64,000 nt of DNA, from NCBI RefSeq assembly GCF_900141935.1, contig NZ_FQYX01000003.1, forward strand, positions 62,001 to 126,000, in the 5' to 3' direction. Shown here piece after piece: positions 1 through 64,000 of this stretch. Position 1 is the first letter of the stretch. The number at the start of each line of letters is the position of its first letter. The notes beneath the pieces were generated by a model. The model did not search any database, was not told where the DNA came from, and saw only the letters and a list, made by a program, of their open reading frames with translations. Position numbers and translations under genes: made by a program. The DNA is from Arenibacter nanhaiticus. GTDB taxonomy: Bacteria; Bacteroidota; Bacteroidia; Flavobacteriales; Flavobacteriaceae.

Positions 1-1058
1 AAAATCTATGGTTCGATGAAAGCGAATCAAATCCTGAGGCAATACTAATTAAAAGATATACCCTGGATCAATCGCACAATCGCGATGCTGGCTGTAGGCC
101 ATTTATTGTTGGAACCAACGGGGAATCCTTTGACAAGCCCACCAAAAGTCTGGTAGATGCTTTTCCCATGAAAGACGGAAAGGCTATTAATGATCCGACT
201 TCTTCCTATACTTATAACCCAACTGCCCTTTGGGTAGACAGGGATCCGAGATTTTCCGCTACTATAGCCTGGAACGGTGCCGTTTGGCCATTGAACAATC
301 CTGCTCCCAATAGGACTAGTGATTTGGAGTGGACTTTTCAGGAAAGTGCCATTGAAGGACAGGCCGATAGCAGGATTACCCCTACCAGTTTTAATTGTAG
401 AAAGGCTATTGATGGCTCCATCGAGGGAGGCGCGGCCAGCTTGTCCTCCCCTACGGATTGGATAGAAATCAGGTATGCCGAGGTACTGTTAAATCTAGCA
501 GAGGCGGCAAATGAGGTTGGATTGTCTATGGAAGCCTACAACATACTATCCCAAATCAGGGATCGTGCAGGTATAGAATCTGGTTTAGACGGATTGTATG
601 GCTTACAAGCGGGGATGGACCAGAACGAATTGAGAATGGCTATAATGCACGAAAGAAGGCTAGAGTTGGTTTTTGAAGGTAAACGTTCCTCAGATCTTAG
701 AAGAAGAAGAATGTACGATGCCATAAACGGGACCTATCGTCAAGGCTATAGAATTACAAAAACAGCTTCTTTTGATGCCCTTGACCCTTCCGAAGAAATT
801 TTGGACGATCGAATAGCTTTGGAAGAAGGGATAAATAATGGAAGCATAGATCTTAACGACCCAAGTGTATACAACACCTATTTCAACACGGAGTTGAGAA
901 GTGTGGAAAGATTTGGAAATATAGATGATGATGGTAGCGCCATAAATTATCTTGATAACTATTATTTCTTCGATATTCCACAAGATGATCTTAATAAAAA
1001 CCCTCATCTGGAACAAACCAAAGGTTGGCCAGGTGGGACTTTTGATCCATTACAATAG
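1..1058 (+). CDS. SusD/RagB-family glycan-binding lipoprotein (C-terminal part, cut by window edge)
   Basis: The reading frame is open from the left edge, so this is the C-terminal part (about 350 residues) of a longer gene. SusD proteins are surface lipoproteins that bind glycan and cap the SusC outer-membrane channel. Diagnostic stretches are VDAFPMKDGK, the SPTDWIEIRYAEVLLNLAEAAN helix region, RDRAGI, MAIMHERRLELVFEGKR and a C-terminal LEQTKGWPGG, all in the normal SusD order. The partner SusC should lie just outside the window on the left. A stem-loop with a T-run follows the stop, so this SusD probably closes its own transcript. The family call is firm; the substrate is not visible. Confidence 0.93.
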   Translation, partial: NLWFDESESNPEAILIKRYTLDQSHNRDAGCRPFIVGTNGESFDKPTKSLVDAFPMKDGKAINDPTSSYTYNPTALWVDRDPRFSATIAWNGAVWPLNNPAPNRTSDLEWTFQESAIEGQADSRITPTSFNCRKAIDGSIEGGAASLSSPTDWIEIRYAEVLLNLAEAANEVGLSMEAYNILSQIRDRAGIESGLDGLYGLQAGMDQNELRMAIMHERRLELVFEGKRSSDLRRRRMYDAINGTYRQGYRITKTASFDALDPSEEILDDRIALEEGINNGSIDLNDPSVYNTYFNTELRSVERFGNIDDDGSAINYLDNYYFFDIPQDDLNKNPHLEQTKGWPGGTFDPLQ

Positions 1059-1108
1059 ACTACACTAATTTTGACAAAAGGAGTTCTATTTAAGTTAGTT
1101 GGTTTGAT

Positions 1109-1140
1109 AAAAAGGGGCTGTTTTTTAATAGCCTCTTTTT
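1109..1140 (+). terminator. Intrinsic terminator after left-edge SusD
   Basis: An 11-bp stem with one G-T wobble (arms 1109-1119 and 1130-1140) encloses a 10-nt loop. The 3' arm ends in five T residues. It lies 50 bp after the SusD stop and separates that gene from the next. Confidence 0.7.
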
Positions 1141-1362
1141 ACAAATCAAGATTTTTGTTGGCTGCAACGAGAAATGAAAACACGAGTAGCAAACTTGAAA
1201 AATGGTCAGCCAGAAATTAAAGCATTATTTAAAACTGACCGGATATATAGGTTCTGGTTTTCTATATCCTATATAAGAAAGCCATCCTTCTTTAATTGCA
1301 ATATGAGTTGTTTATTAAAAAATATAAGTGAATAAGAATCTTATTAAGTACAATATAAAATT
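1141..1362. other. Intergenic leader without a recognisable gene
   Basis: About 220 bp of AT-rich sequence lies between the terminator and the next start codon. I found no open frame of note and no clear Bacteroidota promoter (TTTG/TAnnTTTG). It presumably holds the promoter of the following gene. Confidence 0.5.
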
Positions 1363-3822
1363 ATGACTAAACTATTTTGGATTTTTTTATCTACAATATG
1401 TATGACGGCCTATGGCAATTTTCAGGATAATAAGTTTCTTGAAAATGATTTTTTCAAATTAACCCTTGATAACCAAGGAAATTTAACGGAATTATTAGAG
1501 AAAGAAACAGGTAAAAACCTATTAATGAAAGGTTATAATGCATCTCTATTAACGATTCAAAGTGATGGTGTTAATTATCCGATTACAAGCTGGGAACGGG
1601 CAGGAGAAATATTGAAATTGAAATTTAATAAAATAGGAGCTGAAATTAGTGTAAATATTAATAGTGAAAATAGCTATTTAACCTTTGAAATTGTAAAAGT
1701 TAAAAGTGTAAAATTTATTGAAAAAGTTATTTGGGGGCCCTATCATGTCTTGCCTTCAGAAAAAATAGGCCAATCAATTGGGATAGCATATGATGATAAT
1801 ACGGCTATCGGATTAATGGGATTAAATCTTAAGAGTCGTGGTGGATTTGAGATTGAAACGAGAGAAAGATTTGGAAATGCTGCCAAGAGAATAGATGGAG
1901 GTGCAAGCTTAACTGGTTTTGTCCGCGATAGATCCAGATTTCGAACTGTGGATAATTGGGAGCAAAAGTTAGGACAGTCAGTACCTGTTAAGGATAGCGA
2001 TGCTGAAATAATAGGTGCCAAATTTGCTTTCTACTGTGTACCTACAGAGAAATTATTGAAAGTTGTAGAGGAAATCGTTTTAAACGAGGACCTACCTTAT
2101 ATTAAAACGAAAAATGTCTGGAATAAAGTTTCGCAATACTCTAGTTCGTCAAAATTGATTATGTCTTACAATGTGAACAACATTGAAGCCTGTATTGATG
2201 TTGCGGAAAAAGCTGGTATTACATCTGTCTATCATGGAGGTATTTTTAAAACTTGGGGAACTTTTATGTTAGATGATAAAGATTTTCCCAAAGGTTATCA
2301 ATCGGTTAGGGAGTGTTCAGATATAGCGGAAAAACATGGTATAAATCTAGGAGCTCATACATTAACAAATTTTATAACGACAAATGATCCATTAGTTACT
2401 CCTCGCCCTGATCCAGGTCTTGTTATGGCTGGTATCACCAGGCTTGAAAAAAGTATATCTGAAAATGATGATGAATTGTTATTGCAAGATGAGGTTGTGC
2501 GCCCGGCATACCATGAACCAAATATTGAAAAAGTCAACCCAAGGTGGCGCGAGCATACAGCGGTTCGAATTGGGGATGAAATTATAGAGTATTCTTATGC
2601 AACTTCCGAAGGCAAATTGGTTTTAAAAGATTGTAAACGTGGGGCCTTTGGTACTAAAGCGGTTAAACACAAAAAAGGAGAAAAGGTAAGTAGACTAATG
2701 TCTCATGGTTACAAAGTATTTTTCCCAGATATTAACTTGCAAGATCAAATGGCTAAAAACCTAGCTAAATTCTTTAATGAAGCTAATCTGAAGAGAATTA
2801 GTTTTGATGGTATTGAAGGTGGGCTTGCTTCCGGACATGGACGCTATGGAAGTGATCGTTTTGTAAAAGTATTCTTTGATCATTTAAAAGATCCAAATAT
2901 TGTAGCGAATTCATCGGATGTAACACATTTTGGTTGGCATTATTTTGCTAATGAAAGTTGGGGCGAGCCTTGGACATCCGATAATTTTAGGGAAGCGCAT
3001 TTAAGCCACAGATTGGATGTGCAACAGGCCTTAAAAGAAGACTTGTTGCCGCGCAAAATGGGACAATTTAGTATCAATGCAAACACCACAAAAAAGGATA
3101 TTGAATGGGTAATGGGCTTGTGTGCCGGTTACGATGCGGGTGTAGATTTTTACATAAGCCCCAATTTTGAAGAAATCAACAAAGAGGCTAATTCTATTCT
3201 ATCAGAAATTAAGAAGTGGGAAAATGCAAGAATGGAAGGTCTTTTTACAGAAGCACAAAAAGAAAAACTACGCGATCCTTATACTTTCTATGGTCTAGAG
3301 CGAAATGGGGAGGGTGTGAGTTTGGTTTTTATTGAATCCTGGGCACCAGAAGGAGGAAGAACTCAGGGAGAAAATGATTTTAATAGTTTATCATCTTCAA
3401 TATTAAAAAGCAGTCCTGAAGCTCCTGTATCCTTAGATTATAGGCATACGAATATGACCACGGAACCGGGACAGCCTACGGCTGCAATTTGGAAATATTT
3501 TTGTGCAGGACCCAAACAAAAATTGCAATTTGTAATTCGTCTTCCTAAAGAATCGAGAGAAAGTGTGAATGGTATCTACTTGAAGGTAGGAGCAAAAAAA
3601 ATTGTGATGCCGTTTACATTGGCACCAGGCGATTTTATTACTAATAAAGGAAACAGTACCTATAAACATCTTTCCGCAGATCTTCAAGTTAAGAATGAAG
3701 TTATTATAGATGAGGGCTATTTTACAGTAAATGAAGGTCAAAACGTAATCGAATTTGATTATCAAGGCAAAGGAAGGGATGCAGGCCCTGAAATGATTGT
3801 TAATTTCCGTACAATAAAATAG
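1363..3822 (+). CDS. Secreted TIM-barrel-like protein, member 1 of an 819-residue paralogous pair (putative glycosidase)
   Basis: 819 residues with an N-terminal signal peptide (about 1-18) but no lipobox. Residues about 25-130 look like the beta-sandwich that precedes the barrel in GH31/GH36/GH97-type enzymes. The centre (about 260-620) looks like a (beta/alpha)8 barrel, with FITTNDP near 345, RGAFGT near 425 and SFDGIEG with D482 and E485. The strand-end SFDG recalls the K-x-D nucleophile strand of clan GH-D enzymes, but this is only an analogy. A second gene in the cluster (12166-14625) has the same length and shares all these motifs plus WGEPW and DIEWxxxxxAxxDAG. I do not recognise a named family. 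Being secreted and encoded beside GH172 and GH36-like genes, it is probably a glycan-active enzyme. Confidence 0.6.
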   Translation: MTKLFWIFLSTICMTAYGNFQDNKFLENDFFKLTLDNQGNLTELLEKETGKNLLMKGYNASLLTIQSDGVNYPITSWERAGEILKLKFNKIGAEISVNINSENSYLTFEIVKVKSVKFIEKVIWGPYHVLPSEKIGQSIGIAYDDNTAIGLMGLNLKSRGGFEIETRERFGNAAKRIDGGASLTGFVRDRSRFRTVDNWEQKLGQSVPVKDSDAEIIGAKFAFYCVPTEKLLKVVEEIVLNEDLPYIKTKNVWNKVSQYSSSSKLIMSYNVNNIEACIDVAEKAGITSVYHGGIFKTWGTFMLDDKDFPKGYQSVRECSDIAEKHGINLGAHTLTNFITTNDPLVTPRPDPGLVMAGITRLEKSISENDDELLLQDEVVRPAYHEPNIEKVNPRWREHTAVRIGDEIIEYSYATSEGKLVLKDCKRGAFGTKAVKHKKGEKVSRLMSHGYKVFFPDINLQDQMAKNLAKFFNEANLKRISFDGIEGGLASGHGRYGSDRFVKVFFDHLKDPNIVANSSDVTHFGWHYFANESWGEPWTSDNFREAHLSHRLDVQQALKEDLLPRKMGQFSINANTTKKDIEWVMGLCAGYDAGVDFYISPNFEEINKEANSILSEIKKWENARMEGLFTEAQKEKLRDPYTFYGLERNGEGVSLVFIESWAPEGGRTQGENDFNSLSSSILKSSPEAPVSLDYRHTNMTTEPGQPTAAIWKYFCAGPKQKLQFVIRLPKESRESVNGIYLKVGAKKIVMPFTLAPGDFITNKGNSTYKHLSADLQVKNEVIIDEGYFTVNEGQNVIEFDYQGKGRDAGPEMIVNFRTIK

Positions 3823-4157
3823 TTTTTAGATTTAATGTGTCACTCATGGTTTGCCAATGCCCTTTGTCGCTCGTCATAACAATCTAAAGAAGATCACCTG
3901 GAAATGAGGATATTCAAATAAAATAAATAATATGCCACACAGGTAACATATTGAATAAGTAATGGTAAGGAAACGATATAATGTCAATGTTTGTAGCGCG
4001 TTTTCCCTTCAGTAAGACTGGTGAGGAAAGTGCTATTTGATTTGCCAATACTTATGTAATGTACTAATGAAGTTCTAATGACTGTGAGGAGGGTAGGTTG
4101 TTTCTTTCGCAAATAAAAAGGGGGGGGCAAAGGCTAACCAGAAATAATAATATTAAA
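3823..4157. other. Intergenic region with a G8 homopolymer
   Basis: 335 bp without a supported gene. The only notable element is a run of eight G residues at 4120-4127, about 30 bp upstream of the next ATG. No promoter motif is clear. Confidence 0.5.
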
Positions 4158-7100
4158 ATGAGTAGAGGAATTGCCATTTTTCAAACGATTTCGATTTTTG
4201 TTCTTACTATATATAGTTACGCACAAGGTGTAGGAGTAAATAATAACGAGGATACAGTATTTTCTTTACTAGATCCCTCTGCAACAGATATAATCTTCAA
4301 TAACCAACTGCACCAAACCAATGAAGAGAATATTTTTGTTTACAAGGGTTTTTACAAGGGAGGTGGAGTTGCAATTGGAGATGTGAATAATGATGGACTT
4401 TTGGATATGTATTTTACTGGAAATCAGGTTGGTGATAAGTTGTATCTCAATAAGGGAAATCTAAAGTTCGAGGATATTACCCTGACAGCCGGGATCTTGG
4501 ATAAGGGCGGCTGGTCTACACATGTAAGCATGGTTGATATTAATAATGATGGATTTAAGGATATCTACGTTTGCAAAAGTCTTTATGACGGTAGAGAAGA
4601 TCTACGGGAGAACGAACTTTATATCAATAATGGAGACCTTACTTTTAGTGAATCGGCGGTCAAGTACAATTTAAATGATAGGAATAGAACGACAGAAGCT
4701 AATTTTTTTGATTTCGATAGGGATGGGGATTTTGATGTTTTCTTGGTGAATCAACCAAAGAATTCATCTTTTATGGCACCTGCAAGCGATGAAGAAAAAA
4801 TTACGCCGACCCAGAACTATAGGTTATTGGAGAATATTGACAATCGATTTTTTGAAACATCCGATAATGGAGGCCTTAGCAATTTTGGTTATGGATTAAG
4901 TTCAAGTATAGCCGATTTTAATAATGACGGATGGCAGGACATTTATGTGGCAAATGATTACTTGGGTCCCGATTTTTTTTACATCAACAATGGCAATGGA
5001 ACCTTTACCAATAAAATTTATGAAAATATAAAGCATACTTCCTACTTCAGTATGGGCACAGATGTAGGCGATATTAACAATGATGGTTGGTTCGATTTTG
5101 TGGTGCTGGATATGGTTGCAGAAGATAACTACAGACTTAAAAGTAATATGAGTTCCATGAACCCCGCTGATTTTTGGAATAATGTTAGCAGAGGAGGGCA
5201 TTATCAATATATGTTCAATACACTACAACTGAATAATGGTGTTGATGTACATGGGGATATGCTTTTTAGTGAAATAGCCCAAATGGCAGGGATATCCAGT
5301 ACGGATTGGAGTTGGTCCCCCTTATTGGCCGATTTTGATAATGACGGGCACTTGGATCTGTTCGTTACCAATGGAATACGACATGAAATTGGAAACACCG
5401 ATGCCCTTAAGAAATTGGATGAATATGTTGGCGATATTGATACCAATTATAATAAGGAAGGCGACAAAAACTTTGACGTTTGGAAATATGCCAATTTGGA
5501 AAAGATGCTATCTTTTTTTCCATCCGAAAAAATTCAGAACTATATGTATCGTAATACAAATGGGCTGAAATTCGAAAAAGTGTCCGATAAATGGGGACTA
5601 TCCCAAAAAACGTTTTCCACTGGTGCCGCTTATGGGGATTTGGATAATGATGGGGATTTAGATTTGGTAGTAAACAATATAGATGAGGTGGTCCATATAT
5701 ATAGAAATAACACATCCGAGAAGAAAAAAAATAATTATTTAAGGATAAACTTCAAAAGGGGTAAGGTGGGTCAAAGTTTTTTTGGTACAAAAGTTTCTTT
5801 GTTTCACAAAAATGGAGTCCAAATCTCACAATTGACCAATGCTCGTGGAATAAATTCCAGTAGTGAAGAAACTATACATTTCGGATTGAATCAAATCAAT
5901 ACTATAGACAGTTTGAGAATAGATTGGTTTAACGGCCAGACATCATTTTATAAAAACGTTAAGGTAAACCGAACATTGGTTTATGATCTTAATGGTGCTA
6001 AAAATAACCAACGCCCCCCAAAAAAACCGGATTTTCTATTATTTGAAGATGTTTCCGATGCTGCCAAAGTAAATTATGTACATAAAGAGAATAAGTTCGA
6101 CGATTTTGGGCGTGAGGTACTATTGCCTCACCGTATGTCTACCTTAGGCTCCGGAATTGCTGTCGCAGATATTGATGGTGATGGTCTGGAGGATTTTTAT
6201 ATCGGTGGGCCAAATGAAGGTTTAGGGAAACTTTATAAGCAACAACCCTCGGGTTCATTTACAGAAAATCCCTTAAAACTTATTCCCGACCTAAACAGGG
6301 AGGACATGGGGTCTGTTTTTTTTGATGCCGATAATGACGGAGATCAGGACTTATATGTGGTTTCTGGCGGAAATGAGTTTGAATTGAATTCGAAAAATTA
6401 CCAGGACAGATTATATTTAAACGATGGAGATGGCAATTTTCAATTATCCATAGGTATCCTACCCAATATTACTGCAAGTGGATCTAGGGTCAAGGTGGCA
6501 GATTATGACAATGATGGCGATTTAGATCTGTTCATTGGAGGTAGGCAAGTTCCAGGGCATTATCCAGAACCTGCGGATAGTTATTTGTTAAAAAATCAGC
6601 TTGTGGAAACTGGGACATTAGGTTATATCAAAACTAATAGAAATGTATTGGATAAGTTGGGTATGGTTACAGATGCTGTTTGGACAGACTTCGACGGGGA
6701 TGGTGATTTGGATCTGTTGGTTACAGGTATGTGGATGCCCATTACCGTTTTGGAAAATGTTGAAGGGCAATTTAAGAATAGTACGGATAAATTTAATTTA
6801 CAAAATACCACTGGGTGGTGGTTCAGTATTTCCAATGGTGATTTGGATGGCGACGGTGATGAGGATTATGTATTAGGGAATTTAGGATTAAACTACAAAT
6901 ACAAGGCGAAAGAGAATGAACCTTTTTCCGTTCACTATGGTGATTTTGATGAAAATAGAAAGAACGACATAGTGTTGAGTTATTATAATTATGGGACACA
7001 ATATCCGTTACGAGGTAGGTCATGTTCCTCCCAGCAAATTCCAGAAATTAAAAAGAAATTTGCAACCTACAATGAATTTGCATTATCGACTTTGCAAGAC

Positions 7101-7520
7101 GTATATGGGGTTTCCAAATTGGATAATTCCTTGCATTATCAAGCTAAGACTTTTGCTAGTGTTAGTATGGAAAATTTGGGGAATGGTAAATATGAGATTA
7201 GGCAATTGCCAGATTTAGCCCAAATTTCCAACATCAACAGTTCAGTAATTTATGATTTTGACAATGATGGGATAAAGGATATTGTTGTGGCTGGAAATCT
7301 TTATGGATCTGAAATAGAAACAACAAGAAATGATGCGAGTTTGGGCTTGTTTTTAAAGGGACAGGGCCAGTTTATTTTTGAGTCAGTACCTATGGGCAAA
7401 TCAGGACTAAACATTTCTCAAGATGTAAAGGAACTAAAACTCATTGGTTATGGAAACCAAAAGGCACTTGTTATAGCGGTAAATAATGGTACGGCAAAAC
7501 TCATTAAAATAAATAATTAA
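4158..7520 (+). CDS. VCBS/FG-GAP propeller protein with ASPIC/UnbV domain
   Basis: 1120 residues from the ATG at 4158. The frame is open upstream to a TTG at 4098, but only the ATG places a signal peptide (about 1-23, ending YAQG) at the N terminus. Two blocks of calcium-binding VCBS/FG-GAP repeats (Dx[DN]xDGxxD, for example DVNNDGLLD, DFNNDGWQD, DYDNDGDLD) flank a central ASPIC/UnbV domain around residues 550-620 (LRINFKRG...RIDWFNGQ). Such proteins are exported or surface-located and common in flavobacterial glycan loci; binding or scaffolding is inferred, not shown. The N-terminal FNNQLHQTNEENIFVY-type segment is the usual opening of this family. A truncated relic of a similar protein follows directly downstream. 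Confidence 0.88.
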   Translation: MSRGIAIFQTISIFVLTIYSYAQGVGVNNNEDTVFSLLDPSATDIIFNNQLHQTNEENIFVYKGFYKGGGVAIGDVNNDGLLDMYFTGNQVGDKLYLNKGNLKFEDITLTAGILDKGGWSTHVSMVDINNDGFKDIYVCKSLYDGREDLRENELYINNGDLTFSESAVKYNLNDRNRTTEANFFDFDRDGDFDVFLVNQPKNSSFMAPASDEEKITPTQNYRLLENIDNRFFETSDNGGLSNFGYGLSSSIADFNNDGWQDIYVANDYLGPDFFYINNGNGTFTNKIYENIKHTSYFSMGTDVGDINNDGWFDFVVLDMVAEDNYRLKSNMSSMNPADFWNNVSRGGHYQYMFNTLQLNNGVDVHGDMLFSEIAQMAGISSTDWSWSPLLADFDNDGHLDLFVTNGIRHEIGNTDALKKLDEYVGDIDTNYNKEGDKNFDVWKYANLEKMLSFFPSEKIQNYMYRNTNGLKFEKVSDKWGLSQKTFSTGAAYGDLDNDGDLDLVVNNIDEVVHIYRNNTSEKKKNNYLRINFKRGKVGQSFFGTKVSLFHKNGVQISQLTNARGINSSSEETIHFGLNQINTIDSLRIDWFNGQTSFYKNVKVNRTLVYDLNGAKNNQRPPKKPDFLLFEDVSDAAKVNYVHKENKFDDFGREVLLPHRMSTLGSGIAVADIDGDGLEDFYIGGPNEGLGKLYKQQPSGSFTENPLKLIPDLNREDMGSVFFDADNDGDQDLYVVSGGNEFELNSKNYQDRLYLNDGDGNFQLSIGILPNITASGSRVKVADYDNDGDLDLFIGGRQVPGHYPEPADSYLLKNQLVETGTLGYIKTNRNVLDKLGMVTDAVWTDFDGDGDLDLLVTGMWMPITVLENVEGQFKNSTDKFNLQNTTGWWFSISNGDLDGDGDEDYVLGNLGLNYKYKAKENEPFSVHYGDFDENRKNDIVLSYYNYGTQYPLRGRSCSSQQIPEIKKKFATYNEFALSTLQDVYGVSKLDNSLHYQAKTFASVSMENLGNGKYEIRQLPDLAQISNINSSVIYDFDNDGIKDIVVAGNLYGSEIETTRNDASLGLFLKGQGQFIFESVPMGKSGLNISQDVKELKLIGYGNQKALVIAVNNGTAKLIKINN

Positions 7521-7522
7521 AA

Positions 7523-7758
7523 ATGGAAAAGTTAAGGGCTTTAGGAAATTTACTTTTTATATGTTTTTCTTTCTATGGCACGTATGTTCCGGTCAGGGGG
7601 AGGACTCCCTGTTTAATGAAATTAAACTGGAGCATTCCAAGTTATATTTTAAGAATTTAATAGAGGAAACCCCGGACAATTGCTTATTTATTTTTAATAA
7701 TTACGGGTTAAATTTGGCCCAATTTATTCATTCGGTTGAAGGGTACTGGAATATGTAG
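7523..7758 (+). pseudogene. Frameshifted N-terminal relic of a second ASPIC/VCBS protein
   Basis: From the ATG at 7523 one frame encodes a signal-peptide-like start (MEKLRALGNLLFICFSFYG). The family-like continuation lies in another frame (7600-7758): DSLFNEIKLEHSKLYFKN, then EETPDNCLFIFNNYG. This copies the opening of ASPIC/VCBS proteins (compare IIFNNQLHQTNEENIFVY in the intact neighbour). No VCBS repeat follows, and 150 bp later the GH172 gene begins. I infer a decayed tandem copy. Confidence 0.55.
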
Positions 7759-7910
7759 GTTGAGTTTTATTGTAATTGTATCAATGGTCATTAGGTTCAT
7801 TTTAAGAACTTTTGATTGTCCTAATCCTCCCTTAAGGTCTGAAATCAAAGTTTTGTGGTTTAATCTTGTTCAATTGTTAATAAAAATCAACCACCTTAAA
7901 ATTATAGTTT

Positions 7911-10004
7911 ATGAAAAATAGAACAAAGTTATTTGGATTTTTATTAAGTGGATTTTTATTCATTTCCAGTGCAGGGCTAAGCGCTCAGGAAGCCGAGGTG
8001 AATATCTCAACCTTGTTGGAAGAAATGGTGGATCGTGATTTGATTACCCAGTTTCCAACATCCAACTATCAATCCAAACAGGCAAGTAGTTATAATAGGC
8101 AATCAGTTTCTCCTGATTTGCCGGGATGGTTTGCTGATAGTGATGGAGTTTCATATGAAAAGGTCGAGGAGGTAAACGGTAAAAAGGAATGGGTTCTGAT
8201 GGAAGATATAGGTCCGGGTGTAATCACTAAAATTTGGGCGGTGTGCTTTTATTATGGGTTGGACAATACTGAGGGTGCAAATATTAATATCTACTTGGAC
8301 GGCAATCCAAAGCCCGTAATTTCTACTAATTTCTTTGACCTTGTGCAAGGGAATGATTTTGTAAAGCCACCCTTTGCAGATAAATCAGCAAGGGCAGGGA
8401 ATCTTTACTTTCCAATACCTTATGCTAAGGGATGTAAGATTACCATGGATAAGAAAGCTTTCTATAATATTATTAACTATAGAAAATATCCATTGGGAAG
8501 CAAGGTGAAAACCTTTACTATGGAAGATTTTGAGAATGCTTCAAAGGTGAGAACCGAAGTGGGTAAAATTTTAACCGAATATAGACTACCGAAAGGAATC
8601 AAAAAAGAACAAGAAAAGTCGATTGCCCCCTTAGAATCTATAACTTTTGACCTTCCTAAAGGAAATAATTCCATTCAAGAATTTCAAATTAAGCTTTCAA
8701 GTACCTCTGATATGGCTCAAGCCCTGCGTTCGGTGGTATTGCAGTCCAATTTTGATGGTAAGGAAACAATATGGGTTCCAGTAGGCGACTTTTTTAACAA
8801 TGTAGGTAAAATCCAAAATTATGATATGTGGGAGCGTTCGGTTACTGAAGACGGCAATATGATATGTCGTTGGGTAATGCCATATAAGAATAGCGGTCAG
8901 TTGGTTGTTAAGAATCTTGGAAAAGAAAAAGTAAAAATTAAAATGTCTGTTACTACGAAACGAATGAAATGGACGCCCAATTCTATGCATTTTTATGCCA
9001 CATGGCAAATGGATCACCCCACTCCGACCTTTCCATTGTTTGATTATAATTTTTTGAGTGCAAGAGGAAAAGGAGTCATTGTTGGTGATGAATGGTCAGT
9101 ACTCAATCCCATTGAAGGATGGTGGGGGGAAGGCGATGAGAAAATCTACATTGATGATGATCTGGAAAGAAACTTTCCATCACACTTTGGGACTGGAACG
9201 GAGGACTATTATGGATGGGCTGGCGGTGTTGTTCCTACGCCATCTGATCAGTTTTCGAAACCCTTCTTGGGTAATATTATAGTAGGAGAAAAATCCAAGG
9301 GATATAACGTTTGTTCAAGAACCCGGGTATTGGATGCGATTCCTTTTAGAAGTCAAATAAAATTTGATATGGAATCTTCCTGTGGCAAACGTAGTAAATC
9401 TCATTTTCTTCAATATGCACAGACTACCTTTTGGTATGGTGCCCCAGGGGTAACCCACAATAAACCCGCGTTACCCTCTTTTGCCTCGGCCAAATTACCG
9501 TCTATAAAAGACTTGGAGATGAAAATAGTTAAGGCAAAAGGATCTCAATATGTGGTTGATGGAGCTCTAGAAGCAGAAATACTCCCCATTGTTGATAAAA
9601 GTGCAACCGTCAAGGAAGACTTCAGTGAAATCCCAATGTGGGGGGAAATAAGCTCTGGGGCACTTAAAAACATATGGTTTGAGGAACCAGGGGACTTTGC
9701 CGAGTTTAAAATTACCGAACAATTTGAAACTTCCCAAATCTATCTATGTACTGCTGTTGGACCTAACAGCGGTGAGTTTGATATCTATGTAAATGGAATC
9801 AAAAAAAATAGTCAAGATCTTTATTCCAAACATGAAGGGGTTACGAATCCATATCTAGTCCTAGGAGAATGCGAACCAGTGAATAATGCCTTTGTTATTC
9901 GAATTCAATTTGTAGGGAACAACAAAGAAGCAAAAATGACCAATAATAAGTTTGCTTTGGGTGTTGACTTTTTTCTTATAAAAAATAATTTCCTGAAAAA
10001 TTAA
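7911..10004 (+). CDS. DUF2961 protein, glycoside hydrolase family 172
   Basis: 697 residues with a signal peptide (about 1-25, ending LSAQ). The body has the DUF2961 signature: LPGWFADSDGVSY, VLMEDIGPGVITKIW, INIYLDG, a FPIPYAKG segment and the strongly conserved GTGTEDYY (427-434). DUF2961 is now GH172, which includes difructose dianhydride I synthase/hydrolase and arabinofuranosidases. Those enzymes act on furanosides and form symmetric oligomers through jelly rolls. A further C-terminal beta domain (about 555-697) is longer than in the minimal family and may bind carbohydrate. It sits in a tight run with the GH36-like gene (40-bp gap). The exact linkage is unknown. Confidence 0.85.
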   Translation: MKNRTKLFGFLLSGFLFISSAGLSAQEAEVNISTLLEEMVDRDLITQFPTSNYQSKQASSYNRQSVSPDLPGWFADSDGVSYEKVEEVNGKKEWVLMEDIGPGVITKIWAVCFYYGLDNTEGANINIYLDGNPKPVISTNFFDLVQGNDFVKPPFADKSARAGNLYFPIPYAKGCKITMDKKAFYNIINYRKYPLGSKVKTFTMEDFENASKVRTEVGKILTEYRLPKGIKKEQEKSIAPLESITFDLPKGNNSIQEFQIKLSSTSDMAQALRSVVLQSNFDGKETIWVPVGDFFNNVGKIQNYDMWERSVTEDGNMICRWVMPYKNSGQLVVKNLGKEKVKIKMSVTTKRMKWTPNSMHFYATWQMDHPTPTFPLFDYNFLSARGKGVIVGDEWSVLNPIEGWWGEGDEKIYIDDDLERNFPSHFGTGTEDYYGWAGGVVPTPSDQFSKPFLGNIIVGEKSKGYNVCSRTRVLDAIPFRSQIKFDMESSCGKRSKSHFLQYAQTTFWYGAPGVTHNKPALPSFASAKLPSIKDLEMKIVKAKGSQYVVDGALEAEILPIVDKSATVKEDFSEIPMWGEISSGALKNIWFEEPGDFAEFKITEQFETSQIYLCTAVGPNSGEFDIYVNGIKKNSQDLYSKHEGVTNPYLVLGECEPVNNAFVIRIQFVGNNKEAKMTNNKFALGVDFFLIKNNFLKN

Positions 10005-10044
10005 GTTTTAAAGACTATAAGTTTGACTATTTAAATAATTAAAA

Positions 10045-12117
10045 ATGATGAATCTAATAAAGCTTTTTATTGTTCTATTCCTGTTTATAGCAGGAAGCTG
10101 CAAAACTAAGAGTGAATATACCATTGGAAATAAATCTATTTCAAGGACTATAAAAATCAGTGATGACGGGCAACTTTTTACCTCAAAAGTTGATAATAAA
10201 ATTGCAGGTAAAATATTAACTCCAAGAGATAATGAGGAGTTTAGATTTCGGATCTCCGAAGGTACACATATAGAGGGGTCAGATGTAGTACTAAGCTCGA
10301 AGGATTTCAATTTTAAAAAAGTTATAAATGAAGGGAGTAACTCATTAGGTTTTCTTTTAAAAAACAAGGAACATCAATTAGAAGTAGAATTATATTTTGA
10401 AGTAGAAGAAGGCGATTTTTATATTCGTAAATACCTGAAAATTAGTTCTAAAAAACCAGTGACGATAGAACGAATAGATGTTGAGTCTTTGTCTCTGAAT
10501 GATATTTATCAACCATACCAGATCAAACAAATTACTTCCCAAGGGGTGGCCCAATGGCGACCCGGCCTAGGTCAACCCTTATATGGATCTATATCCGCCA
10601 CTTTTTTTGGCGTCGAGTTTCCTGCAGCTGACAACTATGTAGAAGATAAAAAGGGCTATTGTGGCTATTTGTGGGGAAAGGAAATTAAGGCAGATGAAAT
10701 ATACACCTCCCATAAAGCGGTAATTGGAGTGGGTGATGATCCGGAGCACATACAAGAAACATTTTTTAATTATATAGACCGGATTCGTATAAGGCCATTT
10801 AGATTACAGGTTCAATATAACAGTTGGTTTGATTTTTATAGTGGTGTAGACAAAGAAAAATTTAACCAAAGTGTGTCCAAAGTCCATCAAGAATTGGTTG
10901 AGGAAAGGAATGTTGATCCATTGAGTGCCTATGTTATTGATGATGGTTGGCAAGACGTAAAGGCAGATTGGTCCCAAAAGGTATGGAAAGTAAACTCAAA
11001 GTTTGATCCAGACTTCTCGACGAGTCTCAAGAGAGTACAATTAGCAGGATCCAAACTTGGATTGTGGTTGAGCCCAGGTTGTCTTTTCGGGGCACAACCG
11101 GCGGTGCCGAAACTAAAGGAACAAGGATTTGAAACTCTGGGAAAATGGATGTCTATGGCCGGACCCAAATATATGAAATCGCTGGAGGACAGGATGTTGG
11201 AATTGACCAACAGTGGAGTTAAATATTTTAAACTTGATGGGGTTTTTGGACATCTCAATTCAAGGGAATTTGAACTTCATGGAAACCAATATGGCTTACC
11301 TTATATGCCACAATTGGGAACAGATGGATTATCGGCATCGGATCCACTTCTGAACGATTCCAAATTTGATGAATTAAAAACCTATTATCTCGTCGCTGGA
11401 ACCGAGCGGTTGATGGAACTTTTTAAGAAACAGCACGCCGTTGATCCCAATGTTTATGTCGTAATTTCCAATGGGGCTTACCTTAGTCCATGGTGGCTGA
11501 TGTACGTAGATGCAGTCTGGATGATCAATGCAGGGGATGCGGCAGGAGGAAGTAATAGAACGCAGGAATTGGTTTATAGGGATGGGGTTTATTATGACAC
11601 ATGGCAAAAAGAAAACACTCAATTCCCTATTAATTCGATATTTAATCATGAACCAAAAAAAGTAAAATCAGGGGAAAGTCGTGAAGCATTTTCGGAATAC
11701 TTATGGATGAATCTTTCTAGAGGAACTGGTTTTGTTGAATTATATATTAAAACTCCGGAACTTTCTGAAAGCGATTGGGATGTTTTGGCTAAAGGATTAA
11801 AATGGGTTAAATCTGTTTTTCCGTATTTTAAGCGAGCCAAATTACACGGAGGCGATCCCAAGGAATCCGAAGTATATGGATATACCGGATGGAATGAAAA
11901 TGGTGGATTTATTTCGTTCCATAATCCTTCGGATCAACCACAAATGTATAACATTAAATTAGATCGAAAATTTGGATTGATCAAAGGTAAAGATCAATAC
12001 GAAGTATCATCCCCCTTAAAGAATTCCAAAGAATTTGAAAATAAAAAATATGGTTTTGGTGATGAATTAACAATAAGCATGAATCCAGGAGAGGTAAAGG
12101 TTTTGAATTTCCATTAA
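10045..12117 (+). CDS. GH36-like alpha-galactosidase lipoprotein
   Basis: 690 residues with a lipoprotein signal (IAGSC, C19), so probably anchored in an envelope membrane. An N-terminal beta-sandwich (about 25-250) precedes a TIM barrel that starts at NSWFDFYSG. Barrel motifs are YVIDDGWQD (D299, D300), GLWLSPGC, and KYFKLDG, with D398 in the position of the clan GH-D nucleophile. WMINAGDAAGG follows, where D498 is a candidate acid/base. A short C-terminal beta domain closes it (SFHNPSDQP). These features fit the GH36/GH27 clan, whose members release alpha-galactose or alpha-N-acetylgalactosamine. The nucleophile is inferred by motif position. It is co-directional with GH172 upstream and the 819-residue protein 48 bp downstream. 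Confidence 0.82.
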   Translation: MMNLIKLFIVLFLFIAGSCKTKSEYTIGNKSISRTIKISDDGQLFTSKVDNKIAGKILTPRDNEEFRFRISEGTHIEGSDVVLSSKDFNFKKVINEGSNSLGFLLKNKEHQLEVELYFEVEEGDFYIRKYLKISSKKPVTIERIDVESLSLNDIYQPYQIKQITSQGVAQWRPGLGQPLYGSISATFFGVEFPAADNYVEDKKGYCGYLWGKEIKADEIYTSHKAVIGVGDDPEHIQETFFNYIDRIRIRPFRLQVQYNSWFDFYSGVDKEKFNQSVSKVHQELVEERNVDPLSAYVIDDGWQDVKADWSQKVWKVNSKFDPDFSTSLKRVQLAGSKLGLWLSPGCLFGAQPAVPKLKEQGFETLGKWMSMAGPKYMKSLEDRMLELTNSGVKYFKLDGVFGHLNSREFELHGNQYGLPYMPQLGTDGLSASDPLLNDSKFDELKTYYLVAGTERLMELFKKQHAVDPNVYVVISNGAYLSPWWLMYVDAVWMINAGDAAGGSNRTQELVYRDGVYYDTWQKENTQFPINSIFNHEPKKVKSGESREAFSEYLWMNLSRGTGFVELYIKTPELSESDWDVLAKGLKWVKSVFPYFKRAKLHGGDPKESEVYGYTGWNENGGFISFHNPSDQPQMYNIKLDRKFGLIKGKDQYEVSSPLKNSKEFENKKYGFGDELTISMNPGEVKVLNFH

Positions 12118-12165
12118 AATATAATTTGAATTGAAAATAAAGTTTTTAAAACCAGATATTAATAT

Positions 12166-14625
12166 ATGAAAACTAAAAATATAATAATTGCAGTAATATG
12201 TCTATTTGGGGCTTTTGTGTCCTGCACTAATAACGTGGATACTGTTTTTTTTGCTGGAAATCTGAATATTGGAATTAATCAGGATGGGGAAATTACTAGA
12301 ATGATTGATTCTAAAAATAACACTCAATACGAATATGCCAGCAACGATCGTAAATCGATCTTAGCTATTAAGGTTGATGGGGAATTGGAATATCCTAATT
12401 CGGTTGAAGTCATAAACGGGGGTGGATCTCTTTTGTTGGAATTTCCAAAAAATGAAGTTGCCGCAGAGATTGAAATTGTAAAAAAGGAAAAGTATCTCAC
12501 TTTTGAACTAATTTCAATAACCAAGCAAGACCAAATAGAATTAGTATTGTGGGGGCCATTTGAAACAAATATTAAGGAGACCGTAGGAGAAACAGTAGGT
12601 GTTGTTCGTAATAAGGATTTTTCAATAGGGATACAGGCATTGAATATGAGAACTCTTGGGGGATACCCATCTACTGAAGATGATTCAACTCCTTCCTTTG
12701 ATATATTTGGAACAACAAGCTTGGTAGATGTTGCCGATTCTTTAAATATATTATATCGTGGCCATACGGCTTTACCTAAAGATTATGGTAGTTCTTTACA
12801 AGCATATACGCGAAATAGGGCAAAAGATAGAATCGTGAGTTCAATGGATCATCAGTACTATGAGGCGCCAGCTTATAAGGACGAAGGGATAATAGGTTCT
12901 AAAATAGCCCTTTTTGGTTGTGCTCCCGAAGATGTTCTTAACACTTTGGAAGCTATAGAAATAGGAGAAGGGTTGCCTCACCCCACAATTGATGGCGTGT
13001 GGAGTAAAAAATCACCTAAGGCAACTTCTGCTTATCTCATACAGGATTTTAGTACAACTACAATTGACGAAGCTATATCATTAACAAAAAAAGCTGGCTT
13101 AGGATATTTATACCATTCCGGTCCCTTTTTAAATTGGGGACATTTTGATTTACATAAAAAAGCCTTTCCAAAAAATTGGGAAAGTATGAAAGAATGTGTG
13201 GAAAAAGCGGAAGAAGCAGGAGTTGAGCTAGGAATCCATACCCTCTCTAATTTCATAACCACAAATGATCCATTTGTAACACCAATTCCAGATGATCGAT
13301 TGGCAAAGGTGGGAAGCAGCCAACTTGCCAAGGATATAGATGTTGAAGATAAAGACATAGTAATTAATGACCCAACTTATTTTAATCAAATGGGTAATAA
13401 TAGTCTTCATGCAGCTGTCATTGGAAAGGAAATAATTAGGTATGAAAGTGTGTCTGAAACGGCGCCATGGACCCTATTGAACTGTCAGCGTGGAGCCTTT
13501 GGAACAAAGGCTACTAGTCATAGTAAGGAGAAAAATATAGGGAAATTGGCAGACCATGCTTATAAAACATTTTTGACCAATATGGATCTTGGAATAGAAA
13601 TGTCCTTAAGATTAGCAGACCTATATAACCAAACCGGCTTAAAACAAATATCGTTCGATGGATTGGAAGGGAATTATTCTACAGGGATGGGGGCATATGG
13701 AGAATTATTGTTCGTTGATGCCTGGTATAAAAATTTAAATGAAGAAATAAAGAACGATTACATAATGGATGCGAGTAGGCCTGGGCACTATTTTTGGCAT
13801 ATGTTTACACGTATGAACTGGGGCGAGCCCTGGTATGCTGGATTTAGGGAAAGTCAGACTTCCTATAGATTGTTGAATCAGGACTATTTTAGGAGAAACT
13901 TTATTCCAGCCATGTTAGGGTGGTTTAGTATGAGAGATAATACCAGTTTGGAAGACATAGAATGGATGTTGGCCAGAAGTGCAGCTTTTGATGCAGGCTA
14001 TGCACTAGTTACCGCTGTTGATCTTGTTCAAAAAAATGGTTCCGGAAACGAAATATTGGAAAAAATAAAGGAATGGGAAAAGGCTCGATTGGGTGGAGCT
14101 TTTACAATTGATCAGAAGAAGCGCATGGAAAACATTAAGGACGAGTTTTCTTTGGAAAAAATTTCAGAGAACAGCTGGAACTTGACGCCATATAATGTCG
14201 AAAGATTTGAACATAAAAAAAAGGTTCGTCAGCCAGGGGAGCCCGTGTGGTCTAGCTTTTCTTTTGAAAACATACACTCCAACCAACCGTTACAGTTTAT
14301 TCTTACAACTAAGAATACCGCTGTTTCTAATATTGTTTTTGAACTTGATGATTTTAAAAAAGTCTCTCTTGATATCACCGTTAAAGAGGGTGAACATCTT
14401 AAATATTCGGGGACAAACGAATTGGTGCTTTATGATAAAACTTGGAATAAAATAAAAAGTATATCTGTGGATCCTAAATTATTTGAGGTTGATAAAGGGC
14501 TCCACATTTTGAAGATAGATTGCAAATTTTCAGAAAACGAAGAAGCAAGTCTAAAATTAGAGGTAAAAACTGCTGGGAAACCAGAATTAGTAAAGATTGA
14601 AGTGAATGAATCAAAGAAGATTTAG
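12166..14625 (+). CDS. TIM-barrel-like lipoprotein, member 2 of the 819-residue paralogous pair (putative glycosidase)
   Basis: 819 residues with a lipobox (FVSC, C20), unlike member 1, which has a plain signal peptide. It shares with the 1363-3822 protein an N-terminal beta-sandwich, FITTNDP, RGAFGT, SFDGLEG (D498, E501), WGEPW and the DIEWxxxxxAxxDAG stretch. The two sequences are clearly homologous but well diverged, so the duplication is not recent. The different export signals suggest one soluble and one membrane-anchored enzyme acting on the same or related glycan. It ends the run, with a terminator 54 bp downstream. No family name can be given from sequence alone. Confidence 0.6.
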   Translation: MKTKNIIIAVICLFGAFVSCTNNVDTVFFAGNLNIGINQDGEITRMIDSKNNTQYEYASNDRKSILAIKVDGELEYPNSVEVINGGGSLLLEFPKNEVAAEIEIVKKEKYLTFELISITKQDQIELVLWGPFETNIKETVGETVGVVRNKDFSIGIQALNMRTLGGYPSTEDDSTPSFDIFGTTSLVDVADSLNILYRGHTALPKDYGSSLQAYTRNRAKDRIVSSMDHQYYEAPAYKDEGIIGSKIALFGCAPEDVLNTLEAIEIGEGLPHPTIDGVWSKKSPKATSAYLIQDFSTTTIDEAISLTKKAGLGYLYHSGPFLNWGHFDLHKKAFPKNWESMKECVEKAEEAGVELGIHTLSNFITTNDPFVTPIPDDRLAKVGSSQLAKDIDVEDKDIVINDPTYFNQMGNNSLHAAVIGKEIIRYESVSETAPWTLLNCQRGAFGTKATSHSKEKNIGKLADHAYKTFLTNMDLGIEMSLRLADLYNQTGLKQISFDGLEGNYSTGMGAYGELLFVDAWYKNLNEEIKNDYIMDASRPGHYFWHMFTRMNWGEPWYAGFRESQTSYRLLNQDYFRRNFIPAMLGWFSMRDNTSLEDIEWMLARSAAFDAGYALVTAVDLVQKNGSGNEILEKIKEWEKARLGGAFTIDQKKRMENIKDEFSLEKISENSWNLTPYNVERFEHKKKVRQPGEPVWSSFSFENIHSNQPLQFILTTKNTAVSNIVFELDDFKKVSLDITVKEGEHLKYSGTNELVLYDKTWNKIKSISVDPKLFEVDKGLHILKIDCKFSENEEASLKLEVKTAGKPELVKIEVNESKKI

Positions 14626-14678
14626 GACATATAGTTATGTAACACTATCACGCAAACTTGTAAGTTTAAAAAAACAGG

Positions 14679-14711
14679 GGTTGGACTTTTATCTAAAGTC
14701 TGACCTTTTTT
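14679..14711 (+). terminator. Intrinsic terminator closing the GH172/GH36 gene run
   Basis: An 11-bp stem including two wobble pairs (arms 14679-14689 and 14695-14705) has a 5-nt loop and is followed by six T residues. It lies just after the second 819-residue gene and before the convergent acetyltransferase gene. Confidence 0.75.
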
Positions 14712-14757
14712 ATGCAGTAAATTCTCTCAATTTTTAGTATCTCCGATGAAGCATTGC

Positions 14758-14807
14758 ATAGCATAAAGAAATCGAGTATAATGGCTATACTTCAATCTTT
14801 GATAAAT
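14758..14807 (+). repeat. Intergenic repeat, copy A
   Basis: This segment shares a 16-nt identical block (14758-14773), then ATGGCTATA, TTCAA and CTTTGATAAAT, with 24842-24903 in the same orientation. Copy B carries about 11 extra bases in the middle. Function is unknown; it may be the relic of a mobile element or of a duplicated gene end. Confidence 0.55.
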
Positions 14808-14934
14808 TTTTTATAAGGTGTTGATTTTTATAATTGCACACATATATTAAACTTACACAATCCCCGAGATAGTGTCATTATTTAGAACCGTGCCATTTCC
14901 TAATTTCCATGAAGTGATGTTAGATGATTTAATT

Positions 14935-15507
14935 TTATAGGTTTCTTATTACTTTGCAGGGGTTTCCAAATGCTAAGACATTATTTGGGATATTTTTTGT
15001 TACAACACTTCCCGCTCCAATGGTTACATTATCTCCTATCTTAACTCCTGGTAAAATCACTGAATTCCCTCCGATCCAAACATTATCTCCTATTGTTACT
15101 GATTTGGAAGAAGTGAGGTAGTATGTGTTGTCTCCATTTTTCATTATTCTTTCCGAAGCCTTTAAAGGATGGCTAGCTGTATAAATTTGCACATTAGGAG
15201 CAATTAATCCGTTCTTTCCAATAGTAATCTTATTGTTGTCCATGAACATACAATTCGTATTTATGAAAGTATTTTCCCCAATAAATATATTTTCTCCATA
15301 ATCACACATAAAGGGTGTTTCAATCCAAACACCTGTACCTATGGAGCCCAATAATGTACCTAAAATGACTTCTCGCTCCTGTAAAAGGTCAGAATTAAGA
15401 TTGTTGTATTTCTTTAATAACTTTCGTGCTTTATGGTATATTTTTAATAATTCTCGATCCCTGGAATCGTAAAAATCTCCATGAATCATTTTTTCTTTTT
15501 CGGTCAC
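14935..15507 (-). CDS. Sugar O-acetyltransferase (maltose/galactoside acetyltransferase type)
   Basis: 190 residues. An N-terminal helical maltose-acetyltransferase segment (about 5-55, MIHGDFYDSRDREL) is followed by a left-handed beta-helix of hexapeptide repeats, including ITIGKNGLIAPNVQIYTASHPL with the active-site histidine, then VTIGDNVWIGGNSVILPGV and VTIGAGSVVTKNIP. The family moves acetyl from acetyl-CoA to sugar hydroxyls in the cytoplasm. The frame starts at a GTG; an ATG at codon 7 is an alternative. It converges on the preceding gene run and lies downstream of the sigma gene on the same strand. A role in acetylating imported sugar or detoxifying it is inferred only. Confidence 0.88.
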   Translation of the reverse strand: MTEKEKMIHGDFYDSRDRELLKIYHKARKLLKKYNNLNSDLLQEREVILGTLLGSIGTGVWIETPFMCDYGENIFIGENTFINTNCMFMDNNKITIGKNGLIAPNVQIYTASHPLKASERIMKNGDNTYYLTSSKSVTIGDNVWIGGNSVILPGVKIGDNVTIGAGSVVTKNIPNNVLAFGNPCKVIRNL

Positions 15508-15588
15508 AAGTATTTTTTATTTTAAATCTATATTTAAATTATTAGGATCCTTTTAAAGACCTATCCTAAGAACCGAACATGATGCTGT

Positions 15589-16131
15589 TTACTTTATACA
15601 TGTTGTGACTATTAGTAGAATGTGAAGCCAGTCCTTGGTTGATTTAGTCCTGAGAAAGGCATAGGCCCTTTTCATCTGCGTTTTTACCGTGTTTATAGAG
15701 ATGTCATTATAAGCTGCTATTTCAGCATAACTCATCCCTTCAAGCACATAGGAAATAAATATTTCTCTTCGGCTTTCTGGTAATTGGTCAAGCAATTCTG
15801 GTATCTTATTTTTTTCAATAGGGGTTTCTTCCTCAGTTATTTCCTCGTAGTCGTTAATTGGGAGTTGCTGAAGTAGGCGTTGCTGTTTACGTTGTTGTTC
15901 TAGATAACGCAAGCTTAGATTTTTAACAGCTCCGGTGGCATATGCCTTGAAACTATTGGTAATGGTTAATTCATCTTCTTTTTGCCAATAAGAAATAAAA
16001 AAGTCCTGAACGATGTCTTTGGCAACTTCTTGGTTTTTTACTACGCTAAATGAGTAAAGGCATAAGAGCGAGTAGTGCTCCTTAAAGAGCCGTTCTGTAT
16101 TAGATGTGTTTGAAGGCGAAGAAAACTTCAT
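15589..16131 (-). CDS. ECF RNA polymerase sigma factor (Bacteroidota FecI-type)
   Basis: 180 residues from the ATG at 16131; the frame extends 12 codons further to a TTG at 16167, but the ATG gives the usual N terminus. Region 2 is ERLFKEHYSLLCLYSFSVV...VAKDIVQDFFISYWQ. Region 4 is LDQLPESRREIFISYVLEGMSYAEIAAYNDISINTVKTQMKRA, a helix-turn-helix that reads the -35 element. ECF sigmas of this family are held by a FecR-type anti-sigma and released when the paired TonB receptor senses substrate. The FecR gene lies divergently 180 bp away instead of downstream on the same strand, so both may share one control region. Confidence 0.92.
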   Translation of the reverse strand: MKFSSPSNTSNTERLFKEHYSLLCLYSFSVVKNQEVAKDIVQDFFISYWQKEDELTITNSFKAYATGAVKNLSLRYLEQQRKQQRLLQQLPINDYEEITEEETPIEKNKIPELLDQLPESRREIFISYVLEGMSYAEIAAYNDISINTVKTQMKRAYAFLRTKSTKDWLHILLIVTTCIK

Positions 16132-16311
16132 AAACTTAGCTATAAAGACTGTTTGGTAATCAAACAAGGTTAAAAAACTGGTTGGTTTCGATTTCGAATA
16201 TAGTGTTTTTGAGGATAATTTAAAATAGATGTTAATAGGTTGCTAAATAAAAATTAATTCTTTGTCACCCTAAAATGCTTTTTTAATAACATTCATATAA
16301 AGGCTTAATGT

Positions 16312-17451
16312 ATGTCCAGAATAAATCAATTAGAAAAAGTATTAAAGGCGATCAACAGCTCTGGTAGTATTGAAGGCATAGATCTAGAAAATCTAAACAA
16401 AGAAGAAAGAGACCTATTGCTAAAGTTGTATGAAGAAGGTATGGTGGAAGAATCCATAACATTTCTTGCAGGCCTGGATACCACAAAGGATTGGAATGCG
16501 ATAAAGAAACAATTGAACACTCCTATAAAGTCTTTTCGACGGATTGGGAAAACCAGTTTTAAGTATGCCGCTGTAATGCTGGTATGTTCAGTATTGGCTA
16601 TAGTCTTCACTAAATCCTTGGCCACCGATAGGAATAAGGAGGTACCCGAAAATGCTGTGACCCTGACTATAGGGAATGATGATATAAGGGTTATAACAAA
16701 TGATGAGGAGCAAACCATTTTAAATGGATCTGGGGAAGTTATAGGTTCACAGCAAGGGAATAGAATCACCTATTCTTCTGAAGCAAAACAAGATGTATTG
16801 GTGTACAATGAATTGAATATCCCACATGGGAATGTCTTTGAGGTACAGCTATCCGATGGCTCTTTAGTCCATCTGAATGCAGGTAGTAAATTGCGTTATC
16901 CTGTAAAGTTTTTAAAAGGTCATAAAAGAAAAGTTTTTATAGAGGGGGAGGGGTACTTTCAGGTCGCTGAAGACAAGGAACACCCTTTTATAGTATATGC
17001 GGATGACGTCGCCGTTGAGGTTTTAGGGACTGCTTTTAATGTTGCGAGTTATACAGACAATAAAGTTATAGAAACAGTTTTGGTAGAAGGTTCGGTTCAG
17101 TTAAAGACCCAATCAAATGCAGGTAAGGAATTAAAACTTCAACCTGGTTTTATGGCCAGCTGGAACAAAGCTGATTATTCTTTGAATGTAAAGGAGGTAC
17201 CTACTGAAAACTATACGGGATGGATCAATGGAGAATTGATTTTTAGGGATATTCCTTTTAAGGATATGGAAAAAAGGTTAGAACGGGCCTTCGATGTCCA
17301 AATTGAGAATAACAACCTGATGCTGGCAGAGAAGATATTGAATGCTAGGTTTAATAAAGAGGTCGAAAATATAGAAGTTGTACTCAAGGCCATTAATGCT
17401 ATTTACCCATTTTCTTATAAGATTTCCGGAAAACAAATTGTAATTAAATAA
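16312..17451 (+). CDS. FecR-family anti-sigma factor with DUF4974 domain
   Basis: 379 residues. The cytoplasmic N-terminal part (about 1-80) would bind the sigma factor, one membrane helix follows (about 85-103, YAAVMLVCSVLAIVF), then a periplasmic FecR domain (about 165-265: VFEVQLSDGSLVHLNAGSKL, FIEGEGYFQVAEDKEHPF, VEVLGTAFNVASY) and a C-terminal DUF4974 domain (about 305-379: GELIFRDIPFKDMEKRLERAF). It should relay the SusC STN signal to the divergent ECF sigma factor. An imperfect hairpin separates it from SusC. Confidence 0.93.
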   Translation: MSRINQLEKVLKAINSSGSIEGIDLENLNKEERDLLLKLYEEGMVEESITFLAGLDTTKDWNAIKKQLNTPIKSFRRIGKTSFKYAAVMLVCSVLAIVFTKSLATDRNKEVPENAVTLTIGNDDIRVITNDEEQTILNGSGEVIGSQQGNRITYSSEAKQDVLVYNELNIPHGNVFEVQLSDGSLVHLNAGSKLRYPVKFLKGHKRKVFIEGEGYFQVAEDKEHPFIVYADDVAVEVLGTAFNVASYTDNKVIETVLVEGSVQLKTQSNAGKELKLQPGFMASWNKADYSLNVKEVPTENYTGWINGELIFRDIPFKDMEKRLERAFDVQIENNNLMLAEKILNARFNKEVENIEVVLKAINAIYPFSYKISGKQIVIK

Positions 17452-17514
17452 CCAACTAAAACCCAAAAAATGTATTAAGTAAAACTTATTGAAAAAGATG
17501 TCCTAAGACAAAAA

Positions 17515-17548
17515 AAATCGGAAAATGTTTAGAGCCATTTCCCGATTT
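17515..17548 (+). promoter_or_regulatory. Intercistronic stem-loop between FecR and SusC
   Basis: Inverted repeat with 13-bp arms and one mismatch (17515-17527 and 17536-17548) and an 8-nt loop. There is no T-run. It may attenuate read-through from the anti-sigma gene or stabilise the SusC/SusD message. Confidence 0.5.
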
Positions 17549-17600
17549 AAGTAATGTGAATTAAAAAATCTGTTCAAAATTATTTAATCTAAGCAAAATT

Positions 17601-20600
17601 ATGAATAAAATTTATCAGTGGGGCTTGCATTATCGGCAAATTCCCAAGATTGACCTTAAATTTAAAATAACCTTACTGTTATTATCTCTTTCTTTGTTCA
17701 ATATCCACGCAAATTCTTATGCTACGGATACAACTTCCAAACTTTCCTTGGAATTAGAGAACGTAAATATAGTGCGTGCATTACATCAAATAGAATCGAT
17801 ATCAGAATATAGATTTCTATATGAAAGTAATCAATTGGATTTAGAAAGGAAGATTTCCTTGAGTATAAAAGATAAAGAAATTACGGATGTTCTTAAACTT
17901 ATTTTTGACGCTACGAATATTCGATTTAAGATAATTAATAGACAGGTTATACTCACTAAAGGTGGTGAGAAACCTCGGCCTGAAAATAGTGTAAAGCCCG
18001 AATCAAAGCAAAAGCTTTTAGATGTTCAGTTTCAAGTCTCGGGGAACATCCTGGATACAGATGGGGTTCCTTTACCAGGTGCCAGTGTGGTTGAAAAAGG
18101 AACTACAAACGGAACAACAACAGATTTTGATGGAAATTTTACTTTGGAAGTAGCCAATTCCAAAGCTATTCTTGTAGTTTCATATATGGGATTCGCTACA
18201 CGAGAAATTTCGGTGGCAGGTCAAACCAGCATTATCGTGCAAATGACCGAGGATGCAGCGGGTTTGGAGGAAGTTGTTGTAGTTGGATATGGTGTTCAGA
18301 AAAAAGCAAATCTAACGGGGGCAATTACTACTGTTAAAGTAGAGGAGCTTAATAATATAGCGAATGCAAACCTTTCCAATTCTCTGGCAGGAAGAGCTCC
18401 AGGAGTTGTTATTGCCGGTTCGTCAGGATTAACAGGGGCTAGTTCCTCTGTTCGCATTCGTGGAGCCTTTGGAGAGCCGCTTTATGTGATTGATGGTATT
18501 GTTAGGGACAAAGAAGCCTTTGACTCTTTAAATTCCAGTGAGGTAGATCAGCTAAGTTTTCTAAAAGATGCGGCTTCAGCCTCTATTTATGGAAGTAGGG
18601 CAGGTAATGGTGTGGTCTTGGTTACTACCAAAAAAGGTGATAAGCAAAAGCCTACTTTTAGTTATCAAGGATCTTTTTCTACTTCAAGTCCTACCCAAGA
18701 GCTCTTGTCAGACCAAACTACCGCCACTGATGAGTTGATATATCAAAACAGGGTGGCAGAATTTATGGGCACCCCAGCACCTAATGGGCCGGAAGAATTT
18801 GAATATTTTAAGCATCTTAACTACAACGTAAATGATTTTATCTGGAACGACCCCCAAAGTAAAAAACATTCATTAAGTGTGAGTGGTGGTAACGACAAGA
18901 TTACGTATTACTCTTTGGCCAGTTACCAAGGGGAAAAAGGATCCTATAAGAATTTGGAATATGAGAGGGTAAACCTGAGGTCGAATGTTAGCGCGCAAAT
19001 TACAGACGCCATTAAATTGAACCTGAATGTATCCGCTAATCAACGTAACCATGATCGTTTTTATTGGCCGTTCTCCCCGGATGATGATTATGATGTGTCC
19101 GATTTGTATCGAGTCACTTTTAACTGGCCTAAGGTATATCCTTTTTACACCACTGCTGACGGAACTCCTGCAGATTACGTAACAGAATATCCAGTTCAAA
19201 CTCCTATGGGTAGCTGGTTGGCATGGAGCGTGATCGATCAAGTTATTGGAGACCGGTATATTAAAACAAGAAAAAGAGAGGTAAATTCAATCCTATCTAT
19301 TGATGTTGATCTAGGTAAACTAGTTCCAGGATTGTCTACTAAAGTCTCAGGAAACTACCTTGGATCTGATTATATGCGGAAAAAATACCTGACTTTCCAG
19401 AAGAATTACGTCTTTAATCAAGCTGATCCAGATGGTAATAGGTTTATTCCTGCTCCACCAGATCCGGATAAGACAAATACTTTTACATTTTCAAAAAATC
19501 AAGAGTTTTTGAGTTATGATATCAATACTCTGTGGAGCTACCAATTAAACTGGCAATTAAACTACTTAAAGTCATTTGGTAAAAATGACTTGAGCGCGAT
19601 GTTGGTTTTGGAGCAAGGCGAAAATGGGGGCTATGGAGCATTTGCGCAAGCTGAAGACCCTGTTACTAACTACGACCAGATGTTTGTATATTCTACGGAT
19701 TCGGAAAGAAGATATGGTGACGGATGGGAAGAAATAGGTGCACGACAATCTGCCATTGGTCGATTTAATTACAACTTCGACCAGCGCTATATCGCAGAAT
19801 TCTCATTTAGATATGATGGGAATACGCTGTTTCCTAAAAATAAAAGATGGGGCTTTTTTCCATCCATGTCACTAGCCTGGCGTCTTAATAACGAAAATTT
19901 TATGAGTAAATATGAGAGCTGGCTGGATGACTTGAAATTAAGGGTGTCGTATGGTACTACAGGAAATGACCTAGATGTTAACAATAGGAATATTGGTGCT
20001 TTCGGATATAGACAAGTATACCAGAATGCAGGTTCTTATATATTTGGTAATAATTTATACAGAAGTATTGCTCCTGGCGTAACTCCCAACCCTTATTTAA
20101 CTTGGGCTACTTCTACTACCTATAATGCTGGTTTTGATGCTGCCATTTTAAAAAATCGGCTTGTTACGATGTTCGATATCTTTTATAAGAAAGAAGTGGA
20201 TATTCTGGGATCAAGACTCGTAACCTTGCCAGATAATTACGGTCAGGATCTTGCTCCTGAGAACTATGCAGCACGATCTTGGAAAGGAGCAGAATTTTCA
20301 GCTATCTGGCGTGATGTATTGATGGATAATCAATTATCTTATTCAATTAGCGCTAATATAGGGTACGCTAAAGACCAATGGGATATATTGGATGAAGGTG
20401 CATCTTTTCAAGAAGGAGGATCCCGTGCTTGGGAGTCTAAAATCGGTCAACCGTTAAACAGGATCATAGGATTGAAGAATGTAGGGATGATTAGAACACA
20501 AGATAAACTCGATGAGGTATTAGCATCAGGTTTTAAACAATTCGGAAGAGATCCTTACTTGGGAGCACTATTGTTCGAGGATATTCGCGGTGATGGATAT

Positions 20601-21149
20601 TCTGACGGACCTGATGGTAAAATTGATGGTAACGATATGCAAGTACTCTCCAACAATGCAGCTCCCAGGATTAATTACGGATTTGGTTTGAACGTGGAGT
20701 ATAAGGGCTTTGTTATTAATACTCATTTCCAAGGTGTAGGTATGTACGATAGGATAATTTCCAACCAAGAAGGACCAGGAATGCGCCAACATGGTGGTTC
20801 TATCAGGCCGTATTATCCGATCTGGGCTAAGGATGTTTGGACCCCGGAGAATCCAGGTGCTCAATATCCTCGTCCGGTTGGAAAAAACTGGTATGAATCC
20901 GGAACCGGAGCTTCCTCTTTCTGGATTAGAAATGGGGCTTATTTAAGATTGAAAAATCTTAATATAGGGTACAATTTACCGGAAGCATGGGCTTCCCTAA
21001 TTAATATTAACTACGCGCAAGTATTTTTTAATGGTACTAACCTTTTTGCAATATCTGAGATGAAGGAATTTCATGATCCTGAACAGAAGGAATATGATTC
21101 ATATCCGCTGATGAAGTCATTTACACTTGGACTTAATTTAAACTTTTAA
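17601..21149 (+). CDS. SusC/RagA-type TonB-dependent outer-membrane receptor with STN signalling domain
   Basis: 1182 residues. Signal sequence (to about residue 42), STN domain (about 50-115: LSLELENVNIVRALHQI), carboxypeptidase-regulatory-like beta domain (about 145-215), a junction with EEVVVVGYGVQKKANLTGAI, plug domain with VVIAGSSG, VRIRGAFG and LKDAASASIYGSRAGNGVVLVTTKKG, then the 22-strand barrel ending SFTLGLNLNF. It imports glycan fragments across the outer membrane with TonB energy. The STN domain is the part that contacts FecR, so this receptor is also the sensor of the divergent sigma system. SusD follows after 13 bp. No truncation or frameshift is visible. Confidence 0.96.
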   Translation: MNKIYQWGLHYRQIPKIDLKFKITLLLLSLSLFNIHANSYATDTTSKLSLELENVNIVRALHQIESISEYRFLYESNQLDLERKISLSIKDKEITDVLKLIFDATNIRFKIINRQVILTKGGEKPRPENSVKPESKQKLLDVQFQVSGNILDTDGVPLPGASVVEKGTTNGTTTDFDGNFTLEVANSKAILVVSYMGFATREISVAGQTSIIVQMTEDAAGLEEVVVVGYGVQKKANLTGAITTVKVEELNNIANANLSNSLAGRAPGVVIAGSSGLTGASSSVRIRGAFGEPLYVIDGIVRDKEAFDSLNSSEVDQLSFLKDAASASIYGSRAGNGVVLVTTKKGDKQKPTFSYQGSFSTSSPTQELLSDQTTATDELIYQNRVAEFMGTPAPNGPEEFEYFKHLNYNVNDFIWNDPQSKKHSLSVSGGNDKITYYSLASYQGEKGSYKNLEYERVNLRSNVSAQITDAIKLNLNVSANQRNHDRFYWPFSPDDDYDVSDLYRVTFNWPKVYPFYTTADGTPADYVTEYPVQTPMGSWLAWSVIDQVIGDRYIKTRKREVNSILSIDVDLGKLVPGLSTKVSGNYLGSDYMRKKYLTFQKNYVFNQADPDGNRFIPAPPDPDKTNTFTFSKNQEFLSYDINTLWSYQLNWQLNYLKSFGKNDLSAMLVLEQGENGGYGAFAQAEDPVTNYDQMFVYSTDSERRYGDGWEEIGARQSAIGRFNYNFDQRYIAEFSFRYDGNTLFPKNKRWGFFPSMSLAWRLNNENFMSKYESWLDDLKLRVSYGTTGNDLDVNNRNIGAFGYRQVYQNAGSYIFGNNLYRSIAPGVTPNPYLTWATSTTYNAGFDAAILKNRLVTMFDIFYKKEVDILGSRLVTLPDNYGQDLAPENYAARSWKGAEFSAIWRDVLMDNQLSYSISANIGYAKDQWDILDEGASFQEGGSRAWESKIGQPLNRIIGLKNVGMIRTQDKLDEVLASGFKQFGRDPYLGALLFEDIRGDGYSDGPDGKIDGNDMQVLSNNAAPRINYGFGLNVEYKGFVINTHFQGVGMYDRIISNQEGPGMRQHGGSIRPYYPIWAKDVWTPENPGAQYPRPVGKNWYESGTGASSFWIRNGAYLRLKNLNIGYNLPEAWASLININYAQVFFNGTNLFAISEMKEFHDPEQKEYDSYPLMKSFTLGLNLNF

Positions 21150-21162
21150 TAGAGATTAAGAC

Positions 21163-22974
21163 ATGAAGAATAAACAGATGAAATATAAAAGAACTTTTAA
21201 AATAAAATTGATAGCCTGTTTTGGAATGCTATTGATGACCTCTTCCTTTTTAACTAGTTGCGAAGATGTTTTGGATATTGAAGATATCAATAATTACGAT
21301 CCAGATCAGTTGTGGAACGATGAGAATTTGGCCAATGCCTATATGGCGAATCTATACCCCATGTTTGGCAATTGGGATATTGGTCGGGACAGTTATTCCC
21401 AGCAATTGACCGGTATTCGGTTTTACCCCGATATGATCACGATTTCAAATGGGAATTTCAAATATTGGGATTACGATCGGATTCGGTTGATAAACCAAGC
21501 TATAGAAGATGTTCAGAATGGCACCTTGACCCAAGAAGTTAAAAATCAAATTTTAGGCCAGGCCTATTTCATGAGGGCTTACATATATTTTGAAATGATC
21601 AAATATCACGGTGGCGTACCATATATTACAAAACCTCAAGATAGGTATAACGACGATCTTTATGTAGCACGTAATTCAACCAAGGAAAGTTTTAATCTTT
21701 TGGCAGAAGACATAGATAGAGCTATTTCATTACTTCCTGAGCGAATTGACCGGGCCTCCAACGATTATGGGAAAATTGACGGTAACTTTGCATTGGCATT
21801 TAAAGCAAAAGTTTCCCTCTATAAGGCATCTCCACAATTTAATCCGTCCAACCCTTGGTCTAACAGCTATTGGGAAGAGGCGTATACAATAAACAAAAAA
21901 GCCTATGAACAATTATCGTCTCAAGGGTATGCTTTAACGGAAGATTACAGCGATATCTTTTTGGAAGAAAGAGGTCCGGAGGTTGTTTTTGCGGTAATTA
22001 ACACCTATCCTAATAAAACAGCAAATTGGGATGCAGGGGCCCGTCCTGGTTCAGAAAGCCGTGGCCCTGCTTCTGTAACTCCTACTTGGGAGTTCGTGAA
22101 GGAATTCCCTATGTTAGATGGAAAAAAGTATAATGACCCAACTGGGAACTACTTTAAAACTGATGATGAACTTTTGAGCAGCTACTGGTCAGATAGAGAT
22201 CCTAGATTCAGTAAGTCGATAGTATGGAACGGGAAAGTGTACGAGGTGTCGGGAAAATCAGGAAAAAGGCAATACACCGCGTTAGGAGTAGCCCACGAGC
22301 TCGATGATTTTGGAGTAAATCCAAAAGCTGCAGTGAATTCTACTAACTTAGACCGATATAGCGGATTTTTTATTTTGAAGGCTTCAAGACTCAGTTATAC
22401 GCAGGCCGAGGTTCAGCAATACGACGTAGATTATGTTTTAATGCGTTTTGCAGAAGTAATGATTAATTACGCTGAGACAGCAAACGAAACAGGAAGACTA
22501 GGCGAGGCAATGGATATTCTTAGAGCAATTAGAGAGCGAGCGGGCATTGAGCCTGGAGTGGATGGTAATTACGGAATTGTCGCCACGAACCAAGAAGAAA
22601 TGAGAGAGGCTATATTGCACGAACGAAATATAGAATTTAGTTTTGAAGGCCACCGATTTTGGGATTTAAGAAGACTAAGAATGCTGGATCGATTGGACAA
22701 CAAAACCAAATCTGGAGTAGAGGCCATTGCAATAAATCAGGATGGTACCGAAATGCCAATTGGAGAGGCTCGTGATAAAGCTGACGATTATGAATTGGTT
22801 GAAACCGACTTTAAATATAGCGTGCTTCAGGTGCCGTTTAGTGGGGTTAAAGTCAGCTCAGTACCGGAGTCATATTACTTCTTTCCAATACAGCAAGAAA
22901 TTTTGGATCGGAATACCAAACTTGAACAAAATGTTGGATGGGGAGGTACTTTCAATCCTACATTAGAAGATTAA
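21163..22974 (+). CDS. SusD/RagB-family glycan-binding lipoprotein
   Basis: 603 residues with a lipoprotein signal (LTSC, C33; a shorter start at codon 6 is possible). It carries the usual tetratricopeptide-type helices (ILGQAYFMRAYIYFEMIKYHGGVPYI), EFPMLDGKKY, YVLMRFAEVMINYAETANE, ERAGIEPG, REAILHERNIEFSFEGHRFWDLRR and the C-terminal LEQNVGWGG. It forms the extracellular lid of the adjacent SusC and is translated from the same message. A terminator lies 40 bp downstream, so the FecR-SusC-SusD transcript ends here. Confidence 0.96.
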   Translation: MKNKQMKYKRTFKIKLIACFGMLLMTSSFLTSCEDVLDIEDINNYDPDQLWNDENLANAYMANLYPMFGNWDIGRDSYSQQLTGIRFYPDMITISNGNFKYWDYDRIRLINQAIEDVQNGTLTQEVKNQILGQAYFMRAYIYFEMIKYHGGVPYITKPQDRYNDDLYVARNSTKESFNLLAEDIDRAISLLPERIDRASNDYGKIDGNFALAFKAKVSLYKASPQFNPSNPWSNSYWEEAYTINKKAYEQLSSQGYALTEDYSDIFLEERGPEVVFAVINTYPNKTANWDAGARPGSESRGPASVTPTWEFVKEFPMLDGKKYNDPTGNYFKTDDELLSSYWSDRDPRFSKSIVWNGKVYEVSGKSGKRQYTALGVAHELDDFGVNPKAAVNSTNLDRYSGFFILKASRLSYTQAEVQQYDVDYVLMRFAEVMINYAETANETGRLGEAMDILRAIRERAGIEPGVDGNYGIVATNQEEMREAILHERNIEFSFEGHRFWDLRRLRMLDRLDNKTKSGVEAIAINQDGTEMPIGEARDKADDYELVETDFKYSVLQVPFSGVKVSSVPESYYFFPIQQEILDRNTKLEQNVGWGGTFNPTLED

Positions 22975-23014
22975 AGAGACTTTGTATCTTTGATCACTAA
23001 AAGCTAAAATCATT

Positions 23015-23058
23015 GAAAAGGGTTTCTATATTTTATAGATACCCTTTTCTGTTTTTTT
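23015..23058 (+). terminator. Intrinsic terminator after SusD
   Basis: Stem of 15 bp with one mismatch (arms 23015-23029 and 23035-23049), loop of about 5 nt, then seven T residues after one G. It ends the SusC/SusD transcript. Confidence 0.8.
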
Positions 23059-23353
23059 AACATTATTCTTGGTAGGGCACCCCATTTAATTACATGCACA
23101 ACTCTTGCCTTGTAACTTTGGTTATAAAAAAATATAAATAGTAAGATTAGCTATGGATAAGAACAAAAAATAAAACAAAAGTTATTAAAATTATATTTGT
23201 AAGAATTTTAATTAATATTTTAGACCTCTTATAGGTTAAACTACTTCTTTTGCCAAAAATGAACTACATACAGGATGATAAAATTATTCTGTAATGAATA
23301 ATTATCGTTCCATACTAGAATTTCTATACAAAAACTAACAAAGGGGCTTTTTG

Positions 23354-23857
23354 CGCATATCCCATATTTGCTTAGATCCAAATGAATCTACCCGAATTGG
23401 AGAAGAGCTGAAAAAGGGAGGCCTGATAGATTAAAAACAACGAAGGTTTATAGGATGTAACGGACATATATCCTTTATATCACCACCACAACTGGTCATG
23501 ACTCCTGAAGGAAAACATTGGTTTGAAACAATAGAATTATTCTAAGAACCAAGACTTGTGGAGTATTGAATCTAAACTATGCTCTAAATTAAAACTGTTC
23601 ACTTGGGCAAAATAAACGTCCATAGAGTCATAATTCGGGAAGGGTGAGTACATTCAAAACATAATAAACCCCTAGATAATGTTCCCCAGAACTATGGATA
23701 GAAAATAAGCATAAAATGCATTAAGCAGAGGAAAAGGGTAGAGGATGTACTACTAGTTTTTCCAAAAAAGAGGAATTATGTAATGAAGGGCAATAATTAT
23801 CTAATTACCTTATATGATGGTAGGTTTTACAAAATAAAATTTAAACTTCATTTATAA
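23354..23857 (+). pseudogene. Relic reading frame of unknown family
   Basis: One frame stays protein-like over about 500 bp despite several in-frame stops (for example at 23432 and 23543). It contains RISHICLDPNESTRIGEELK, FISPPQLVMTPEGKHWFE, VHLGKINVHRVIIREG and VEDVLLVFPKKRNYVMKGNN. Codon composition looks coding, and the same frame is kept from end to end. I do not recognise the family. The rest of 22975-24143 outside the terminator and the hairpin at 23960 holds nothing I can name. Confidence 0.35.
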
Positions 23858-23959
23858 ATCATCTTTATAATTAAGTATGCCAAGGTAATTTTTTAGTTAT
23901 TTCAAAGGTATAATTCTAGAGGTTAGATAAATTTTCGAAGCGCAGCATTTCCGTCATCC

Positions 23960-24001
23960 GACACTATGCCTTAAAACTTACACAGTTTAAGGCATAGTGT
24001 C
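23960..24001. repeat. Perfect 16-bp inverted repeat
   Basis: Arms 23960-23975 and 23986-24001 are perfect reverse complements around a 10-nt loop. There is no T-run on either side. It sits between the relic frame and the convergent small gene at 24144, where it could act as a bidirectional terminator or be the end of a lost element. Confidence 0.6.
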
Positions 24002-24143
24002 TAAAATAGTCCCCTAAAATAAATTTACAGATTTTTATATTAGTTTCTTTTTCTTCCTTAACCAATTACTTTCAGTAATAGTATCGTACCCTGCCATTGT
24101 ATGGGTGTTTGTTTAAGTCATTTTCAGTTTGATAATTTCTCGA

Positions 24144-24506
<363 letters not shown>

Positions 24507-24841
24507 TTATGCTTTTGTACCCGGAGGTTGGCTAATGGTTAAAGTAGTAAGTGGTGTTTTTAAATATAAATTTGTTTATCTATATAATTATTTTACCTCC
24601 CTGTCTACACTACCTAAGCAGGTAGTCCCATGCATTTCAATTTTTAACCAAGAATAATTTCCTTCTATTTCTCTTTAAATTAGTGTTGAAGGAAAAGAAC
24701 ATTTCTTCATCCATATTTAAAGTGCAGCCTTTTTTCATCTCAGATGTCAATTTCTAAAATTGCCCATCTGTAAAATAATTTCAAGATCTATTATAAAATA
24801 TAACTTACAAATTTAAAATTAATTTTTAGAAAACACTTAAG

Positions 24842-24903
24842 ATAGCATAAAGAAATCCAATGTTTCAAAATATACCATGGCTATATTTCAAGCTTTGATA
24901 AAT
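24842..24903 (+). repeat. Intergenic repeat, copy B
   Basis: Second copy of the element at 14758-14807, same orientation. It has the identical 16-nt opening block and the ATGGCTATA / TTCAA / CTTTGATAAAT blocks, with about 11 additional bases between them. Confidence 0.55.
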
Positions 24904-25129
24904 GTGGCTGATAAGTTTTAGAAAAGGTGAAAATTTAGTGGCTCGTTTCAAAAGACATCATTGAGTTGGGATGAGGGAGTTGGGATGAGGCCTACTTCTT
25001 GGGTAATACAACCCGTAATGATTGATCCAAAACACTTTTGAAGAGGAATTGGTTGTTCTTTTTATTCTTGGTCACTATTTGTTTGCTGGAGGACGGGATC
25101 TAGATTTTAAACCGAATGCCCCATTGAAC

Positions 25130-25390
25130 GATCTTGCGAAATTGAGTTTTTTTAGGCTACCTAAGAGAATGATACTTCGCCCTTCTTAGGTCAGTTTTAT
25201 AGAACTCTTCATATCAGGGAGGCATAGCTTGCCTGGAGCCATTTCCGATTCTTTGATAAAACCAGGGAAGATGGAAAGTTTAGAAACAGGTTTTGAAGCA
25301 AAGCTTTTTAAGAATCATTTGTCGTTTGAGAATGATCAATTTTCCTGACTCATTGGGCTGAGGATAAATGCAGGTAAAATTACGGAATGA
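25130..25390 (+). pseudogene. Relic of a SusC-type TonB-dependent receptor (C-terminal half)
   Basis: In a single frame with stops I read LAKLSFFRLPKR, then SGRHSLPGAISDSLIKPGK, then ESLETGFEAKLFKNHLSFEN, a stop, then RINAGKITE. These reproduce the barrel signatures of SusC proteins: the LxxLKLRxSWG strand, the LKPExxxSxExGxExxFFxNRL strand and the NAGKxxNxGxE strand. Spacing is compressed, so internal deletions have occurred. No plug domain or SusD remains nearby. This is a dead glycan-import gene. Confidence 0.6.
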
Positions 25391-25795
25391 ATTATTTAAT
25401 AGAGATAAGTACATTTCTACTTTTATTAGAAGTCCTAAGATTAAAAAAAAAACTGAAAATCCATATGTGGAAAAATTTCATTTTACACGTATCCATAGTA
25501 CAAGCAGGATTATATTATTCTGTCAAGAATTGTTGTCTCAGGTATATTGTTTATCTGGTATCATCAAAGCATCGTCCTAACAGGGATGTGTTTTTAACCC
25601 TCCTTTGACTGTCCGAAACGTAGCTCAATCGAACATAGATAAACATAAGCTGATAGTCGTGCTTTATATTACCTTGACCATAATATTTCAACACTCTGTT
25701 TTATCGGATTAAAAGTCTGTAATAGAGGTTTTTGAAGAATTTTAGACTCCGTTTTTCATTCCAGTCACTGAGAAACGGGCGTGCCTTTGAATTTG

Positions 25796-26071
25796 TCAGA
25801 GATCAGTAATAAAGGTATCTCTGCCCTTTATTCCAATATAAATATCGCATAGGGTAATACAATAGTTCAGCTGTCCCAATGTTAGGATCACGAATTGTTC
25901 GTAGCTTTTACATTTGCTGCTCCCGTTCTTACCATGGCACTCATCGGTACAATGTTTGGGCATCCAGCTATGGAATAAATTTAATGTTTTGCGGATTAAA
26001 ACCTTGTTTGTACTTTTAATGCTTCTGAAGAGTTCGAAAAAAATATTTTTTGTCGGTAAAAACAAAAACAT
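25796..26071 (-). pseudogene. IS4-type transposase N-terminal relic
   Basis: The minus-strand frame contains FHSWMPKHCTDECHGKNG, then KCKSYEQFVILTLGQLNY, then CDIYIGI. This follows the N-terminal pattern of IS4-family transposases (FxxCVxxYxGDxxVKxFxCWxQFLxMxFxQLxxxxSLRDI). The DDE catalytic part is not readable downstream, so this is a fragment. It suggests past insertion activity in this decayed stretch. Confidence 0.45.
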
Positions 26072-26084
26072 GGGATTTCCAGAC

Positions 26085-26123
26085 TTCTTTATTTACAACT
26101 ATTGGCTAATTGTAAATAAAGAA
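26085..26123. promoter_or_regulatory. Perfect 14-bp inverted repeat upstream of the GH123 gene
   Basis: Arms 26085-26098 and 26110-26123 are perfect reverse complements around an 11-nt loop. They lie 53 bp before the GH123-type start codon. The position fits an operator or a leader hairpin; no T-run supports a terminator on the plus strand. Confidence 0.5.
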
Positions 26124-26175
26124 TTGAAAAAAAAATAAAAGCACATATATAAAAAGTAAATAAATAAAGATTAAA

Positions 26176-27948
26176 ATGAATAAATTAATTTTAGGGCTAT
26201 TATTAGTAATTGTTTTTAATGTCAGCTGTGAACAGAAAAACAAGATTGTAATTGCTCAAACTTTTGAAGAACCTATAGATCCATCACCTAATAAAGATGA
26301 AAATTGGGAAGGGGTTCCAAAAGGATTGCAAGCTACAGTAACATCCACAAACATTCGTTTTGTAAAAAGTGTCATTCCTAAATTGGAAAAACAAACAACT
26401 TGGACAGGTAATGCTTGGAAAGGGGAGCGTATTTCAAGTCAATTAGTCCTATGGAGTAATGATTCTATTAATCATGTAAGCACTGAAATTTCTGATTTTA
26501 AATCAAATTCCGGGCACCTCTTGCCTTCCAGTATTGCTAAAGCGCGATTTGTAAAATATGTGATTACAGATGAATTTGCTGAAGGTTGTGGGTACAGAAA
26601 ACCAGAAGATTTTTCATCGTCCTTAGCTGCCGATGCTTTAGATGAGGTAAGTTCATATGCTGTAAAAGCACAAGAAACCAGACCAATTTGGATAACTATA
26701 GATGTTCCAAGTGATGCCGTATCAGGAACTTATAAAAGTACTGTTACCCTAGATATTAAAGGGCAGGATTCAAAAACTTTTGAATTTACTTTGAATGTAA
26801 TAGATAAGGTTCTTCCAGAAGGAACAGATTGGAAATTTCATTTGGACCTATGGCAAAATCCTTTTGCCGTGGCCCGATTCCATAAAGTAGAAGTATGGTC
26901 TGTAGAACATTGGGAGTTGTTAAGGCCAATTATGAAACGATTGGCAGATGCTGGACAGAAGGTAATTACCGTGTCGTTAAATAAACGGCCTTGGGGCGGA
27001 CAAACTTTTGACCAATTTGAAACTATGGTCAAATGGAAAAAGAAGATAGATGGCACATGGGAATATGATTTTGACATTTTTGACAAGTGGGTTCAGTTTA
27101 TGATGGATTTGGGCGTTAAAAAACAAATAAGTTGTTATTCGATGGTTCCTTGGGGGAATGAGTTTTATTATTTTGATGAAAAAGAAAATAAAGAAATTAA
27201 AATTAAAGCAGCTCCTGGAACCAAAGAATATGAAGCCTTGTGGATTCCATTTTTAACAGAATTTAAAAAGCACTTGACAAAAAAAGGCTGGAATAATATT
27301 ACCAGAATTGCGATGGATGAAAGAGGGCCCGAAGAAATGAAAGCCATGCTGGACTTACTTAACCAATATGCTCCAGAATTTGGGGTATCGTTTGCAGACA
27401 ATCATAAGAGTTATAAATTGTACCCTGATGTTTTAAAAGATATGTCGGTAGCTTTTGGACATCCTGTAGATCAGGAAGATTTGGAAAAAAGAAGAGCTAA
27501 TGAATATATAAGTACTCATTATGTGTGTTGTTCAGATGGGTTTCCGAATACTTTTACTTTCTCACCTCCGGCAGAAGGTGTGTTTATTGGTTGGTACACT
27601 ATTGCTGCAGATTTTGATGGATTTTTGCGTTGGGCTTACAATAGTTGGGTAGAAAACCCCTTGCAAGATTCACGGTTTAGCGCTTGGCCCGCCGGAGACA
27701 CCTATTTGGTTTATCCGGACAATAGAACTTCAATTCGATTTGAAACTTTGCGTGATGGTATTGAAGATGCTGAAAAGATCAGAATATTGAGGGAGGATTT
27801 AAAAAGCAAAAATATGCTTGAAGATCTCGATTATTTAAATAAAGTAGTAGCACAATTTAATATTACTGCAAAACCAGAAGGCGGAGTTGAAGCTATGATT
27901 GAAAATGGTAAAAACGTATTAAATATTCTAGCAAAAAAAATAGAATAG
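26176..27948 (+). CDS. GH123-type (DUF4091) glycosidase lipoprotein
   Basis: 590 residues with a lipobox (NVSC, C18). An N-terminal beta-sandwich (about 55-215, ending FEFTLNVIDKVLP) is followed by a TIM barrel and a C-terminal part with FLRWAYNSWVENP and a DTYLVYP...RFETLRDGIEDAEKIRIL stretch, the DUF4091/GH123 hallmark. IAMDERGPEE supplies an Asp-Glu pair (D381, E382) in the place of the substrate-assisted catalytic pair of GH123. Characterised GH123 enzymes are beta-N-acetylgalactosaminidases; many DUF4091 proteins are not characterised, so the substrate is open. It stands alone, with hairpins on both sides. Confidence 0.83.
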   Translation: MNKLILGLLLVIVFNVSCEQKNKIVIAQTFEEPIDPSPNKDENWEGVPKGLQATVTSTNIRFVKSVIPKLEKQTTWTGNAWKGERISSQLVLWSNDSINHVSTEISDFKSNSGHLLPSSIAKARFVKYVITDEFAEGCGYRKPEDFSSSLAADALDEVSSYAVKAQETRPIWITIDVPSDAVSGTYKSTVTLDIKGQDSKTFEFTLNVIDKVLPEGTDWKFHLDLWQNPFAVARFHKVEVWSVEHWELLRPIMKRLADAGQKVITVSLNKRPWGGQTFDQFETMVKWKKKIDGTWEYDFDIFDKWVQFMMDLGVKKQISCYSMVPWGNEFYYFDEKENKEIKIKAAPGTKEYEALWIPFLTEFKKHLTKKGWNNITRIAMDERGPEEMKAMLDLLNQYAPEFGVSFADNHKSYKLYPDVLKDMSVAFGHPVDQEDLEKRRANEYISTHYVCCSDGFPNTFTFSPPAEGVFIGWYTIAADFDGFLRWAYNSWVENPLQDSRFSAWPAGDTYLVYPDNRTSIRFETLRDGIEDAEKIRILREDLKSKNMLEDLDYLNKVVAQFNITAKPEGGVEAMIENGKNVLNILAKKIE

Positions 27949-28004
27949 CATTGAAAGTTAACATCTAGGATTGAGGATGTTTTTTAGCCGACCATGGGGA
28001 TTAA

Positions 28005-28044
28005 TACTATTTGAAAATTATGGGTGTATAGTTTTCAAATAGTA
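28005..28044. repeat. 13-bp perfect inverted repeat downstream of the GH123 gene
   Basis: Arms 28005-28017 and 28032-28044 are perfect reverse complements around a 14-nt loop, 57 bp after the stop codon. A weaker hairpin followed by six T residues precedes it at about 27960-27985. Together they probably end the GH123 transcript. The rest of 27949-28417 holds a short degenerate frame (GINPDLKGEAPFRIYEVIRP) that I cannot assign. Confidence 0.5.
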
Positions 28045-28348
28045 GCCCTTCATGGATATATTTGGGTTGTAGCCCTCTTTTTATCCTTGTAGCAATCGAA
28101 CCGAACATATAGGAATAAATCCTGATCTAAAAGGAGAAGCCCCATTTCGTATTTATGAAGTCATCAGGCCTGTTGAAGGAGATTGACTCTATCGGAAATG
28201 GGGTTATTTATTCATAGTTAAAAATCACCATGTTTATCCAAGCTAAAGTAGGTTATAAAATAGTGATAACTATTAAATTTGAAGCCTTTGCTTCCATTGA
28301 TTATGTTGTTTAAGTGTTTTTTAAATAAAATGTTTCTTTGAGATCTGA

Positions 28349-28356
28349 TAACTTTG
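28349..28356 (+). promoter_or_regulatory. Possible Bacteroidota -7 promoter element
   Basis: TAACTTTG fits the Bacteroidota -7 consensus TAnnTTTG, 61 bp before the ATG of the membrane AraC regulator. A good TTTG -33 box about 20 bp upstream is lacking, so this is tentative. Confidence 0.35.
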
Positions 28357-28417
28357 ATACTGAATTTTACATCAGTATATTTATTGCTCATTTTTTATGT
28401 AACTATTCGTTGAATCA

Positions 28418-29866
28418 ATGTTATTTCGTCTCCTTTTTCTTTTCGTTTTTGTGGTTGTGTCATGTTCCTCTGCTGAGGGACCTGATATTATTTTTGAAGA
28501 TTTTGAAAGTGGAAACTTCGAAAACTGGAATAAATTAGGTGTAGCATTTAATTCACCAACTAGACAAGACTCGATTTCCGAATCAATTGAAAATGTACAA
28601 GGTAATTTATTTGCATATTCGAATTTTGAAGGATCAGGAGAAAGTTTAGGGCAGGGAAAATTAGTTTCAGGCAACTTTATAATAGACCGAAAATATATCC
28701 GCTTTTTGGTTGCAGGAGGTAAACACAAAACTAGAGAATGTATAAATCTTATCATTAATAATAAAATTGTTAGGACTGCAACAGGAAAAAATGATCATAC
28801 TTTAAGGGAAATTACTTGGGATGTTAGTGATTTACAGGGTAAGATTGCAATGATAGAAATTGTGGATGCATTGGCATCCAGTTACGAACAGAATTCATTA
28901 GGTCATATAATTGTTGATAATATTGTATTCAGCGATTTTAAGAATTCCCAAGAAGTAATATTTGAGAATTTTGAAAGTGGTAACTACAATAATTGGAAGG
29001 TGGAGGGTGATGCATTCGAAGTACCCCGGAATAGGATCAACGTTTATTATCCTATTTCAGTAAATGGATTTAATGGAGAGTATTTTGCCTTTTCTTTCGG
29101 CGAGACACATGATTCTAAACAGGGAAAACTCACTTCAAAAACTTTTGAGATAACCCATGATGGGATAAAGTTTTTGATCGGTGGAGGAGGTCATGAAAAT
29201 AAAACCTGTATTAATTTAATAGTTAATGATTCGGTTGTTTTTTCTCAAGTTGGTCAAAATGACGGTGAGATGCGATCGCATCAATGGGATGTAACACCTT
29301 TTAAAGGCCAAATGGCTAAGATTGAAATTGTAGACCACTATTCTAAGGGATGGGGACATATTATGGTGGACGAAATAGTTTTTTACAACAAGCCTGTGCG
29401 AAGTAATATATGGTTTTATTTGGGATCAGTACTTTTTGTACTTATAATTTCCTACGTCCTATTTAAAACTGTCACTTCTAGAAAACAATTGAAGCACATA
29501 GTGGAGGTAAGTGATGAAGAGAAGGAAAAATATGAGAAATTAAAGGCTTCAATTGAAACATCTAAAATATTTAAAGAACAGAACCCGAGTATAAATGATA
29601 TTGTTAAAATATCGGGTATAGAGGAGAATGAGATCAATTATTTATTCGAAACGGCGGGAAATACCTCGTTAACAAACTACATTAATTATTTAAGAGTCGA
29701 AGAGTTTAAAAGGCAATTAAAAGATCCACAAAATGAAGCCTTTACAATGATGTATATTGCAGAAAATAGTGGTTTTAGTTCTAAAACTTCTTTTTATAGG
29801 ATATTTAAATCAATAACCAAATGTACCCCTTCGGAATATAAAAAGAGCTTTGGTCGGAATCATTGA
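28418..29866 (+). CDS. Membrane-spanning AraC-family regulator with duplicated DUF4980-like sensor
   Basis: 482 residues. The N terminus is an export signal with a lipobox-like VVSC (C16). Two homologous beta-domains follow, about 24-173 and 180-324. Each opens with IxFExFESGN(F/Y)xNW and runs through GxLxSxxFxI, FLxxGGxHxxxxCINLIxN, WDVxxxxGxxAxIEIVD and GHIxVDxIVF. This is the domain at the N terminus of many GH32 levanases (DUF4980-like). A single membrane helix (about 331-350) leads to a cytoplasmic linker and a C-terminal AraC-type pair of helix-turn-helix motifs (about 390-480, YIAENSGFSSKTSFYRIFK). I infer a one-component sensor that binds sugar outside and DNA inside. The DUF1080 gene cluster 575 bp downstream is a likely target. 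Confidence 0.85.
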   Translation: MLFRLLFLFVFVVVSCSSAEGPDIIFEDFESGNFENWNKLGVAFNSPTRQDSISESIENVQGNLFAYSNFEGSGESLGQGKLVSGNFIIDRKYIRFLVAGGKHKTRECINLIINNKIVRTATGKNDHTLREITWDVSDLQGKIAMIEIVDALASSYEQNSLGHIIVDNIVFSDFKNSQEVIFENFESGNYNNWKVEGDAFEVPRNRINVYYPISVNGFNGEYFAFSFGETHDSKQGKLTSKTFEITHDGIKFLIGGGGHENKTCINLIVNDSVVFSQVGQNDGEMRSHQWDVTPFKGQMAKIEIVDHYSKGWGHIMVDEIVFYNKPVRSNIWFYLGSVLFVLIISYVLFKTVTSRKQLKHIVEVSDEEKEKYEKLKASIETSKIFKEQNPSINDIVKISGIEENEINYLFETAGNTSLTNYINYLRVEEFKRQLKDPQNEAFTMMYIAENSGFSSKTSFYRIFKSITKCTPSEYKKSFGRNH

Positions 29867-30440
29867 CTTATAAATGTTTGAAGAGAGTATTCCATTGTTT
29901 GATTATATCTAATGTTTCCTTGGGGGAATACCGGTGGAGGAAATAAGGATATAGAAAAAGTTCCTAATAACTCGTAGTAAGGGACTTATTTCCTTCATTT
30001 ATTGGTAGGCCTATTTTTTTATGATTCCAATTATTATATACTTATAATCTTTATTTTATATTACTCACGTTATTCTTGGAAATAAAGATGATGACAATGA
30101 AAATACGACAGATTATTTTCTTCTAATCAAACTTATAAATAATGTATACTTAATAATATCAGAGGTATTAGCTTGTAAATTTTGCAAGGAAACCACAACC
30201 TTGTAGATATTCTAACCTTTTCTTCTTTGAATAAAATTATATCAGCTACAATTAGCATAGTTGATGTAATTTTTTCATTTAAACCCAATTGATTCATTTT
30301 TTTTCGTTCCTCTTGAATGTAACCGTAAATAGGGGCTTGGGACGTCCCAGTACCTGTTCTGGGACATAAAATGCTATAAAAATCAGCTTATTTTTCAACC
30401 CTAAATCTAATTTAGTTGCATAATATTTGATAGCAAAAAA
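29867..30440. other. Intergenic region between regulator and DUF1080 cluster
   Basis: 574 bp without a supported gene. It has a long-loop inverted repeat near 29940-29998 (AGGAAATAAG / CTTATTTCCT) and the GGGAC element described separately. It probably holds the promoter of the downstream gene cluster. Confidence 0.5.
30339..30365. promoter_or_regulatory. GGGAC palindrome and inverted repeat, candidate operator
   Basis: A perfect 10-bp palindrome GGGACGTCCC (30339-30348) overlaps a perfect 7-bp inverted repeat, GTCCCAG (30344-30350) and CTGGGAC (30359-30365). It is GC-rich in an AT-rich spacer, 75-100 bp before the DUF1080 start. It is a plausible binding site for the adjacent regulator. Confidence 0.45.
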
Positions 30441-31181
30441 ATGCCGTACATGGAAATAAATTTAGAGGTAAGCAAAACAAGAAAATTAGTTCGGAGGATT
30501 AAAACCTGGATAGACCAATTTTTTACAATTAAAAAAAACCTTTTGGGTAAAAAGTGCCTGGTACTGATTCTTTCTATTATGGGAAATCTAAGCTGTAAAG
30601 CTCAGCCTAGCACGTTTACAGGCTCTCTTTTTGACAGCAAAACCTTAAAGGGTTGGGAAGTAGTAAATAAAGAAAACAAAAAATATTGGTCCGTGGTGGA
30701 TAGTGTTATAACCGGTGGCGATGGCATCACCAATATACCAACTAACACATATTTACGTACTAGTGATAGTTATGAGGACTTCGAATTCCGAGCTCTTTTT
30801 CGCTTAACCGGTGATCATGATACTGGCTTAATCAACAGTGGTATCCAATACCGTTCTATTATTGATGGGAACAAAATTATTGGGTATCAGGCGGATATTG
30901 GAAGAGGTTATTGGGGGGATATCTACGATGAGCACCGGCGCGCTAAACTTATAGGAGGAGATCTTAGTACGTTACGATACCTCCTGAAAGAAGATGGATG
31001 GAACAGTTATATTATCCGGTGTAAAGGAAACAAACATGAACTGTATATCAACGGGGTGAAGACCACTGAGTATATGGAAAAGGACCCTGGAATTCCATCA
31101 AAGGGAGTTATTGGTATTCAATTGCATAGTGGTGGAAATGCGAAAATTGAATTTAGGAATATAACGATTACTAGGCTTTAG
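30441..31181 (+). CDS. DUF1080 (3-keto-disaccharide hydrolase fold) lipoprotein
   Basis: 246 residues as drawn. The first 35 residues are hydrophilic and precede a normal lipoprotein signal (VLILSIMGNLSC), so a TTG near 30543 may be the real start. The mature part is one DUF1080 domain: SLFDSKTLKGWEVVN, TYLRTSDSYEDFEFRALFRL, NSGIQYRS and GVIGIQLHSGG. DUF1080 is a concanavalin-like jelly roll; some members hydrolyse 3-keto-glycosides. It opens the cluster, 33 bp before the PVC-type gene. Confidence 0.88.
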   Translation: MPYMEINLEVSKTRKLVRRIKTWIDQFFTIKKNLLGKKCLVLILSIMGNLSCKAQPSTFTGSLFDSKTLKGWEVVNKENKKYWSVVDSVITGGDGITNIPTNTYLRTSDSYEDFEFRALFRLTGDHDTGLINSGIQYRSIIDGNKIIGYQADIGRGYWGDIYDEHRRAKLIGGDLSTLRYLLKEDGWNSYIIRCKGNKHELYINGVKTTEYMEKDPGIPSKGVIGIQLHSGGNAKIEFRNITITRL

Positions 31182-31214
31182 AAAAGTGTAATTAATAATA
31201 TTTAAGCAACATAA

Positions 31215-34200
31215 ATGAAAATCAATAGATTATCCCTTCTATACTGCTTGATCATGGTCTTGGCTTTTCAAGGATGTAAAGAAAAGTCATCAATGTCCGG
31301 ATCCGGGGATGTTACAGGAAACGAAAAAATCGATTATAACCGAAAGACACAGTCCTCAAGGACAGAAATATATTCTCCAGAAATGGAATTGGCCGGGTTT
31401 CAAGTCCCTGAGGGTTTCGTAGTGGAATTGGTGGCTAGTGAAAGAGATGGTGTGGTGAACCCTATCCATTTAGCTTTTGACGATGCTGGTAGGTTGTGGA
31501 CGCAGACGGCCGAAATGTATCCTTTAGATCCGGTTTCTGATATAGCATGGCAAGACCTATTAAAGCTTATGGATAACCCAGAGGCACAAGAAAAAGATCC
31601 CAAATTTAAAAGGATTTTGGACTTGTACCGAGGCAAGACCCAAGGAAAGGATAAAATACTAGTGCTTTCTGGTCTTTATGGCAAAGAAAAGGTAACTGCC
31701 AATATATGGGCAGATGGACTTGCTATACCCCAGAGTATATTGCCCTATAAAAATGGAAGTTATGTAGCTCAAGGTTCCGAACTTTTTTTCCTGGAGGATA
31801 CAAATAATGATGGAAAGGCAGACAAACGTACACCTTTGTTCACCGGATTTGGAATTACCGATACTCATACCATGGCCCATGTATTGGTTCGCGGTCCTGG
31901 GGATTGGATCCATTTTAGCCAAGGTGCTTTGAACAAGGGAGAGGTGAGTTCCCTGATAAGTGATGCCAAAATTCGCTTGGATTATAGTAAAATAGCAAGA
32001 TTCTCCTTGGATTCGAAAAAGATAGAATTGGTCAGCTCGGGTTTAAACAATATTTGGGGCTTTAAGCTTAGAGGAAATGGACAGTGGTATGGCATGGAGG
32101 CCAATGATCTTGGTTATTCCGTGGTCCCCATGGAAATTGGAACAGGTTTTCCCGGTATAGGAAGCGAACGCCTACGTCCTTACCAACCGTGGATGCCGGA
32201 ATTGCATAGTTTTCGCGTAGGGGGAACTGGGATTTCAGGAGTTGCTTTTTCGGACGATCTGGAAGGGAGCTTCCCAGAAGAATGGAAGGATGTGGCCTTT
32301 ATAGCAAACCCTATTACCAGTGCTATAAACGCAGTTAAGATTGCACGCAACAAGGATGGCACCGTTTCGGCAGAACATCTGCCAGATTTTTTAACTTCAA
32401 AAGATGATTGGTTTAGGCCTGTCAACATGGAGTTTGGCCCGGATGGATGCTTATATATTGCTGATTGGTACAATAAAATAGTATCCCATAATGAAGTAGC
32501 AACCACACATCCTGATCGTGACAAATCACACGGACGTATTTGGAGGATTCGTCATAAATCGCAAAAACCACGGGATATTCCTGATTTTAATGAGCTAAGG
32601 ACAGATGAACTAGTTCAATATCTTAAATCTCCATCAATTTGGGCGAAACGTGCCGCTTGGCATCAGATAAGTGACCGACCTATTGTAGAAACTCGGGAAC
32701 TAGCCACAGATCTATTACTTTTAGTTTCTGATATTCAACAAAATGAAATTACACGTATAATGGCGCTTTGGTCCCTTGAAGGAATAAAGCATTACGATGA
32801 AAAGGTTATGATATCCCTTTTGGATACCGAATCCGATAACCTAAGAAGGGAGGTTGTCCGTTCCCTTCAATCCTTTTCCTTAAGTGCCGATAACTTGGCC
32901 CATTTATTGAAAATTCCCTCCAAGGATGAAAATCCTATGGTTAGGTCTCAGGTCTTAAGAACCTTGGATGCGGTGGGAACCGCAAATATGGAAACCATAG
33001 CTCTATTAGTTGGGGCCTGTAACCCACCACTTGATGGGAATGCTATGGGAGGGGCGTACGAACGTAATTTTGAAAGATATCTTGCCCGAAAGGCCCTAGA
33101 GAATTATCCGAACGAACTGTTAGACTTTGTAAAATCATCAAAAGCATCCCAATATGCTACTTCGAATTTAATCTGGGCAAGTCAGGCACTACCAAAAGCG
33201 GAACGGGAAGCAGTCTTTGTGGATTTATGGAAGCAAAGTGATGATAAGAACCTAGATGAGGCCACATTTATAGTTGTGGCGGGAATGTTGGAGAATAGGG
33301 ATGTATTAAATGTTGTCCTGCCAGTTTTGGAAAACATTGATAAAGCGGAAAAACATGTTACGCTCACTTTGAAAAACTTAGCTAAGGTACAATCCAACGA
33401 ACTGACAAATGCACTAATAAAGCCTATTAGGTTTTTGTTAAAAAGCCGAGAAATATCCCATCAACATCTAGGATTGGAGGCTATTGGAAAATTAAATGTC
33501 AGTTCACTAAGAAACATGGTTATCCCTTTTGTAGATAAAACTTCTTCTTCCGAAACTATAAAACTGGCGATGCTAGCACTAATTAACCAACCCGAAGAAA
33601 ATAAAGCGGTGTTTGAACGGATAGCAAAAATGGAATTTTTAGAATTGGATTTGAGGGCTACAGCAATCCAGGCACTTGCCAAGACGAATATATCAACTGC
33701 CAATAAAACCTTAAGTGAATTAATACCAAAAATGGGGCAATCTCAAAAACAATCCGTAACCGGAATATTATCCAATTCCGAAGAAGGAGGTACACTTTTG
33801 AAACAGCTTTTCGATACAGGAATTTTGACTTCTCAAGAATTTGGCTTGTCTAGTGCGGAAAAGATATTTCAGTCCAATAAAGAAGATACAAGGGGAATAG
33901 AACTTTTCGCGCAGGTGAAGAACAGGATCCAGAATGAGAAGAAAGCCTTTGAATCCAAATTGCATCGATTTATGGTCATAGCAGAGAAGAAAGGCGGTAA
34001 CCCAGAAAACGGTGAAAAACTCTTCCAGACTTGCTTTATGTGTCATAGAGTGGGAGATAAGGGATTTGATTTTGCTCCGGCCTTGGATGGCTCTGCTTTG
34101 CGGGAAAATGAGGCGTTGTTGACTGCGATATTAGACCCTGATGCCGCTTTAGAAAGTAGTTATGCAATTTACCGGGTTACTAAAAAAGATGGTAGCACCT

Positions 34201-34400
34201 TGGAGGGATATCTTGTAAAAAAGGATGAAAGGGGCACTACCATAGGATTTATGGGAGGGAGTAGCAGGTTTATTCAAGCTTCGGAAATAAGTTTTGAAGG
34301 TTTTTTAGGAGGTCGTTCATTTATGCCAAAGGGCCTAATAGACAATTACTCGGACGAACAGGTGTCAGATCTACTGGCATTCATCAAGACATTAAAGTAG
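31215..34400 (+). CDS. PVC-type propeller / HEAT-repeat / cytochrome c lipoprotein
   Basis: 1061 residues with a lipobox (FQGC, C21). Residues about 60-430 form a glucose/sorbosone-dehydrogenase-like propeller (TIGR02604 type: GFVVELVASERDGVVNPIHLAFD, GPDGCLYIADWYNKIVSHNE). Residues about 440-900 are HEAT repeats. The C-terminal domain carries one covalent-haem site, CFMCH (C940, C943, H944), and the TIGR02603-type ending LDPDAALESSYAIYRV. The family is abundant in Planctomycetes and Verrucomicrobia and also in flavobacteria; it is thought to be a periplasmic sugar oxidoreductase passing electrons to haem. Beside DUF1080 it suggests sugar oxidation to the 3-keto form. Confidence 0.87.
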   Translation: MKINRLSLLYCLIMVLAFQGCKEKSSMSGSGDVTGNEKIDYNRKTQSSRTEIYSPEMELAGFQVPEGFVVELVASERDGVVNPIHLAFDDAGRLWTQTAEMYPLDPVSDIAWQDLLKLMDNPEAQEKDPKFKRILDLYRGKTQGKDKILVLSGLYGKEKVTANIWADGLAIPQSILPYKNGSYVAQGSELFFLEDTNNDGKADKRTPLFTGFGITDTHTMAHVLVRGPGDWIHFSQGALNKGEVSSLISDAKIRLDYSKIARFSLDSKKIELVSSGLNNIWGFKLRGNGQWYGMEANDLGYSVVPMEIGTGFPGIGSERLRPYQPWMPELHSFRVGGTGISGVAFSDDLEGSFPEEWKDVAFIANPITSAINAVKIARNKDGTVSAEHLPDFLTSKDDWFRPVNMEFGPDGCLYIADWYNKIVSHNEVATTHPDRDKSHGRIWRIRHKSQKPRDIPDFNELRTDELVQYLKSPSIWAKRAAWHQISDRPIVETRELATDLLLLVSDIQQNEITRIMALWSLEGIKHYDEKVMISLLDTESDNLRREVVRSLQSFSLSADNLAHLLKIPSKDENPMVRSQVLRTLDAVGTANMETIALLVGACNPPLDGNAMGGAYERNFERYLARKALENYPNELLDFVKSSKASQYATSNLIWASQALPKAEREAVFVDLWKQSDDKNLDEATFIVVAGMLENRDVLNVVLPVLENIDKAEKHVTLTLKNLAKVQSNELTNALIKPIRFLLKSREISHQHLGLEAIGKLNVSSLRNMVIPFVDKTSSSETIKLAMLALINQPEENKAVFERIAKMEFLELDLRATAIQALAKTNISTANKTLSELIPKMGQSQKQSVTGILSNSEEGGTLLKQLFDTGILTSQEFGLSSAEKIFQSNKEDTRGIELFAQVKNRIQNEKKAFESKLHRFMVIAEKKGGNPENGEKLFQTCFMCHRVGDKGFDFAPALDGSALRENEALLTAILDPDAALESSYAIYRVTKKDGSTLEGYLVKKDERGTTIGFMGGSSRFIQASEISFEGFLGGRSFMPKGLIDNYSDEQVSDLLAFIKTLK

Positions 34401-34412
34401 TTTAGAAACTAA

Positions 34413-35669
34413 ATGGTACTCTTAAAAAACACCTTATCAATTTTGCCATATTTATTGATGTTTCTGCTGTCTACTCTATGGGGCCAGGCACAAAAAATAC
34501 CATCTACTTCGGTGTTTTTTGAGAAAACACAATTGTTAGACAAGTATGTTTCCGAAGGGGCCTCGATCGCAGATGTGAATTCTGATGGCATTTTGGATAT
34601 TATTTCAGGTTCTATATGGTGGAAAGGCCCTGGTTTTGAACAAGTCTACGTCTATGCGCCAGTAGAATATTTTCCGATTACCGGTCCGGGGCTAGAGGGG
34701 TATTCCACTAATTTTTTTACGTTCCCTTCCCATATAGATGGGAACCGTTGGATAGATATCCTTCAAGTAGGGGTTCCAGGTTCGGATAGTAAATGGATCA
34801 AAGATCCTGCAATAATATCGCTACCTCTTACTGCCGATATGGTAGTGGAGCCAACTTATTTAAACGCCCTGAGGAATGTTTGCCATGAATCTCCTGTCTT
34901 AATGGATATAATTGGAGATACGAAGAAAGAACTATTGGCTTTCAGCCAAGGAAGATTAGTCTTAGGTATGTCTCCTAAAAATAACGGGGAAGATTGGCAA
35001 GCCCTACCTATTTCCGTCAAGGATCCTACACGTTTTCCTGTGTATTCCCACGGATTGGGGGCGGGAGATATCAATGGGGACGGACTAGTCGATATTATTG
35101 AGAAAAGTGGATGGTGGCAGCAACCTGATTTTTGGAATCTCAGCGATACTTGGGTCTATCATGCATATCCATTTTCCCCTGGGACAGGTGGGGCCCAAAT
35201 GTACGCCTTCGATATTGATGGCGATGGGGATAATGACGTGATTACGTCCATGGACGGACATGGCTATGGACTTTCCTGGTATGAACAAATAGGAAGTAAA
35301 GAGAATATCAATTTTAAAGAACATATTGTTATGACCGATAGGCCAGAAGATAATACTTATGGGGTGTCCTTTAGTCAGTTGCATGCAATGGAAGTGGCAG
35401 ATATTGATAATGACGGGATATTGGATATTATAACCGGTAAATGCTATTATGCCCATAATGGGCGTGATCCAGGTGCCGAAGATCCAGCGGTTCTGTATTG
35501 GTTTAAAACCTTAAGACATAGAAATGGTTTGGTAGAATTTGTTCCTTATCTGATCGATAACGATTCTGGGGTGGGGAGACAGTTTTCAACGGGAGATCTT
35601 AATGGGGACGGTAAAATCGATATTGTGACCGCAAACAAAAAAGGGGTCTTTGTCTTTATGCAGAAATAG
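34413..35669 (+). CDS. Secreted VCBS/FG-GAP repeat protein
   Basis: 418 residues with a signal peptide (about 1-26, ending WGQAQ). Five or more FG-GAP/VCBS calcium-binding motifs are spread along it: DVNSDGILDI, DINGDGLVDI, DIDGDGDNDV, DIDNDGILDI and DLNGDGKIDI. This makes a single propeller without an ASPIC domain. It starts 12 bp after the PVC-type gene, so it is translated from the same message. A role as a binding or docking partner of that protein is inferred. Confidence 0.85.
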   Translation: MVLLKNTLSILPYLLMFLLSTLWGQAQKIPSTSVFFEKTQLLDKYVSEGASIADVNSDGILDIISGSIWWKGPGFEQVYVYAPVEYFPITGPGLEGYSTNFFTFPSHIDGNRWIDILQVGVPGSDSKWIKDPAIISLPLTADMVVEPTYLNALRNVCHESPVLMDIIGDTKKELLAFSQGRLVLGMSPKNNGEDWQALPISVKDPTRFPVYSHGLGAGDINGDGLVDIIEKSGWWQQPDFWNLSDTWVYHAYPFSPGTGGAQMYAFDIDGDGDNDVITSMDGHGYGLSWYEQIGSKENINFKEHIVMTDRPEDNTYGVSFSQLHAMEVADIDNDGILDIITGKCYYAHNGRDPGAEDPAVLYWFKTLRHRNGLVEFVPYLIDNDSGVGRQFSTGDLNGDGKIDIVTANKKGVFVFMQK

Positions 35670-35714
35670 TTAAAAAAAGAACAGCAATCAATTAAATAAC
35701 TAATAAAAAGAATT

Positions 35715-36011
35715 ATGACTAGACACTTTGGAATGTTTCAGTTTAAGGAAGGAGTGAGCAACGAAGAAATTGAAAATTGTTTTGAAACAATGAAAGCCAT
35801 GGTAGGGAAAATACCGGGGTTGTTAGACATGGAATATGGCCCTTATGATAGTACGGAAGGATTTAATGATGGCTTTACCCATGGTTTTATCATGACCTTC
35901 GATAGTCCAGAATCTAGGGAAGAATATCTGCCCCATCCCATTCACGAAAAGGTGAAAGACATAGTAATTCCACAATTGGAGCGGGTAGTGGTTTTTGACT
36001 TTAATGTATAA
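35715..36011 (+). CDS. Dabb-domain (stress-responsive alpha/beta barrel) protein
   Basis: 98 residues forming one Dabb domain: RHFGMFQFKEGVSNEEIENCFE, then FTHGFIMTFDSPESREEYLPHPIHEKV. These dimeric cytoplasmic proteins resemble ferredoxin-fold monooxygenases and cyclases. Several work in small-molecule degradation. It lies 14 bp upstream of the Tm-1-like gene and is probably co-transcribed. The reaction is unknown. Confidence 0.85.
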   Translation: MTRHFGMFQFKEGVSNEEIENCFETMKAMVGKIPGLLDMEYGPYDSTEGFNDGFTHGFIMTFDSPESREEYLPHPIHEKVKDIVIPQLERVVVFDFNV

Positions 36012-36025
36012 CCTAAAAAAAGGTT

Positions 36026-37246
36026 ATGAGCATGAAGGATAAAAGCATAGTAATGCTTGGTTGTTTTGATACTAAGGGAGAGGATTTTACCTACCTCTAT
36101 CAATGTTTAGATATTCAGAATCAGCCTTTAATTACTATAAACACTGGGGTTATGGATACTTCCGTTAAGTTTCCCATTGATGTGGATAACGAATCTGTGG
36201 CGGCTGCTTCTGGTACAAGCTTAAAGAACATTAGAAAATCTGGTGATCGAGGAAAGGCGGTAGAGCTTATGGGAATGGGCGCCTCGGAGATCCTTTCGGA
36301 CCTTGTTTCCAAAGACCTGATCAAGGGTGTTATTGGAATGGGGGGAGGTGGCGGCACCTATATCATATTGGAAGCCATGCAGGCAGTACCCTTGGGCATA
36401 CCCAAGCTATGTCTTTCTACGGTAGTAGCCAAAGACCTTTCTAGACAGATCGGGGTGAAGGATATCACAATGATGTCTTCTGTGGTAGATGTTGCCGGCA
36501 TCAATAAGATCAGTCGGTTGTTGATACAGCAGGCATCAGCAGCCATAACTGCAATGGCACTCGTGAAAGTGGATACTTCGGTGACAGTTAAAAAAAATAT
36601 AGCAATTAGTATGTTCGGGAATACTACCAAATGTGTGGACAAATGTACCGAACTATTAAAAGACCGGGGGTATGAGGTCATGGCCTTCCATGCCACTGGT
36701 GTTGGTGGGGCTACTATGGAATCGCTTATACGTGAAGGTGTTTTTGATGCCGTATTGGACGTTACCACCACTGAATTGGCTGATGAACTTTGTGGAGGTA
36801 TTTTAAGTGCCGGCCCAGACAGGTTGACAGCGGCTTCGGAAATGGGGATTCCCCAAATAGTGGTGCCTGGCTGTTTGGATATGGTGAATTTTGCCCAATT
36901 GGATACTATACCCCAGAAATATAAATCAAGAGAGCTTTATAGTTGGGCACCTGATGTAACTCTAATGCGTACCGATAATATTGAAAACAAGATCCTGGGC
37001 AAACAGCTTGTCAATAAATTAAAGAAGGCCAAAGCTCCTGTGGAAATCTTGATTCCCTTGAAAGGAATTTCCCAAATTGACAGTGAAGGAGATATTTTTT
37101 ATAACCCAGAAGCGAATAATGCACTTTTTGAATCCATAAAGGAAAATGCGAAGGGCCATATTGAAGTAGTCCAAATGAACGCTCATATCAATGATGAAGT
37201 CTTTGCTAAGATGTTAGTGGAGCACTTGTTGAAAATGATGAAATAA
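36026..37246 (+). CDS. Tm-1-like ATP-binding protein (UPF0261)
   Basis: 406 residues, cytoplasmic. It shows the UPF0261 pattern: VMLGCFDTKGEDF at the N terminus, a glycine-rich IGMGGGGGTY loop (near 110), SMFGNTTKCVDKCTELL, FHATGVGGATMESLI and a VVPGCLDMVNF stretch. In tomato Tm-1, which inhibits tobamovirus replication, the same ATP-binding domain is fused to a TIM-barrel domain. Here the two halves are separate neighbouring genes. The bacterial function is unknown. The start at 36026 has a second ATG two codons later. Confidence 0.9.
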   Translation: MSMKDKSIVMLGCFDTKGEDFTYLYQCLDIQNQPLITINTGVMDTSVKFPIDVDNESVAAASGTSLKNIRKSGDRGKAVELMGMGASEILSDLVSKDLIKGVIGMGGGGGTYIILEAMQAVPLGIPKLCLSTVVAKDLSRQIGVKDITMMSSVVDVAGINKISRLLIQQASAAITAMALVKVDTSVTVKKNIAISMFGNTTKCVDKCTELLKDRGYEVMAFHATGVGGATMESLIREGVFDAVLDVTTTELADELCGGILSAGPDRLTAASEMGIPQIVVPGCLDMVNFAQLDTIPQKYKSRELYSWAPDVTLMRTDNIENKILGKQLVNKLKKAKAPVEILIPLKGISQIDSEGDIFYNPEANNALFESIKENAKGHIEVVQMNAHINDEVFAKMLVEHLLKMMK

Positions 37247-37274
37247 AGAAATATAAACATAAAATTAAAACAAT

Positions 37275-38132
37275 ATGCCAAATAAATGGACAGGAAAGGG
37301 TAACCCTTATACCCGTGAAGAAGTTAGACAACGATTACAAAAAACCTTGGATCAGAAAAAAGCAATCATAGGTGCAGGAGCAGGTACGGGAATAAGTGCC
37401 AAATTCATAGAAAAGGGTGGGGCCGATTTTTTAATAATATATAACTCTGGACGCTTTAGGATGTCTGGTCACGGATCAACGGCCGGATTAATGGCTTATG
37501 GCGATGCCAATGCCGTAGCCATGGAAATAGGGGAGTTTGAAGTACTGCCGGTAGTAGAGGAAATTCCAGTATTCTGCGGCGTTCACGGATCGGACCCCCG
37601 AAGGAGGATGTGGCATTTTTTACAACAGGTAAAGGCCATGGGGTTCTCTGGGGTTAACAACTTTCCAACTCATTCCATTGTAGATGGTAGCTTTCGGGAT
37701 ATCCTAGAGGAGACCGGGATGGGCTTTTCCAAAGAAGTTGAAATGGTACGTTTGGCTTCGGAAATGGATTTATACTCTTGTGTGTACGTAGCCACTCCTG
37801 AAGAGGCTATTCAAATGGCAGAAGTAGGGGCAGATGCAATTATAGCTCATGTAGGAACAACGGTAGGAGGATCTGTAGGTGTAGTGGGGGCAACTGTGGA
37901 TATGGACTTTGCTATTAAAAGAACCCAAGAGATCATAGAAGCGGGGCGGAAGATCAATAAGGATATAATTTTTTTAGCACATGGAGGCCCCATTAATACA
38001 CCAGATGACGTTAAAGTTATTTTAGAAAATACGGATGCCCATGGATTTGTTGGGGCTTCTTCATTGGAGCGAATGGCGGTAGAAGCCTCACTGACTGCTT
38101 TGACACAGAAATTTAAATCATTGGAACTTTAA
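37275..38132 (+). CDS. PEP-hydrolase-family TIM-barrel protein (Tm-1 C-domain type)
   Basis: 285 residues, cytoplasmic, matching the PEP hydrolase-like TIM barrel (PF09370): KKAIIGAGAGTGISAKFIEKG, LIIYNSGRFRMSGHGSTAGL, GVHGSDPRRRMW, GVNNFPTHSIVDGSFR, AIIAHVGTTVGGSVGVVGA and FLAHGGPINTPDD. It corresponds to the C-terminal half of plant Tm-1 proteins and follows the Tm-1-like gene by 28 bp. Pairing of the two halves in one operon argues that they act as a complex or in successive steps. The reaction is inferred from family naming only. Confidence 0.88.
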   Translation: MPNKWTGKGNPYTREEVRQRLQKTLDQKKAIIGAGAGTGISAKFIEKGGADFLIIYNSGRFRMSGHGSTAGLMAYGDANAVAMEIGEFEVLPVVEEIPVFCGVHGSDPRRRMWHFLQQVKAMGFSGVNNFPTHSIVDGSFRDILEETGMGFSKEVEMVRLASEMDLYSCVYVATPEEAIQMAEVGADAIIAHVGTTVGGSVGVVGATVDMDFAIKRTQEIIEAGRKINKDIIFLAHGGPINTPDDVKVILENTDAHGFVGASSLERMAVEASLTALTQKFKSLEL

Positions 38133-38194
38133 ACACAGGTTCTGATATAAAACATTAGTTCCCATTACTTGATAACTATTATTCAAAACTTATT

Positions 38195-39811
38195 ATGGAA
38201 AGATTTCCACTAGAAGATACTTCTAAGAAAAGAGCCCTTTTTATAGGTTGTTTTATAGCATTATTGACCACTGCCTTCGGTTTTATCACTAGAGTGTTTC
38301 TAGTTGATACTTGGAGCGTGGCTTTCGATCTAAATCCTGCACAGGCGGGGAGGCTTATGGGAATCGGTATCTGGCCTTTTTTTGTTGCCATCATATTCTT
38401 TAGCCTGTTCATTGATAAGATTGGCTATAAAATGGCAATGATCTTTGCTTTTATAGGTCATATGACCTGGGGGGTAATGGGCTATTTTGCTTATCATTTT
38501 TTACAGTCTGGAGATATTGATACGGCCTACAGCCTTTTGTATTGGGGAAGTTTGGTATTTGCTTTAGGTAATGGTACAGTAGAAGCCTTTATAAATCCGG
38601 TTGTAGCCACTATGTTCAATAAGGACAAGACCAAATGGTTGAATATATTGCATGCCGCCTGGCCAGGTGGATTGGTACTTGCCGGAATTATTGTGATAGG
38701 TATGGGCAATGTGGAATGGTGGATCAAGATCGTTATCACCGTAGTTCCGGCCACAATGTATTTTTTAATATTATTGAGACAGGATTTCCCTGCTAATGAA
38801 CGCGTTGCGGCGGGGGTAAGTTATAGGGAGATGCTACAGGAATTTGGTATTGGCGGGGCTTCCTTGGTTGCTTTTCTAGTGGTATTACAATTGAATGATT
38901 TTTTTATGCCGGGCCCTGAAGATTATTTGATGCGATATGGGTTTATTGCTATTGGTGTGTTTATGGTGATTGCTTTTGGTTGGTATGTCCGGACTTTGGG
39001 TCGTCCCATATTATTGTTCCTATGTTTTATTATAATGCCACTGGCCACTACCGAGCTGGGTACGGATTCCTGGATACAATCTATAATGCACGGAATTGCC
39101 AGTAGCAAGGGCTTTGATGCGGGATGGGTATTGATTTACACATCATTAATCATGCTGGTGCTCCGGCTTTTCGCTGGCCCAATATTACATAAAGTATCCC
39201 CATTGGCCCTATTGGTCATTAGTTGTGTGCTCGCCATATTTGGATTATATTTCCTTTCCTTCACCACTGGGTGGTTCATTTTTGCAGCTGCAACACTCTA
39301 CGGTCTTGGCAAGACATTTTTCTGGCCCACTACTATAGGTATTGTGGCCGAGCAGACTCCTAAGGGAGGAGCGCTAACTCTGAACGCAGTTAGCGGAATT
39401 GGAATGCTTACCGTAGGAATGTTGGGAGCGCCCATTATTGGAGCTTTCCAATCCAATTCACAGATCGAACAATTGCAGTCCTCCCATGAACTGACACAGC
39501 TTGCTCCCTCAAAGTTGGTAAAGGACGGGAAAGTAAAACTCCCTTTACAGGATGAGACCATTTATTCCATAATCGATTATCAGACAGTGGACATGGAAGA
39601 GTTCAATGGAGATTTGGCTAGTATGGAAAATCCTCATGAGGTAAATGCGCTGATCTCAGACCTTAAAACTAAGGGAACTCAATTGGCCTTGGCTAAGGTG
39701 ATCATTTTTCCCATTATTATGCTCGTGTGTTACATAATCTTAATTTTTTATTTCAGAACTAAAGGAGGATACAAGCCAATAATTTTAAAAGCTTCTAGAG
39801 TGGATTTATAG
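38195..39811 (+). CDS. MFS transporter
   Basis: 538 residues with about twelve membrane helices. The N-terminal bundle begins ALFIGCFIALLTTAFGFITR and the last helix is VIIFPIIMLVCYIILIFYF. Residues about 415-500 form a long polar loop before the final helix, which is unusual for this superfamily. It ends the cluster and is likely the inner-membrane uptake step for the product of the envelope enzymes upstream. The family is secure, the substrate is not. Confidence 0.88.
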   Translation: MERFPLEDTSKKRALFIGCFIALLTTAFGFITRVFLVDTWSVAFDLNPAQAGRLMGIGIWPFFVAIIFFSLFIDKIGYKMAMIFAFIGHMTWGVMGYFAYHFLQSGDIDTAYSLLYWGSLVFALGNGTVEAFINPVVATMFNKDKTKWLNILHAAWPGGLVLAGIIVIGMGNVEWWIKIVITVVPATMYFLILLRQDFPANERVAAGVSYREMLQEFGIGGASLVAFLVVLQLNDFFMPGPEDYLMRYGFIAIGVFMVIAFGWYVRTLGRPILLFLCFIIMPLATTELGTDSWIQSIMHGIASSKGFDAGWVLIYTSLIMLVLRLFAGPILHKVSPLALLVISCVLAIFGLYFLSFTTGWFIFAAATLYGLGKTFFWPTTIGIVAEQTPKGGALTLNAVSGIGMLTVGMLGAPIIGAFQSNSQIEQLQSSHELTQLAPSKLVKDGKVKLPLQDETIYSIIDYQTVDMEEFNGDLASMENPHEVNALISDLKTKGTQLALAKVIIFPIIMLVCYIILIFYFRTKGGYKPIILKASRVDL

Positions 39812-40914
39812 AATTTATTTAAATAGCATAAATATATTGCTAGTACCTGCCTGTTTGCACCAACTGAACTGCCCTTTTATTTTATTAAAGCCTAAAACAT
39901 TTAGATGTACCTGTAAATATTCTGAAATGATCCAAACCTTATCAAACTTTGCTTTCAATTCTTGGACTTTAGCAATATCTTCGTACTGTAGCATGTTTAG
40001 TACTTTGTGTGTAGTAACTTAAAGATACAGTAAAACCGAAGGATTTTCTTGGTTTTTTTGCTATTTATTAGCGTTTTAGAACCAGCAAGTAATGACTGGC
40101 TTTGAAAAAACCGGAAAGCATTTTGCCTCTGATTATTTAGAAGTAAAACCCGATATTATCTGTATGTCCAAAGCACTAACGGCCGGTTTGGTCCCTATGA
40201 GACTTCGGAAAGAATACCTTTTTTGTCAAATACAAAGAGCTTTTGGCTAAAATGATGTCGGAATGGTATATGGAGAGCTCATGTATTTTTTTAACAGAAA
40301 AAACAAGGCGCTATTATTATACTTTTGAAGGCTTTGGTAGCGTGCTCCCTCACCAGAATTTGACTTAAAGGGAGGGGGCGCTTTTCAATTAGGTTTTTGT
40401 TACACAGTTCTTTCCGACCTGGAATCAGACCGTCTTAATAATATTACTACAGGTTAATCCAGCAGCTTAATCCAATAATGAGGATCATGGCTACCTAGGT
40501 TTTTCCTTGGCTTCTATAGAACCAAATAAGGTTAAATATCAGGAACTTAAAGGATAGCAGTTATGGGTTCAACTAGAATTTTAACGCATTTAGAGTGAAG
40601 AGATGGGATAATTTGGAAGGAAGCATGATTGGATCGAGAATGGGTGAATCTAATGGTTTGGCCAGAATTAAAGGGGTGAAAAAGTTTAATAGAATAAAGT
40701 GTTGATAATTAATGTAAAGTAGGTGAATTGGAGAGAAAGGTAAATATTGTGTAATATACATTTTAGGTTTATTATCCAATGACCATGAAAATCAAAAATA
40801 AAATTCCGAAACAAGACCAAATCTTGATTGTGAGTTGTCATGGGGGCTAGGTCAATTGTGAAGCAGGAATTATCGATGAAAATTCAATAGTAATTTTTAA
40901 AGAATTCGAAATTA
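39812..40914. other. Long intergenic stretch with gene relics
   Basis: 1.1 kb without an intact known gene. It holds the bioA relic. A 59-codon minus-strand frame (39815-39994, MLQYEDIAKVQELKAKFDKV) looks protein-like but is unassigned. Further short degenerate frames lie around 40580-40710. Confidence 0.5.
40080..40200 (+). pseudogene. bioA: Relic of adenosylmethionine-8-amino-7-oxononanoate aminotransferase
   Basis: One frame reads VMTGFEKTGKHFASDYLEVK then PDIICMSKALTAGLVPM. This is the pyridoxal-phosphate-lysine region of BioA (DEVMTGFxRTGKxFAxxxxxxxPDIxCxSKALTGG), the biotin-pathway class III aminotransferase. The lysine of SKAL is kept. Nothing before or after in this frame continues the protein, so only about 40 codons survive. 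Confidence 0.7.
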
Positions 40915-41616
40915 ATGTTCAAAATAATAGAAAAATTACATTTTAAATTAATTTGGGCCCTGAAAAAGACTAGATTGGATTGGTTTGCTATTTTGGTGAT
41001 GTTTACTCTTAAAGCTGGAAAAATATATGCACAGAATAGTGAGTCTGGGATTGCTGAGCTTTGGCAAGAGTTATATGTATATAAGGATTTTAATCAAAAG
41101 TGGAGAGGTGAAATTCTTTTTAATAACTTATATAGTTCACAATTTGGAAATTACGACTGGTTTTTAGAGGGGAAAACTGCTTTTAAAATTAATGAAATTC
41201 TGGGTGTTGAAGCAATTTATCGCCAAGAATATTATGATTTAAATGGCTCCAAAGGTGTAGAATATAGACCAATGATAAGGTTTTCTGGAAAATTTAAAAT
41301 TCGAGATTGGAGCATTCGAAATCGGCATCGCATTGAATTAAGGATGTTTGAAATTGGAGAAACAAGGCTACGATATAGGACAGACTTCAAGATTAAACCA
41401 AACTTCAACTGGACTAATCTAAACCTTAACCCTTACGTGTTGGAGGAGATTTTTATTAACCAAAACGGTTTTTCAAGAAATAGGGTTTATGTGGGTATTG
41501 AAGGTAAAAAATGGCGATTTGAACCTGCAATTTATATGCTATTACAATCGAATATTATATCTGATAATTGGGACAACCAGCCAATAGTTGGAATTATGAT
41601 GGGATTTGAGTTGTAA
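40915..41616 (+). CDS. DUF2490 outer-membrane beta-barrel protein
   Basis: 233 residues. An N-terminal hydrophobic segment (about 18-38, ending IYAQ) acts as export signal after an unusually long polar start, so a later start is possible. The mature protein has alternating amphipathic strands (ELWQELYVYKDFNQKWRGEI, YRPMIRFSGKFKI, VYVGIEGKKWRFEPAIYML) and ends in a strand with an aromatic near the C terminus (GIMMGFEL), as in DUF2490 barrels. Function is unknown. Confidence 0.78.
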   Translation: MFKIIEKLHFKLIWALKKTRLDWFAILVMFTLKAGKIYAQNSESGIAELWQELYVYKDFNQKWRGEILFNNLYSSQFGNYDWFLEGKTAFKINEILGVEAIYRQEYYDLNGSKGVEYRPMIRFSGKFKIRDWSIRNRHRIELRMFEIGETRLRYRTDFKIKPNFNWTNLNLNPYVLEEIFINQNGFSRNRVYVGIEGKKWRFEPAIYMLLQSNIISDNWDNQPIVGIMMGFEL

Positions 41617-41653
41617 CAACTAATTTTAAAAATTACAAAAGAAAAATAGTTAG

Positions 41654-41911
41654 ATGAGCTTGCCTATCTCAATGGGGATAAAAACACCCGAGGAGGTAAA
41701 GAATGATGGTTATACGGGATTAGATTATAATGTTTATAAGAAGAATCCAACATGGATAAAGGAAGCCCAGGACCTTGGGTTGACAGTGAATGCATGGACA
41801 GTTGATAAGGAGGAAGATATGAAGGACCTTTTGGCGCAAAAGGTAGATTACATTTTTACAATGAACCAGAATTACTGTATAAGATTTTGGAGGGAAAATA
41901 AGTTTTTATAA
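41654..41911 (+). pseudogene. C-terminal fragment of a glycerophosphodiester phosphodiesterase
   Basis: 85 codons matching only the end of GDPD TIM barrels: KNDGYTGLDYNVYKKNPTWI, then EAQDLGLTVNAWTVDKEEDM and LLAQKVDYIFTMNQ in place of the usual GVDFITTDxP. The N-terminal catalytic His and Glu residues are absent, and an in-frame stop lies directly before the ATG. It is a non-functional remnant. Confidence 0.7.
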
Positions 41912-42750
41912 AGCCGCTCTAACTATATAAAAAGAATAGGTTGTTTATTAAGCGACTTTTTCTCAATAATTAAAAAGGATGTTTTTTTATATATTGTGAT
42001 TTTATTTGTATCGTTATGATATTAAAAGGATTTAAAATATAACTTTTTTAAGTTACTTTTTTGCAACAATGTCCCTTATGGGATTTGATGGGTTTTAAAA
42101 CGATATAATTAACTGGTAATCAGTGGTTTGTGATATTTGGTCGGATGCTGTCATCCCGACTAATCAGAAAAGTGATTTGCATTTGCAAATCACTTTTTTT
42201 GTTTTCAAGCACGTCTACATAAAAATTTAGTGAACGATAGTTTTTACCTTTCTTTTTGCTGCAAAGGGTATATTAGAAATCTGTAAATCCTGAGTTTGGT
42301 TTGAACTTCTAGTGTAGTTATTTATAATATAACCTATATTTTCTTGGGCGATCGGACCAAGCAGGCAATAGCTTTTCGTACAAGTGTAGTTGTTTCTATC
42401 CATTACAATCAGGCAGCAAGAAAGGAAATCCATGGTGTAAAACGCTGTATAAAGCACCCTCTTAAATATATGGATACTATTATAAAGGTATAGGACATAC
42501 CCTTAACAAATAAATGGTTCAAACGCATCTTCACACTTTGTTCATGGCACACTGACCAGGGCTGTTTTCCTTAGTATATCAACTTGTGATTAGGGAGACC
42601 TCCAAAGGTAATGATACTTTCTTTCACTTAATCCCTGCCTTATTTACATTGATAGATGAACTTATGTTGTTAATATATTTCTGTAGATCGCCAATTGTTA
42701 GCTCCTAATTAATTTTACAGACCACCAGCGGTGTTTTTTCTATCCATATA
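41912..42750. other. Intergenic stretch with hairpins
   Basis: 840 bp. Two hairpins occur together: one at about 42140-42161 (GTCGGATG / CATCCCGAC, one bulge) and a strong terminator at 42168-42200. A GTG-started 76-codon minus-strand frame (42227-42457) is open but unassigned and I do not call it. Nothing else is recognisable. Confidence 0.5.
42168..42200 (+). terminator. Strong intrinsic terminator hairpin
   Basis: A 14-bp perfect inverted repeat (arms 42168-42181 and 42184-42197), in practice a 13-bp stem with a 4-nt loop, runs into a seven-T tract. Confidence 0.8.
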
Positions 42751-43113
42751 CTATGGCCAAATTAATTCTTTGGAAGCAATTGCACTTTCTAAATTTGCTT
42801 TTATCACTGGGAAGCTATTGAAAAATTTTCTTGAATCGGCACGCTTAAGGATAACTTCTGTATTACTGTTAGACCTTATTCGGATATCGGTCACAATTAC
42901 CTTAATCTGGTCAACACTATCCCAGTTTGGCAGTCCGCCTCTTTTTATGATTATATTTTTTTTAGGAAATTGTATATGTTTGTAGTCATTCGCTGAGGGG
43001 TTGCCAATTACCAAAATTGTTCCCTCCTTAATTTCGTGTTTCTGAGGCTCATTCTGATGTTCACCACCCACAAGAAAGGCAAAAAGGCTTATTATTATAC
43101 TTAATGAATTCAT
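42751..43113 (-). CDS. Small exported hypothetical protein of the carbonic anhydrase cluster
   Basis: 120 residues with a short signal peptide (about 1-16). The mature part (KEGTILVIGNPSANDYKHIQ, KRGGLPNWDSV, IKVIVTDIRIRSNSNTEVIL, RADSRKFFNSFPVIKANL) belongs to no family I recognise. It starts 12 bp after the carbonic anhydrase stop on the same strand, so it is very likely co-transcribed and may be a periplasmic partner of the transporter. Confidence 0.65.
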   Translation of the reverse strand: MNSLSIIISLFAFLVGGEHQNEPQKHEIKEGTILVIGNPSANDYKHIQFPKKNIIIKRGGLPNWDSVDQIKVIVTDIRIRSNSNTEVILKRADSRKFFNSFPVIKANLESAIASKELIWP

Positions 43114-43124
43114 TTTGTTTATTT

Positions 43125-43814
43125 TTAAGATATACTAGAACTTAGTTCTGGTACCGTTGCCTGGCTGGAACCAAACCGCAAAGTTTCTGGGTAAAAATGT
43201 ACCTTCCCGGTTTCTAGTTCGTACATGGCTCCTATTATTCCTATTTCTCCTCTTTCAATCATTTGTAGTAGAACCGAGCTTCTTTCAATAATAGAATTTA
43301 CTGAACGCCTAACATTGATAATGGATACCTTTTCTACATAAGTTTTGTTTGAAGAGTTTCTTATACTCGGATCCATAGTAGACTTTTCTTCATATATAGC
43401 AGGTTGTATTTTCGCTAATAAACCGGTTAAATTCCCTAATTCCACATGATCACATGCCCCTTTAACAGCGCCGCAATTGGTATGGCCCATTACTACTATC
43501 AATTTAGATCCGGCTATATTACATGCAAACTCCATACTACCTATAACATCGGAGTTAACTACATTGCCGGCCATCCGAATCGAAAAGATATCTCCGATTC
43601 CCTGATCAAAAATTAATTCTATTGGCACCCTGCTATCTATACAACTAAGAATGGTAGTTAATGGCCATTGGCCCGTTACCGTCTCGTTCACTTGTTGTAG
43701 TAAATTCCTAGGAGCGCTAATGTTTTTTATGAACCTCTTATTTCCTTGCTTTAAAACTTCCAATGCCTCTAATGGCGTGGTGCGTTCTTGTATTTCTTTC
43801 GTGATTGTTTTCAT
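43125..43814 (-). CDS. Beta-class carbonic anhydrase
   Basis: 229 residues, cytoplasmic. It keeps the zinc ligands and catalytic dyad of beta-carbonic anhydrases: CIDSR (C58, D60, R62) and GHTNCGAV (H111, C114). The family hydrates CO2 to bicarbonate. The stop of the upstream SulP transporter lies 4 bp from its start, so the two are translationally linked. Pairing with SulP suggests bicarbonate supply or pH control. Confidence 0.95.
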   Translation of the reverse strand: MKTITKEIQERTTPLEALEVLKQGNKRFIKNISAPRNLLQQVNETVTGQWPLTTILSCIDSRVPIELIFDQGIGDIFSIRMAGNVVNSDVIGSMEFACNIAGSKLIVVMGHTNCGAVKGACDHVELGNLTGLLAKIQPAIYEEKSTMDPSIRNSSNKTYVEKVSIINVRRSVNSIIERSSVLLQMIERGEIGIIGAMYELETGKVHFYPETLRFGSSQATVPELSSSIS

Positions 43815-43818
43815 GATG

Positions 43819-45495
43819 TTATATATTGCTTAATTCACTTATTTTTATATGGCTAGATGGTATTTTAACGCCGGTTTTTATGTTGTTTAGACCTATGTTT
43901 TGTTTGATTTCAGGTGAAGTAGAAACAACATGTGTTTGGGAGTTTTCCATCTTGTACTGTTTTCTAAAACCTACCAATTCTACGTCAATGGATCTTTCTT
44001 TAGAGGAAAAATTCACAAACTCCTTTATCATTTGAAGTACATCATGGTCAATATAAACCGTGTTTGAAGCATCAATTATTATTTTACTTTCTTCGGGTAG
44101 GTGTACGAAAGTCTGTTTTATGGCAGCTTTATTTAGGAAAGACACCTCTTGCGCCAATTCAATATTTACGATTTCGCCTTCTTTATGATTATCTCTTTTA
44201 AAGAAGTAAGCTAACTTTACATTTCCTCGTAAAATATAATAGATACTTACCGCAAGACCTACTCCTACTCCCATCAATAAATCTGTAAACACAATAGCTA
44301 CTACAGTTACTACAAAAGGTATAAATTGGAACTTTTTGCTATTTCTCCACATATGAACAAACTTTTCCGGACTTGCCAGTTTATACCCAATTACGAGCAA
44401 TATGGCCGCAAGGGATGCCAACGGAATTAGATTCAATAAAAATGGAATTGCGAGTACCGCCGTCATTAAAAATACACCGTGTGCTATTGCTGCAATTTTA
44501 GTCCTACCGCCAGAATTTATGTTTGCAGAAGTCCTTACGATTACAGAAGTAATAGGAATACCCCCTATCAAACAACTTATCATATTACCAACCCCCTGAG
44601 CCTTTAGTTCTCTATTTGTGTTTGTATATCTTTTTAAGGGGTCCAATTTATCAGCAGCTTCAATACATAGCAAAGTTTCGATACTTGCTACGGCCGCAAT
44701 TGTAATGGCTACCACCCAAATTTCAGCATTTCCAATTTGAGCAAAATCCGGCAGACTAAACTGGTTCCAAAATGCTGTCATGGATTCTGGCACAGGAAGA
44801 CTAACAAGATGTTCTTGGCCTATTGCCCAAGAAGAACCTGTTGCCTTGAAAACTTCATTTATCCCGATACCTGCCAATACGGCAATCAAAGCTCCGGGAA
44901 TAGATTTTAACCTTTTTAAAAATGGAACTTTTAAGAAAGCTATTAGAATAGCCAAACAAACAACAACCACAGTAACGGCTCCAGGATGGATGGAATTAAT
45001 GGTATTTGCGAAAGTTGTGAAAATTTGATGGTCGCCAAGGGCATTTACGTACCAAAAATTGCCTTCGTGCATTTTGTCAAATCCGACAGCGTGAGGTATT
45101 TGTGATATAACAATGATTATACCAATAGCGACCAACATTCCTTCTATCACATTAGATGGTAGGTAATTGGAAAGTATCCCTGCCTTTGCAAAACCCAAGA
45201 TGATTTGGATGATACCCGCTAAAAAACCTGCCAACAAGAATGCTTCAAAAGATCCCAAAGTCGCAATCCCTGCTAAAACAATAGCCGCTAAACCTGCTGC
45301 TGGACCAGAAACACTTAATTGTGAATTACTCAGTAAACCGACTACAATTCCAGCGACAACTCCAGAAATAATACCTGAGAATAGAGGCGCGCCACTGGCA
45401 AGGGCTATCCCCAAACATAATGGGAGTGCAACTAAAAAAACGACCAGTCCGGCCTTTAAATCCGACTTAAAATATTTTGTTGAAAAATTTTTCAT
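43819..45495 (-). CDS. SulP-family anion (probably bicarbonate) transporter
   Basis: 558 residues. About eleven to fourteen membrane helices fill residues 10-425 (LKAGLVVFLVALPLCLGIALASGAPL, LSVSGPAAGLAAIVLAG, YLPSNVIEGMLVAIGIIIVI). A short cytoplasmic STAS-like domain (about 440-530, IIIDASNTVYIDHDVLQMI) follows. SulP proteins move sulfate or bicarbonate, usually with sodium. The directly coupled carbonic anhydrase favours bicarbonate. Confidence 0.9.
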   Translation of the reverse strand: MKNFSTKYFKSDLKAGLVVFLVALPLCLGIALASGAPLFSGIISGVVAGIVVGLLSNSQLSVSGPAAGLAAIVLAGIATLGSFEAFLLAGFLAGIIQIILGFAKAGILSNYLPSNVIEGMLVAIGIIIVISQIPHAVGFDKMHEGNFWYVNALGDHQIFTTFANTINSIHPGAVTVVVVCLAILIAFLKVPFLKRLKSIPGALIAVLAGIGINEVFKATGSSWAIGQEHLVSLPVPESMTAFWNQFSLPDFAQIGNAEIWVVAITIAAVASIETLLCIEAADKLDPLKRYTNTNRELKAQGVGNMISCLIGGIPITSVIVRTSANINSGGRTKIAAIAHGVFLMTAVLAIPFLLNLIPLASLAAILLVIGYKLASPEKFVHMWRNSKKFQFIPFVVTVVAIVFTDLLMGVGVGLAVSIYYILRGNVKLAYFFKRDNHKEGEIVNIELAQEVSFLNKAAIKQTFVHLPEESKIIIDASNTVYIDHDVLQMIKEFVNFSSKERSIDVELVGFRKQYKMENSQTHVVSTSPEIKQNIGLNNIKTGVKIPSSHIKISELSNI

Positions 45496-45536
45496 TGTTA
45501 TTATAAGATTATATAAGTTTAATTTTCTAAGGCTTT

Positions 45537-46019
45537 CTACAAATTGAAAAGACCTATAAATGAGTGCTTTTTGGGAGGAACTTTATCTTTAAGTTCAAAA
45601 GGAACTTCAATGACATTTTTTACGTTCTTTTTGATGAGCTTTGTAGTATCAAACCATTTTCTGCTCGAGCTATGCAAGGAATTGTTTTTAGGGATGATGG
45701 CGTCGCTAACTTGACATTGTTTTATGAAGTGCTGAAAGGCGAATGGATTAATACCAGTAAACAATTCAAAATTTATATTTTCAATATCTTCCTTGTGTTG
45801 AAGTTCAATAATGCGCTTTGCCTCATTGAATTCTTCGCTAAGCAGATTTTTAATCTGTTTTCCTTCCCTAAAATGGGCAATTTTCCATCGAGTATTTGGA
45901 AACTTAAAGCCCCCAACTAAAACAATATCTAACTTTGTGTCTGGAAAGTTTAAAAAAGCATATTCTATAAGTTGTAAGGATTCAACAGTGAAATCTGTCG
46001 GAATAACTATTTTTCTCAT
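45537..46019 (-). CDS. Universal-stress-protein-like protein
   Basis: 160 residues, cytoplasmic. The start MRKIVIPTDFTVESLQLIEYA matches the first strand and helix of USP domains, and the end (DTTKLIKKNVKNVIEVP) the last strand. The usual G-2x-G-9x-G nucleotide loop is not evident, so it may not bind ATP. It lies between the SulP gene and the two-component pair on the same strand. Confidence 0.7.
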   Translation of the reverse strand: MRKIVIPTDFTVESLQLIEYAFLNFPDTKLDIVLVGGFKFPNTRWKIAHFREGKQIKNLLSEEFNEAKRIIELQHKEDIENINFELFTGINPFAFQHFIKQCQVSDAIIPKNNSLHSSSRKWFDTTKLIKKNVKNVIEVPFELKDKVPPKKHSFIGLFNL

Positions 46020-46105
46020 TCTCTAACTTTAAAACAAACTTAGTTGCCACTTGTTAGAGGGATATAAGAGCTAAATTAAAATGAGATTAGAATTTTAAAC
46101 ACCCC

Positions 46106-47488
46106 CTAAAGGTTTTGGGTAGTGTTTTTGTTGGGTAGTTTTATTTTTACGAGTGTTCCCTTATCTATTTGGGAAAATACACGTATTTCGCCTGAATGCA
46201 TTTTAATTATCCGGTATGCAAGCGGAAGACCAAACCCAAAACCTTCTATTCCTCGAACATTAGTAGCTCTAAAAAAGGGATCGTATATATTTTTAAGTTC
46301 ACTTTCTGGAATTCCGACACCTTTATCTTTAACTGTGAGAAAAATAAAATCGTTATCAGAAAATAACTTGATGGATACTTTTTTATTGTCTGAAAATTTA
46401 CAAGCATTCTCTATAATGTTTCCGATAGCTACTTTCAATAAGGATTCGCTGCCTAAAAGTGTTATAGCGTCTTCGCTTGTGGGTAACTCTTCAAAATCAA
46501 ATTCTATTTTATTATTTGGAATAGACGCATCAATAGTTTGCTTAATATCCAAGATTAACTCATCGAGACGTATTGGTTCAATGACGATTCCCTTGGAATC
46601 AAAATCTGTTTTTGCAAGTTTTAAAAGTCCGTTTACCAAGTAATCAAGCCGTGATGCCTCAAATTCTATGTTCTTAAGTATAGAACGATATTCTTCTATT
46701 CTTCTCTCTTTATTAAGTGCAATCTCTGTTTGGCCTAATATAGCGGTAAGAGGATTTCTAAGTTCGTGAGAGGCGTTATTGATGAAATTACTTTGAAGGT
46801 CGAATGAAATCTGTAACCGGTCTAACATATTGTTGAACGTTTTTGCTAGTTTACCAAGTTCGCCCTTACCATATTCTGTTCCTAAACGGAAGGATAAATT
46901 TTCCGCACGAATTGAGTTAACTTCATTATTAATCTTGGAAATAGGACTCAAAGCTTGTGTTGCATATATTCTCCCAAGAATAAATATAAAAAGGATACTT
47001 ATGACGAATGCCACGAGAAGTGTATTTCTTAAATTATCGAGTTTTCCAGAACCATATAGGTCTGTTGCCGAGAGAACAACGATAAAATCACCTTCCTTGT
47101 CATAATATAACAAGCCTACATAATAATAATCGTCAATCTTTAATTCTGCATATTCCTCATTAAAAATATTTTCATAAAAACGCGCTGGCAAAGATTTATC
47201 AAATTTTCCCAATACAAGTTTTCTTTCAGTATCAACGGGGTATATGAATTCTTTTTCATTTGGCAAGGTCATTAAGTGGCGAATCCTAATGTCATTATAA
47301 ATATCAATGTTCAATTCATTTGCATCTAAGTAGGCTTGGGCTGCAATGGTAGCTCTTTTACTTAGACGTAGGTAAAATTCACTCTCAGTATCTCCTTTAG
47401 AAACAAAATAAATAAGTATAAAAATAACACTCAAGAACAAGCTCATCAGCCCTATGAATATTGAGGATATTTTTGTTCTTAATTTCAT
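46106..47488 (-). CDS. Membrane sensor histidine kinase
   Basis: 460 residues. Membrane helices at about 8-30 and 155-173 enclose a periplasmic sensor of about 120 residues. HAMP (about 175-228), HisKA with NASHELRNPLTA (H241 is the phospho-acceptor), and an ATPase domain with N box IIENACKFSD and glycine boxes KDKGVGIPE and GFGFGLPLAYRI follow. It overlaps no gene but starts 7 bp after the response regulator stop, forming a two-component operon. Confidence 0.94.
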   Translation of the reverse strand: MKLRTKISSIFIGLMSLFLSVIFILIYFVSKGDTESEFYLRLSKRATIAAQAYLDANELNIDIYNDIRIRHLMTLPNEKEFIYPVDTERKLVLGKFDKSLPARFYENIFNEEYAELKIDDYYYVGLLYYDKEGDFIVVLSATDLYGSGKLDNLRNTLLVAFVISILFIFILGRIYATQALSPISKINNEVNSIRAENLSFRLGTEYGKGELGKLAKTFNNMLDRLQISFDLQSNFINNASHELRNPLTAILGQTEIALNKERRIEEYRSILKNIEFEASRLDYLVNGLLKLAKTDFDSKGIVIEPIRLDELILDIKQTIDASIPNNKIEFDFEELPTSEDAITLLGSESLLKVAIGNIIENACKFSDNKKVSIKLFSDNDFIFLTVKDKGVGIPESELKNIYDPFFRATNVRGIEGFGFGLPLAYRIIKMHSGEIRVFSQIDKGTLVKIKLPNKNTTQNL

Positions 47489-47495
47489 AAATAAC

Positions 47496-48206
47496 CTATT
47501 CTACTTTTAGTATATAGCCCATTCCGACTACTGTGTGTATGAGTTTGGTGTCAAATTTCTTGTCGATCTTGTTTCTTAAGTAGTTAACATAGACATCTAC
47601 AACATTAGTTCCCATATTGAAATTTATATCCCAAACATTCTCAAGGATGTCAATACGGCTCAAAACCCTATTCTTGTTTTTTAGCAAGTATTCAAGTAAT
47701 CTAAATTCGGTTGAAGTCAATTTTATTTCTTTTCCAGCCCTTACTACAATTTTTGCATCCAAATTTAACTCTAAATCTTCTATCGTGAGCATCCGATTAC
47801 TATTTTCGATGATATCCTTCTTTCGTGTTCGCGCTCGAATTCTTGCTAAAAGCTCTTTAAATTTAAAAGGTTTTATCAAATAATCATCTGCTCCAGAATC
47901 CAAACCCTTTACGATATTTTCAGTTGTACCCAATGCTGTTAGCATTATTATTGGCAGACTTTCGTATCCTAATTGTCTTATTCTTCCTGCTACTGCAAGT
48001 CCATCTATACCAGGTAATATTATGTCCAGGACCACTAAATCAATTTGTTTCTGTTTTAGCAATTTTAAACCATTTAAACCATCATATGCTACAAAGACCT
48101 TATAACCTGATTCTTGAAGTCCTTGGCTTATGAATGCCGCAACATTGGGCTCATCTTCTATGACTAATATTTGCTTTATGATAATATCGTTTTTAAAATT
48201 ATTCAA
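47496..48206 (-). CDS. OmpR/PhoB-family response regulator
   Basis: 236 residues. Receiver domain with VIEDEP, phospho-acceptor D61 in VVLDIILPGIDG, the MLTALG threonine and the K of YLIKPFKF. Winged-helix DNA-binding domain at about 140-236 (LTSTEFRLLEYLLKNKNRVLSR, VDVYVNYLRNKID). No ATG is available before the conserved core: the best start is a TTG at 48206, as the frame is closed by a stop 6 codons upstream. It probably controls the carbonic anhydrase/SulP genes downstream. Confidence 0.93.
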   Translation of the reverse strand: MNNFKNDIIIKQILVIEDEPNVAAFISQGLQESGYKVFVAYDGLNGLKLLKQKQIDLVVLDIILPGIDGLAVAGRIRQLGYESLPIIMLTALGTTENIVKGLDSGADDYLIKPFKFKELLARIRARTRKKDIIENSNRMLTIEDLELNLDAKIVVRAGKEIKLTSTEFRLLEYLLKNKNRVLSRIDILENVWDINFNMGTNVVDVYVNYLRNKIDKKFDTKLIHTVVGMGYILKVE

Positions 48207-49027
48207 AGATATATTTTTGACTCAATTAATTTTTGTAAGAACGTTAGAATTCCATTAGAATTGAAATAAAGCCGAACTAAATTTTACAGAAAAGCCGTGC
48301 CCATTTGTCTAAGTATATTTTTGTTGAGAATCAGATGGCTGTTTTTTTAACCATCAAAATGGACTGTAATGCCGCAAATATCCTCTATCACATTCAAAAT
48401 GTGTAAGCTAGTAGCCACTGATTACCCCCAAAGTTAGCGGATCTACCGATGTAACTTTGTGCTAAATAGGATCCTTATAGAATTTATTTCATATATGATC
48501 CATAAAAGAATTCGTTTTATAAATTAAAGACCGGGAATGTGAAGGAGGAATAGAGAACCAAAAAAACTAGATTAGAAAGGCCAGTTTCCCTTCAAAAACG
48601 TATTTGAACGAGCTCAATCGGAAGCAATTACCTTCCAACGCTATGGAGAAGCTCCCCTTATTGGAACGTCTGGATTTTATAGATTCCGGGCACAATATTA
48701 TATTGGCCGTTAACCCCGCCACGGGCAAGACCCATATCGCCGTAGGTCTTGGATTGAAGGTTCGTTTTCCACGGTGTATAAACTGTTAACACAGATAGTG
48801 GAGTTACATTTCCAGTGCACCTTAATGGTCATCGAAGGCCGCTTTGAAAAATACGATCTGGTAATCTGAGATGAATTTGGTTATGTTTCCTTCTACATGG
48901 AAGGAGCTGAAGGTACATCATCTATCCTCGGGAACCGATAACAGTAGCCTGATCTCGACAAGGACTTACTGAGGGAGACCTTCCTGATCCATTATACAGA
49001 GTAAATTATTATACATTGATCAAAACC
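48207..49027. other. Intergenic stretch with an IS21 relic
   Basis: 820 bp. The first 300 bp should hold the promoter of the two-component operon but no motif is clear. The rest is occupied by the istB relic, which directly abuts the sulfatase stop. Confidence 0.5.
48570..48990 (+). pseudogene. istB: IS21-family IstB ATPase relic
   Basis: The frame at 48604-48789 reads LNELNRKQLPSNAMEKLPL, then LERLDFIDSGHNIILAVN and PATGKTHIAVGLGLKV. This is the IstB helper ATPase, with a damaged Walker A (NPATGKTH for NPGTGKTH). After a frameshift, IEGRFEKYDLVI, a stop and DEFGYVSF give the Walker B region. No istA or terminal repeats are visible. It is a dead fragment of an insertion sequence. Confidence 0.75.
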
Positions 49028-50905
49028 CTATTTTTTCTTATTGATAAATTTTATTCTTTCATTAACCAAAGAACCTTTTTTAGCCAGCCACTGAGGGTTA
49101 AATATTGTACGTGGCAAAACGATATTAAATCCAGATTTAACTGTCTTCAATAGGGCCACGGTATTTAGCATTAGAATGGCCTCGGATTCAGAATTTGCAC
49201 GTTTTAATAGTTCCAAAATCAGTTCTGAAGAAATAGGTCTATCATTTAACGTCAAAAACTCTATCGCCCTAATTCGTACTAAATTTTCAGGATCGTTTTG
49301 TGCCATTTCCTCGGCTTTGGTATAGAAAAAGGATGCTTCATTACCAAAAGTGCTGCAATCGATCAATGCCCAATAGCGTTTCCAAGGGTTTTTAGATTCC
49401 AAAGCTAACTTGATATCATCCTTTACTTTTACGAAAGTTTCAAGAGATAAATCGGCAATTTCAATGAGCTTCTCAATATCCTTTTTATTCTCTTGTCCAA
49501 ATTGCCAGGGATTTTCTAATCCGTTCTCTAGGAAATAAGCCTCTGGATAAAACCCTAGATCGGGCATTTCTTTGACTTTTTGCTGTAATTTAGATCTTAG
49601 ATCCAGTAATACGGATCTATAAGCGGGATCCTCGGCAAGGTTGTGAACTTCGTTTGGGTCTGTTTTTAAATCGTATAGTGATTCGGGTGAGCGTGGCAGG
49701 AAAAATTGTTGTTGAATTTTATTTAATTTATCTGTTTTAAATAACATTTGCCATTCTTGATAAGCAAGCATCCTATATCTATAAAAATTAAAAAGGCCAT
49801 CAATATTAAATGGTTGATAATTTCGGATATATTTATAATTATCTTGACGAAAAGAACGAACTAAATCATATTTTTCATCAAACCTATCGGCATAGCCAAA
49901 GGTTGTAGTTCGTTGTTCTAAATCATTAGTACTTAATGTATTTCCTAAAAAAGGTTTGCCATCCATTTTTTCTGGTACACCAAGGCCGGCAATATTTAGC
50001 ACTGTAGGGGCCAAATCGATAAACTCAACAAAAGCATCTGATCTACTACCTCTTTCCATAGGAAATATCGCCTTCCATTTTTCCGGTATATAAACCACCA
50101 TAGGCACTTGAAGTCCACTTTCGTAAACATAACCCTTGCTTCTAGGAAGAACACCTCCATGGTCTGCATAATAAAAAATAATGGTGTTATCCAAAAGGCT
50201 ATCAACTTCTAGTTCTTTTATAAAAGCTCCAATTTTTTTGTCCACCTTTTTATGAAGATCCCTATAGTAAGCATTGGTAAACCTAAATATTGGTGTGTCT
50301 GGGTGATAGGGAAAAAGAGGGATGTTGGTGTTTTGATTATCTAATTTGGATATGTCTATCTCAGAGAAATGTAATTGTCCTTCATGGGTGCCTCCAAAAT
50401 TTTGGACATGAAAAAAAGGTTGACCTAATTTACGGTTTTTATAGGAAGCATTAACAGATGATTCATCCCATACCACATTTTTTTCTATATAATTGTAATC
50501 CTCCTTTGCATTATTGGAGGTGTAATAACCGGCGTCTTTAAGGTACTTGGGAAACATTTCTATTCCATCGGGCATAGACACCTTTTTCATTCCTCGATGG
50601 TATTGAGCACCGGTTCTTGGTGCGTAACACCCAGAAATAATGGTACTTCTTGCCACAGAGCAGACAGGTGCGTTTGAAAAGGCATTATTAAATACAATAC
50701 CATTTTTGGCAAGAGCTTCAATTGCTGGCATTTGAGCTCCACCTTTGACATACAAACTTAAATACGCTTTGGCATTATCCTCGGAAACAAGCCAAACAAT
50801 ATTAGGGCGCTTCGCCGTATTCTGGGCAATACTATTTTCAAATGGAAGGATACAGAATAGAATTATCCAAAAGGATTTACTAATATATTGGAACGTAATA
50901 ATCAT
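49028..50905 (-). CDS. S1-family sulfatase with C-terminal extension
   Basis: 625 residues with a signal peptide (about 1-27). RPNIVWLVSEDN is the metal-binding start and PVCSVARST carries the formylglycine cysteine as C82 (C-S-V-A-R, with the Pro of the canonical CxPxR replaced by Val). YADHGGVLPRSKG gives further active-site residues. The tail after about 520 looks like HEAT helices (NDPENLVRIRAIEFLTLNDR). Known S1 enzymes cleave sulfate esters or sulfamates after Cys is oxidised to formylglycine; no maturase lies in this window. It ends the sulfatase locus, separated from PhoD by 412 bp. Confidence 0.9.
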   Translation of the reverse strand: MIITFQYISKSFWIILFCILPFENSIAQNTAKRPNIVWLVSEDNAKAYLSLYVKGGAQMPAIEALAKNGIVFNNAFSNAPVCSVARSTIISGCYAPRTGAQYHRGMKKVSMPDGIEMFPKYLKDAGYYTSNNAKEDYNYIEKNVVWDESSVNASYKNRKLGQPFFHVQNFGGTHEGQLHFSEIDISKLDNQNTNIPLFPYHPDTPIFRFTNAYYRDLHKKVDKKIGAFIKELEVDSLLDNTIIFYYADHGGVLPRSKGYVYESGLQVPMVVYIPEKWKAIFPMERGSRSDAFVEFIDLAPTVLNIAGLGVPEKMDGKPFLGNTLSTNDLEQRTTTFGYADRFDEKYDLVRSFRQDNYKYIRNYQPFNIDGLFNFYRYRMLAYQEWQMLFKTDKLNKIQQQFFLPRSPESLYDLKTDPNEVHNLAEDPAYRSVLLDLRSKLQQKVKEMPDLGFYPEAYFLENGLENPWQFGQENKKDIEKLIEIADLSLETFVKVKDDIKLALESKNPWKRYWALIDCSTFGNEASFFYTKAEEMAQNDPENLVRIRAIEFLTLNDRPISSELILELLKRANSESEAILMLNTVALLKTVKSGFNIVLPRTIFNPQWLAKKGSLVNERIKFINKKK

Positions 50906-51318
50906 AGGTAGATGTGTATATGTTCTAAATACAGAATATTATTAAAAAACCACATCAGAATACCTAGCTTTTTCCTAAATAGGTTTCACCCTTTTAATTA
51001 TAATTTTCCTTCAAAAAGCGCGCAAAGCGTCAGGAAGGCATGGATCAGGATCTACATTATTGTTACGACTACCAACTTCTTTTTTTAGGTATGCAATTGT
51101 ATAACTGAGGTCTCCTAAAGTTCTTAATGCAACTATGCCTCTTGAACCTCTTTGGACTTGTAAAAGTCCAGAATTGTTATTTATGAACTTTAACCCCATT
51201 GTTAGATTTAATTTACAAAAAGCTTAGGCTGAACTCAGGTTAATATATAACCATCAAAATCCAATCTGCGATTTTAAAATTATACAAATTGGATTTTGAT
51301 AGGTTATTTTGGTATCTC
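50906..51318. other. Intergenic region between PhoD-like and sulfatase genes
   Basis: 412 bp. A 62-codon minus-strand frame (51011-51199, ATG start) contains IVALRTLGDLSYTIAYLKKE, perhaps a lost HEAT-like tail, but support is weak. The inverted repeat at 51252-51299 lies next to the PhoD stop. Confidence 0.4.
51252..51299 (-). terminator. 13-bp perfect inverted repeat after the PhoD-like gene
   Basis: Arms 51252-51264 and 51287-51299 are perfect reverse complements; pairing resumes beyond one unpaired base. The loop is 22 nt and there is no clean T-run. It begins 20 bp after the PhoD stop on the minus strand, so a terminator or mRNA-end hairpin is likely. Confidence 0.5.
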
Positions 51319-53919
51319 CTAAAATTTAAAACTAATAATGCCCTCGGCGGGAACTATATTGTTTATAGTTTTCCAAGTATTGGTATCTGGTTCTCCAACT
51401 GTTACAGTATATTTTGTAAACTTTTCAAATACCTTTGGGGTAAAAGTTTTTTTATTTAAGCGCAAGGAGTATACAATTTCATTGGTACCTTCATTGATCA
51501 CCTTTACAACCGGATTTTCCATACCTTCAATATTCAAGGTAGGCAAATATGCTGCTGCTTCACGACCATAGTTTTGTTCCTGATTGATAACAATTGGCCA
51601 CCCCTTATACTGCGCCGTATCGCCATCTTGTGGTTTGGCTTGCCTAGGCCAACACTCCATAGTTATAGTTCGTTTGTTTTTATCTAATCTAACAATCCCA
51701 TATCCTGCGGCCCTATCATACAGCCTAGACGGCTTCATGCCGGTATATAGAGGATTGGATACTGCATGAACCGTCATTTTGTTTCCAAAACCATCCTGGT
51801 TCTCTCCTGTATATTTTGGATGTCCTTTTAGACGATTCTTTCCGCCTTCTGAAGGATACCAGCGCCTAGGCCAATGATTGGTAATAGAGGGAACACAAAA
51901 GGCAAAACCACTATCGTTCCAACCATCAATACCATATTGAATAGTACTTCCCAAATGTTGGTCTCCTGCCAAATGAAATGCAAACCCTTTCCGTATGGTA
52001 CTCACGGCTCTGTTTCTTCCAGTTTGTGGCCATCCATTCGAATCTAAATCCGATACTGGACGATCGTCTGCAGGGTATTCGCCTTCTTTCATGATTCTTA
52101 AAGTAGGTATAATAGCCCCTGTGAGAGCCTCTTTTGGTAAAGTAGCTACATTGGCAAAAATAGTTTGCGACAATAAGACCTTCATTTGAGATTGAAAACT
52201 CCAGTCAGAGGACCATTTGTCCAAAAAAAACAACTGTCTTTCACCTAATAAGGTTGCCCCAGGAACATCACCATTTTTTTTCATGTCGAAATTTTTATTC
52301 ATCGCCCAACCGTTATTTATTTCTGCTTTTGGCAAAAGAGCCTTAGGAGCCGATTTAAATTTCCGATCTTCTAAAATTGCAAAACTAATTCCACCATAGG
52401 CCATATCGGTATAATAAACCCCTATACCTTGTTTTACCGGAGTAGGATCAAAAGGATCGGGTAAATGGCTAGTTTGGGTACGCTCTACCATTCGTACCCA
52501 TTGGGCTGGCATTTTGTAGCCTCCGGCATCTTGCGCCTTGGCACCTTGGCCATAATCTGGCGGAGTGGGCTTTCCTGATTCACCCCAAATATTCCCGTGG
52601 TAAACATCATGGTCATCAGTTATACTTACAGTAGGTCTGTCTTTCATTAATTCCCTATATGCCCAACCGTACATATACCACTTCCGTAAATAATCCAAGG
52701 TCGCTTTATCGATTGGAGATCTTTGAATACCAAATCCACCACTTGGTTCATATAGTTGATCACCTGAGAAAAATAACAAATCGGGATTATGGAAGGCTAC
52801 CTGGTTAAATATATCTGTATTAGGAAAGCCCATATGATCATTACCGGTAAAACCAGCAATGACAATTTCGTCCTTGTTTTTTGGTTCTTTCCGTATCGTT
52901 CCTTTCCAATAATATTCTTCCTTTACATTTTCTCCTTTGTCCAATTTATACGCCAATCTGTAAGGGATATCTATGCTCCCTTCCCAGTCTGTAAACTTAA
53001 AAGTGGCCGTCCGAGCATCTTTATCTATTGCGGCCTCTTGAATGGTGTTCCATTTCCCTTCTTTTTGTATCTGAAAGCTAACCTTTTCCACTGAGTCGTT
53101 AATTGGAGCCATTTGTGCTGTGAGTTTAAGGATTTTCCTGCTCATTGTATACTGTGAAAACATAATAGGCCCAAAAGTATTTTCTGGATACGATTTAACC
53201 TTGGTTCCAGAAATCTCCCATTCTTTAAACGCGACGCTTTTTTGATTGCTCTGAGTCCCATTATCTAACGTATAACTACTGACTAAAACTAAATCGCCAA
53301 TTAATTCTTCTGCTGCAATTCCTTGTTTAGTCAATTGTGTTATAGGATTTTTTGAATTCCCATCTAATAATGAAAGTATTAATAGGGAACCATTAGAGCT
53401 CTCGGATACCTCTAGTTGCAAATATGCGCCTTGTTGTATGATTTGTTGGTTTTCTTTGTTTAGACTGTTTTCAGAAATTTCTCCTATAAACAGCTTTCCT
53501 TGGGTGGTTACTCCTAAATTAAGTCCTTTCCCAAAAATGGCATTGTCACGATAATCGTTGAACTCTCCTTTTGAACCTATGCTAAACCCGACCCAATTCT
53601 TATTATCCTTTCCTTGGTCCGAATTTAATACCCTAAGATGAACTTTCATCTTCAGGTGCCCCTTAATTGCTTCTATTTTTTGGGTTAAAACATGCACATT
53701 TCTGTTCGGCTTACTGACATTGCAGACAAGCTCCCCGTTTTCCAAATGCCAATCTTGCATGGGATTGGACCAATATTCTGGACCAATAAATGCTCTGGGC
53801 TTTGAAGTGTTAAAATTACTTTTAAAACTTAGATCGCCATTTTCTTTATTGATACAGCCAATTAAACTTAATCCAGCAAAGAAATAGCAGGCTAATAGGG
53901 CGTTACTGTATTTATTCAT
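51319..53919 (-). CDS. PhoD-like alkaline phosphatase/metallophosphatase lipoprotein
   Basis: 866 residues from the ATG at 53919; the longer frame to 54009 would run into the preceding gene and hide the lipobox (LIGC, C22). The N-terminal third is a beta-rich region (LMPDWHL-type laminin/jelly-roll-like fold). The PhoD-like phosphatase part has GFTGNDHMGFP, LLFFSGDQLYEP, SITDDHDVYHGNIWGE and FHLAGDQHLGS, the metal-binding Asp/His set. PhoD enzymes are phosphodiesterases or phosphomonoesterases with Fe/Ca. Its ATG overlaps the stop of the DoxX-like gene (ATGA), so the two are translationally coupled. Phosphate removal from a glycan or lipid is inferred. Confidence 0.87.
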   Translation of the reverse strand: MNKYSNALLACYFFAGLSLIGCINKENGDLSFKSNFNTSKPRAFIGPEYWSNPMQDWHLENGELVCNVSKPNRNVHVLTQKIEAIKGHLKMKVHLRVLNSDQGKDNKNWVGFSIGSKGEFNDYRDNAIFGKGLNLGVTTQGKLFIGEISENSLNKENQQIIQQGAYLQLEVSESSNGSLLILSLLDGNSKNPITQLTKQGIAAEELIGDLVLVSSYTLDNGTQSNQKSVAFKEWEISGTKVKSYPENTFGPIMFSQYTMSRKILKLTAQMAPINDSVEKVSFQIQKEGKWNTIQEAAIDKDARTATFKFTDWEGSIDIPYRLAYKLDKGENVKEEYYWKGTIRKEPKNKDEIVIAGFTGNDHMGFPNTDIFNQVAFHNPDLLFFSGDQLYEPSGGFGIQRSPIDKATLDYLRKWYMYGWAYRELMKDRPTVSITDDHDVYHGNIWGESGKPTPPDYGQGAKAQDAGGYKMPAQWVRMVERTQTSHLPDPFDPTPVKQGIGVYYTDMAYGGISFAILEDRKFKSAPKALLPKAEINNGWAMNKNFDMKKNGDVPGATLLGERQLFFLDKWSSDWSFQSQMKVLLSQTIFANVATLPKEALTGAIIPTLRIMKEGEYPADDRPVSDLDSNGWPQTGRNRAVSTIRKGFAFHLAGDQHLGSTIQYGIDGWNDSGFAFCVPSITNHWPRRWYPSEGGKNRLKGHPKYTGENQDGFGNKMTVHAVSNPLYTGMKPSRLYDRAAGYGIVRLDKNKRTITMECWPRQAKPQDGDTAQYKGWPIVINQEQNYGREAAAYLPTLNIEGMENPVVKVINEGTNEIVYSLRLNKKTFTPKVFEKFTKYTVTVGEPDTNTWKTINNIVPAEGIISFKF

Positions 53920-54305
53920 ATTTTTAATTTTTTTTCTGATTTTATCTTTAATAAAAAAAACAGGACCAACGGTACGGCCCAGTTCGAGCCTCTTTCTACA
54001 AATGCCCATATTGATTCACCTGCTAATGGGCGTACTGCAGCGGTTGAAAAAGCCCAAACAAATGCCCATAAAACAATATATTTATGAGGTTTTAATAGAA
54101 TAATTAGGGCCACAATAACATCGAGAATTCCGATTAGCACAATTAAGCTTTTAGAAGTTTCTATAGAAAAACCAACCGTCTGCAAATAAATAAGCCAATT
54201 GGCATTACCACCTATTGCAAACATACCATGTCCTAAGAAAGTCATGAAAACGGCTATTCGCAATATGAATTCAAGGCTCTTGAAATTTAAAAATGTCGAT
54301 AGCAT
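53916..54305 (-). CDS. DoxX-like four-helix membrane protein
   Basis: 129 residues with four membrane helices (ILRIAVFMTFLGHGMFAIGG, SLIVLIGILDVIVALIILL, IVLWAFVWAFSTAAV, WAVPLVLFFLL), matching DoxX-like/DUF-type inner-membrane proteins. It lies 23 bp after a sulfatase and overlaps the PhoD-like gene by four bases. Its role in a sulfatase locus is unknown; redox support is one possibility from DoxX relatives. Confidence 0.7.
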   Translation of the reverse strand: MLSTFLNFKSLEFILRIAVFMTFLGHGMFAIGGNANWLIYLQTVGFSIETSKSLIVLIGILDVIVALIILLKPHKYIVLWAFVWAFSTAAVRPLAGESIWAFVERGSNWAVPLVLFFLLKIKSEKKLKI

Positions 54306-54328
54306 TGGTGTTAATTAAAAATTATTAA

Positions 54329-55909
54329 TTATTCTTGTAGCAGTCCGTTTTCTACCATTGGGATCCTGAAAATCTCCACTTCTGCATCTTGATGTTCCCG
54401 AGCAAAGATTTCGGCGGCCTTTGCTACAATTTCAGGATAATGGGCAGCTACATTGTTTTCTTCCCTTACATCTTCTTTAAGGTTATATAATTCTAGGGTA
54501 GGCACTGCTTTTTTATTTTTTAGATTTCGTCTTAGCACTTTCCAATCTCCCATACGGATAGCAACTTGCCCACCGTATTCTGGATATTCCCAAAATAAAA
54601 ACTCGTGGTGTTTTTGATTTTCTTCCTTTCCCAAAAGTGTTGGCAAAAAGCTAATTCCATCGGTTCTTTCGGGAGCAGCCTGTCCGGTCAAATCCGCTAA
54701 GGTGGCCATAACATCATAATGAGCAGAAATAAGGTCGGTTGTTGTACCGGCCTTTATTTTTCCAGGCCATGAAGCAATCATAGGAATACGGATTCCACCT
54801 TCATACAAAAAACCTTTCCCATAGCCATACTCACTTCTAAACGGCTCGGCACTATTGAACCAAGGAGAATCTGTCCCGCCATTAAAGGTAGGACCATTGT
54901 CTGATGTAAACATAATCAAGGTATTTTCGTAGATTCCTTCCTTTTTCAATTGTGCTACTAGTTTCCCCACATTCTCGTCTAAATAAGAAACCATAGCTGC
55001 ATAGGCAGCACGCGGATTTTTATGGGGAAAATAACTTCTCTCTCCCAAATAAGGTTCCTCGTCTCCAAATTTTTCGATGTAATAATCGACCCATCGTTTT
55101 GGTGCTTGTAAAGGAGCATGCGGAATTGGATCTGCCCAATACATAAAAAACGGTTTGTTTTTATGGTTATCAACAAATTGAGTTATCTTATCAAACATCA
55201 ATTCCGAGGCGTAGTCATTAAGCGTGTATTTGTCATAGCTAGCCTCTTGGAAAGGATCGGCTCCCTTATCCAATTTGGTATTAGGAGCAATGGTATCATT
55301 ATTTAAATACACCCTAGTTTTATTCTCGTACAAGTGTACGGGGTAATAGGTATGGGCTTGACGCTGGCAATTAAATCCAAAGAAATAATCGAAGCCAAAA
55401 TTCGTTGGTACAGATTCGGTATGCGGTGCACCCAACCCCCATTTTCCAACCATACCAGTGGCATAGCCAGCTTCTTTAAGTTTGTTTGCAATGGTAATGG
55501 ACGTCATGGGAATAGGGCGTTGCCCTTCTAAAGAAGAGTCCTTGATACCAGCTACGTAATTCCATACTTCACCTCTTTCTCTCCATTCATCGTTACCCCT
55601 GACATAGGAATGGCCAGAATGTTTCCCGGTCAGTAAATTATAACGTGCAGGGGCACATACAGGAGCTCCGGTATAATGCTGTGTAAAGAGCATTCCGTTT
55701 TTCGCTAATGCATCTATATTTGGAGTTTGTATTTTTTCTTGTCCGTAGGCTCCCAACTCGGCATATCCCAAATCATCGGCCAAAATGTAAATGATATTAG
55801 GTTTTTGATTTACGTTGATGACTGCGTTATCTTTTTTCTGCTCTTTACAAGAAGAAAACAGTATGATAAAACACCCTAGTAGATAAAAATTTGATAACAA
55901 ATGATTCAT
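54329..55909 (-). CDS. S1-family arylsulfatase lipoprotein
   Basis: 526 residues with a lipobox (FSSC, C21). NIIYILADDLGYAELGAYG binds metal, and GAPVCAPARYNLLTG holds the formylglycine site C85-A-P-A-R89 in canonical CxPxR form. GMVGKWGLGAP and MFTSDNGPTFNGG complete the active site, and the C-terminal subdomain has MGDWKVLRRN. The enzyme removes sulfate from glycan or aryl esters in the periplasm or at the surface. It is 46 bp after the preceding sulfatase. Confidence 0.94.
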   Translation of the reverse strand: MNHLLSNFYLLGCFIILFSSCKEQKKDNAVINVNQKPNIIYILADDLGYAELGAYGQEKIQTPNIDALAKNGMLFTQHYTGAPVCAPARYNLLTGKHSGHSYVRGNDEWRERGEVWNYVAGIKDSSLEGQRPIPMTSITIANKLKEAGYATGMVGKWGLGAPHTESVPTNFGFDYFFGFNCQRQAHTYYPVHLYENKTRVYLNNDTIAPNTKLDKGADPFQEASYDKYTLNDYASELMFDKITQFVDNHKNKPFFMYWADPIPHAPLQAPKRWVDYYIEKFGDEEPYLGERSYFPHKNPRAAYAAMVSYLDENVGKLVAQLKKEGIYENTLIMFTSDNGPTFNGGTDSPWFNSAEPFRSEYGYGKGFLYEGGIRIPMIASWPGKIKAGTTTDLISAHYDVMATLADLTGQAAPERTDGISFLPTLLGKEENQKHHEFLFWEYPEYGGQVAIRMGDWKVLRRNLKNKKAVPTLELYNLKEDVREENNVAAHYPEIVAKAAEIFAREHQDAEVEIFRIPMVENGLLQE

Positions 55910-55955
55910 TCTTATTTAATTTATGATTTCAAAACATTCTTTAAATCCATTTTTT

Positions 55956-57368
55956 TTATTCCTTATAATCCGGGTTTAAAGCCGATGGAACAGGAGCCAT
56001 GGTGTTTTTCCTCCAGTTTTTCAAAAGTTGTAACAATTCTTTTGTTTTTTGGATATGAGCTTCGGCTAAATTATTTTGTTCTTCAAGGTCGGTCTCTAGA
56101 TTATAAAGCTCTACGGCATTATCTTCAAAATAGTGATGGAGTTTCCATTTCCCATATCTGATTACCGATCCAGGACGAGTTCTAAATTTCGGATCCCTAT
56201 TTTCATTCTCCTTTGCTATAGCTTCTAGATAAACCGGAAAATGCCAATAAAGTGCCCTGTCGAAGCCTCTCTTATTTCCCGTTAATAAGGGTATTAAGCT
56301 TTTTCCATCCAAGTTTTTAGTAATTGGAGCCTTTACTTTTGCTACTTCTAAAATAGTAGGATATAGATCTAGGTTACTGATAGGCTCATCGCTGCGCTGC
56401 ATAGCAGCAATAGCATTATCCCATACAAAAAAGAAAGGAACTCTTATTCCTCCCTCATAGTAACTACCCTTTCCTGCTCTCAAAGGATGTTGCTTGCTGA
56501 CGGTATATAAACCACCGTTATCTGAGGTAAATACTATAAAGGTATTTCCTAGTTTTCCAGTTTCTTCCAAGGTTGCCAGCAGTCGTCCAATATTGGTGTC
56601 CATATTTTCGATCATTGTAGCATACTCGGCATTGTCTTGCCCTAGTTTGGATGGTTTGTTTTTATATTTTCCTATCAATTCTGGAACAGGCTGAATGGGC
56701 GTATGCACGGCATATGGAGAATAGTTGAGAAAAAAGGGTTTGTCGGTGTCTTTTACAAAATTTATGGCCTTGTCCATCACCAAATCTGTCAATCGCTTTC
56801 CTGGCTTTCCCTGAAGTTCTATATTTTTATAAGGTGGGTAATAGCTTTTTGGGTGACCGGCATGGCTACCACCTATATTGACTTCAAAACCAGACATTAA
56901 AGGGTCGTCGGAAAGGTGCCATTTTCCGGCGTGACAGGTCGCATAACCGTTATCTTGTAAGAGTTGGGGTAGGAGTAAAAACTCATCGGATAAGGTTTCT
57001 GTATTTTGGGTAGGAACCAATTTGCGGTCTTGCGACCTGCCCCGTTCCGAAGTTCCAACAGTGTAAATTCCATGACGTTGCACCCATTCCCCAGTCATTA
57101 AACTGGCCCTACTTGGGGCACAATTAGCAGATGCAGCATATCCATTGGTAAACACTATGCCTTTTTTGGAGAGGGCATCGATATTGGGGGTTTCAAAATA
57201 ATCACTCCCCATAAAGCCAAGGTCGCGCCAGCCAAGGTCATCTATATTAATGAGAATTATATTTGGTTGTGCTATCGTTTGGGAATCATTTTTTTTACCG
57301 GTTTTACAGGAGTTGAAAAGCAGCAAAAGCAACATCGCTGTTGACCATCCGTGAAACACTCTATTCAT
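55956..57368 (-). CDS. S1-family sulfatase lipoprotein
   Basis: 470 residues with a lipobox (FNSC, C21). NIILINIDDLGWRDLGFMGS, then SANCAPSRASLMTG with the formylglycine site C83-A-P-S-R87, CHAGKWHLSD and VFTSDNGGLYT form the active site. The C-terminal subdomain carries VIRYGKWKLHHYFED. It is the first enzyme gene after the SusC/SusD pair and is separated from it by a hairpin, suggesting lower expression than the transporter. Confidence 0.94.
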   Translation of the reverse strand: MNRVFHGWSTAMLLLLLFNSCKTGKKNDSQTIAQPNIILINIDDLGWRDLGFMGSDYFETPNIDALSKKGIVFTNGYAASANCAPSRASLMTGEWVQRHGIYTVGTSERGRSQDRKLVPTQNTETLSDEFLLLPQLLQDNGYATCHAGKWHLSDDPLMSGFEVNIGGSHAGHPKSYYPPYKNIELQGKPGKRLTDLVMDKAINFVKDTDKPFFLNYSPYAVHTPIQPVPELIGKYKNKPSKLGQDNAEYATMIENMDTNIGRLLATLEETGKLGNTFIVFTSDNGGLYTVSKQHPLRAGKGSYYEGGIRVPFFFVWDNAIAAMQRSDEPISNLDLYPTILEVAKVKAPITKNLDGKSLIPLLTGNKRGFDRALYWHFPVYLEAIAKENENRDPKFRTRPGSVIRYGKWKLHHYFEDNAVELYNLETDLEEQNNLAEAHIQKTKELLQLLKNWRKNTMAPVPSALNPDYKE

Positions 57369-57398
57369 GATTTTCTTTTTTAAATATTCTTGTTTATT

Positions 57399-57432
57399 AA
57401 AAAGGATGTCTTTTGATGGACATCCTTTTTTT
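57399..57432 (-). promoter_or_regulatory. Intercistronic 12-bp hairpin between SusD and sulfatases
   Basis: Perfect 12-bp inverted repeat (arms 57399-57410 and 57419-57430), 8-nt loop, with T-runs at both ends of the arms. It lies 25 bp after the SusD stop (minus strand). It is a terminator or attenuator that would let SusC/SusD be made in excess over the sulfatases. Confidence 0.7.
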
Positions 57433-57456
57433 AAGTCTTAAAATCAAACCCATTTA

Positions 57457-59238
57457 TTACTCCCAACCCGGATTTTGTTCCAATTGAGGGTTTAATACGA
57501 TCTGATCTGATGGAATAGGCTCCAAGTAGTAATGCTCTGGCACACCAGGGGGAACACCAAAAGGAGATACATAACCCTCTGATGCCCCACCTTGTACAGG
57601 TAAATTATTTCCGTACTCTGAATTTACTACCCATCTTCCAAGCTTTTCATGGGCACCATATTCAACTAACTTTTTCCACCGCCTAATATCAAAAGCTCTT
57701 CCTAAGCCCTCGGCCAAAAACTCGACTCCTCTTTCTCTACGAATTTCCCAAAGGGCAGGGGCCACATCGGCATCTCTTGTTGGGTCGTTGGGAATGCTAC
57801 TGAGATCTAAAGGAGCAACAGCACCCCGGGCCCTTAATTTGTTAATGGTGGCATCTGCAATTTCTTGGGTAAACTGTCCTAGTTCATACTTGGCTTCCGC
57901 GTAATTTAAAAACACTTCTCCCATCCTAAAAATAGGGGCATCATGAGAATCCCTGTTCTGCAGCCTACTAATTTTATTAGAAAACTTATAAAACGCATAT
58001 CCTGAATAAGTTACATTATATCCATGCCCCTCATTAAATTTTCTAAAATGAGGTGATGTTCTAACTACCAGCCCCCTCCAGTTCAATGTAGGTAATGTTT
58101 TATGGGTATCATCACTTAAGGTTGCCATTAAATCTATATACTCCCTATGTTTAGGGTCGGCATCGAACTCCCAAGTAAGTTGATTTTTACCACCAGTATC
58201 TACCCTAAATGGTGGCGGGGTATTAAAGTACAACCTGTGGTCACGATTCCTAAATTCGTCATAGGCATCTTTTTCTCCATCGAAAAGAGGGCTTGTAAAT
58301 ATGGTTTGACCATCAAGACATAAATATTGATCTACCGCTTTTTTTGTCAGGTCTTGATGACCAATAGAACTTCTGTTGTAGTGAGACCAACGTCCGTTTT
58401 GCACTCCAAATTCGTAGGCCTTGTACAATAATATACCAGATACCCCGGCCAAACTTTCGCTGTTAAATACTTCGTCGTACTTAGGATGTAGTTCTGGGTG
58501 GTCTGCTATTAGTTTCGCTCCTGCGTCGGCACTGGCTTGTAAATACTGTAATTCCCCTCCAAGGCCATGGTATTTTCTCCAGGTACCTTCATATAATCCA
58601 AATCTAGAAATCAGGGCGCGGACTACATCGGTATTCACGGTGTTAGAACCAGAGCCTTCAGGATTTATAAGTGTTTCAGCCTCTAAAAGATCGTTTAATA
58701 CGTTTTGTGCCAATACGTCCCTGTTTGTTTTAGGTCCATATAGAATATCCGTATCGGCTTCTGATAAAGCGCTATCTACCCAAGGAACTTCTCCGTAGTT
58801 GGCTATAAGTTGTACATACTCGTATGCTCTAAAGAAAAGACCAACTCCCTTCCAATGTTGTTTTTCCCCATCTGTTAACTCACTGTTGTCAATATTATCG
58901 AGCATAAGGTTTGCTCTCCTAATATTTACATAGGAACTGTTCCATAAACCCGATGATGACGGGACCGTTTTCCGTTGCCAAAACAACTCGTCTCCTTGAG
59001 TACCCGAATTATTAACAATAAGATCACTGCCCATTTCCCTGTTAATAGGAGTTAGGTCCCAATACCCGGGAAAGGAGTAGGAATACAATGACCAGGCATA
59101 GGTTTCAAAATTAGTGTTCGTGGTAAAAGTGGTAGCAACCGTTAACTGGTCTTTGGGAAGTTTTTCCAAAATTTCATCGGAACAACTACTCCCGATCAAA
59201 AGTAAAAAAACGGCTATTTTTATATGTATATTTTTCAT
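57457..59238 (-). CDS. SusD/RagB-family glycan-binding lipoprotein
   Basis: 593 residues with a lipobox (IGSSC, C19). It has the SusD core: WKGVGLFFRAYEYVQLIANY, IFRMGEVFLNYAEAKYELG, NKLRARGAV, ALWEIRRERGVEFLAEGLGRAFDIRRW and a C-terminal IVLNPQLEQNPGWE. It begins 10 bp after the SusC stop, forming the import pair for the glycan handled by the downstream sulfatases. A sulfated substrate is inferred from those genes. Confidence 0.96.
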   Translation of the reverse strand: MKNIHIKIAVFLLLIGSSCSDEILEKLPKDQLTVATTFTTNTNFETYAWSLYSYSFPGYWDLTPINREMGSDLIVNNSGTQGDELFWQRKTVPSSSGLWNSSYVNIRRANLMLDNIDNSELTDGEKQHWKGVGLFFRAYEYVQLIANYGEVPWVDSALSEADTDILYGPKTNRDVLAQNVLNDLLEAETLINPEGSGSNTVNTDVVRALISRFGLYEGTWRKYHGLGGELQYLQASADAGAKLIADHPELHPKYDEVFNSESLAGVSGILLYKAYEFGVQNGRWSHYNRSSIGHQDLTKKAVDQYLCLDGQTIFTSPLFDGEKDAYDEFRNRDHRLYFNTPPPFRVDTGGKNQLTWEFDADPKHREYIDLMATLSDDTHKTLPTLNWRGLVVRTSPHFRKFNEGHGYNVTYSGYAFYKFSNKISRLQNRDSHDAPIFRMGEVFLNYAEAKYELGQFTQEIADATINKLRARGAVAPLDLSSIPNDPTRDADVAPALWEIRRERGVEFLAEGLGRAFDIRRWKKLVEYGAHEKLGRWVVNSEYGNNLPVQGGASEGYVSPFGVPPGVPEHYYLEPIPSDQIVLNPQLEQNPGWE

Positions 59239-59248
59239 CTCTTTGCTA

Positions 59249-62200
59249 TTAAAAAGTTAAGTTTAGACCTATGGAATAGTTTTTTAGGTAAGGATAGATC
59301 CCTCCACTACCTTGGATGGCCAGTTCTGTATTAATTCCATCTGGATAATCGTTAATACTAAAAAGGTTTTCCCCTGCGATATAAATCCGGAGTTTGTCTA
59401 TTTTATTCTTTTTTAATATTTCTTGTGGAATAGAATATCCTAATGTTAGGTTTTTGATTCGTAAATACGCGCCATTCACAAGGTACTTTGTCTGTGTACT
59501 TCTACTAATACCATAATTTACCCCCCCCAAAGGATAGTTTCTAGGGAAAAAACCTTCTGTATTCTCCGGTGTCCAATAGTCTAACTGAGATTGGTAAACA
59601 ACCGAAAATTCATCTATATATGGGAAGCGAACGCGGTTATTGATATAAAGATCCCTTTTTCCTACCCCGTTGGCTAAAAATGAAAAATCGAAATTTTTAT
59701 AAGTTACATTGCCAAAGAATCCATATTGGTATCTTCTTGTAGAATTCCCTATGACACTACGGTCTCCAGGATTTGATAGGGTATTGTTACCAAAGTTGAT
59801 AATTCCATCGCCATTTTGGTCTATATATTTGATATCGCCTGGGTTTTGATTACGGCCTTCCCAACGAGGTATACCTTCCTTTAGTGTTCCTCCGGTCAAA
59901 TAATTGGGGCTGCTTGGATCCATATTGAGAGTGCCAGCTTCAAAATCGTCATTGGTGTAATATCCATCAGTAGTATATCCCCAAATTTCTCCCAATTCTT
60001 GTCCGACATAATATTGCCCTAATAATCCTGCTGGATTGTCGAATTTAGTGATTTTGGATTGGTTGTCGGAAAGACTAAAGCCAATGTTATAATTAACTTC
60101 ACCAATCTTGTCATTCCAGGAGGCAGCAAACTCCCAACCTTTCGATTCCAAATCTGCGACATTTTCCAATGGCGCATTGGCACCAAGGATGCCAGGTAGC
60201 TCAGCACCGGGGGCCAACATATCCAAGGTTTGTCTTTTAAACCAATCGAAATTGACAGCAAGCCTATTCCTGAAAAAATTAGCATCAAAACCTAGGTTAA
60301 GTGTTTGTACTGTTTCCCACGTAAAGGATGTGCTCACCAAATTGGGCAACAATAAGGTGGCATACCTAGAGCCAGTTTCTTCGTTTAACCAATTTACGGA
60401 CCCTGTATCTCCAAAATCTGTAATTCCTAAGCCCGGTATTGCTGGGTATAGAGAGGTGGTGTTTTGGTTTCCAATTTCACCCCAAGACCCTCTTAATTTT
60501 AAACTAGATAAAAAATCTATGGATTGCATGAAAGATTCGCGACCTAAGTGCCATCCTCCGGAAAAGGACGGGAAAAAACCGAATCTCTTGCCTTCTGGAA
60601 ATCTGGACGACCCGTCATATCTACCACTTACTTCTAAAAAGTATTTTTCATCGAAATTATAATTCAATCTTCCAAAATAACCTAAAACGCTCCATTCTCC
60701 GTAGGAGTCATCTGTAGTCTGGGTTCCTGTAGCACCCGATAGTGAGGGTAGGTCTACATTGATTAGATTATTTCTTTGGGAGATGAAAGTTTCAAAACTG
60801 TTCTCTTCACTATTTACACCTGCCAAAACATTAAAAGAATGCTTATTTAGATCAATGGAATATTTTCCATATAAATTAAAAGCATTATAATTGGTTTGAG
60901 TATTCTCTTTTCTAAAAAAAGTATTTACAGGATCAACGGCATTTAAAACAAATCTTTCCGGGTTTACCGTTAATATTTGGTTGTCACTGGTTGTTCTTGT
61001 TAGATTTTTTTTCTCGAAAGTATATTCTCCTACCAAGTTTAACCCTTTGGTGACAGCATAATCCAACTTTTGAAATAACCGAAGGTTGTCATTTAAAATC
61101 TTTGGGGCTACTTTAAGGCGTTCCATATTTGCCGGGGTAAAATAAGGAACTTCAGTTCCATCTTCGAAAACATAGTTACCACTGGCCGGGGTAAAGGAGT
61201 TAAAAGAAATAGCATCACTATAACTTCCCAAGGGTGTTCTTCTCGTACTGTTTCGGTAAATAATATTGGTGGTAGCAACAAGTTTATCACTCAGGTTAGT
61301 GGTTAAGGATGCATTGACATTAAACTTTCTAAAACTATCGTTTCTTGTCACTATAATACCATCTTCGTCACTATATCCGGCAGAAATCCTATAGCTTGTT
61401 TTATCCGAACCGCCACTAAAATTAAAATTATGGATTTGGGTAAACCCTAGGTCATTTATCCACTCTCCCATTAAATCGGTATCCGCCAAAGGATATCTTA
61501 GACCGCCCAATTCTGCGTAACCATTAGGGTAAGCGGCTGGATTTTCTTTGTATTCTTCCAAAAATCCTACCCATGACGGAATATCTTGGCCAGTCCAAAA
61601 AGGGTTGGTCCCAAAATCGTTTATTGCATTGATAAAATCGTAGGTCGATGCTTTGTCCGGAATATCTTCAGGGTACATAAAGCTAAAGGTAGAGGAGTAA
61701 TTAAACTTTATCGGCTGATTTTTTGCAGGAGTCTTTGTGGTTATCAAGATAACCCCAAAAGCTGCTCTAGCACCATAAATAGAGGTCGCTGAGGCATCTT
61801 TTAGTACGGTAATCGAGGCTACGTCCTGGGGGTTGATATCGTCTACGGAGACAGGAACATTATTCATCAATATTAGTGGGCCTCCTCCGTTAATGGAAGT
61901 TGTTCCTCGAATATTGATTCCTAAACCGGATGCTCCTGGTTGTCCAGAATTGGTCGTGATCTGTAGCCCTGGGATTGCACCCTGAATAGCCTCAATAGGA
62001 TTGGTAACCGGGCGGTTGGCCAATATATCTTCCATATCTACAGAACTGGTAGCCCCAGTGACATTGGCTTTCTTTTGGGTTCCAAATCCAACCACTACTA
62101 CCTCGTCCAACAAAGCGGCATCTTCTACAAGGGAAACATTGATGGTAGATTTTCCTTTAGTATCCACTTCCTGTGGTAAATAACCTAAGGAACTAAAAAC

Positions 62201-62416
62201 TAAAACAGCATCGTTAATTACCTTGATTGTATAATTTCCATCAAAATCAGAGGCTGTACCGATGGACGTACCTTTTACAACAACGTTAACCCCTGGCACG
62301 GGCATATCCGTACTTTGATCTGTAATAACTCCTGTGATTGTCCGCTCTTGTGCGTGGATAGCACCGATGGCCCCCAGCAAAAAGAACAGTAAACAATTGT
62401 TAAATAGTTTTTTCAT
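59249..62416 (-). CDS. SusC/RagA-type TonB-dependent outer-membrane receptor
   Basis: 1055 residues with signal peptide (about 1-22, ending IHAQ). There is a carboxypeptidase-regulatory-like domain (about 25-100), then LDEVVVVGFGTQKKANVTGA, the plug with GLQITTNSGQPGASGLGINIRGTTS and VLKDASATSIYGARAAFGVILITTK, and the barrel ending SIGLNLTF. It lacks the STN domain of the other SusC in this window, so it is not tied to a sigma/anti-sigma pair; control probably comes from the divergent HTCS. First gene of the sulfatase locus. Confidence 0.96.
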   Translation of the reverse strand: MKKLFNNCLLFFLLGAIGAIHAQERTITGVITDQSTDMPVPGVNVVVKGTSIGTASDFDGNYTIKVINDAVLVFSSLGYLPQEVDTKGKSTINVSLVEDAALLDEVVVVGFGTQKKANVTGATSSVDMEDILANRPVTNPIEAIQGAIPGLQITTNSGQPGASGLGINIRGTTSINGGGPLILMNNVPVSVDDINPQDVASITVLKDASATSIYGARAAFGVILITTKTPAKNQPIKFNYSSTFSFMYPEDIPDKASTYDFINAINDFGTNPFWTGQDIPSWVGFLEEYKENPAAYPNGYAELGGLRYPLADTDLMGEWINDLGFTQIHNFNFSGGSDKTSYRISAGYSDEDGIIVTRNDSFRKFNVNASLTTNLSDKLVATTNIIYRNSTRRTPLGSYSDAISFNSFTPASGNYVFEDGTEVPYFTPANMERLKVAPKILNDNLRLFQKLDYAVTKGLNLVGEYTFEKKNLTRTTSDNQILTVNPERFVLNAVDPVNTFFRKENTQTNYNAFNLYGKYSIDLNKHSFNVLAGVNSEENSFETFISQRNNLINVDLPSLSGATGTQTTDDSYGEWSVLGYFGRLNYNFDEKYFLEVSGRYDGSSRFPEGKRFGFFPSFSGGWHLGRESFMQSIDFLSSLKLRGSWGEIGNQNTTSLYPAIPGLGITDFGDTGSVNWLNEETGSRYATLLLPNLVSTSFTWETVQTLNLGFDANFFRNRLAVNFDWFKRQTLDMLAPGAELPGILGANAPLENVADLESKGWEFAASWNDKIGEVNYNIGFSLSDNQSKITKFDNPAGLLGQYYVGQELGEIWGYTTDGYYTNDDFEAGTLNMDPSSPNYLTGGTLKEGIPRWEGRNQNPGDIKYIDQNGDGIINFGNNTLSNPGDRSVIGNSTRRYQYGFFGNVTYKNFDFSFLANGVGKRDLYINNRVRFPYIDEFSVVYQSQLDYWTPENTEGFFPRNYPLGGVNYGISRSTQTKYLVNGAYLRIKNLTLGYSIPQEILKKNKIDKLRIYIAGENLFSINDYPDGINTELAIQGSGGIYPYLKNYSIGLNLTF

Positions 62417-63148
62417 AAAATTTAGTTTAAATAGTTAATCATTCTGTTGGTTAATAAGTTTTCTTTATCTAATTGTAGAGGGCTCTTTTTATCTAATTTT
62501 CCTTGGAAAAATCATGAAAATCTCGAGGGGCTCCGTTATTTTATATGGGTAGTTCGGGTAATGGGATAATTGCATTTCGGTGCATTGAATTATAGGTAAC
62601 CGTAAGGCTGTCTTTTTTTTCTTTTACTCTATCCAATTACTTATAAAAATCGTCGTTCTTGTCTGGACACTCCTATGGTGACCATTTTAATAAAAAATTA
62701 CTAGATTTCATGTCTTCAATTAGGTTATTATAAATTTGGGGTCCATGAACATCACTTACAATAAAGGCTCACTAAATTGCCTATATCTTCCCTCTTGTAC
62801 AAATTTGGGATTTAACTAAAGAATCATGTGGGTAATAAATCCTCAAATACCACCTTAATATTCCTCATTTCAAGCATGTTGAAGAATATGTACCCTTTTT
62901 TTGCTGAATATTTAATTTTTGGCGAATAATTTTCATAAATGTTATTTTATTAGCTCTCAAAGGATAAAATCCATCATTAACAAATAATAATTCATATTTT
63001 AGGCAAACTATAATCACACCAGGTCTCATTAGAAAACCTTATAATATTGTTCAAATTCACTAAATTTTTTATTCTCGAAAACGGTCTTTTCAAGTGGATA
63101 TCCCATAATTGCTATACCGTCTTCCCCCTATTTTTAAAATTGATAATA
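62417..63148. other. Divergent control region between SusC and the HTCS gene
   Basis: 730 bp of AT-rich DNA with no gene. It should carry the promoters of both the sulfatase locus and the regulator. I could not find a convincing TTTG/TAnnTTTG pair in either direction, nor a strong inverted repeat. Confidence 0.5.
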
Positions 63149-64000
63149 ATGCTAGTTGTGTTCTTGTCCATGCCTTTATTTGGGCAAGAAAAAGCAAACT
63201 TTATCGATTTAAATAAGACTTTTTTCGGTGGGTCTAAAATTTTGGAAGACCACTTGGGGTATATGTGGGTGACCAATGAGGATGGACTCTATAAATACGA
63301 TGGTTACGATTTCTCTTTTATTCCCTTTCAAAACATATTTGGAAAAACATTTCTTGGAGACCGGCAAAGTGTTATTGAAAAGGATGGGAATACTATTTGG
63401 ATATCAACTATTAATGGTGAGCTGACCAAAATTACAAATGGAAGCATATTTACTTCATACAAGAAAAAGATAGCTAAAAATGGAAAACAGGTCAGAATTA
63501 GCGCCATTTCCACAAACAAGGAGCATGTATGGTTTGGTTCAAATAAGGGTACTTTATATAGGCATGATAAAAAATCAGAGCAGATAGACAGTGTCTTAGG
63601 CCTTCCTTTAAATCAAAATAGAAAACAAAATATTGCAAGTATCGAGTTTACCGGTCCTTATGATATGTGGTTGGGTACCTCTCATGGCAAAATTTATCAC
63701 CATATTTTAAACACCAATATAGTAAAGGAATTAAAAACTCCATTTAGTGATTTTAGACAGAATATTAAAATCACAAAGGATAAAGAAGGAAAATTATGGA
63801 TAGCAACAGAATTAATGGGGTTAGTGGTATATAATCCTTCAACCGATACCTTTTCCCAGCCGTTCAACGCGAAAAACACTACGGAATCCTTAAGAACAAA
63901 GATGTTTATTTCTTTGTATTGTGACAAGTCCGGTACAATTTGGGCTGGCACGGATGGGGACGGGGTATACAAAATAAATCCTAACTACAACGAAATTTCC
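63149..64000 (+). CDS. Hybrid two-component (HTCS) sensor, N-terminal propeller (cut by window edge)
   Basis: The frame is open to the right edge, so only about 284 N-terminal residues are seen. It begins with a signal-like segment (MLVVFLSMPLFGQ). The frame is open further upstream without an ATG, so a TTG at 63140 may be the true start and give a better signal peptide. Two-component-regulator propeller blades follow: LEDHLGYMWVTNEDGLYKYDG, NTIWISTINGELTKI, HVWFGSNKGTLYRHD, MWLGTSHGKIYHH, GKLWIATELMGLVVYNP, GTIWAGTDGDGVYKINP. This is the periplasmic half of HTCS regulators (or an LytTR/kinase variant), which bind oligosaccharide and activate the neighbouring SusC/SusD locus. Confidence 0.85.
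   Translation, partial: MLVVFLSMPLFGQEKANFIDLNKTFFGGSKILEDHLGYMWVTNEDGLYKYDGYDFSFIPFQNIFGKTFLGDRQSVIEKDGNTIWISTINGELTKITNGSIFTSYKKKIAKNGKQVRISAISTNKEHVWFGSNKGTLYRHDKKSEQIDSVLGLPLNQNRKQNIASIEFTGPYDMWLGTSHGKIYHHILNTNIVKELKTPFSDFRQNIKITKDKEGKLWIATELMGLVVYNPSTDTFSQPFNAKNTTESLRTKMFISLYCDKSGTIWAGTDGDGVYKINPNYNEIS

Follow-up and report, generated by a model that had tools for sequence, protein, structure and literature searches.

We identified in the window (the whole stretch of 64,000 nucleotides analysed) a gene for a transmembrane AraC-type regulator whose outer part consists of two tandem domains with a predicted CBM-like beta-sandwich fold. The protein is probably a one-component, sugar-sensing membrane regulator that controls the adjacent 3-keto-disaccharide hydrolase module through a conserved operator.

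Domain organization and topology of the regulator

The reading frame at 28418-29866 (+) is open throughout, and since its 482-amino-acid product is conserved at full length in seven further genomes (45-73% identity), it represents a true gene. We assigned the following features to it.

28418..29866, + strand: transmembrane AraC-type regulator (P0001), 482 aa; open reading frame with full-length orthologues in 7 other genomes
28418..28480, + strand: export signal with Cys16 (VVSC; possible lipobox); Cys in 8/8 rows, flanks variable
28481..28939, + strand: outer domain copy 1, residues 22-174; homologous to copy 2, WGH motif without its W
28949..29398, + strand: outer domain copy 2, residues 178-327; predicted CBM-like beta-sandwich (model mabf4a96bda62), GGGxH and WGH(I/V) kept in 8/8
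29402..29479, + strand: single transmembrane helix, residues ~329-354; hydropathy in 8/8 rows, model helix 330-358
29606..29845, + strand: AraC DNA-binding domain, HTH_18, residues 397-476; Pfam E 3.6e-13

Pfam analysis of the whole protein matched HTH_18 (PF12833) with 50.1 bits (cut-off 33.6 bits) and HTH_AraC (PF00165, residues 447-474) with 26.7 bits (cut-off 26.6), revealing the C-terminal double helix-turn-helix of the AraC family; these were the only Pfam hits, and no kinase or receiver domain was found in the 482 residues. Hydropathy revealed one hydrophobic segment behind the ectodomain in all eight aligned orthologue rows, with an excess of Lys/Arg on its C-terminal side in seven and equal numbers in one (L021), which places the AraC domain in the cytoplasm. 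The export signal, single membrane helix and cytoplasmic C-terminal AraC domain of the original prediction were thus borne out, giving the layout of a kinase-less membrane AraC regulator, with a topology read solely from hydropathy and charge; the protein would be seated in the inner membrane. A lipobox follows the consensus [LVI]-x-[GAS]-C after a hydrophobic stretch. The lipobox-like cysteine that had been proposed does close the N-terminal hydrophobic stretch in 8/8 rows, whereas the residues ahead of it vary (VVSC, FISC, FTSC, LVGC, LVSC, FSSC, FYSC), with F at position -3 in 5/8, so that lipidation at Cys16 is possible. The full-length structural model was of moderate quality (pLDDT 73, pTM 0.50).

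We surveyed the distribution of the regulator in 397 genomes of the family and 395 of the phylum, one per species, scoring up to four candidates per genome. Arenibacter sp. 6A1 has a full-length orthologue (73% identity; the genes flanking the regulator are 90-98% identical), as do two Algoriphagus species (~50%) and four more genomes of the same family (65, 58, 56 and 46%). Matches at 1e-30 were obtained in 6/397 family genomes, the source genome included, and at 1e-15 in 8/395 genomes of the phylum sample, where only the source genome carries the gene at full length. The regulator is therefore real but sparsely distributed. A genome of the same genus (G373, loci L022/L042) holds a remnant in which the frame is broken by an in-frame stop and the later part was not found; its module and a near-perfect operator remain.

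Identity of the outer domain

The two outer repeats are 42% identical to each other and are, judged by their sequences, homologues. They had been described as two copies of a DUF4980-like domain; the duplication held, the family assignment did not. Pfam searches did not return DUF4980 (PF16352) for the whole protein (E<=1), for the isolated ectodomain (E<=10; top hit, from any family, E 0.065) or for 19 members of the domain family (E<=1; top hit, from any family, E 0.024, with each weakly matching family confined to a single member). PF16352 had no match anywhere in the source genome, and the same search found it in 4/247 genomes of the class. Alignment of the outer domain with four DUF4980 domains by hhalign gave a probability of 0.4%, and we rejected the assignment: DUF4980 is a different sequence, located at the N-terminus of GH32 proteins. 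Searches against NCBIfam (E at least 0.019) and PDB sequences (best E 0.14) returned nothing significant, and we took the weak matches of the ectodomain and of single members (Pfam E at least 0.024, NCBIfam E at least 0.019, PDB E at least 0.14) as chance.

The label does contain a correct element. A tblastn search with the ectodomain hit seven places on plasmids, three of them annotated as GH32 (best Catenovulum, E 6e-27) and one more recognizable as GH32 by eye. As read from these sequences, the domain is inserted within the GH32 catalytic part, with the Glyco_hydro_32N match split in two and the domain between; the link to GH32 is therefore real, and it runs through an unannotated homologue of the outer domain that is distinct from DUF4980. 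By eye, the GH32 proteins of a Streptomyces plasmid (L025) and an Actinomyces oris plasmid (L024) seem to carry one copy inserted in a loop of another, after GGGNH or similar, the outer copy sitting inside the GH32 catalytic part.

Fold and occurrence of the outer domain

The AF2 model of copy 2, built from 23 rows, reached a pLDDT of 91.4 and a pTM of 0.88. VIA-align, whose result is limited to the fold families in its list, gave its highest score to a porphyran-binding CBM (8xmz; Z 13.2 at 2.6 A over 127 residues), followed by 5x7o (12.2) and then by a tied group of CBM16/CBM61 (11.5-11.8), reelin (11.7), meprin (11.4) and Cry/Vip C-terminal domains (~11.3). For copy 2, Foldseek ranked a gingipain adhesin domain first (E 3.3e-6), with CBM35 next at 1.8e-5; for the full-length model its top match was a CBM22 tandem. 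By its model, the outer domain is therefore a CBM-like jelly roll, a beta-sandwich of the CBM type, and this fold favours sugar binding; it does not prove it, because reelin, meprin/MAM and gingipain adhesin domains score similarly.

The two copies differ in conservation. Copy 2 retains GGGxH and WGH(I/V) in 8/8 orthologues, while copy 1 lacks the tryptophan of WGH in 8/8 and the H in 7/8, and mean pairwise identity is 0.55 for copy 1 vs 0.63 for copy 2. Both observations argue against two equal ligand sites, making it doubtful that the copies bind ligand equally; of the suggestion that the duplicates bind ligand as a pair, the duplication stands and the equivalence of the sites was weakened.

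A census with the domain profile (A3; 395 Bacteroidota genomes, up to ten candidates scored per genome) gave matches in 27 genomes at 1e-5. It yielded 29 proteins besides the regulator, most of them cut ~1.5 kb from the match, and among the 27 scanned by Pfam the partner domains were DUF7133 (8), PSCyt1/PSCyt2/PSD1 (8), RCC1 repeats (6) and GH32 (2), with PKD, Big_2 with a Por sorting domain, and an M19 peptidase once each. In Myxococcales-type genomes the domain terminates long proteins, and the one scanned had no Pfam hit. No helix-turn-helix family occurred among the 27, so that a second AraC fusion was not found in this sample. The eight DUF7133 fusions, L048 and L053 among them, involve the family of the 1061-aa protein in the module adjoining the regulator, and L048 shows a plastocyanin-type Copper-bind match ahead of the domain. 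These data define an unannotated CBM-like domain that is present in enzymes of several phyla and in one regulator type.

The scores of the adhesin-like folds raise the reading that the regulator acts on the module but that its ectodomain senses a protein, such as DUF7133, the 3-keto-hydrolase, the FG-GAP protein or their state. The fusions to DUF7133 and PSCyt/PSD1 fit this reading, in that the domain may bind partners of that system, as does the loss of the motif tryptophan from copy 1. We nevertheless consider protein sensing unlikely: the best VIA match is a porphyran-binding CBM, with CBM16 and CBM61 among the next, and GH32 enzymes from several phyla carry the domain as an insert.

The neighbouring gene module

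Directly behind the regulator lies a run of seven genes on the same strand, which we regard as its probable target.

30441..31181, + strand: 3-keto-disaccharide hydrolase family (PF06439), first gene of the module; E 4.8e-33
31215..34400, + strand: DUF7133 + HEAT + cytochrome c protein, 1061 aa, gene 2; Pfam
34413..35669, + strand: FG-GAP repeat protein, gene 3; Pfam
35715..36011, + strand: Dabb (stress-responsive A/B barrel), 98 aa, gene 4; E 1.5e-24
36026..37246, + strand: UPF0261 (N and C), gene 5; Pfam
37275..38132, + strand: PEP_hydrolase-like protein, gene 6; Pfam
38195..39811, + strand: MFS transporter, gene 7; Pfam

The module adjoins the regulator in 7/9 loci: the window, L009, L010, L011, L038, L040 and L042 (regulator broken). 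The remaining two (L039, L041) are cut off by the contig end behind the regulator; their genomes lie outside the 8/397 family genomes with a DUF7133 orthologue at 1e-250 (up to two candidates scored per genome). The 3-keto-disaccharide hydrolase and DUF7133/HEAT/cytochrome c genes are present in 7/7 module loci (the first gene of L040 read in L075). In the five loci outside Algoriphagus, the Dabb, UPF0261 and PEP_hydrolase genes occur in 5/5, FG-GAP in four (not L042) and the MFS gene in three (L009 ends earlier); for L009-L011 the comparison covered the regions around the loci. Among PF06439 proteins are, according to the part of PMC9007349 available, BT2157, a 3-ketotrehalose hydrolase, and an enzyme for which 3'-ketolactose hydrolase activity is proposed. 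The module putatively degrades oxidised sugar compounds, and the regulator probably controls it; the fusion of the outer domain to DUF7133 in 8/27 other Bacteroidota proteins also counts for this link.

Upstream, positions 16312-27948 of the window hold a FecR-type gene, then SusC-like and SusD-like genes (by eye) and later a GH123 gene; 22975-26175, between the SusD-like gene and GH123, is without an open reading frame of 150 aa. We rejected SusC/SusD, FecR and GH123 as partners, none having a close relative adjoining the regulator in the other eight loci. Distant relatives lie within some kb in L038 (a SusC/SusD pair, 22-27% identical) and L040 (SusC 29%, FecR 32%, a sigma-factor-like gene 29%), and a GH123 gene 73% identical lies ~15 kb off in L039. 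In Algoriphagus aquimarinus (L010:854-5125), a contractile injection system tape-measure gene (CIS_TMP) is located two genes ahead of the regulator.

A conserved site between regulator and module, proposed as an operator

Comparison of the intergenic regions revealed a shared site, TTGGGACGTCCCAG-N9-TGGGAC (30337-30365), between regulator and module.

30337..30350, no strand assigned: proposed operator, palindrome TTGGGACGTCCCAG, 104 bp ahead of the first module gene; sequence conservation
30360..30365, + strand: third half-site TGGGAC, 22 bp after the first (direct repeat); 21-22 bp in 7/7 loci

The motif was first noticed by eye in five intergenic sequences; G328, G373 and G162 were found later. 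Its exact core, TGGGAYRTCCCA, occurs once in the 4.36 Mb source genome, and the reversed control zero times. With at most one mismatch to this core, the operator is present in 7/7 loci with regulator and module: L009 has one mismatch in the core and one in the third half-site, L038 one in the third half-site, and L042, the locus of the broken regulator, one in the core. The module is inverted in G328 (L075), and the operator travels with the module promoter. In a shuffle test, the best 12-mer shared by six loci had a mismatch sum of 5, and none of 200 shuffles fell below 7 (mean 9.9); when the nearest relative was left out, the sum was 4 and the lowest shuffled value 5 (mean 7.8; L010 and L011 are near-duplicates, and L010 alone entered the test). 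Allowing one mismatch gave 38 forward matches in the source genome vs 21-27 for the reversed control; this looser pattern is thus not specific, and the strict core alone is.

The operator also tracks the regulator across genomes. Modules without a regulator orthologue (G050, G272, G135) had best matches of 4-5 mismatches, the chance level, in 3/3 testable cases, G298 falling outside this comparison through a contig cut. In G135 the module is adjoined instead by a gene for a 299-aa AraC protein that shows no evident export signal (L118:1199-2095) and may have replaced the regulator. Of ten genomes scanned, six contain the exact core (G203, G328, G162, G373, G298, G135), and G212, G169, G050 and G272 lack it. 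In G203 and G328 it lies at the module; the 12-mers of G373 and G298 fall inside open frames and, like the G135 copy, have no third half-site. G169 carries a 45%-identical regulator without the exact core and without a module orthologue, which either speaks against the operator reading or signals a changed motif. The broken regulator of G373 beside its near-perfect operator would be explained by recent loss, and another factor binding the site would explain it too. A bipartite pattern with gaps of 6-9, run over 149 family genomes, gave one match, inside a coding frame of G110, a genome without a full-length regulator orthologue; these gaps missed the window itself, the gap being 10 in the window and in G162. 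A PWM hit upstream of the UPF0261 gene in L009 was rejected as a second operator, lying inside the conserved Dabb coding gene.

The G162 genome carries the regulator and is outside the 8/397 genomes with a module orthologue at 1e-250. Here the full operator lies 118 bp ahead of the first of two GH116 genes, behind which comes a GH43/GH32-superfamily gene, the latter matching GH43 at 1.8e-13 and Glyco_hydro_32N at 2.3e-7, over its cut-off. Together with the homology of the outer domain to the domain inserted in GH32 enzymes, this third gene is what speaks for a fructan (levan) sensor. That reading, which follows from the levanase assignment originally made, is very improbable: the outer domain is not DUF4980, its partners are PSCyt/PSD1 (8), DUF7133 (8) and RCC1 (6) vs GH32 (2) of 27, and no GH32 gene was seen beside the regulator in nine loci (17 neighbours scanned by Pfam, the rest compared with the open reading frames of the window), where the conserved neighbours are those of the 3-keto/DUF7133 module.

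The palindrome of the site, with its central CG, has a LacI-like look, and this palindromic half is not typical of AraC proteins. The operator might thus serve another factor, for instance a LacI-type repressor, with the transmembrane protein regulating something else. In Algoriphagus (L010), a LacI gene does follow the regulator at a distance of ~5.5 kb, the operator persists in G373, and G169 has the regulator without the exact core. We judge this assignment quite improbable. No LacI gene was found among the nine window neighbours scanned by Pfam; the site is missing from the three testable modules without a regulator orthologue and present in G162, which has the regulator and no module; and the third half-site keeps the 21-22 bp direct-repeat spacing of HTCS/AraC motifs. 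Predicted HTCS motifs of Bacteroides are described, in the portion of PMC3878776 at hand, as direct repeats that lie 21 bp apart on average, read as dimers on one DNA face. In our aligned loci, TGGGAC recurs (0-1 mismatch) at 21-22 bp, a spacing that fits a DNA-bound AraC dimer. From this conservation, we infer that the regulator binds the direct repeat at 30338-30365.

Proposed mechanism

In the mechanism that we favour, a one-component AraC-family regulator would expose two tandem CBM-like beta-sandwiches to the periplasm, joined by one inner-membrane helix to the AraC domain in the cytoplasm. The ligand would be of the sugar type; a glycoside or 3-keto-glycoside from the neighbouring pathway is probable, with copy 2 as its more likely binding site. 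Its binding may alter the arrangement of the ectodomains within a dimer, so setting both AraC domains to occupy TGGGAC-N16-TGGGAC at 30338-30365 and presumably turning on, rather than repressing, the 3-keto-disaccharide-hydrolase/DUF7133/UPF0261/PEP-hydrolase/MFS module directly downstream. Dimerisation of the regulator driven by the ligand, as originally envisaged, is possible. Because the operator of G162 precedes GH116 genes, the ligand might, as a weak suggestion, be linked to the beta-glycosides on which GH116-type enzymes act or to products that the two gene sets share.

The idea of an enzyme accessory domain recruited as the sensor of a membrane AraC protein without a phosphorelay survives in altered form: Pfam finds no kinase or receiver, and the domain is not DUF4980. 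We tentatively extend it, with less confidence than the local mechanism, to an unnamed sugar-binding domain common to the enzymes of one oxidative, 3-keto glycoside pathway (DUF7133 relatives, PSCyt/PSD1, GH32) and to its membrane regulator, which would recognize the same ligand in both; the external CBM-like dimer would then drive the AraC dimer onto the operator, a palindrome with a direct repeat, without phosphorelay. The arrangement offers a testable chain from sensor to operator, with one protein, one operator and one module. The ligand, if found, would point to the substrate of the uncharacterised DUF7133/UPF0261/PEP-hydrolase set and could yield a simple, single-gene transmembrane biosensor.

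Comparison with known systems

A membrane-crossing AraC protein without a kinase had been presented as novel, and this claim failed. Two kinase-less Reg_prop-Y_Y_Y-AraC proteins were found: L101 (976 aa), a protein in which Pfam found no kinase or receiver and which the source genome encodes outside the window (contig 52, ~34 kb upstream of the regulator), and L098 (925 aa), on a Bacteroides finegoldii plasmid, annotated as 'two-component regulator propeller domain-containing protein'. Both resemble the regulator in having an outer sensor, a hydrophobic segment (by eye), a C-terminal HTH_18 and no kinase or receiver by Pfam, and differ in that the sensor is a beta-propeller with Y_Y_Y instead of two CBM-like domains. 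A limited literature search (membrane-bound AraC; GH32 inserts, DUF4980) did not find the present architecture among the titles and abstract openings covered.

The HTCS of Bacteroides share a periplasmic carbohydrate sensor, AraC output and direct repeats ~21 bp apart, as far as the available text of PMC3878776 describes them; unlike the 482-aa regulator, in which Pfam found neither, they carry kinase and response-regulator parts in the same chain. The SusR-like proteins (SusR; SusR4/BT2160) are likewise one-component membrane regulators that sense sugar in the periplasm and bind DNA in the cytoplasm (sections of PMC9007349, PMC3878776 and PMC11501099). In contrast to the AraC-type domain identified here by Pfam, the DNA-binding domain of SusR is described in PMC3878776, within the text available, as without significant similarity to other known factors, with predicted sites 67 or 77 bp apart. 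The RsgI anti-sigma factors of Clostridium thermocellum, in the part of PMC12203970 seen, are substrate-sensing membrane regulators with a transmembrane helix; unlike the regulator described here, they signal via anti-sigma factor proteolysis and not by direct DNA binding.

By analogy, the BT2156-BT2160 cluster is a functional parallel with another type of regulator: its BT2157 is named a 3-ketotrehalose hydrolase (excerpt of PMC9007349), and BT2160, which belongs to the cluster (excerpt of PMC11501099), is a SusR-like regulator (excerpt of PMC3878776). Since kinase-less Reg_prop-Y_Y_Y-AraC proteins exist, the chassis of a kinase-less membrane AraC regulator is already known, and the CBM-like sensor is new on it.
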